From an uncultured Myxococcales bacterium (GTDB lineage: Bacteria > Myxococcota_A > UBA9042), in the NCBI GenBank assembly GCA_937915965.1, contig CALGHC010000821.1:1-33148 (forward strand): a DNA stretch of 33,148 nucleotides, written 5' to 3'. Below are positions 1 to 33,148 of this stretch, in pieces. Position 1 is the stretch's first letter. Every line of letters starts with the position of its first letter. The notes beneath the pieces were generated by a model. It did not search any database. It saw nothing but the letters and a program-made list of their open reading frames with translations, and had not been told where the DNA came from. The translations under genes were made by a program, and so were the position numbers.

Positions 1-94
1 GCGGCAGCGGGCGCGGCGGCGGCGGCGGCGGCGGGCGCCTCAGCCGTCGCCCATCGGTCCAGAATCGCCCGGCTGGCCGGGGGCGCCGGGTCAC

Positions 95-739
95 TCAGAA
101 CAGGAAGGCGATCCCGGCGTTGTAGAGCGTTCCGGTGTCTGCGGCGGTGCCGCGAAGCAGGTCGAGTTCGGGCATCACGGCGAAGCGTTCGGCCAGGCGG
201 AGCTTGATGCCCACCATGCCGCCATACAAGAGTCCCGCTGCCGTGTCTCTTTGGCCCGAACTTTCGCCCGAGAAGATCGCGTAGCCCACGCGCGCACCGA
301 TTGTCACCGTCGCGGCCCTCGTCGTAATGACGTCGGCGAGTAGGGGCAGCCACAGATAGGTGACGGTCAGGTTGTCGCTGTCGGTCTGTAGGCGGATCAA
401 GTTGACCCCGGGGTTGATGGCGACCACGACACTGTCGCTGGCCTCAACCATGAAGCTGCCGTCGAGGCCGATACCGAACGGGTAGACCTTGATGCCCAGG
501 TCGACATCGTCGCTCAGACCGTGGCGGAGTTGGAACTCCGCGGTTGGCAAGGCGCCACCGCCCCCATCGCCGTTGCGAACGCCATATAGCGCGGCGTTCA
601 CGCCGATCTCGGTCCTGCCGATCGGGGTCGTGCGCGCCGTGTGGAGCGTCGATAGCGACGGACAGCCCGCGAGACACAGGCCGATCAGCGGCGCAAGCAT
701 GCCGACCAGGCCGACCAGACTGCTGTGATGCGCGTTCAT
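95..739 (-). CDS. Predicted outer-membrane/surface lipoprotein with beta-barrel-like C-terminus
   Basis: ORF 95..799 with internal ATG at 739 (MNAHHSSLVGLVGMLAPLIGLCLAGC); lipobox LAGC; alternating beta-type C-terminus ending in aromatic F. Confidence 0.7.
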   Translation of the reverse strand: MNAHHSSLVGLVGMLAPLIGLCLAGCPSLSTLHTARTTPIGRTEIGVNAALYGVRNGDGGGGALPTAEFQLRHGLSDDVDLGIKVYPFGIGLDGSFMVEASDSVVVAINPGVNLIRLQTDSDNLTVTYLWLPLLADVITTRAATVTIGARVGYAIFSGESSGQRDTAAGLLYGGMVGIKLRLAERFAVMPELDLLRGTAADTGTLYNAGIAFLF

Positions 740-786
740 GGGCGCTCCTGTGACCTGTTGGTTGCGCGGTCGGCGCCGTCGATGGC

Positions 787-2025
787 TCAGCGGAACCACT
801 CGCTAGGGTCGACCGGTTTGCCGTTGTAGCGGATCTCGAAATACAGATGGCGCCCCTTGATCGAGCCGGTCGAGCCGACGTTGGCGATTCGTTCGCGGCC
901 GCGCACGACGTCCTCGGTGCGCACCCGGATGCCGCTGAGGTGGGCGTAGACGCTGTGCCAGCCGCGGCCGTGATCGAGGATCACCGTCTCGCCATAGCCA
1001 GGCAGCCAGCCGGCGAAGGCGACGCGTGCCCAGAAGATCGCGCGAACCGCGAGGCGGCCGTTGACGTTGGGCACGAAATCCAGGCCGTGATGCATCGTCA
1101 CGGTACCAAAGCGCGGGTGGCGGACCATGCCATAGCCCACCTCGACCGGCGCATAGCTCACTGGCCGCATCAACTTGCCGCGGGTGAGCGAAAACGAGTA
1201 TTTGCGCTCCCGCCATTCCTTGAGGGTCTCGATGCGCTCGGTCAATGCGCGGTGTGCGGCTTCGAGATCACGGCGCGCGCGTTCGTTGTAGACCGGGTCT
1301 GAGCCAATCTGTACGAGCAGCCCCTGCTTGTCGTGGCGTTCGCGCTCAAGGCGTTGCTGTTCGGCATGCAGCTTGGTGTCGAGGTCCTTCAGCTGTTGAA
1401 GCGCCGTGTTGCGATCGCCGGTGACAGCCTCGAGACGCTCGAGCTGGGCGCGGTATCGGGCGAGGCGTTCGCGGTCGCCCGCGATCAGCCGCCGCAGCAA
1501 GTGGTCCTCCGCCACAGATCGGCCAAAGTCCTTCGCTGACCAGAAGAATTGAAGACCGGGCATTCGCCCCAGGCGCAGGAGCGCGCGCAGCCGGGCGCGC
1601 ACAGCGGATCGCATCTCGCCCAGGCGCTCCTCGGCCTCCTTTCGGCTGGCCTCGGCGGCGTGCAAACGCTCAGTCGCCTGGGCCCGCTGCAGCCCGAGGC
1701 GCGCGATGTCCACCGTGGTCGCTTCGACGTCGCGGTCAAGCTGGTCGAGCGCCTCGAGCAGGCCAAGCTCCCGGGCGAGCACCTCGGCGAAACGTGCGTT
1801 GAGCGACTGCCGCTCCGCCTTTGGCAGGCGATTGGGGATGGCCGTTTCGTCGGTCGCGCTGCGCGCGGGCAGAGCCTGATCATCGTCCGTAGAGGCCGCC
1901 GCCGATGCCAATGAGCCGCACACGACGAGTCCGACGACGACCGCCGCGCTCGCACGCCTCGCTCGCCTCGTCTCGTGTCGCTTGCCTCTGGCACCCACTC
2001 GTTCCGCCTCCAGTCGCGAGTCCAA
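787..2025 (-). CDS. envC: EnvC-like murein hydrolase activator (coiled coil + M23/LytM domain)
   Basis: Signal-like N-terminus, long coiled coil, C-terminal LytM domain (HHGLDF, HSVYAHL, HLYFEIRYNGKPVDPSEW); directly downstream of ftsEX. Start codon uncertain (TTG at 2025 or internal). Confidence 0.82.
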   Translation of the reverse strand: MDSRLEAERVGARGKRHETRRARRASAAVVVGLVVCGSLASAAASTDDDQALPARSATDETAIPNRLPKAERQSLNARFAEVLARELGLLEALDQLDRDVEATTVDIARLGLQRAQATERLHAAEASRKEAEERLGEMRSAVRARLRALLRLGRMPGLQFFWSAKDFGRSVAEDHLLRRLIAGDRERLARYRAQLERLEAVTGDRNTALQQLKDLDTKLHAEQQRLERERHDKQGLLVQIGSDPVYNERARRDLEAAHRALTERIETLKEWRERKYSFSLTRGKLMRPVSYAPVEVGYGMVRHPRFGTVTMHHGLDFVPNVNGRLAVRAIFWARVAFAGWLPGYGETVILDHGRGWHSVYAHLSGIRVRTEDVVRGRERIANVGSTGSIKGRHLYFEIRYNGKPVDPSEWFR

Positions 2026-2056
2026 CCTCTCGGCGCGAGTTCGTCCTCCGGTCGTC

Positions 2057-2946
2057 CTAGACGCGCAGGTGCCGCGCCACGCTCATACCGCTCGCGACGA
2101 AGCCGACAGCCGGACCGCCGACCAACAACCAGACGATCATCCCCGGCGGCAGCAGCGACCAGCCGACGTTGAGCATGTAGACGTCGCGGATCAGCCCGCG
2201 CAGCTCGAGGTGCAGCGCTCCGATCAGGGCCATCGCCACCAACGCGCCGACCAGGCCCTGCAAGACACCCTCAAGCAGGAAAGGCGTGCGCACGAAGGCC
2301 CGCGTGGCGCCGACCAGGGCGAGCACCTCGATCTCGGCACGCCGTGCGTAGACCGACAGTCGGATGATCGCGAAGACGAAGAACAGGGCGCTGGCGAGCA
2401 GCACCACGCTCAGGACGAAGCCGACGCTGCGGACGATCTCGACGAAGGCGAAGAGGAGACGCAGCCGCTCGGCGCCGAACGAGACCTCTTCAATCGACTC
2501 GACGCCCTCGAACTTCGTCGCCCAGGCCGCAAGCTCGTCGATGTCAGCCCGCGAGGCGAGGGCGCTGTCGAGTTCGACCTCGAGCACTGGCTGCCCCGGG
2601 ATCGCCTCCTCGTCCAGGCCCTCAAGCAGGTGCTTGTCGAGCATGCGGCGATTCCGTTCGCGGTCCATCTCCCGTGTCAGCATCTTCACCGAGACGACGC
2701 CGGGGTGCTCGCGCAGTTGGGTCTCCACCGCGCTCATGCGTGCGCGCGTCGTGCCGTCCTGCAGGTACACCGAGACGGTCAATGAGCGACCCAGGTCGTC
2801 GATCAACTGGTTGGCGTTGAAGAACGCGATCGCGAACAAGCCGACGAGGGCCAGCGCCATGGCGATGGTCAACACGCTGACCATTGAAAGCCAGGGCGAG
2901 GCGCGGGTGATCCGAAGCGCTTGGCGCAGGAAATAGGCCAGCCGAC

Positions 2947-2950
<4 letters not shown>
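2057..2950 (-). CDS. ftsX: Cell division permease FtsX
   Basis: 297 aa, four TM segments, large periplasmic loop after TM1; start overlaps the ftsE stop. Confidence 0.9.
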
Positions 2951-3705
<755 letters not shown>

Positions 3706-4150
3706 CGCGTCATCGTCGTTTTCAGCGCCATGCAGCCGGCGCGGAACGCTAGCACAGCGATTCCGAGGGCTACAAGCTGGCCTTCACGCCGAGCGCTGCC
3801 GGGCTTCGACGTGGCCATCCCGATTCCGCGACTTGGCGGTGACGCCCAGCCCAAGCCACTCCGCGGTGACCCCGAGGATCGCCAGCGCGAGCCGCGAAGA
3901 TGTTTGCTTTCACCGGTGTCTGTGGTATGTGGCCGGCGCCTTTCCGGCGGATCCGCGTCGATGCGTTATGGCATCGACATCCGGACCGCAACAGGCCGGA
4001 GGCAACGCTGCGCAGGCCCGTCCGCGAGACCGTTTCGGCGGCACCGCGGGTGAGACGGGTGGACGAGGAGAGAGAACCCGGACGAGCTTCTCGTCCGAGC
4101 TTCCGCCGCGGGAAATCATCCCGACGCGGGGAAACCTGACGGAGTAAGCC

Positions 4151-5500
4151 ATGAAGAGAACGCTCATCGCAGGTCTGGCCTGCACGCTGTGTCTGGCGGT
4201 GGCCGTGCCGGCCTTCGCAACGCGCAGCCGCACCAACGCCCTCGGCGCCGGCAACCCCGCGACGCCAAACTTTATCGCTGGCAAGGTGATCAACGAGAAG
4301 GAGCTCACGCTCACCGACTCGGCCAACACCTACCACCTTCCTCAGCTGCTGGTGAAGTACAAGAACAGCGTCGATACTGACGCTTCGTCGAACTACAACT
4401 ACGGCCGCTTCAACATCCGCTACGCGCTGACCGATGAGGCAGTGCTGTGGTTGTATGGCATCAGCTCCAAGTGGGAGCCAGTCGCTACGTCTCCGTCCCT
4501 CGGTGACGGCGCCGGCAACTTCGCGGCAGGCGACCCCGCCACGGTGGCCGGCTACGGCGCCGGTCAGGAGCCCACCAACCACCAGCTCGGCCTGGGCTTT
4601 GGCACCAACCTGGGCGAGGCGCTGCGCGTCGGCGCGGACCTGTCGATCGGCGGCGCGCGCGCTGACGGTACCCAGCAGAACCTCCACAACAACACGCTGA
4701 TCTACTTCGGCGCTGGCTTGGGCTTTGACCTTGGCGAGATGAACACGCTCGACTTCGGCCTGAAGATCCGCTTCGGCAGCTTCAACGAGCGCGTCAACAA
4801 CGTTGACGACTACCTCCCCGATTCGCTGATCAGCTTCACGCTGCTCGGTCGCGGTGAGTTCCAGGTCCACCAGATCGCCAAGCTGGTTCCGTACGTGCGC
4901 TTCCGCCTCGACAGCCGCAACGTCGTCGGCAGCGGCAGCGTCGAGAACCAGACGGGCCTGAACCCGAACCTGAAGTATGGCCAGCTCCAGGACACGATCT
5001 TCCAGTTGGGCACCGATCTCGCGATCAGCCCTGCCGAGAAGGTCCTGATCCAGCCTGGTCTGGGCTTCGCCTACCGTGGTTCGCTGCTCCAGGGCAACGC
5101 GATCGATCAGGAGAACCCCGGCACCAAGCAGCCGGCCCCCGGCGGCGTGGTCGAGGAGGCCTACGTGCTCATCCCCTACTACGGCTTCGCGGCAGAGGCC
5201 AAGGCCTTCGATTGGCTGACCCTGCGGTTCGGCGCCCGTCAGGTCATCCAGCAGACCAACGGCAACTTCAACCCGCCCGCCAACCAGGTCAAGCCGCCGC
5301 CGAACGACCAGGTTCCGCCGTCGGTGGAGTCGCACTTCTCGACGGTCAACAACTGGCTGACCGCTGGTGTCGGCATCAACCTGCGTGGTTGGAGCATCGA
5401 CATCAACATCAACCCGCAGTTCTACAACAACGCCGTCTTCGCCGTGACCGGCACGGGCGGTGTCTTCGGCACCGACTTCGCCGTCACCTACGACTGGTAG
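4151..5500 (+). CDS. Outer-membrane beta-barrel protein (transporter/OmpP1-like or uncharacterised)
   Basis: Signal peptide MKRTLIAGLACTLCLAVAVPAFA; amphipathic beta repeats, C-terminal FAVTYDW. Confidence 0.75.
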   Translation: MKRTLIAGLACTLCLAVAVPAFATRSRTNALGAGNPATPNFIAGKVINEKELTLTDSANTYHLPQLLVKYKNSVDTDASSNYNYGRFNIRYALTDEAVLWLYGISSKWEPVATSPSLGDGAGNFAAGDPATVAGYGAGQEPTNHQLGLGFGTNLGEALRVGADLSIGGARADGTQQNLHNNTLIYFGAGLGFDLGEMNTLDFGLKIRFGSFNERVNNVDDYLPDSLISFTLLGRGEFQVHQIAKLVPYVRFRLDSRNVVGSGSVENQTGLNPNLKYGQLQDTIFQLGTDLAISPAEKVLIQPGLGFAYRGSLLQGNAIDQENPGTKQPAPGGVVEEAYVLIPYYGFAAEAKAFDWLTLRFGARQVIQQTNGNFNPPANQVKPPPNDQVPPSVESHFSTVNNWLTAGVGINLRGWSIDININPQFYNNAVFAVTGTGGVFGTDFAVTYDW

Positions 5501-5523
5501 TTTGAGGGCGCAGGATGAATCCT

Positions 5524-5568
5524 GCGGCGCCCCGCCGACCTTCGGGCCAGCGGGGCGCCGCTGTTTTT
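5524..5568 (+). terminator. Rho-independent terminator for the 4151-5500 gene
   Basis: Perfect 12-bp stem GCGGCGCCCCGC / GCGGGGCGCCGC followed by TGTTTTT, 24 nt after the stop codon. Confidence 0.85.
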
Positions 5569-5834
5569 GCCCGGATGCGCGGGCTGACGCCCGCCGACCC
5601 GAACCTTCCAGCTCGGAAGAGGTGATTCTTCCGGCTCGCCCCCGTCCGCCACTGCCGTCCGTTGGCGTGGCCGGGCATCGACGCGGCCCCAGCGGTGTTG
5701 TCGGGACCTCGACCGTCAGCGGGGGCATCGTCTCGGCTCGTCGCGTTGTTTGACACTGGATGGGGGCGGGCGACACAATTCGGCCCGCCCTTGAGGCAAC
5801 CGGCGCTCGTGCGCCTCGACACTGGAACGAAAGC

Positions 5835-6926
5835 ATGGCTCGAATGTCTCTCGTCTGGATCCTGAGCCTCTGCGCCATCGTGCCGCTTGGCTGTGGGCGC
5901 AAGGGCGGCGACGCCGCCACCGCGTCGGGCGCGGGCGAAGGCAGCGCTGCCGTCGTACCTCCTTCGGCGGCGACTCCGACCGCCGCGGCGGACGAACCCG
6001 CCGGGGCCGCTGAACGGCCGCGCGCAGACATCCCCGGATTCGTTCGCCCCGTCGGACCGGTCGCCACCGTCAACGGGCGCCCCATCCCTGCTGCCCGCTT
6101 CAACGACGATTTCGATCGGCTGGTCGGCACGGGGGCGCGCATACCCGCGGGCCGAATTCGGCGCATCGCTCAGAACATACTCGACAAACTGATAGACAAC
6201 GAGCTGCGTGAGCAGGCCATCCGCGAGGCAAAGATCGAGCTGACCGAGGCCGAGTTCGAGTCCGCCTACGCCGAGTACACCAACCGCTACATCGGGCGCG
6301 ACGGTCGGTTTGACGAGAGGCAGTTTCGGGCCCACCTCGAGCGCAGTCGCCTGACCGTCGACGGCCTCAAAGCACAGATCCGCGAGCAGCGCTTGCACCG
6401 CAAGCTCGTCGAACGCACCGGCAATCTGCGCATCTCTGACGCGGATCTCAAGGCGTTCTACGACAAGAACCCGGCCGCGTGGGGCGAACCTGAGTCGCGC
6501 GACGTCCGGCCGATCATGGTCCGGATCCAGGGCGGCGGCGACGAGCCTTCGGTGCAGGCCGCGTTGGAGAAAGCGAACGAAGCCTGGCAGGCCCTGCGCA
6601 AGGGTGGTGACTTCGAACAAATATCAAAGGAGTACAGCGACATGCCGTTGTCGCCGGTCCACCTCACGCGCAGCTCTCCGGAGCAGGAGATGGTCAAGGC
6701 GGCGTTTGCCCTGAAGGTCGGCGAGGTGTCCAAGCCGATCCGAACGAAGTGGGGCTGGTATGTGCTGCGCCTCATCGAGAAGAACGACCAGCGGGTGCGC
6801 GGATTCGACGAGGTTCGCGACGAGATCGCCAAGACGATGCGGGCGCGGAAGTTCTACCTCGAGGACCGCCGAATCGTGCAGCTGCTGCGCAAGAAGGCTG
6901 CGATAAACGAAACGCTGCCGTTCTAG
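5835..6926 (+). CDS. PpiC/SurA-type peptidylprolyl isomerase lipoprotein
   Basis: Lipobox IVPLGC; SurA-like N-terminal helices; parvulin domain (RDVRPIMVRIQGG...FEQISKEYSDMPLS...VGEVSKPIRTKWGWYVLRLIEK). Confidence 0.88.
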   Translation: MARMSLVWILSLCAIVPLGCGRKGGDAATASGAGEGSAAVVPPSAATPTAAADEPAGAAERPRADIPGFVRPVGPVATVNGRPIPAARFNDDFDRLVGTGARIPAGRIRRIAQNILDKLIDNELREQAIREAKIELTEAEFESAYAEYTNRYIGRDGRFDERQFRAHLERSRLTVDGLKAQIREQRLHRKLVERTGNLRISDADLKAFYDKNPAAWGEPESRDVRPIMVRIQGGGDEPSVQAALEKANEAWQALRKGGDFEQISKEYSDMPLSPVHLTRSSPEQEMVKAAFALKVGEVSKPIRTKWGWYVLRLIEKNDQRVRGFDEVRDEIAKTMRARKFYLEDRRIVQLLRKKAAINETLPF

Positions 6927-6975
6927 ACCTGTATACCGGCCTCCGCTGTTCGAGGGGCCGACCTGGGAGCGACGC

Positions 6976-8475
6976 ATGACGGACGGGATCTCGGGCGCCG
7001 GCCGGGGCCTGGTGCATCACGAAGGGTTGATCTTTGAGCGCTCGGTGCCCGGGCGCGTTGGCCACGGATTGTCCGCTCGACGCTTCTCGGCCGAGGGCTC
7101 TGCGGCCGCGGATTTGCCGACGTCGGCGCTGCGGCAGGTGCCGCCGCGCTTGCCCGAGCTGAGCGAAGTCGATGTGGTGCGGCACTTTGTCCGCCTCTCG
7201 CGCTGGAACTACGCGGTCGACATTGGCACCTACCCGTTGGGTTCGTGCACGATGAAGTACAACCCCAAGATCAACGAGGACATGGCGCGTCTGCCCGGCT
7301 TCGCTGCGTTGCACCCCTACGCGCCGCACGCATGGACGCAAGGCGCCCTTGACTTGATGTGGCGGTTGGAGCGCCAGCTCGCAGCGGTCAGCGGCCTGCC
7401 GAACGTCACCTTGCAGCCTGCCGCTGGCGCCCATGGCGAGTTCACTGCGGTGATGATGATCCGCGCGCTGATCGCAGATCGCGGCGAGGTCCGCACCAAG
7501 GTGCTTATCCCCGACAGCGCCCACGGCACCAACCCGGCCAGCGTCGCCCTCAACGGCTACAAGGTTGTGCAGGTCCCCAGTGGCGACGATGGCTTGATCG
7601 ACATCGACGCCGTGCGCGCGGCGATGGGACCTGATGTGGCGGCCATCATGATCACCAACCCCAACACGCTGGGGCTCTTTGAGTCGAAGATCTCGGAGAT
7701 CGCGGAAATCATCCATGAAGGTGGCGGGTTCGTCTATCTCGACGGCGCCAACCTCAACGCGCTGATGGGAAAGGCACGGCCGGGGGACTTTGGCGCCGAC
7801 GTCATGCATATCAACCTGCACAAGACCTTCTCGACGCCGCACGGTGGCGGCGGCCCGGGAGCTGGGCCGGTGTGCGTCAGCGACGAGCTAGCGCCCTATC
7901 TGCCCGTGCCACGAGTCGCGCGCGTCGAGGCCGCCGATGGCAGCGTTCATTTTGAGCTACAGGCCAGCGCGCCGCTCTCGGTCGGGCGCGTCAAAGCGTT
8001 CTACGGCAACTTCGGCATGTTTGTCCGCGCCTTCACCTACATCACCGAGCTGGGTAGCGATGGCCTCGAGCGCGCGACGGAGATGGCCGTGCTCAACGCC
8101 AACTATCTCCGCGCGCGGCTGCGCGGCCACTACCATATCCCCTTTGATCGCACCTGCATGCACGAGGTTGTCCTCACGGACAAGACGCAGAAGGCGAACG
8201 GCGTCTCGACCATGGACGTCGCCAAGCGGCTCATCGACTACGGCTATCATCCGCCGACGGTGTATTTCCCGCTGTGCGTCCAGGGCGCGCTGATGGTCGA
8301 GCCGACTGAGTCCGAGTCGAAGGCCGAGCTCGACGCTTTCGCTGACGCGCTTATCGCGATCGCTGGCGAGGCACGTGACGAGCCGGATCGGTTGCACGAG
8401 TCACCGCAGTCGACGCATCTCGGCCGTCTCGACGAGGTCACAGCGGCTCGCAAGCCGGTGCTGGTGGCGCCGTAG
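6976..8475 (+). CDS. gcvPB: Glycine dehydrogenase (aminomethyl-transferring) subunit 2
   Basis: 499 aa; GcvP motifs SCTMKYNPKINE, DSAHGTNPAS, PLP-lysine region INLHKTFSTPHGGGGPGAGP. Confidence 0.95.
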   Translation: MTDGISGAGRGLVHHEGLIFERSVPGRVGHGLSARRFSAEGSAAADLPTSALRQVPPRLPELSEVDVVRHFVRLSRWNYAVDIGTYPLGSCTMKYNPKINEDMARLPGFAALHPYAPHAWTQGALDLMWRLERQLAAVSGLPNVTLQPAAGAHGEFTAVMMIRALIADRGEVRTKVLIPDSAHGTNPASVALNGYKVVQVPSGDDGLIDIDAVRAAMGPDVAAIMITNPNTLGLFESKISEIAEIIHEGGGFVYLDGANLNALMGKARPGDFGADVMHINLHKTFSTPHGGGGPGAGPVCVSDELAPYLPVPRVARVEAADGSVHFELQASAPLSVGRVKAFYGNFGMFVRAFTYITELGSDGLERATEMAVLNANYLRARLRGHYHIPFDRTCMHEVVLTDKTQKANGVSTMDVAKRLIDYGYHPPTVYFPLCVQGALMVEPTESESKAELDAFADALIAIAGEARDEPDRLHESPQSTHLGRLDEVTAARKPVLVAP

Positions 8476-8496
8476 GACGAGCCTCCCGGAGCCCGG

Positions 8497-9669
8497 TCAG
8501 CCGCCGAGCCCGCGCGCGGGCGTCGCGAAACGCTGCAGCAACGCTTCGACCCAGCTGCGTGTCGGTCGACCAGCCTTGAGGCTGGCGACGTTGGCGCGCA
8601 CGTGTTCGATGTCGGCCATGCCGACCAGCGCGGTCGTCACGCCGTCTACCGACCGGGCAAACTGCAGCGCGTCGTCCGCCGTCAGCAGTCGCTCGGGCCC
8701 ACCGGCGGCGTCGGGGATCAGCGGCAACGCGTCCGATGTGCCGTTGGTGGCGAGACGACCTTGATGCAACGTGCCGCTGGTGAAAGCGACCAGGCCAAGT
8801 TCGGCGGCCGCCTCGAGCGGGGTGAGCCACTGGCCCTTGACCGACTGGCAGCGGAAGGTCGCTGCCTCGGGCATGAGCACATTGAGCGGCAACTGGATCG
8901 CGCGGCAGCGGTGACGGCTGCCGGCGACCTCTTCTGCGCAGGCCAGGACCCGCTCCAGCGAGACATGATCGCGCTCGTCGGGACGCGCGCGCAGCCCCGA
9001 CCAGGTCGCGATGCCGTAGACCCTCACCTTGCCTTCGTCGGCAGCCTGTTCGAGGCGCGCAAAGGCGCGCCTCAGCCGTTCGTAGAAGACATCCGCAGTC
9101 AACTCGTGGAGTTGTGTTTCCGGGTTGTGCAGGAAGTAGACGTCCACAGTCTCAAGCCCGAGGTTGACCAGGCTGCGGTCGAGCGAGGCGGCGATGAAAT
9201 CCGGGGCGATGCAGTGGCAGCGTGCCATCAGCTCGTCGGGCGCGGCGAGGCCGTGGCCGACAGTGACCTCGACGCAGTGCTGGGCGCGGTCCCCGGGGAC
9301 GACCCCGTCGAACGCGACAAAGCCGGCCTTCGACGCGACCAGCAGCTCGCTTCGGTAGACCTCGCCCATCGCGATCAGCTGGCCGATGGCGACACCTACT
9401 GCGCGCTCTGAGCGCTGGTGGCGGTAGTTTGCCGCCGTGTCGATGACGTTGATGCCCTGTCTGACCGCCTCGACGACCGCTTCGATGTAGCTGACGTCGC
9501 CCTCGTCGGTCGCCGGGCCGAGGTACGTGCCTAGCCCCAGGGACGAGAGGTGCAACATACCGACGTGGCTGAACGCGTCGTCGGGACGTCCTTGGCTGTG
9601 GCGCTCGACGAAACGGCGCGTGCCGGCCTCGGTCGCGTAGGCGCGCTGATTGACGAGCTCGCTAACCAC
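8497..9669 (-). CDS. Aldo/keto reductase family protein
   Basis: AKR motifs LGLGTYLG, NVIDTAANY, ERAVGVAIG, SLVNLGLETVDVYFLHNPE; GTG start at 9669 overlaps the rpe stop. Confidence 0.85.
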   Translation of the reverse strand: MVSELVNQRAYATEAGTRRFVERHSQGRPDDAFSHVGMLHLSSLGLGTYLGPATDEGDVSYIEAVVEAVRQGINVIDTAANYRHQRSERAVGVAIGQLIAMGEVYRSELLVASKAGFVAFDGVVPGDRAQHCVEVTVGHGLAAPDELMARCHCIAPDFIAASLDRSLVNLGLETVDVYFLHNPETQLHELTADVFYERLRRAFARLEQAADEGKVRVYGIATWSGLRARPDERDHVSLERVLACAEEVAGSRHRCRAIQLPLNVLMPEAATFRCQSVKGQWLTPLEAAAELGLVAFTSGTLHQGRLATNGTSDALPLIPDAAGGPERLLTADDALQFARSVDGVTTALVGMADIEHVRANVASLKAGRPTRSWVEALLQRFATPARGLGG

Positions 9670-10348
9670 GGTCGCTGAGCTCCCCGGCCGTGGCCGCTCG
9701 CCGCAGCGCAGCGATCGCGGCGCCTGGGTCCGCCTGGCCGAAGACCGCCGACCCGGCGACAAAGGTGTCGCAGCCAGCTGCGCGCGCGGCGCCGATCGTG
9801 TCGACGGTGATGCCGCCGTCGATCTCGATGCGCAGATCGGGGTGATGGCGGGCCCGCCAGGCGTCGAGCCAGCGGACCTTGTCGAGCACCGCCGGAATGA
9901 AGCGCTGGCCGCCGAAGCCGGGATTGACGCTCATGATCACCACGAAGTCGAGGTCGGGCAGGGTCGGCTCGAGGCCCGCCACAGCTGTGTGCGGGTTGAG
10001 CGCGACTCCGGGACTCATGCCCAGAGCGCGGACGCGCTGGACGGTGCGGTGGAGGTGCGGGCAGGCCTCCAGGTGAACGCTGAGGGTGCGCGCGCCGGCC
10101 TTCGCGAAGGCGTCGAGCAGGTCGTCTGGCCGGCTGACCATCAGGTGGCAGTCCAAAGGCAGATCAGTCGCGCGGGCCAGCGCTGCGGCGACCGCGGGGC
10201 CGATGGTGAGGTTGGGCACGAAGTGGCCATCCATGACATCGATGTGCAGCCAATCGGCGCCCCCGGCGCGGACTGTCTCCGCAGCGTCGGCCAGACGCGC
10301 GAAGTCGGCGCTCAAGATGGATGGTGCGATCAAGGTCGGATGCTGCAT
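9662..10348 (-). CDS. rpe: Ribulose-phosphate 3-epimerase
   Basis: IAPSILSADFARL, LHIDVMDGHFVPNLTIGP, LDCHLMVSRP, VMSVNPGFGGQRFIP, IEIDGGI. Confidence 0.96.
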   Translation of the reverse strand: MQHPTLIAPSILSADFARLADAAETVRAGGADWLHIDVMDGHFVPNLTIGPAVAAALARATDLPLDCHLMVSRPDDLLDAFAKAGARTLSVHLEACPHLHRTVQRVRALGMSPGVALNPHTAVAGLEPTLPDLDFVVIMSVNPGFGGQRFIPAVLDKVRWLDAWRARHHPDLRIEIDGGITVDTIGAARAAGCDTFVAGSAVFGQADPGAAIAALRRAATAGELSDRG

Positions 10349-10409
10349 CGGCGTGCCTTTCTTCTCCCGTTCTCCCGGCTGGCTGCTTCATCCAGGCTGG
10401 CCGTCTCTC

Positions 10410-11108
10410 TCAAGGCTGGTTGGCGGCGCTCGGGCTCGGCGCGGACATCGTCTTGAAGGTGTCGCTGCCGTCAGGAACTCGCCCCCAGCTCTGGCCATCG
10501 GGAGCGTCGCCTTCGATCCAATCGACCAGGTCGACGAGGGTGCCGTCTGGGGCCCACAGGACCGCAGCTTCGTCCTTCTTGAGCTTCTTGGGCACCGACG
10601 GCGTGCCCACGTCGGGCAGGGTCAGGTCGTTTTCGAAGTAGACGATGAAGTAGCCCTTGGCTGGCACGCTCAGTCCGTCCGGCAGAGGCCAGGCGGCGCC
10701 GAACCCGTCCTCAGGGCGGTCCCACACGCGGTAGCCGTCGAGCGAGACGTCCTTCGTGTCGCCGTTGTACAGTTCGATCCAGTCTGATGACGAGAGGTTG
10801 AAGCTGCCGATCGGCGCGCCCTTTGAGACGATCTCGTTGATCACCAGAGTCGTCTTCGTCGCGACATCAGCCCCGCTTGTCGTGTCGACGCCGACAACGC
10901 ACCCATCGGCCGCGCAGCCGCCGCCGTCGACCGAGGTGCCGCCGTCCGCCGCGCCGGCGTCGGTGCTGCCACCGTCGGTCGAGCAGGCAACGGTGGCCAT
11001 CACCAAGAGACCAGACAACGCGAAAGCCGGGTGATATCGGCGCCTATTCACTGGCAATTCGGCCGATCTCGCGTCACGGAAGGTCTGATGGCTAGCAGAT
11101 GGGAACAT
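10410..11108 (-). CDS. Lamin-tail-domain lipoprotein
   Basis: Lipobox-like MATVAC then D/G/A-rich linker; LTD motif LVINEIVSKG...SDWIELYNGDTKDVSLDGYRVWD. Confidence 0.75.
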   Translation of the reverse strand: MFPSASHQTFRDARSAELPVNRRRYHPAFALSGLLVMATVACSTDGGSTDAGAADGGTSVDGGGCAADGCVVGVDTTSGADVATKTTLVINEIVSKGAPIGSFNLSSSDWIELYNGDTKDVSLDGYRVWDRPEDGFGAAWPLPDGLSVPAKGYFIVYFENDLTLPDVGTPSVPKKLKKDEAAVLWAPDGTLVDLVDWIEGDAPDGQSWGRVPDGSDTFKTMSAPSPSAANQP

Positions 11109-11308
11109 GGCGGCTCCAGTGGGCGACAGTCTCGTCGCGCGACGCAACATGGCAGGACTGTCGGTGCGCATCAAGATCTCAGCGGTGCGCCCGAGCCCTC
11201 GGCACCGATCTCGTCGTGCCCACGCGATTGACTCCGGAGGGCGCAGGCGGCAAAACGGCCGCCCCTTCGACGACCTGCCATGCCTCGACGGCCACCCAGG
11301 GAGCATCC

Positions 11309-12358
11309 ATGCCGACGACACCCACGCCCGCCTCCGACGTGCTTCCCTCGGCCAATGAGGCGAGCGTGCCCTCGCTGGTCACCCGGGGCCTGGTTGGCGG
11401 GACCTTCATGGGACTCGCCAACCTCGTGCCTGGCATCAGCGGCGGCACCATGCTGCTGGCGGTTGGTATCTACCCGCGCTTCATTCAGGCGATCGCCGAC
11501 GTGACGACGCTGAGGTTTCGTCTGCCGTCGATGGTCACCCTCGCCTCTGTCGCTCTCGCCGCCGCCCTCGCCATCGGGCTTCTCGCCGGCGTCGTCAAGG
11601 ACCTCGTCGTCTTTCATCGATGGGTCATGTACAGCCTCTTCATCGGATTGACTCTGGGCGGCGTGCCAGTCGTCTGGCGGATGGCGCGCCCAGCCAACCG
11701 CTCGCTGTGGGCGGGAGCGATCGCCGGCTTCCTCGTGATGGCGGCCTTGGCGGTCGCGCAGAGCAGCGGCATGGGCGAGTCGGGCGGGGGCGAAGGCGGC
11801 TGGCTGGGCCTCTTCGTTGCCGGCGTCGCCGGGGCGAGCGCGATGATCCTGCCCGGCGTCTCCGGCGGCTACCTGCTGCTCGTGCTCGGCCAGTACGTCG
11901 CCATCCTCAGCGGCATCGAGGCCTTCGTCCACGCCTTGAAGGACCGCGACATGGCGGCCCTGTGGGAGCCCCTCGTCGGCGTCGTCTTGCCGGTGGGCTT
12001 GGGGGTGATCGTCGGAGTCATCGTCGTCTCGAACCTGCTGAAGGTCCTGCTCGCGCGCTACGAGAAGCCGACGCTGGGCGTGCTGCTTGGCCTGCTGGTC
12101 GGCGCCGTGGTGGGCTTGTGGCCTTTCCAGCACGGCGTGCAGCCGGCCGTCGGTGCCCTCGTCAAGGGTCGGATCATGACCGCAGAGCTGATAGCTCAGA
12201 TGGCGCCGTCGAAGTACCCTACCGAGGTCTTTGGGCCTGACGCCGTCCAGATCGCCTCGGCCATCGGCTTGATCGCCCTCGGATTCGCGATCACCGTCCT
12301 CATCGCCCGGCTAGGCCGCGAGACGCCCGCGAACGCCGAGACGGCTGTCGACGCTTGA
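11309..12358 (+). CDS. DUF368 family polytopic membrane protein
   Basis: GGTFMGLANLVPGISGGTMLLAVGIYPRFI plus second ASAMILPGVSGGYLLLVLGQY, multiple TM segments. Confidence 0.88.
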   Translation: MPTTPTPASDVLPSANEASVPSLVTRGLVGGTFMGLANLVPGISGGTMLLAVGIYPRFIQAIADVTTLRFRLPSMVTLASVALAAALAIGLLAGVVKDLVVFHRWVMYSLFIGLTLGGVPVVWRMARPANRSLWAGAIAGFLVMAALAVAQSSGMGESGGGEGGWLGLFVAGVAGASAMILPGVSGGYLLLVLGQYVAILSGIEAFVHALKDRDMAALWEPLVGVVLPVGLGVIVGVIVVSNLLKVLLARYEKPTLGVLLGLLVGAVVGLWPFQHGVQPAVGALVKGRIMTAELIAQMAPSKYPTEVFGPDAVQIASAIGLIALGFAITVLIARLGRETPANAETAVDA

Positions 12359-12389
12359 CGGCCTCGTCGCGAAAGCGTAGCGCAGAGGC

Positions 12390-14786
12390 GTGAGCGCGAC
12401 CCGATCGACCGCGACTGAGACCGTCCAGCTGGCCCTGCCGCGGCTGGCCGATCTGGGCGTCGCTTTTGTCTACCTGCACGCCCAGCAGGGTCCTGATTTC
12501 TTTGCAGATGTGCCGTTCTGCTGGGCTGCGGGCGAGCTCCGAGCGCTGGGCGTCGCCGCCGATGTCGTGCACGCCCGCCTGCCTCGCGGCGACCCGGCCG
12601 CCGCCGCGCCGCTGATCGACGAATTGATCGCCACGATCGGCCGCCTGGGCCACGGACTCGTCGTCTTCGAGCACCTCTGGCTCGCCGATCTCGTCTCGCG
12701 CATGCAGAGCGAGCTGGGCGCGCTGGTCTGCGAGACCGACGCCAACGCGGTCCTCGCTGGCCAACGGGTCGATTTTCGGCTGCGCTGGTTTGTTCAACAT
12801 CGTCAGCCCCTGCTCGACCTCGTCGCCGCGCTGCGTGCCGGCACCGATCTCATGGCGGTGCGCAACCTCGTCGCCTGGCCGCCGGAAGCGCCTGCGCCCC
12901 TGACCAGTCGCCGGCAGGAGCGCTTCCCCGCCGAGCCCGACTGGTTGCGCGCGTTTTGCCCCATTACCGACGCGATCGAGATCGGCGGGCTATCTGGCGG
13001 CAGCGACGCGCCGCTGCGCAAGACCCTCGACACCAACAGTGGCTGCCCGTACGCCCGCGATGTGCGCCGCAATCCGCATTTCGCTGACCTTGACCTCGAC
13101 GCCCTCGATCCCGTCTACGCCGTCACCCTCAAAGGGTGCTCCTTTTGCGAACTGGGTGGCGACTACCGCGCCCTCACAGCCGACCAGAGCGTCGCCGTTC
13201 ACGTCGCTCAGATCGGCTGGTATCAACGACATCTGGGGCGGCTCGACGAGGTCGTCCTGCGCGATCAGTCGGCGATCCGCTACCTGCCCGAGCTCATCGC
13301 CGCTTGTGTCGAGGAGGGGCTGGCGCCGTTGGGTTTCCTCGTCCCTGCCCGCGGTGACGCGATCTTGCGTGATGGCGAGCGTCTCGAAGCGGCTGCCCGG
13401 GCGGCGGCCGGCAGCGGCAACTGGTTCACTTTATACCTGATCGGCTTCGAGTCGTTCTCACAGTCGCAGCTCGATCTGTACAACAAAGGTGTCTCCGTCG
13501 CTGAATACGCTGCTGCCCTCGCCCAGATGCGAGATCTGCGCGATCGCTGGCCAGGCGTCTACCGAATGGAGGCCTACGGTGCGTCAAGCTTCATCCTCTT
13601 CAACCCGTGGACTCGACTCGAGGACCTGGATGAGACCGTGGCCTTCTGCAAGGACCACGGGGCGCACCAGCTGGCCCATGGCTGGACCCTGACTCGGCTG
13701 CGGTTGCAGCCCCACTTGCCGCTGTACTGGCGGGCCCGGGCCGACGGCCTGATCGTCGACTCTGCGCCGCACGCTGATCGCGGCGCCGCCTTCACCGGCT
13801 ACGGCGGTGAGAGCGCCTGGCGGTACCGGGAGGCGCGTGTCGGCGTGATCGAGGATGCAGAGCGGCGCCTTGCTCGCCACGTGCGGGTCGACGAGTCGGT
13901 CGGTTTGCTCGACACGGTGCTCGACTGGGCGCGAGCGCGTTGGCCCGATGCAGACGCGCCGGCCTCGACCCAGGACGGCGAACTCGAGGCGCTGGAGGCG
14001 GCCTGGCAGACGCTGCGAGGCCAGTGGCGGCCACAGGACGGGGTCTCGGGATCCGGCGCCGGCACCCGCGACGCGGGTCCGCTGCAGATCACCTTGGCGT
14101 CACCGCACTCGGACCCGGTCGCGGCACCACCAGTGGGTCTCCGCGCGCCAAGCGCCGGCCGCACAATCCTGCTCGGCGACGCGTGCAACAACCGTTGCCG
14201 CACCTGTCTGGGCGAACACGGCCGCTACGAGACTGGCGTCGCTCGGCTGCGTGCGGCGGTCGAGGCGGCCGCCCGTCGCCACGGTCGCGTGGTCCTGGCC
14301 GGCCGCGAACCGACCCTACAGCGCGCCTTGCCGCGCCTGATCCGCGCCGCGCGGGCCGCCGGCGCCAGCCGCATCGAGCTGGTCAGCAATGGTCGCGCGC
14401 TCGCCGCTTCCGGGGTCATCGAGCGCCTCGCCGCCGCCGGTCTGACCACACTCCTTCTCAAACGCCATCGTCTCGCGGACAGCGACGAAGACCGCTACGC
14501 CCAGGCCCAAGGAGCTGGCGCGCAGCTTTGGCTGGGACTCGCTCGGCTGGCTCAGGTCGCACCGCACATCAGCTGGACCCTGCTGCTGGTACCGACCCGC
14601 GACGCATTCGACGAAGCCCCAGCCCTGGTCGAGCGCGCCGCGGCGGCGGGGGCGTCTGCCGTGCAGATCCAGGTGCGCGCCGGCGAGGCGCCACTCGCTC
14701 ACCTCGCGGCCTTTGGCGCTGCCGTCACGGCTGCCCGTCGCCGCGCCGCCGAGCTCGGCCTGCGTGTCGATGTGGACGGATTCTAA
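12390..14786 (+). CDS. Radical SAM-like protein with two Cys-motif regions (B12-rSAM-like half plus C-terminal rSAM domain)
   Basis: Region 1: NSGCPYARDVRRNPHF...TLKGCSFCELGGDY; region 2: LLGDACNNRCRTCLGEHG (CxxxCxxC) followed by AGREPTLQRALPRLIRAARAAG, ELVSNGRAL. GTG start. Confidence 0.75.
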   Translation: MSATRSTATETVQLALPRLADLGVAFVYLHAQQGPDFFADVPFCWAAGELRALGVAADVVHARLPRGDPAAAAPLIDELIATIGRLGHGLVVFEHLWLADLVSRMQSELGALVCETDANAVLAGQRVDFRLRWFVQHRQPLLDLVAALRAGTDLMAVRNLVAWPPEAPAPLTSRRQERFPAEPDWLRAFCPITDAIEIGGLSGGSDAPLRKTLDTNSGCPYARDVRRNPHFADLDLDALDPVYAVTLKGCSFCELGGDYRALTADQSVAVHVAQIGWYQRHLGRLDEVVLRDQSAIRYLPELIAACVEEGLAPLGFLVPARGDAILRDGERLEAAARAAAGSGNWFTLYLIGFESFSQSQLDLYNKGVSVAEYAAALAQMRDLRDRWPGVYRMEAYGASSFILFNPWTRLEDLDETVAFCKDHGAHQLAHGWTLTRLRLQPHLPLYWRARADGLIVDSAPHADRGAAFTGYGGESAWRYREARVGVIEDAERRLARHVRVDESVGLLDTVLDWARARWPDADAPASTQDGELEALEAAWQTLRGQWRPQDGVSGSGAGTRDAGPLQITLASPHSDPVAAPPVGLRAPSAGRTILLGDACNNRCRTCLGEHGRYETGVARLRAAVEAAARRHGRVVLAGREPTLQRALPRLIRAARAAGASRIELVSNGRALAASGVIERLAAAGLTTLLLKRHRLADSDEDRYAQAQGAGAQLWLGLARLAQVAPHISWTLLLVPTRDAFDEAPALVERAAAAGASAVQIQVRAGEAPLAHLAAFGAAVTAARRRAAELGLRVDVDGF

Positions 14787-14928
14787 GCACACCGAGCGCT
14801 TCGTCGAGATCGGCACAGTCGAGGCCCGCTTTCGACAGGGGGCCGAGTCATCGATATCCTGCCAGGCCCGTCGCGCCCGCCCCACGCTTCGGTCCGCCGC
14901 GCATAGCGCTGCCGTCGAGGAGTCCGCC

Positions 14929-17900
14929 ATGTCCGATCGCTCTCAGCACACCGTCGCGCCCCATCCCGCGCCGCGGATGTCGGCGTGCCCCTCATCCACG
15001 CGTCGCGTCGTCGCGTGGATGGTCACCTGCAGCCTCGCCCTGATGGGCGCATGCGGCGACAACGACGAAGCGGTGGTCGGGCCGGCGCCCGGCGCCGGGG
15101 ACGCCGCCACCTCTGGTGATGGCGGCGTCGGCGTCGGGGCGGTGGTTGACGGCGGTGCAGTCGACGGCGCGTCCGCTGATACAGCATCCGCTGACAGCGT
15201 GTCCGCTGACGGGGCGTCGGTTGACGCCGGGGTCGCCGAAGCGGGTCCGACGGACGCAGACGTGGTCACCGAGGGCTGCTCGGACACCAATCCGTGCCCG
15301 GCCGCACAGGGTCCTTGCACGCAGGCGTTCTGCCACGACGACGGCAGCTGCAGCGACGAGCCACAACCGGCGGGCGCGCCTTGCGACGACGGTGACGCGT
15401 GCTCGCTGGGCGATCAGTGCGCCGACGGGATCTGCAAACCCGGCGCGTCTGCCGGTTGCGACGATGGCAACGTTTGCACGGCCGACGCTTGCGCGGCGGC
15501 CAGCGGCTGCACCCACGACGTCACCGCTGGTCTTTGTAGCGACGGCGACGCTTGCACCAGCGGCGACGCGTGCAGCGAAGGTGCTTGCGCGTCTGGGGGC
15601 CCGGTCGGCTGCGACGATGGCAACCCCTGTTCCGCCGATAGCTGCGATCCTGGCTCGGGTTGTCTGCACGACCCGACTCCCGGCGACTGCGACGACGGCA
15701 ACGCCTGTACGACCACGGACAGTTGCAATGGCGCCCTGTGCATGCCGGGTGCGGTCGTCGACTGCGAGGACGGCAACGGCTGCACGGTCGACAGCTGCCA
15801 CCCGGTCGATGGCTGCATCCACGCCTCTTCCGCCGCCGCCTGTGATGACGGCGATGCTTGCACGACGGCCGACGCGTGCGCGGACGGCGCCTGCGCCGGC
15901 GGCAAGCAGGTCGCATGCAGCGACGGCAACCCGTGCACCACGGACAGCTGCGAGGCCTCGTCTGGCTGTGTCTTCGCCAACCACACCGACGCCTGCGATG
16001 ACGGCAACGCTTGCACGATCGCCGACGCGTGCCTCGCTGGCCTCTGCCTGCCGGGTGCGGCGACGGCCTGCGATGACGGTAACCCCTGCACGACGGACGC
16101 GTGCGCACCCAAGAGCGGCTGCCAGGCCACCGCCAACACGCTGCCCTGCGACGATGGCGACGCGTGCACCACCGGCGATGCCTGCGCTGGCGGTAGCTGT
16201 GGCGGTGGGCCGCCGCCCGTATGTGACGACGGCAACCCGTGCACCGACGACAGCTGCGGCGCTGTTGCCGGCTGTCAGCATCTCGTCAACGCCAAGGCTT
16301 GTGACGACGGCAACGCTTGTTCTGGCGATGACCACTGCACCGGCGGTGCGTGCAAGCCCGGCAAGCCCGCCGCCTGCGACGACGACAACCCTTGCACAAC
16401 GGAGACCTGTGACCCGGGCGAGGGCTGCAAGAACATCGCGAACCTCCAGCCATGCAGCGACGGTGACAGCTGCACCGAGGCGGACACCTGCGCCGAGGGC
16501 AGCTGCTCGGCCGGCGCACCGTTGAAGTGCGCCGACGGCAACCCGTGCACGACCGACGCCTGCGATCCCGCCAAGGGCTGTGTCTTCACCCAGTCCAGCG
16601 ACCCTTGCGATGACGGCAGCGCATGCACCACCGCCGACCTGTGCAAGGCGGGCGTCTGCAATGGCGGGCCGATCCTGGCTTGCGATGATGGCAACGTCTG
16701 CACGATCGACGCTTGCGAACCCGCACTTGGCTGCGGACACACAGACAGCGACCCGCCGTGCGACGACGGTAGCGTCTGCACGGTCGGAGACGCGTGCGCC
16801 GGCGGCGCGTGCCAGCCCGGCAAGCTGATGGCCTGCGACGACGGCAACGCGTGCACGGCCGATGCGTGCGACTCGGTCGCGGGCTGCAGCCACACGCCGA
16901 CGACCGCCGGCTGCGACGACGGCAACGTCTGCACGCTAGGCGACGTGTGCAAGGCCGGCGTCTGCAAGCCGGGGAATGCGATCGCCTGCGACGATGGCGA
17001 GGCATGCACCGCCGACACCTGCGACGCAGAAGCCGGCTGTGTCCACAGCGCCGTCACCGTGCCCTGCACGGATGGGGACGCCTGTACGGTCGGGGACGCT
17101 TGCCTCGTGGGCTCTTGCGAGCCGGGCGCCGAGGCGGCGTGCGACGACGGCAACGGCTGTACCGTGGACTCGTGCCTCGCCGCGAGCGGATGTGCGCACG
17201 TCGCGTCGAGCGCACCCTGCGACGACGGTGACGCCTGCACGGTCGGCGACGCCTGCGCAGGCGCGGCGTGCCAGCCGGGCGATTCGGTGGTCTGTGACGA
17301 CGAGGAGCACTGCACGACCGACTACTGCGACGGCAAGAAGGGCTGCCTCACCTTGGCGAACGCGCTGACCTGCACCGATGACGACGCATGCAGCGAGGAC
17401 GACGGCTGCGCGGGCGGCGCCTGTGTCGGCGCGACCGTCGACTGCGACGACGGCAACCCATGCACCGCCGACAGCTGCGAGGCCGAGGCAGGCTGCCAGC
17501 ACGGCGCGGTCGCCGATGAGACCACGTGTGGAGCCTCCGGGCTGTGCTACGGCGGCACCTGCTCGGTGGGCAGTGACATCAACCCGGCGCCGGACTGCCT
17601 CGCCATCGCCGAGACCCTGTCTGGCACCGCCAGCGGCCTGTACTGGCTCGATCCAGATGGCCCGGGCGGCGCTGACAAGTTCCAGACGTGGTGCGAGATG
17701 AAGCTCGCTGGCGGCGGCTGGACCCTGCTCGCTGTCGTTGGTGGCAGCGCGCGGCCGCAGCTGTGGACCGGCGGCGCACACCCCCAGCCGGGCGCGACCT
17801 GGTACGGCACGCCGGGCGCGGACCTGGGCGATATCCTCGACCCCGCAAAGAATGGCGGAGTCGTCGCCAACTTCAGCATCAACGGCGCCGCGATCTTCGC

Positions 17901-18315
17901 CGCATCCGCGAAGCGTGAGGTCCTCGCCTGGGTTGGCGGCAGCACCGACGACTACGTCCTGGTCGCCCTGCCGGATCTGTGCAACCCGTTTGATATTCTG
18001 ACGAATTGCAAGGAAAATACCGTCATGGGATTGAAGGTCATCGACGCAGGCGGCAACACCTTGACGACCAACGGTCAGCTCTGTGGCACGGATGGCGACC
18101 CGTGCGGCTTCAACGAAGCCGGCTTTCATCTGCTCGATGGCGTCGAGGACAACCCTTCGTGTGCATGCCACAACGGCGCAGCCGACAGCGGCAGTCAGGG
18201 CTGGGGCCGCATCTGGACGAGCTTCAATCGTTCCGACGGCGGCTACTGGAACAGCGGCGTGCACAGCGCTTGGAAGGGCGGCTACAACCAGCCAGGAGCG
18301 CTCTTGATTCGCTGA
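14929..18315 (+). CDS. Giant Cys-rich repeat lipoprotein with C-terminal fibrinogen-like domain
   Basis: Start MSDRSQH; ALMGAC lipobox-like; about 28 alternating C(D/S/T)DGxxCT half-repeats; C-terminal DCLAIAETLSGTASGLYWLDPDG...FQTWCEMKLAGGGWTLL. Confidence 0.85.
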   Translation: MSDRSQHTVAPHPAPRMSACPSSTRRVVAWMVTCSLALMGACGDNDEAVVGPAPGAGDAATSGDGGVGVGAVVDGGAVDGASADTASADSVSADGASVDAGVAEAGPTDADVVTEGCSDTNPCPAAQGPCTQAFCHDDGSCSDEPQPAGAPCDDGDACSLGDQCADGICKPGASAGCDDGNVCTADACAAASGCTHDVTAGLCSDGDACTSGDACSEGACASGGPVGCDDGNPCSADSCDPGSGCLHDPTPGDCDDGNACTTTDSCNGALCMPGAVVDCEDGNGCTVDSCHPVDGCIHASSAAACDDGDACTTADACADGACAGGKQVACSDGNPCTTDSCEASSGCVFANHTDACDDGNACTIADACLAGLCLPGAATACDDGNPCTTDACAPKSGCQATANTLPCDDGDACTTGDACAGGSCGGGPPPVCDDGNPCTDDSCGAVAGCQHLVNAKACDDGNACSGDDHCTGGACKPGKPAACDDDNPCTTETCDPGEGCKNIANLQPCSDGDSCTEADTCAEGSCSAGAPLKCADGNPCTTDACDPAKGCVFTQSSDPCDDGSACTTADLCKAGVCNGGPILACDDGNVCTIDACEPALGCGHTDSDPPCDDGSVCTVGDACAGGACQPGKLMACDDGNACTADACDSVAGCSHTPTTAGCDDGNVCTLGDVCKAGVCKPGNAIACDDGEACTADTCDAEAGCVHSAVTVPCTDGDACTVGDACLVGSCEPGAEAACDDGNGCTVDSCLAASGCAHVASSAPCDDGDACTVGDACAGAACQPGDSVVCDDEEHCTTDYCDGKKGCLTLANALTCTDDDACSEDDGCAGGACVGATVDCDDGNPCTADSCEAEAGCQHGAVADETTCGASGLCYGGTCSVGSDINPAPDCLAIAETLSGTASGLYWLDPDGPGGADKFQTWCEMKLAGGGWTLLAVVGGSARPQLWTGGAHPQPGATWYGTPGADLGDILDPAKNGGVVANFSINGAAIFAASAKREVLAWVGGSTDDYVLVALPDLCNPFDILTNCKENTVMGLKVIDAGGNTLTTNGQLCGTDGDPCGFNEAGFHLLDGVEDNPSCACHNGAADSGSQGWGRIWTSFNRSDGGYWNSGVHSAWKGGYNQPGALLIR
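15381..17510 (+). repeat. Coding tandem repeat: 14 alternating pairs of CDDGDACTxxDxC / CDDGNPCTxDxC half-repeats
   Basis: Read from the ORF translation; strict alternation of the two half-repeat types. Confidence 0.85.
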
Positions 18316-18425
18316 TCCGGGACGACGCGGGGCCGGCGCAGAGAGCGCCAAGCGCAGCGGTATCCGACGAGACGCCGTCGCGCTGTCGCGCCGTCACGCC
18401 GTCACGCCCTCGCGCTGTCGCCAGA

Positions 18426-19217
18426 CTAGCGCCCGAGACTCGCAGGTTCGAAGATCGCCGCGGGGAAGCGCTTGTCCGCTTCGATCTTCTCGACAACCAC
18501 GGTCGTCACCGAGGCGCGCAGGTGGTTCTCCATGCGCAGCCGACGCAGGATCGGCTTGCCCGCGTTCGCTTCGATCTCCTCGACAGTCAGGGTCTTGGCG
18601 AGCTTGCCATCGCGATCGAAGAAGCGGATTCGCCGGGGCAGCTTGTCGCTGCGGTCGATCCACAACTCCAGCTTGCCGTACGCGGCCTGTGCGTCGTCGT
18701 GGAAGGTGACCCTGAGGTGGTGGCAGGTGGCTTTGGCGACAACCTCGTCGTCGAGCTTCACCACGTCGGACTGTGCCGCCCAGCCGCCTCCCTCGAGATC
18801 GGCAAAGCTGAAGTCGGTGCCCATGAAGGGAGCGTTGCGCTGGCTGCCGCCGATTCGACGCGTGCGCTTCGTCTTGGGCAGGTAGAGGTACTGCACGGCG
18901 TGCCCGTCGCCGCCCTCAAGCACAAGCAGCTCGACGCCGCGGCTGTCGGCGGGCTCAAGGAAGGTGGCTCGACTGCGCACGCGGCCCTGGTCGCGTACGC
19001 TGCGGGTGACCAGGACCCAGACGCGTTGTTTGCCGTTGGCCAGGGTCAACGTCAGCGACGTGCGCGCTTCGCCCCCCTGCCATCCGGTCGAGTGGCGTTT
19101 CTCCATCTCGGTGAGGAGGGCGCGGGCCTCGGCGTCGGCGGCGCGCGCCGGGCTGCCGACCGCGGCGACGGCGATGGCGATCAAGAAGGCAGCGAATTGG
19201 GCGTGAGCGCGTTGCAT
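18426..19217 (-). CDS. Outer membrane lipoprotein-sorting protein (LolA-like fold)
   Basis: Signal peptide; RVWVLVTRSVRDQGRVRSRATFLEPADSRGVELLVLEGG...YLYLPKTKRTRRIGGSQRNAPFMGTDFSFADLEG. Confidence 0.85.
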   Translation of the reverse strand: MQRAHAQFAAFLIAIAVAAVGSPARAADAEARALLTEMEKRHSTGWQGGEARTSLTLTLANGKQRVWVLVTRSVRDQGRVRSRATFLEPADSRGVELLVLEGGDGHAVQYLYLPKTKRTRRIGGSQRNAPFMGTDFSFADLEGGGWAAQSDVVKLDDEVVAKATCHHLRVTFHDDAQAAYGKLELWIDRSDKLPRRIRFFDRDGKLAKTLTVEEIEANAGKPILRRLRMENHLRASVTTVVVEKIEADKRFPAAIFEPASLGR

Positions 19218-19235
19218 GGGTTCTCCGTTCGAGGC

Positions 19236-21182
19236 TCAGCGGACCATCAGCCAGATCGGCGCCGCCTTGCAGTAGCCCGCGACGCACTTGTTGCCGTTGA
19301 GCGCGCCGTTGCCTTCGTTGTCGAGGTAGCCGTTGGTGCCGTCGACGGTTGACCAGATGTCGAGCCAGGCGTCCGTTCCACCGTGGCTCTCGGAGATGCC
19401 ATTGGCGGGATAGAAGTGAAGAGACGCGACCGTCGCCGGCCCCGTGGTCTTGCCGCCGACGACCTTGGAGAAGCCGCCGAAGGTCGGGCTGTCGTTGCCG
19501 CTCGCGCCCTGCAGATAGGCCGCGAAGCCGGCGTGGGCGCTCTTTTCCCAGACGACCCGCGGGTCAGCGGCGGTGGCAAACCGCCACATCGCCTGGGTCC
19601 AGGCGAGACCATCGGCGATCTTTGAGGCGCAGTCGTCGGACTTGCTGACGCCGCACGCCGCGGCGAACTTGGCGCTCCAGGCGACGAAGGCCGAGCTGAC
19701 CTTGGTGTTCACAAGCGTCCAACCGCCGCCGTCTGTGGTCATGTCGCAAAACACCTGGAACGCGACGTCCTTGGGCTTGAGCCAGTACAGGCCGTCGCCC
19801 TTGCCGTCGCCGGCTTGCTGGATCGCCAGGCACGAAGTCGCCGGGTTCGCCTCGGTGCCGACTGGCGTCGTGCAGCCGGTGGTCTTGAAGGCAGCGCAGC
19901 CGTCTTTGCAGCCGAGCACACCGATCCACTCGATGCCCAGAATCGTCGCGCAGGTCTCCAGGCCGACGTTCTTGCCGTCGCAGGTCTCGACCCCTGTTCG
20001 GATAAAGCCGTCGCCGCAGATCGCCTTCTGACAGGCGACGCACGCATCGGTCTGGTCGGTGTTGCCGTCGTCGCAGACCTCGACGCCGTCAAAGACCACG
20101 CCGTCCCCACAGACGTTCTTGTCGCACTTGTTGGTGCAGCTGTCGGTGTCGGTCTGGTTGCCGTCGTCGCAGGTCTCGGGCGGGTCGACCTCCTGATCGC
20201 CGCAGATCGGCACCAGGGCGAGCTGACGCCAGGCGCCCTTGCGGTGGATCCAGGTGTTGCCGGAGTCCTTGCGGTAGACGAGCTGGCCGTCCTTGGCCAC
20301 CTTGGCCATCTCGTCGTCGCTCGTCGCGATCCGCGTCATCAGGGCCGGCGCGCCGTCGACGCATGCGGTGCCGCCGTCGCTGGCCACGTCGAGGACGCAT
20401 GCGTCCGCGGGGAACTTGCCTACGCCGACACCAGCCATGAACGCGTTGGGTTTGGCGAAGGTGTTCTTGGTGTCAGTGCGCGCGTACGCGGCCAGGACCG
20501 CGGCGTCGAGGTGTTCCGCCGTGATGCAGCCTGTGCACTTGAGATCAGCCGCCTCGAGCGCCTCGAGAGCGGCGCCCTCCTTTTGATTGGCGGCGGCGTA
20601 GGCGAAGGCGAGGGCGCTGCCGGGCACCGAGGCCGGCAACAGCTGTTTGCCGTCGAGCGGGCCGGTCAGTTCGTCGGCGACCTTGGCATGCCAGGCCTGC
20701 GGCAGCCGCGCCAGAGGCCTGCGCGCGAGCTCTGGGTCGCCGCCGACCTGAACGCCGATCCACGGCGAGGCGTGATCGGTGAAGAACACGTCGGCGAGCG
20801 GGTTCTTCTTGTCGGCCGTGCCTACGTCGAGGGCGAAGCGACCCTGGACGACCGGCACCGCGACGTGGATCTCCTTCCACAGTGACTCCACCGCGTCGGC
20901 CGTCTCGTAGAGTTGCACGGTCAGGGCGTATTCGCCGTCCGCCACGGGGCCGCCCCCCACCGTCGTCAGCGCGCCTTGCATCGGGATCGACGCGGAAGCG
21001 GCGTAGGCGGTCTGGGGCGCGACGATCGCGGCCAAGACGGTGGCAATCAGGACGGTAGCGCTCAGGACGGTAGCGCTCAGGACGGTGGCGCTCCAGACGG
21101 TAGCGCTCAGGACGGTAGCGCTCCGGACGGGGGCGCTCAGGACGGTATCGACAGCGCAAACGTGGCCGGGCCGGTTGGACAT
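19236..21182 (-). CDS. Secreted protein with myxobacterial Cys-rich (DUF4215-like) repeats and C-terminal fibrinogen-like domain
   Basis: CGDGVVFDGVEVCDDGN..., CGDGFIRTGVETCDG; SCLAIQQAGDGKGDGLYWLKPKDVAFQVFCDMTTDGGGWTLV; start MSNRPGHVCAV at 21182. Confidence 0.8.
   Translation of the reverse strand: MSNRPGHVCAVDTVLSAPVRSATVLSATVWSATVLSATVLSATVLIATVLAAIVAPQTAYAASASIPMQGALTTVGGGPVADGEYALTVQLYETADAVESLWKEIHVAVPVVQGRFALDVGTADKKNPLADVFFTDHASPWIGVQVGGDPELARRPLARLPQAWHAKVADELTGPLDGKQLLPASVPGSALAFAYAAANQKEGAALEALEAADLKCTGCITAEHLDAAVLAAYARTDTKNTFAKPNAFMAGVGVGKFPADACVLDVASDGGTACVDGAPALMTRIATSDDEMAKVAKDGQLVYRKDSGNTWIHRKGAWRQLALVPICGDQEVDPPETCDDGNQTDTDSCTNKCDKNVCGDGVVFDGVEVCDDGNTDQTDACVACQKAICGDGFIRTGVETCDGKNVGLETCATILGIEWIGVLGCKDGCAAFKTTGCTTPVGTEANPATSCLAIQQAGDGKGDGLYWLKPKDVAFQVFCDMTTDGGGWTLVNTKVSSAFVAWSAKFAAACGVSKSDDCASKIADGLAWTQAMWRFATAADPRVVWEKSAHAGFAAYLQGASGNDSPTFGGFSKVVGGKTTGPATVASLHFYPANGISESHGGTDAWLDIWSTVDGTNGYLDNEGNGALNGNKCVAGYCKAAPIWLMVR
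21033..21152 (-). repeat. 15-bp tandem repeat, 8 units (consensus + strand CAGGACGGTAGCGCT), inside a signal-peptide coding region
   Basis: Units at 21033,21048,21063,21078,21093,21108,21123,21138; encodes (SATVL)n-like hydrophobic repeats. Confidence 0.9.
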
Positions 21183-21347
21183 GGTGGTACTCCAAGAGCC
21201 CGAATCGCGGGCGGGAACGTCGAACACACTACCGTCTGACCCGGGCTGCGGCAAACCGTCGTTGTCGCCGCGTGCCGGTCTTCTCGCCGTGCAGGCGCCC
21301 ATCCCTGGTTCGCAGGTCGCCCCCGCCGAGCGACCTCGCTCGGCGCG

Positions 21348-22166
21348 TTATTCCTCGTGGCCGTCAAAGGCGACGCCGTCGGGCAGCCACCTCTTGGTGC
21401 GGGCGTGCTCGCGGGTGCGGGTCGTGCGCTCGGTGCGGTAGCAGTGGCCACGGGCGGCGAGTTGGACGCGGTGGCTCGCACCGGGCAGCGCGCGCTTCAA
21501 CTCCGCGATCACGGCCTGGGGCTCAAAAAACCGGCACGAAAAGATGTCGAAGAAGGCGCGGCCGCTCGCTTCGTAGATGTGCAGCGCGATGTGGCTCTCG
21601 GCGATCATCGTCATCGCCGACAGCACGCCGCTGCCGTCGGCCAGGCGCGAGCGCAGGACATACGGTCGCATGATCGGCGTCATGTCGATGCGAGCGGGCA
21701 GGGTGTCGAAGAGCGCGAACAGGCCGTCCATCTCGCGTGGCCCGGCGTAGCCGTCGATGTCGATGAAGAGGTGCGGGCCGAAGTCTTCGTTGGCGTCGAC
21801 CGGCGGCGCTTGCCGGGTCTCGCGGCGCTCGGTCGTGATCGAGGTCTGCTCGCGTGTCGGCAGGCCCAGCCCGAAGAGGCGCACCGCCTCGCGCTCGTCG
21901 AAGGCCATCGGGCTGAGTAGATCAGCGAAGTAGCACTCGCGATACGAGAACGTATGCAAGGTGAGGTGGCCGCCGGGCAGGAAGACGAAGGCGGAGACGC
22001 CGCAGTCGTCGGGCTCGACGCCGTTGTAGTACGGCAGCAACATCGGCGGCATCGCAGCCGTCAAACCGAGCCGATCGGGCAGCTCCTCGACGAGCTCATG
22101 TACCAAACGGATGTCGTCGAAGCGCGAGCGGTGGCCGCCAAAGCCGTCGAGGGTCAGGTGCTGCAT
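21348..22166 (-). CDS. SpeD-like (S-adenosylmethionine decarboxylase family) protein with two fused domains
   Basis: C-terminal half IAESHIALHIYEASGRAFFDIFSC matches pyruvoyl SpeD active-site spacing; N-terminal half GVSAFVFLPGGHLTLHTFSYRECYFADLLSP is a related but degenerate copy. Confidence 0.8.
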   Translation of the reverse strand: MQHLTLDGFGGHRSRFDDIRLVHELVEELPDRLGLTAAMPPMLLPYYNGVEPDDCGVSAFVFLPGGHLTLHTFSYRECYFADLLSPMAFDEREAVRLFGLGLPTREQTSITTERRETRQAPPVDANEDFGPHLFIDIDGYAGPREMDGLFALFDTLPARIDMTPIMRPYVLRSRLADGSGVLSAMTMIAESHIALHIYEASGRAFFDIFSCRFFEPQAVIAELKRALPGASHRVQLAARGHCYRTERTTRTREHARTKRWLPDGVAFDGHEE

Positions 22167-22173
22167 CTTGGGT

Positions 22174-22209
22174 TCCCTATTGTCGTCCCTATTGCCGTCC
22201 CTATTGCCG
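22174..22209. repeat. 12-bp tandem repeat x3 (TCCCTATTG[TC]CG) upstream of the speD-like gene
   Basis: Units 22174-22185, 22186-22197, 22198-22209. Confidence 0.92.
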
Positions 22210-22246
22210 ACATGCCCGCCATCGTTGCGCTGCGGGACGGTGGATT

Positions 22247-23950
22247 GTGACCCAGGTCATCGCCGTGCCACAATCCCGCGTCGTGAACAGGTGCCACCAG
22301 CAGCTCAGGCCGCGACTCGGGCTGCCGCCTTGGCGGATGCTCTGGTCAGACCTTCGCGGCCGAGTTCGTTTGCCGTTCGCGCGGTTCGTGCGGTTCGTGC
22401 GGTTCGTGCGGTTCGTGCGGTTCGTGCGGTTCGTGTCGTTCGTGCCGTTCGTGGCGCTGTGCCTCGCCTCGCTGGCGGCGCTCGTGCTGGTCTGTGGGTC
22501 TGCACGCGTCGCCCGCGCCGACGGCTTTACGATCTTCCGTGGTCGCGCCGCCGCCGTCCTCGCCCTGGACTGGCAGGGGCAGGACCCGGCCGAGGACGTC
22601 GCCGATCTGGCCACCCGCCTCGACCTCGATCTGCGCCACCCGATCGACGAGTCGAGCCGGGTGCATCTGGGCGCGCGGCTGAGCTGGCGCGCGCTCGCAG
22701 GCCACCGCGATGGCGTGCCGCACGTGACCGCCGACTGGCCCGGCTTTGGTCTGCGCTACGACGCCCACGCCGAGCTTCGTGAGGCGACCCTTGAGTGGCT
22801 GCGGCCCTGGGGCAGGCTGACGTTGGGCAACGACGTCGTCGCTTGGGGTGCCGTCGAAGCCGGTAGCCCCCTGGACATCCTCAACCCAAAGGACTTCTCG
22901 TTGGGATTCGCCGCGGCGGGTGCCGGCGAACCGGGCAGCATGGCGCTGCCCGACCCGATGTTGCGCTATGAGCGTTCGTTCGCCACAGGCGCCCTCGCCG
23001 TCGTCTACCAGCCCTTCTTTGCAGGCCACCGCGTCAGCCCATTCGCCACCGACACCGCGATGTTGTCACCCGCAGCCGGCCCCGCCCTGCCGTCCTCGCT
23101 GCTGGTGCTGACCCGCAGCCTCGACCTGCGCCTCGATCGCCAGCTTGGCGAGGCGCTCACCACCGCGCTTGAACCACCCGCGGCCACCCCCTTGGCCGGA
23201 TCGGTCGCCGCGCGCTGGCGCATGCGCCTCGGTCCTGTCGACGTCGCCATCGACGCGATCGAGGCCTGGGACCGGATGCCGGCCCTTGTCTTTGACGACG
23301 ATGCCGCCACTGTCCTTGGCGCCGTTGGCGCCGCTGGTTTCGACCAGGGCGCGCTGGCGACCGCGTTTCTCGATCCACAGGTGCAAGCGGCGATGGGCCG
23401 GCTCGAGGCGACCGGCAAGGAGCCGACTGATCTCGTCACGGCCAGCTGGCACCGGCGGACGACGCTGGGCCTCGAGGTAGTTGCCGAGCTCGGCGAGGGC
23501 TGGATGCTGCGCGCCGACTTCGCCTTCACTCTGGCCAAAGTGCTGCTTGACGAGGATTTTGTCGCCTTCCGCTCGCCGCTCTCCCAGGTCGCCATGACGC
23601 TGGAGTACGCACCGGACGACGCGCTGGTGATCGTATTGCTTGTCACCGGCGACTGGATTCACCGCGCTCCCCCTGGCCGGGGTGTATTCCTGATGGCCGA
23701 AAAGGAGTTGGGTGTCGGCGGCGGGCTGGCTTGGTCGTTCGGAGACGGTCAGCTCTGGCGCCTGACTCTCGGCGGGCGCCACGGCGTGGTGCTTGGCGAC
23801 AGCGTCGCCACGGGTCGGCTGGGGTACCGTTTCGACGGCGGCCTCGACGCCGGCTTTGGTGCTCTGTGGCTCGCGGGGCCCCCGACGAGCCCCGCTGGTC
23901 TGTTTCGCGACAACGACCAGGTCGTATTCGACGTGCAGTATCCTTTCTAG
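22247..23950 (+). CDS. DUF1302-like outer-membrane porin/beta-barrel protein
   Basis: Signal region then TLGNDVVAWGAVEAGSPLDILNPKDFSLGF, RYERSFATGALAVVYQPFF; C-terminal VVFDVQYPF. Start codon uncertain. Confidence 0.75.
   Translation: MTQVIAVPQSRVVNRCHQQLRPRLGLPPWRMLWSDLRGRVRLPFARFVRFVRFVRFVRFVRFVSFVPFVALCLASLAALVLVCGSARVARADGFTIFRGRAAAVLALDWQGQDPAEDVADLATRLDLDLRHPIDESSRVHLGARLSWRALAGHRDGVPHVTADWPGFGLRYDAHAELREATLEWLRPWGRLTLGNDVVAWGAVEAGSPLDILNPKDFSLGFAAAGAGEPGSMALPDPMLRYERSFATGALAVVYQPFFAGHRVSPFATDTAMLSPAAGPALPSSLLVLTRSLDLRLDRQLGEALTTALEPPAATPLAGSVAARWRMRLGPVDVAIDAIEAWDRMPALVFDDDAATVLGAVGAAGFDQGALATAFLDPQVQAAMGRLEATGKEPTDLVTASWHRRTTLGLEVVAELGEGWMLRADFAFTLAKVLLDEDFVAFRSPLSQVAMTLEYAPDDALVIVLLVTGDWIHRAPPGRGVFLMAEKELGVGGGLAWSFGDGQLWRLTLGGRHGVVLGDSVATGRLGYRFDGGLDAGFGALWLAGPPTSPAGLFRDNDQVVFDVQYPF
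22375..22455 (+). repeat. 9-bp tandem repeat, 9 units (GTTCGTGCG, five perfect) encoding RFV repeats in the signal region
   Basis: gttcgcgcg + 5 x gttcgtgcg + gttcgtgtc + gttcgtgcc + gttcgtggc. Confidence 0.93.
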
Positions 23951-24053
23951 GCCGAGGCCAGCGCGAGGCGCGCCCCTAGGCTGAGCGGTTGCCCCGCCCT
24001 GCGCCCGGTGTCATGCTGCCGGCCGCGACCCCTAAAACTTGGATGGTGAACGG

Positions 24054-25073
24054 ATGGCATGGGACCCTTACGAACAGAAACCCGATGGCGCATCGGGCGG
24101 CGGCGGCTTCGAGACGCCCGAGATCAATGTGCCAAAGAATCTCTTTGTTTACATCCTGCTGGCTCTGGTCGGCCTGATGGCGGTGCTCGCTGTGCGCAGC
24201 GCGATCTACACCGTCGAAGCGCAGGAGCGCGCCGTCGTGCTGCGGCTTGGCGCCCTGAACTCGGTCGAAGGACCGGGGTTCCATTTCAAGCTGCCCTTCG
24301 GCATTGACCGCGCGCAGGTCTTTGAGACGGAACGGGTCCACAAAGAGGAGTTTGGCTTCCGAACCCTGAAGGCCGGCACCCGCACGGAGTACTCCAAGCA
24401 GCGCTTCGACGACGAGAAGCTGATGCTGACGGGGGACCTGAACATCGGCGACGTCGAGTGGATCGTGCAGTACCAGATCTCTGATCCGACGGACTATTGG
24501 TTCAACCTCGACGAGCCCGAGCAGACCGTGCGCGACCTCGCCGAGTCGGTGGTTCGCCAGGTCGTCGGCGACCGCGCAGTCGACCAGGTATTGACCGTGG
24601 GGCGTAGCGCCATCGAGGACCAAGCCCGCCGTGAGATGCAACAGATCCTCACCGAGTACCAGAGCGGCATCAAGATCGTCGCCTTGCAGCTTCAGAACGT
24701 GACTCCGCCTGAACCAGTGCAGCCGAGCTTCAACGACGTCAACCGTGCCGAGCAGGATCGCGAGAAGATGGAGAACGACGCCCTGTCGCAGCTCAACCGC
24801 GAGATCCCCAACGCCAAGGGTGAGGCGCAGCGCACCATCGCCCAGGCCGAGGGCTACCGCACCGACCGCATCAACCGGGCCCGCGGCAATACGGCTCGGT
24901 TCCTCGCCGTGCTGACCGAATACCGGCGCGCCCCCGAGGTGACCCGCCAGCGCATCTACCTTGAGTCGATCGCCGAGGTCATGCCGCACGTCAACGACAT
25001 CACGATCCTGGACGGCAAGAGCGGCGACCGCATCCTGCCTCACCTCGACCTCGGCCGAGGAGGTGCACGATGA
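24054..25073 (+). CDS. hflK: FtsH protease activity modulator HflK
   Basis: MAWDPYEQ..., single TM, SPHFH/band-7 domain with AVVLRLGALNSVEGPGFHFKLPFGID; followed by hflC with stop/start overlap. Confidence 0.93.
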   Translation: MAWDPYEQKPDGASGGGGFETPEINVPKNLFVYILLALVGLMAVLAVRSAIYTVEAQERAVVLRLGALNSVEGPGFHFKLPFGIDRAQVFETERVHKEEFGFRTLKAGTRTEYSKQRFDDEKLMLTGDLNIGDVEWIVQYQISDPTDYWFNLDEPEQTVRDLAESVVRQVVGDRAVDQVLTVGRSAIEDQARREMQQILTEYQSGIKIVALQLQNVTPPEPVQPSFNDVNRAEQDREKMENDALSQLNREIPNAKGEAQRTIAQAEGYRTDRINRARGNTARFLAVLTEYRRAPEVTRQRIYLESIAEVMPHVNDITILDGKSGDRILPHLDLGRGGAR

Positions 25074-26098
25074 GCAACCGCATCGCCATCTTCGCTATTG
25101 GCGCGATCGTCCTCGGCTACCTCGCCATCGCCAACTGCGTGCTCGTCGTCAACGAGTACGAACAGGTCATCCTCACCGCGTTCGGTGAGCCGGTTGGCGA
25201 ACCGATCGTCGAGCCCGGCCTGACCTTCGTGATGCCCTGGTACAGGCATCACACCTACTCCAAGCGGCTGCTGCGCTGGGACGGCGAACGCAGCCAGATC
25301 CCGACCAAGGACAAGCGTTTCATCTGGGTCGACGTCACCGCACGCTGGCGCATTACGGACCCGCTGAAGTTCCTGCAGTCACTCGGATCGTACAACCGCG
25401 CTCAGACACGCCTCGACGACATCATCGACTCCGAGGTGAGGACGATCGTCTCGGAGAACAACCTCATCGAGGTGGTGCGCAGCCGCGCCGGCGCTTTGGA
25501 GATGCCAGACGAGGCGACCGCGGCCGTTTCGCGCGGTGGCCAGCGCCTCAGCCAGCCACCGCTGATGGTCGCCAAGGGTCGTGAGGTCCTGCAGCGCGAG
25601 ATGGTCGCCAAGGCGACCGCCAAGACCTCGGAGAGCTTCGGCATCGACATCGTCGACGTGCGCCTCAAGCGCATCAACTACATCGACGAGGTCCAGCAGA
25701 ACATCTTCAAGCGGATGATCGCCGAGAGGCAGAAGGTGGCCGAGCAGTATCGATCGGAGGGCAAGGGCCGAGCCGCCGAGATCTTGGGCCGCATGGAGCG
25801 TCAACTAAAGGAGATCCGCTCCGAGGCCTACCGGAAGTCCAGCGAAATCAAGGGGGCGGCCGACGGCGAAGCCGCGCGGGTCTACGCCGACGCCTACAAC
25901 CAGGACCCCGAGTTCTACGCCTTTCAGAAGAGCCTCGAGGCCTACAAGCTGATCTTTGGCGCCGAGGGCAAGGGACGACGCTCGACCCTGCTGCTCTCGA
26001 CTGACTCCCAGCTGCTGCGCTACCTGCCCGACCCGTATGGCCGCAGCAAGACGCCGGCGGCGGTCGCGACGCCGCCGACCACCGCAGGCCACCGCTAG
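25070..26098 (+). CDS. hflC: Protease modulator HflC
   Basis: Band-7 domain, VLVVNEYEQVILTAFGEPVGEPIVEPGLTFVMPW, RIERQLKEI..., paired with hflK. Confidence 0.93.
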   Translation: MSNRIAIFAIGAIVLGYLAIANCVLVVNEYEQVILTAFGEPVGEPIVEPGLTFVMPWYRHHTYSKRLLRWDGERSQIPTKDKRFIWVDVTARWRITDPLKFLQSLGSYNRAQTRLDDIIDSEVRTIVSENNLIEVVRSRAGALEMPDEATAAVSRGGQRLSQPPLMVAKGREVLQREMVAKATAKTSESFGIDIVDVRLKRINYIDEVQQNIFKRMIAERQKVAEQYRSEGKGRAAEILGRMERQLKEIRSEAYRKSSEIKGAADGEAARVYADAYNQDPEFYAFQKSLEAYKLIFGAEGKGRRSTLLLSTDSQLLRYLPDPYGRSKTPAAVATPPTTAGHR

Positions 26099-26133
26099 CG
26101 GCCTCGGCGTGCGAGGTCAGACCAGGCTCGCCG

Positions 26134-26406
26134 TCAGCCTCGCCACAGCGTCCACGCGCCCACCGCGATGAAGCCCACGCCAGCGATCCGCGTCAGCACG
26201 GCCGGATCGACCAGCCTCGACACGCCAGCGCCGACCGCGACGCCGATCGCCGTCGCCGCCACCAGCGCCGCCGCGGCTCCGGCGAAGACCGTCAGCTTCG
26301 GATTGTCGCCCTTGGCGGCGTAGAGCATCGTCGCGAGCTGGGTCTTGTCGCCGAGCTCCGCGAGGAAGACGGTCACGAAGACCGTGGCCAGAAGCTTGGG
26401 GTCCAT
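26134..26406 (-). CDS. TMEM165/GDT1 (UPF0016) family protein, half-size
   Basis: MDPKLLATVFVTVFLAELGDKTQLATMLYAAK; single E-x-G-D-K-T motif, about 90 aa. Confidence 0.85.
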   Translation of the reverse strand: MDPKLLATVFVTVFLAELGDKTQLATMLYAAKGDNPKLTVFAGAAAALVAATAIGVAVGAGVSRLVDPAVLTRIAGVGFIAVGAWTLWRG

Positions 26407-26473
26407 TGTTGAGTCCGTGGGATGGGGGTGAGTGAGGGTCGAGGGGCGCCGGCGATGCCGGGACGTCGCGAAG

Positions 26474-27115
26474 TCAGGACGTGGCGCTGCCGTCGCTGCG
26501 GTCGGCGCGTCGGCACAGGCAGGTGACGAACTCCTGGGCAGCGCCCCAGGGCGTGATGTGGGCATCGGTGGCACAGGTGACGCGCTCGAACTTCGCGTCG
26601 AAGACGCCGCTGAGCGCGTCGTCGTCGTAGCGGACCACCGGCAGGCCGCTGCATTTCTCCGGGCCGTTCGGACCGAAAGTCGAGATGATCAACCGGCCGC
26701 CCGGCCGCAGCGCCCGCTCTACCTGAGCGACGTAGGCCGCGCGGTCGTTTGGGTCGACGAGAAAGTGGAACACCGCGCGGTCGTGCCAAAGGCCGTAGCC
26801 CGCCGCCGGCAGCGCGACCTGGGTCACGTCGCCGACCAGCCAGCGCACCGCATGGCCCCGCTCGCCCATGGCGGCCCGCGCCTTCGCCAGGGCGGCCGCA
26901 GAGATGTCGAGCACCGTGACGTCGGTGAAGCCGCGATCGATCAGATCGGCCGTCAGCGTCGAGGCGCCGCCGCCGATGTCGATGATTGGCGCGCTACACG
27001 CGAGCCCGGCGGTATCGATCAGCTCGAGCGAGCGGGCGAGGTGCGGCGCGTACCAGCTCAGACCCTGCGGATCGCGGCTCTTGTAGACGTGGTCCCAGTG
27101 GTTGGCGCGGCTCAT
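26474..27115 (-). CDS. Class I SAM-dependent methyltransferase
   Basis: MSRANHWDHVYKSRDPQGLSWY; IIDIGGGASTLTADLIDRG, VTVLDISAAALAKAR; contained in a longer open frame to 27781. Confidence 0.82.
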   Translation of the reverse strand: MSRANHWDHVYKSRDPQGLSWYAPHLARSLELIDTAGLACSAPIIDIGGGASTLTADLIDRGFTDVTVLDISAAALAKARAAMGERGHAVRWLVGDVTQVALPAAGYGLWHDRAVFHFLVDPNDRAAYVAQVERALRPGGRLIISTFGPNGPEKCSGLPVVRYDDDALSGVFDAKFERVTCATDAHITPWGAAQEFVTCLCRRADRSDGSATS

Positions 27116-27379
27116 GCGAGGAGAATGGCGCGCGGCGAGCCTGGCGGCAAGGTCGCCTGGGGCGAGGCGTGGTTGGCTTCCGGTCGTGCCGAGCGCCTGA
27201 GCCAGAAACCACGCCGTCTCCGACGCGACGCCGCGCTTGCCCTTGACGATCTCGTTGACTCGCTGGACGGGCACCCCGATGCGGCCGGCGAAGGCGACCT
27301 GGGTCAACCCGAGCGGCCGCAGGACCTCCTTGACCAGCACCTCGCCGGGGTGGGTTGGAATGCGCTGTTCGGGAAGCAT
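27116..27379 (-). pseudogene. HigA-type XRE antitoxin remnant, C-terminally truncated and in frame with the methyltransferase
   Basis: MLPEQRIPTHPGEVLVKEVLRPLGLTQVAFAGRIGVPVQRVNEIVKGKRGVASETAWFLAQALGTT then divergence; compare intact copy 29114-29401. Confidence 0.75.
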
Positions 27380-27389
27380 GGTCGTCACC

Positions 27390-27778
27390 TCAGCGGTGGT
27401 CGACGAGCCGCACGTCGTCCGCGTCGGAGGCCGCTTCCGCCCGTTGGCCAGCTTGCGGCCCTGGGCGTCCTTGTGGACGGCCAGGCGGCCGATCAGAGCG
27501 ACGGGCAGCGGGTACCGTGGCAGTCGCTTCTTGATGGCCGTGCGAAGTCGCGTCGATTCTACGTTGGCCATCGACAGCGTGTAGAAGCCGAGGACCGACG
27601 GGTCCGCCGTGTCCGCGCCCGCCAGGACGAAGGTGCTGCCGATGCCGCGTTGGTGGTTGGCGACCGCGTGTGTGGCGAAGAAGCCGTCGAGGGCATCTTC
27701 GCCACACACAAAGCCACTGGCCGCGTCCGCGTCGGTGATCTGGCGGGTGAGCGGTCGAAGCGGGCGACCGTTGGCCAT
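27390..27778 (-). pseudogene. GNAT-type toxin (TacT-like) N-terminal part joined to the tail of a higB gene
   Basis: RPLTRQITDADAASGFVCGEDALDGFFATHAVANHQRGIGSTFVL...LPVALIGRLAVHKDAQGRKLA then junction; overlapping frame ends DADDVRLVDHR*, the HigB C-terminus. Confidence 0.7.
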
Positions 27779-27924
27779 CAACCCGCCCCGGTAAGTGCAG
27801 CCTTGAGGGCGTCGTTGGGCTCGGGCGGATCGTCGATGACCTGACTCTTGCTGAGGCCCAGCTGTTCAGCCAGTTCTTGCAGCGCCAGGGCTCTGCTGTC
27901 CGGTACTGTTGCTTCGACTTGCAT
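27778..27924 (-). CDS. Short RHH/DUF1778-like antitoxin partner of the GNAT toxin
   Basis: 48 aa MQVEATVPDSRALALQELAEQLGLSKSQVIDDPPEPNDALKAALTGAG; TGA/ATG overlap with the GNAT frame; not in the supplied ORF list because of its length. Confidence 0.6.
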   Translation of the reverse strand: MQVEATVPDSRALALQELAEQLGLSKSQVIDDPPEPNDALKAALTGAG

Positions 27925-27938
27925 GGTTGGCGCCCCTC

Positions 27939-27956
27939 TCCCTCAAATTTGAGGGA
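27939..27956. promoter_or_regulatory. 18-bp perfect palindrome TCCCTCAAATTTGAGGGA, candidate TA operator
   Basis: Perfect dyad 15 nt upstream of the antitoxin ATG. Confidence 0.6.
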
Positions 27957-28120
27957 AATCTCAGCGTACGGTCGAAGGCTGGCGGGGTCTGTGGCAGTCA
28001 AGGTCGAAGATGGCAACGTCGCCGAGCTCTTCGACCAGCGCCCATCGCCACGATGTGGTGCCTGGCGCCGGTCGCGGCACGCTCGCCGGCCGGCCCATTG
28101 TCCGGGTTCGAGGCGCGGAC

Positions 28121-28309
28121 GTGCACCATCTCAGTCCCCGATCCGCACGCCGGCTTGGCGTCACTCTTGTCGCGGTCACGGTCATGGCGGTGGCCTGCGC
28201 CGATGGCAACACGGCGGCGGACAACGATCCCGATACCGCCGGTGCGGTCGAGGACGCATCTGCAGGCGCGGTGGCTCAAACATTGAGCCGGAAGTTTGTC
28301 GCTCAGTAA
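28121..28309 (+). pseudogene. Truncated lipoprotein N-terminus
   Basis: MHHLSPRSARRLGVTLVAVTVMAVACADGNTAADNDPDTAGAVEDASAGAVAQ then TLSRKFVAQ* encoded by the 70-bp repeat. Confidence 0.5.
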
Positions 28310-28344
28310 TTACGGAAGGTTGCGGGAGGAATCCCCAGCCTGTC
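28278..28344 (+). repeat. ~70-bp dispersed repeat, copy A
   Basis: aaACATTGAGCCGGAAGTTTGTCGCTCAGTAATTACGGAAGGTTGCGGGAGGAATCCCCAGCCTGTC. Confidence 0.75.
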
Positions 28345-28358
28345 CTCGTTCGGACCTA

Positions 28359-28673
28359 TCACGACCCATCGTTGTCGCCATCCGGCGCAACGCCCGGCGG
28401 GAACAGCCTGTGTCCCTCGAAGACGGTCAGCATATGCACCTCTTCGCCGAGCACCCGGTAGACGAGTCTGTAGGAACGTAGCAAGACCTCGCGCACGTCG
28501 TCTTGCTCCAACTCCGGTACGACGCGCCCGGCCATGGGCATGGAAGCGGCGTCCCTGGCGCGGGCTTGGAGGCGAGTCACCCAGTGGCGAGCCGCAGCCG
28601 CGTTGTCCCGGGCGATGTACCGACGAATCTCGTCGAGATCGCGCAGCGCAAGCGGTAGCCAACGGAGCTTCAT
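28359..28673 (-). CDS. ParE/RelE-family toxin
   Basis: MKLRWLPLALRDLDEIRRYIARDN...REVLLRSYRLVYRVLGEEVHMLTVFEGHRLFP. Confidence 0.88.
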   Translation of the reverse strand: MKLRWLPLALRDLDEIRRYIARDNAAAARHWVTRLQARARDAASMPMAGRVVPELEQDDVREVLLRSYRLVYRVLGEEVHMLTVFEGHRLFPPGVAPDGDNDGS

Positions 28674-28966
28674 GGCGTGTCGAGATGCCCGAACTTGCCG
28701 TCGAGCAACGCGTTCAGGTCGTTGTCGTCGTCGATGGCCATGCCGGCCTCGGATTCCGCGAGCCCCTGATGAACCGCAGCGACGAATCGCTCCCGCTCGG
28801 TCAGGCGATCGTAGTCTTCTGGCGTGACCAGCACCCCGGCCGGTCGGCCATTCTGGGTGATGACCACCGGTCGGCTGTGCTCACGCAATCCACGCATGAT
28901 GCGGGATGCGTGGGTCTTGAACTCGCCGATGGGGATGATGTCGTCTTGGATGCTGATGGGCTTCAT
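28670..28966 (-). CDS. Phd/YefM-family antitoxin
   Basis: IIPIGEFKTHASRIMRGLREHSRPVVITQNGRPAGVLVTPEDYDRL; overlaps the toxin start. Confidence 0.9.
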   Translation of the reverse strand: MKPISIQDDIIPIGEFKTHASRIMRGLREHSRPVVITQNGRPAGVLVTPEDYDRLTERERFVAAVHQGLAESEAGMAIDDDNDLNALLDGKFGHLDTP

Positions 28967-29008
28967 GGGTCCTCCGGAGCGGACCCTCGCATTCTAGTCT
29001 GAATCGTG

Positions 29009-29027
29009 GTCTGAATTCAAGTCAGAC
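29009..29027. promoter_or_regulatory. Inverted repeat GTCTGA-N7-TCAGAC, candidate Phd operator
   Basis: gtctgaattcaagtcagac, with an additional gtctgaat at 28997-29004. Confidence 0.45.
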
Positions 29028-29094
29028 ATTGAGCCGAAGTGTGGGCGTCCTGTGATTCCAAGCGCTTGGTGCGGAGATCCCCACTTTGTCACCA
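29024..29094 (+). repeat. ~70-bp dispersed repeat, copy B
   Basis: AGACATTGAGCCGAAGTGTGGGCGTCCTGTGATTCCAAGCGCTTGGTGCGGAGATCCCCACTTTGTCACCA. Confidence 0.8.
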
Positions 29095-29113
29095 TGGAGC
29101 CCGCAGCCTCCGC

Positions 29114-29401
29114 TCATCCCGCCCGTGCTACGGGCTCCACCTCGTGGTCGGGGCGCCCCGTGGCGAGGTCGTAGCCGCTCTGGAGGTTCATCCAGAACTG
29201 CGGGGTCGTGCCCAGCGCCTGTGCCAGCAGCCAGGCTGTCTGCGACGTGACGCCTCGCTTGCCCTTGATGATCTCGTTGACCCGCTGGACGGGCACGCCG
29301 ATGTGTCGGGCGAAGGCCACCTGCGTCAGCTCCAGGGGACGCAGGAACTCTTCGAGCAGCACCTCGCCGGGGTGCGTCGGGACTCGGTTCTCGGGAAGCA
29401 T
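29114..29401 (-). CDS. higA: HigA-family XRE antitoxin
   Basis: MLPENRVPTHPGEVLLEEFLRPLELTQVAFARHIGVPVQRVNEIIKGKRGVTSQTAWLLAQALGTTPQFWMNLQ. Confidence 0.93.
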   Translation of the reverse strand: MLPENRVPTHPGEVLLEEFLRPLELTQVAFARHIGVPVQRVNEIIKGKRGVTSQTAWLLAQALGTTPQFWMNLQSGYDLATGRPDHEVEPVARAG

Positions 29402-29411
29402 GATCGTCACC

Positions 29412-29702
29412 TCAGTGGTAGTCCACGAGCCGCACGTCGTCGGCGCCGCCATCGGACCAGCGGAAGACAACCCGCCACTGGTCGTTCACCCGGATGCTGT
29501 GCAAGCCGGAGAGGTCGCCACCCAGAGCCTCCAGCCGGTTGCCCGGCGGTACCCGCAGGTCTTCCAGCCGAGCGGCAGCCTCGATCATGTCCAGCTTCCT
29601 CATGGCGGCCCGCACGAGTTTGCTGTCCAGCCTGCGGACCCTGCTGGTGGGGCGACCGTGGTACAGGTCCGCCGTGAGCTTGTCGTCGAACGTGCGGATC
29701 AT
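29412..29702 (-). CDS. higB: HigB/RelE-family toxin
   Basis: MIRTFDDKLTADLYHGRPTSRVRRL...LEALGGDLSGLHSIRVNDQWRVVFRWSDGGADDVRLVDYH; upstream of higA in the canonical order. Confidence 0.93.
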   Translation of the reverse strand: MIRTFDDKLTADLYHGRPTSRVRRLDSKLVRAAMRKLDMIEAAARLEDLRVPPGNRLEALGGDLSGLHSIRVNDQWRVVFRWSDGGADDVRLVDYH

Positions 29703-29854
29703 GCAGGCCACCTCGCATCCTGAGTGCATCTTGCATGATTACACGGCAACCGTGAAGGCATGAATGTCGTGGCTGCATCGCCTGGAAATCCAAAGCCGAA
29801 TCGGACCGCGATTCTGTGGGGAGCCAGATGAAATTACAGCCAAACGTCTGCTTC

Positions 29855-29924
29855 AGACGTTGAAGCGTAGTGCAGGCTGTCTGTGATTGCGGGCACTTGG
29901 GGCGGCAATCCCCACTTTGTCACC
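29855..29924 (+). repeat. ~70-bp dispersed repeat, copy C
   Basis: AGACGTTGAAGCGTAGTGCAGGCTGTCTGTGATTGCGGGCACTTGGGGCGGCAATCCCCACTTTGTCACC. Confidence 0.75.
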
Positions 29925-30037
29925 GTACGCTTCTCGAAAGCGACGAAAGGAGCGCAGGGACGCCCCTTGCAGTTTGCGCTCCGGTAGTGTTACAAAACGT
30001 CGGCACATATAGGCAAAGGCAGACATTTAGACACGAC

Positions 30038-30658
30038 ATGGCTGACCACGACCGAGACATCTCCCCAGTCCAGCAGCGGGCTCTTGCCCTGGTTCGAGAG
30101 GTAGGTGTGCTGCGGCCCCGTGACCTCGATTGCCACGACATCCCCCGGGAGCACCTGCGGCGACTTCGGGACAAGGGGCTCCTCGAACAGGTGGGGCGAG
30201 GGCTCTACGTGCTCCCCGACGCCGATCTTGGAGCCCACTTCGGGCTCGTCACGGCCTGCAAGCGGGTACCACATGGCGTCGTCTGCCTGCTGTCCGCCCT
30301 GCGGTTTCACGAGATGACGACGCAGGCGCCGTTCGAGGTCTGGATGGCAGTTGACCGTCGAGCCCGACTCCCCAAGACGCCAGAGCTTCCCCTGCGCATC
30401 GTTCGGTTCTCCGGCAAGGCGCTTCGATTCGGGGTCGAGCAGCACGAGGTCGAGGGTGTCGCGGTCCGGGTGTACGGACCGGCCAAGACGGTGGCCGACT
30501 GCTTCAAGTACCGCAACAAGATCGGCGTCGATGTCGCCGTCGAGGCGCTGAGGGACTACTTTCGCCTTCGGAAGGGGACGGTCGACGACCTATGGATGTA
30601 CGCCGGGGCCTGCCGGGTCAAGTCTGTGATGCGCCCCTACATGGAGGCCCTGGCGTGA
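30038..30658 (+). CDS. abiEi: AbiEi-family antitoxin / transcriptional regulator
   Basis: wHTH RPRDLDCHDIPREHLRRLRDKGLLEQVGRGLYVLPD; PHGVVCLLSALRFHEMTTQ; VYGPAKTVADCFKYRNKIGVDVAVEALRDY. Confidence 0.9.
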   Translation: MADHDRDISPVQQRALALVREVGVLRPRDLDCHDIPREHLRRLRDKGLLEQVGRGLYVLPDADLGAHFGLVTACKRVPHGVVCLLSALRFHEMTTQAPFEVWMAVDRRARLPKTPELPLRIVRFSGKALRFGVEQHEVEGVAVRVYGPAKTVADCFKYRNKIGVDVAVEALRDYFRLRKGTVDDLWMYAGACRVKSVMRPYMEALA

Positions 30659-31455
30659 CCTCGTCCAAGGTGAAGAACCTGCCCGCCTCCGTCCGTGCCC
30701 GCCTGCTGAACCTTGCCCGGGAGCGTGGAGAGGACTTCACCGGGCTGCTCACGAGGTACGTCCTGGAACGCTTCATGTTCCGGCTGGCCTCGTCGGAGTA
30801 CGCTGATCGCTTCGTCCTCAAGGGCGCCACGCTCTTCGCCATTTGGAGCGATCAACCGCACCGACCGACCCGAGACATCGACCTGCTGGGCTTCGGCGTG
30901 AACGACGTGCCCGCCCTGGTGGAGGTGTTCGGGCAGGTCTGTCAGCAGGATGTGGAGCCCGACGGCCTCGTCTTCGCCGCCGACTCTGTGCAGGGCGGAC
31001 TCATCCGAGAGGATCGGATCTACGAGGGCGTGCGAGTCACGCTGATGGAGGAGACCGTGGTGGCCGAGAAGCTCCAGGCGATGGTCGCTCTTGGCATCGT
31101 GAACAGCCGGATGAAGGACTTCTACGACATCTGGGTGCTGGCCCGAGACAACGCCTTCGAGGGTTCGGTGCTGAGCGAGGCTGTCCGCCGAACCTTTGCT
31201 CGGAGGCGTTCACCCTTGCAGTCGAGGCCGCCCGTGGCCCTGACTTTGGAGTTCTCGGACGACCCTGCGAAGGCAGTCCAGTGGCGAGCGTTCCTTCGTC
31301 GAGGTCGGCTCGTTGCGGGTGAACCCGGACTTCACGAGGTCGTCCAACTCCTTGCCGGGTTCCTGCTCCCGATGCTCGGCCTGTCCGAGTCCGGCGCTTC
31401 TGTCCACCAACAGTGGCCGCCCGGCGGGCCTTGGCGCTCGGTCCCGGGGCGCTGA
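30656..31455 (+). pseudogene. AbiEii/AbiGii-family nucleotidyltransferase toxin with probable internal in-frame deletion
   Basis: GTG start; ADRFVLKGATLFAIWSDQPHRPTRDIDLLGFG; YEGVRVTLMEETVVAEKLQAMVALGIVNSRMKDFYDIWVLAR lacks the intervening QIDIGFGD-type segment expected in the family. Confidence 0.75.
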
Positions 31456-31543
31456 TCTGGGACGAACGGGGCCGACTCGGGCCGGATTCTGGACTTGGCG
31501 TCCGTCATAAGTGTTTGAAAATAGGGACCAAGCGAGCCGGTCT

Positions 31544-31613
31544 AGACATTGAGCCGGAAGTTTGGCGGCTTGTAATTCCAAACGGTTGCGGCCGTTGTCT
31601 CCAGTTTGTCGCC
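31544..31613 (+). repeat. ~70-bp dispersed repeat, copy D
   Basis: AGACATTGAGCCGGAAGTTTGGCGGCTTGTAATTCCAAACGGTTGCGGCCGTTGTCTCCAGTTTGTCGCC. Confidence 0.8.
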
Positions 31614-31651
31614 GGTTCGGCTGAACAGAGCCTCGGGCCGAGCGGGGCCGT

Positions 31652-31706
31652 GGTTTCCTAAATGTGTCGAGTTTCCTTGCGAGGAAACTTGGTGTATAAA
31701 GGAAAC
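31652..31706. promoter_or_regulatory. Nested inverted repeats GTTTCC..GTTTCC..GGAAAC..GGAAAC, candidate AbiEi-like operator
   Basis: Perfect AGTTTCCT-TGCG-AGGAAACT at 31670-31689 plus outer GGTTTCC and GGAAAC abutting the ATG. Confidence 0.6.
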
Positions 31707-32747
31707 ATGAGCCAACTCGAACGACAGGCCGTCGACGAACTCCCCGCCCGCATCGAGGCCTGGCTCGGCGTGCCGGTTCGGGTCGAGCGAGAAGTCCGCA
31801 GGGCAGGCACCAAGTTCGACCTGGTCATCCATACATCGACCAGCGCCTTCGTCTTCGAGGTGAAGGGGCGAGACGACTTGGCGACCCTGGAGCGTGCGTA
31901 CCATCATCTCCGAGCGTACACCGAGTTGGACGCCAGCGCCGTCCCTGTTCTCGTCGTGCCCTTCATGGGGCCGACGGGCAGGGGGTGGGCCGAGGAGCGT
32001 GGCCTCGCCTGGATGGATCTGTCTGGGAACGCCGACGTCCGGGCTCCTGGCGTCCGGGTGTTGATCGAGGGCAAGTCCAACCTCTTCACCTCGCCGGGGA
32101 GGCCGTCGACCGCCTTCAGCCCGAAAGGATCCCGCCTCGCCCGGGTCCTGCTCGCCGACCCAGAGCGTGCGTGGCGACAGGTCGAGCTCGTGGGGGAGAC
32201 GGGACTCAGCGCCGGCTACGTCAGCAAGGTCGTTGGTCGGCTGCTCGACGACGGCCTGTTGGCGAGGAGAGGCGCCGGCGCCGTTCTGTCCCCAAAACCC
32301 GGCCTGCTCCTCGACGCCTGGGCACAGGACTACAACTTCAGCAAGCACGAGGTCCTGCGCTACCACATGGTCGGACGCACCGGCCTGAAGGTCTTGCGTG
32401 GACTTGCCGAGCGCCTTGGAGAGGTGGACGACCTGCAGTGGGCCGCCACTGGCTTGGCTGCCGCTTGGCTGCAGGACGGCTTTGCCGACTTCCGGCTCGT
32501 CTCGGCCTTCGTCTCACGGCCACCGGCCGAGCGCGAGGCCCCGGCGCTGCGGCGGGTCGACAAGGGGGAGAACGTCTGGCTGATCGTGCCCAACGACGAG
32601 GGGGTGTTCCACGGCGTCGCCGACAATGAGGGCGTCCCCTGTGTACTCCCGGTGCAAACGTGGCTGGACCTCGCTGGACATCCGGAGCGTTCCGAGGAGG
32701 CCGCCGAACACCTGCGGTCGAGCCGCCTGACTTGGAGCAACCGATGA
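31707..32747 (+). CDS. Type IV TA AbiEi-like regulator with N-terminal nuclease-like segment
   Basis: KFDLVIHTSTSAFVFEVKGR; WMDLSGNADVRAPGVRVLIEGKSN; RPSTAFSPKGSRLARVLLADPERAWRQVELVGETGLSAGYVSKVVGRLLDDGLL. Confidence 0.75.
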   Translation: MSQLERQAVDELPARIEAWLGVPVRVEREVRRAGTKFDLVIHTSTSAFVFEVKGRDDLATLERAYHHLRAYTELDASAVPVLVVPFMGPTGRGWAEERGLAWMDLSGNADVRAPGVRVLIEGKSNLFTSPGRPSTAFSPKGSRLARVLLADPERAWRQVELVGETGLSAGYVSKVVGRLLDDGLLARRGAGAVLSPKPGLLLDAWAQDYNFSKHEVLRYHMVGRTGLKVLRGLAERLGEVDDLQWAATGLAAAWLQDGFADFRLVSAFVSRPPAEREAPALRRVDKGENVWLIVPNDEGVFHGVADNEGVPCVLPVQTWLDLAGHPERSEEAAEHLRSSRLTWSNR

Positions 32748-33148
32748 CCGACCCGAAGTACGCCTCCGACTACGACAGGGGATTGGCTGGCGAGGCTCGC
32801 GGCTGTGCCTGACGGCGGCCACGATCCTGGGCGACCTTCTCGACGACATCGTTGTGGTCGGCGGGCTGGTGCCGTACCTCATCGTCGATCAGGAGCAAGC
32901 CGCCGAGCCGCACGTCGGCACCCGTGATCTGGATCTGGGCCTCGCCCTGGCCGTGCTCGATGGCGGGCGCTACGAGGAGATCAGCGAGAGCCTTCGTCGG
33001 GAGGGCTTCAAGGCAATGGTGATGGACGACGGCGGGATCCGGCGGCCCACTTGGGTGCTCCCGGGCACGCTCATCAGCATCGACTTTCTCATCTGCCACA
33101 GACCGCGCTATCTGATCCTCCCAAGGTCGCCTGAACTGATCACCCCCA
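32744..33148 (+). pseudogene. Frameshifted nucleotidyltransferase (toxin partner), truncated by window edge
   Basis: Frame from ATG 32744: MTDPKYASDYDRGLAGEARGCA*; continues in another frame from about 32800: LCLTAATILGDLLDDIVVVGGLVPYLIVDQ...HVGTRDLDLGLALAVLDGGRYEEISESLRREGF. Confidence 0.7.

Follow-up and report, generated by a model that had tools for sequence, protein, structure and literature searches.

Repeats and toxin-antitoxin modules at the end of a contig

The window analyzed here is an entire contig of 33,148 bp (1-33148), carrying four diverged copies (A to D) of a repeat of about 70 bp. As the first-pass annotation had described, all four have the same orientation. They lie on the plus strand in the first alignment (28276-28347, 29022-29093, 29853-29924, and 31542-31613), align without gaps, and show 61 to 78% identity to copy B. 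The annotation's further observation that every interval between copies holds exactly one toxin-antitoxin (TA) module, with TA genes pointing in both directions, is borne out by Pfam, which recovers ParE with Phd, HigB with HTH_3, and AbiEi_4 with AbiEii. In the list below, the repeats are placed by profile match and junction listing, entered on the minus strand, and labeled by the right end (RE) that we take each to be; LE denotes a left end.

27182-27426, minus: second HigA-like sequence, sharing an open frame with a GNAT fragment; 84% repeat of 29204-29448
28280-28349, minus: repeat copy A, putative RE of the Phd-ParE cassette
28280-28290: core of copy A, CGGCTCAATGT, then T-TGA in frame
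28359-28673, minus: ParE-family toxin (Pfam PF05016, E = 3e-17), stop codon about 10 bp from copy A
28670-28966, minus: Phd/YefM-family antitoxin (Pfam PF02604, E = 2.5e-15)
29026-29095, minus: repeat copy B, putative RE of the HigBA cassette
29026-29036: core of copy B, CGGCTCAATGT, then C-TGA
29114-29401, minus: HigA-type HTH antitoxin (Pfam PF01381), stop codon about 19 bp from copy B
29412-29729, minus: HigB-like toxin (Pfam PF05015, E = 4e-20)
29819-29840, plus: inverted arm motif GGGAGCCAGATGAAATTACAGC, in the putative LE of the HigBA cassette and separated by 16 bp from core C (arm-motif scan, P = 0.01 against shuffles)
29857-29926, minus: repeat copy C, putative RE of the AbiEi/AbiEii cassette
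29857-29867: core of copy C, CGCTTCAACGT, then C-TGA
30038-30658, plus: AbiEi-family antitoxin (Pfam PF13338)
30655-31455, plus: AbiEii nucleotidyltransferase toxin (Pfam PF08843, E = 6e-32; PADLOC AbiEii, 2e-88)
31506-31527, plus: inverted arm motif CATAAGTGTTTGAAAATAGGGA, in the putative LE of the AbiE cassette and separated by 18 bp from core D
31546-31615, minus: repeat copy D, putative RE of the next cassette
31546-31556: core of copy D, CGGCTCAATGT, then C-TAG
31707-32747, plus: second AbiEi-like gene, in a cassette cut off by the contig end (DNA identity to relative G139)

The second AbiEi-like gene found no match in Pfam or NCBIfam. At the DNA level, it is 69% identical over 1.16 kb to part of an island next to the conserved gene ychF in G139, and that part also contains an AbiEii-like gene. 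In the window it is accompanied by a frameshifted AbiEii-like gene, and the interval holding both is cut by the contig end. At the other side of the array, the open reading frame at 26474-27781 holds both the second HigA-like sequence and the GNAT fragment, which are probably decayed distal cassettes.

No known RNA family matched positions 26000-33148 in Rfam (E up to 1), and no match was obtained by DNA searches of plasmids with copy B or of phages with copy A. A single DNA copy is too weak a query in relatives. A sequence-only profile built solely from the four window copies matches the repeat in G020 (E = 1.8e-11) and G139 (E = 3.1e-11), ruling out chance, and detects co-oriented repeat clusters in genomes of the same family. 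By pattern search of genome contigs we recovered 10 matching contigs, all from Myxococcales/Myxococcota MAGs.

The repeat core and the 3' end of ychF

We observe the repeat directly downstream of ychF, in fixed orientation, on 15 contigs from at least three families of the phylum: f1 (G005, G006, G008, G009, G010, G015, G016, G020, and G021), f5 (G049 and G050), and f30 (G082, G106, G139, and G185). The reverse-complement repeat runs parallel to ychF in every one of them. The last 11 bases of every full repeat, CGGYTYAAYGT, are also the final codons of ychF (R-F/L-N-V), and this core matches the end of the gene exactly or almost exactly; G049, for instance, has an unusual AATAT in common between ychF and both repeats. 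An in-frame stop codon is kept after the core in 26 of 30 internal copies, compared with a chance of 3/64 per site, the copies being related to one another. Location, orientation, and core identity of the repeats are thereby established at the level of sequence comparison. A weak partial match in G103 (family f33) is placed likewise relative to ychF.

The repeat was also considered as protein coding, as its minus-strand frame, ending in R(L/F)NV and a stop, resembled a conserved C terminus. The resemblance is explained by the core, which is the ychF terminus; outside it, copy A and many relatives have an interrupted frame, and the candidate was rejected.

Since the contig ends before any ychF is reached, the anchor of the window array is inferred from relatives, and would lie beyond 33148 on the minus strand; no family-type ychF was found for the window's genome. 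Also counting against a ychF anchor, G030 has a cluster of three repeats at a contig end and its ychF on another contig. With these provisos the arrays meet two criteria for tandem accretion at a gene 3' end (as in ssrA islands and SCC elements), namely, tandem units in one orientation downstream of ychF and a direct repeat of the 3' end of this conserved gene, which itself stays intact.

The distribution of the repeat bears on the suggestion that the copies are termini of an insertion sequence (IS) or MITE that flank TA genes by chance; the first-pass annotation had named remnant transposon ends or a MITE as alternatives. The repeats are short and dispersed-looking, and copy D is partly palindromic. 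However, the window's genome is devoid of copies elsewhere except a degenerate one that follows an MqsA gene, itself 80% identical to that of a cassette in G020, and the strong matches in relatives fall either within ychF arrays or, where ychF is absent, on contig ends and short contigs. We give the IS/MITE reading practically no credence.

Cassette boundaries, exchange, and left ends

Homology between genomes breaks at the repeat core. Between genera, ychF homology ends 8 to 17 bp past the core start in most pairs, and it also stops there in the same-genus pair G082/G106. A 3,430-bp cassette is 98.8% identical in two species (G013 and G020) with different left neighbors: one species has it after ychF, the other after a HigBA cassette. 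Its order relative to a GNAT cassette is swapped as well, the two genomes having the GNAT cassette on different sides. All three complete cassettes of the window recur in ychF arrays of other genera: the AbiE cassette directly after ychF in G011 (78 to 81% DNA identity), the Phd-ParE cassette directly after ychF in G185 (77%), and the HigBA cassette, including its RE, in the array of G015 (74% over 739 bp). Distal array ends do not neatly match syntenic chromosome, with homology between G082 and G106 resuming 2.7 to 3.6 kb past the last repeat.

Cassette cargo in these uncultured Myxococcota is nearly always a TA or phage defense module, and units mostly measure 0.1 to 3.5 kb. The earlier proposal of a cassette array or module-shuffling substrate is upheld, in that many genomes have accessory modules set between copies, conserved junctions differ in module content, and whole cassettes change neighbors exactly at the repeat core. 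Precise junctions, exchange of cassettes, and common cargo are, again, read from sequence alone.

Left ends are less uniform. Of 50 left ends, 15 contain an inverted copy of the right-end arm motif on their side of the core, mostly about 9, 18, or 28 bp from it, compared with 1 that has a direct copy; about two-thirds have no recognizable motif. Inverted arms on left and right ends would also fit non-autonomous DDE (Tn7-like) transposons with the ychF 3' end as their target and the core as a target-site duplication; such elements likewise insert in fixed orientation behind conserved genes and carry defense cargo (PMC8649781, PMC2918618). Among the array genes examined, although not genome-wide, neither a transposase nor TnsABC (TnsC included) or TniQ was recognized. 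Tn7 makes a 5-bp target duplication, whereas the core common to the repeats spans at least 11 bp and lies inside coding sequence. We consider a Tn7-like origin unlikely, without dismissing it.

Another possibility is that no dedicated enzyme is involved, and that an old island behind ychF was diversified by duplication and by homologous recombination between repeats. HigBA cassettes are indeed often tandemly duplicated, and arrays of family f1 lack any enzyme that we could find. However, at only 61 to 78% likeness the window repeats are poor substrates for homologous recombination, and this explanation accounts neither for the in-frame stop that each cassette brings to ychF nor for the same cassettes beside ychF in different families. 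It appears rather improbable to us.

Inferred recombination machinery and relation to known systems

A likely explanation is that small integrated cassettes are stacked in tandem at the ychF 3' end, with the repeat of about 70 bp forming the right end of each. Each cassette would consist of a left end, one TA or defense module, and a right end. The left end would complete ychF by supplying its stop codon and the third base of its terminal Val codon, and the right end would comprise a conserved stretch of about 60 bp with the arm motif, followed by the 11-bp core. The postulated enzyme, for which a tyrosine recombinase is the most likely class, would recombine the core of a free cassette with the one that terminates ychF, such that the new cassette enters beside the gene, leaves the gene's reading frame whole, and pushes older cassettes distally; some losses and duplications may in addition stem from homologous recombination between repeats. 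The enzyme class, a circular intermediate, and present-day activity are all inferred.

The only candidate enzyme is encoded by a tyrosine recombinase gene inside the ychF island of G139. A recombinase fragment 50% identical to it lies between ychF and the repeat in G082, and no close homolog of the G139 enzyme was found in family f1. No recombinase gene was recognized within the f1 arrays examined, and none of the recombinase families distinguishes genomes with arrays from those without. One family common to carriers was rejected as not discriminating, being present in noncarrier G001 as well.

Co-oriented cassettes with one short recombination site per module, TA cargo, and insertion at the platform-proximal site also characterize chromosomal integrons. 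Under an integron reading, the repeats would be attC sites that IntI moves in folded single-stranded form, with ychF a chance neighbor. The integron criterion of an array of co-oriented single-module cassettes is met, geneless mini-cassettes are present, and two relatives do possess IntI genes. In 27 genomes searched with TIGR02249, however, IntI exceeds the curated cutoff only on contigs C96 of G049 and C33 of G139, which are not ychF contigs, and in none of the f1 genomes searched, the family in which arrays are commonest. The GTTTGG-N12-CCAAAC fold noted earlier for copy D stands (z about -1.8), but the wider idea of a conserved single-strand fold does not: the other single copies do not fold clearly better than shuffles, and RNAalifold yields no conserved pair on 40 aligned copies and three trivial pairs on 27, leaving no consensus hairpin in either set. 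The core also lacks a GTTRRRY box, giving GTTTAAT, GTTCAAY, or GCTCAAY instead, and adjacency to ychF holds on 15 contigs. Lacking both a conserved hairpin and an integron integrase with the f1 arrays, the system does not qualify as an integron, and we hold that reading to be very unlikely. The arrays look integron-type but built on a different attachment site, with a housekeeping gene as the platform in place of attI.

Other parallels exist among elements that insert at conserved genes. SCC elements of staphylococci insert at rlmH (orfX), carry their own Ccr serine recombinases, and extend over tens of kilobases; like the ychF arrays, they occupy the 3' end of a conserved gene and form composite arrays with a common att core, while enzyme and size set SCC apart. 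They have been compared with the ssrA islands of Dehalococcoides, which are arranged in tandem within the 100 kb that follow a conserved single-copy gene; each is delimited by a direct repeat of that gene's 3' end, with an element-specific 15-bp motif adjoining it (PMC3146451). Some of these islands have no integration module and are read as cis-mobilizable (accretion) (PMC3146451). The ychF arrays resemble them in tandem arrangement downstream of a conserved gene and in the direct repeat of its 3' end. In contrast to those large islands, which target a tmRNA gene, encode a serine recombinase in sixteen cases, and carry dehalogenase cargo (PMC3146451), ychF units are small, almost exclusively TA or defense modules, and usually without an enzyme. 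A pneumococcal satellite prophage integrated upstream of ychF, at an intergenic site with a 26-bp att (PMC10383233), is alike only in integrating near this gene and otherwise unrelated. We found no report of ychF cassette arrays in the literature.

Taken together, the arrays probably arose by site-specific accretion of TA and defense cassettes at the ychF 3' end by a tyrosine recombinase. More tentatively, and short of a reading we would favor outright, they may represent a non-integron cassette-capture platform with a dedicated recombinase, double-stranded cassette ends, arm sites spaced about one helical turn apart, and the C-terminal codons of ychF as the landing site, each cassette supplying the ychF stop. 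If so, the host would gain stacked TA and defense modules with a conserved GTPase gene unharmed. On the accretion reading itself, the arrays add a second cassette-array architecture beside integrons and make the recombinase question directly testable. They also offer, for one phylum, a concrete answer to the side-by-side clustering of TA and defense systems, in which units of defined end sequence arrive at an address that is fixed and predictable. The region downstream of ychF can be inspected in any Myxococcota genome, and is a place to look for new TA and defense systems.

The repeat family and its position relative to ychF

The window contains four copies of a ~70-bp repeat, the right end that closes each cassette, which align without gaps at 61 to 78% identity (sequence alignment) and all share one orientation:

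28276-28347, repeat copy A
29022-29093, repeat copy B
29853-29924, repeat copy C
31542-31613, repeat copy D

Each interval between copies holds a single toxin-antitoxin (TA) module by Pfam, namely ParE/Phd, HigB/HTH antitoxin, and AbiEi/AbiEii. R1, a sequence-only profile built from the four copies, recovers the same repeat in other genomes with E values down to 1.8e-11, so the repeat is not a chance resemblance; the first-pass annotation's claim of a genuine family with one TA module per interval is thus confirmed. In the organism's own genome (G000), an incomplete MAG of 944 contigs, these four are the only strong copies. On another of its contigs, an MqsA gene matches the one in a cassette of the relative G020 at 80% identity and is followed, ~10 bp past its stop codon, by a degenerate right end, which by sequence makes a fifth cassette:

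G000:C198 (L178) 494-979, MqsA-like gene, then degenerate right end

Co-oriented R1 clusters are present in G003, G005, G006, G008, G013, G015, G016, and G020 of the same family and in other families, with matches mostly spaced 0.7 to 3.5 kb apart. A right-end DNA pattern scanned against 85,462 species genomes matched 10 contigs, all from uncultured Myxococcales/Myxococcota. MAG contigs break within arrays, and the related copies counted are not independent. In G030, three co-oriented right ends and a VapC-like cassette lie at a contig end (C70, L112, 6848-9093), with ychF on contig C71.

Arrays begin directly behind the last ychF codon in G005 and G020. In f1, the family with the most arrays, an array lies behind ychF in all genomes with repeat and ychF on one contig (G005, G006, G008, G009, G010, G015, G016, and G020 by ychF search, plus G021). 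The same placement is observed in G049 and G050 (family f5) and in G139, G185, G082, and G106 (f30), and a weak, partial R1 match in G103 (f33) has the same position. The reverse complement of the repeat consistently runs parallel to ychF. A single weak match on the wrong side of ychF in G202 may be due to chance. Given this constant orientation, the window's ychF would by analogy be expected on the minus strand beyond position 33148, past the contig end. No family-type ychF was found in the incomplete own-genome assembly; a divergent ychF-like gene with 34% identity to the family type, truncated at its contig end (G000:C471, L179, 3560-4450), may be contamination.

Cassette junctions and the ychF reading frame

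All full right ends terminate, with small variants, in an 11-bp core, CGGYTYAAYGT, the 3'-terminal sequence of ychF (R-F-N-V), and internal copies distant from the gene still encode R-(F/L)-N-V. An in-frame stop codon follows the core in 26 of 30 internal copies (31 rows were tabulated, including the non-repeat L041:5476); the 3/64 expected by chance disregards the relatedness of copies. The left end of the next cassette supplies the final Val base and the stop codon, so the cassette adjoining ychF restores the end of the gene, and internal junctions look, from their sequence, like earlier ychF junctions displaced outward. In G049, a host-specific AATAT is common to ychF and both repeats. G044 also has right ends (L155, L174, L168), one behind an AbiEi/AbiEii pair; near-identical sequence follows its ychF and one right end, meaning that sister cassettes have a left end in common.

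Within the right end, an arm motif (CAAnnnnTTGAAATYACAAG) sits 12 bp ahead of the core. Past the core, 15 of 50 left ends contain this motif inverted (14 of them at shuffle p <= 0.01), mostly ~9, 18, or 28 bp away, and one contains it in direct orientation. The inverted motif is absent at junctions without an evident next cassette (window copy A, the G139 distal end, and ychF of G001, G014, and G018). We read imperfect inverted half-sites as flanking the core, e.g., CAAAC...GTTTG in copy A. Core and arm sites are what a recombinase binding double-stranded DNA would use, an inference from anatomy with no enzyme demonstrated.

Cargo and exchange of cassettes

Identified cargo comprises ParE/Phd, HigBA, AbiE, GNAT toxin-like, PIN-domain VapC-like, and MqsA-like genes, as well as Mrr type IV restriction enzyme, IetAS (AAA plus S8 peptidase), HEPN/Toprim-N, SLFN-g3 helicase, and SNF2 helicase. 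Geneless 122-bp units occur in G008, G009, and G016, and probably once in G013, directly behind ychF or within arrays:

L091 3794-3916, geneless unit
L092 4888-5010, geneless unit
L038 1025-1147, geneless unit
L034 8524-8650, geneless unit

Three further window regions are described here, the last unrelated to the cassettes:

26474-27781 (-), single open frame in which the N-terminal part of a GNAT gene is joined to a second HigA and a methyltransferase
32745-33148 (+), AbiEii-like gene behind the second AbiEi, with an apparent frameshift near its start
14713-18315 and 19236-21302, long proteins bearing cysteine-rich repeats of the CDDGN(P/A)CT type, along with other domains that look secreted

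The second HigA is 84% identical in DNA to HigA at 29204-29448, and the fused frame looks like decayed distal cassettes; this methyltransferase is also present in G139, just beyond the last repeat. In the AbiEii-like gene, the ATG frame at 32745 soon stops and homology to a G139 protein runs on in another frame.

In all-against-all alignment of array loci, ychF homology between genera stops 8 to 17 bp past the core start in most pairs, and likewise between the same-genus G082 and G106. A 3430-bp cassette (SLFN-g3 helicase gene plus HigBA-like sequence) is 98.8% identical between G013 and G020; its left neighbor is a HigBA cassette in the former and ychF in the latter, and a GNAT cassette (96%) lies proximal to it in G013 and distal in G020. 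The first cassette behind ychF in G011 matches the window's AbiE cassette at 78 to 81% identity, and the first behind ychF in G185, of another family, matches the window's Phd-ParE cassette at 77%. A G015 cassette matches the window's HigBA cassette, together with its right end, at 74%. The clusters, core junctions, and exchanged cassettes in relatives support the cassette array initially proposed; the folded form suggested with it is not supported, as no conserved secondary structure was found in the right end.

Candidate recombinases and known systems

A tyrosine recombinase (P0002, PF00589) lies within the 31-kb stretch from ychF to the right end in G139, and G082 has a fragment 50% identical to it in its own ychF-to-right-end interval. 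No recombinase was recognized in the arrays of f1, and clustering the family's integrases singles out no candidate; f1 arrays may therefore be mobilized in trans or no longer be active, with enzyme, circular intermediate, and activity not shown.

In architecture, the arrays work like integrons. Integron identity failed on the three defining features tested (IntI linkage, attC fold, and GTTRRRY); of 27 genomes, just G049 and G139 have a true IntI, on contigs other than the array's. No description of ychF cassette arrays was found in the open-access papers searched. The arrays fit tandem accretion at a gene 3' end, with the window's own link to ychF resting on analogy. Such accretion is well documented in the ssrA islands of Dehalococcoides, where an additional conserved motif likewise adjoins the gene-derived portion of the direct repeats (PMC3146451). 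The ychF arrays differ from these islands in their target, in their very small, enzyme-less units, and in a cargo of almost only TA and defense genes.
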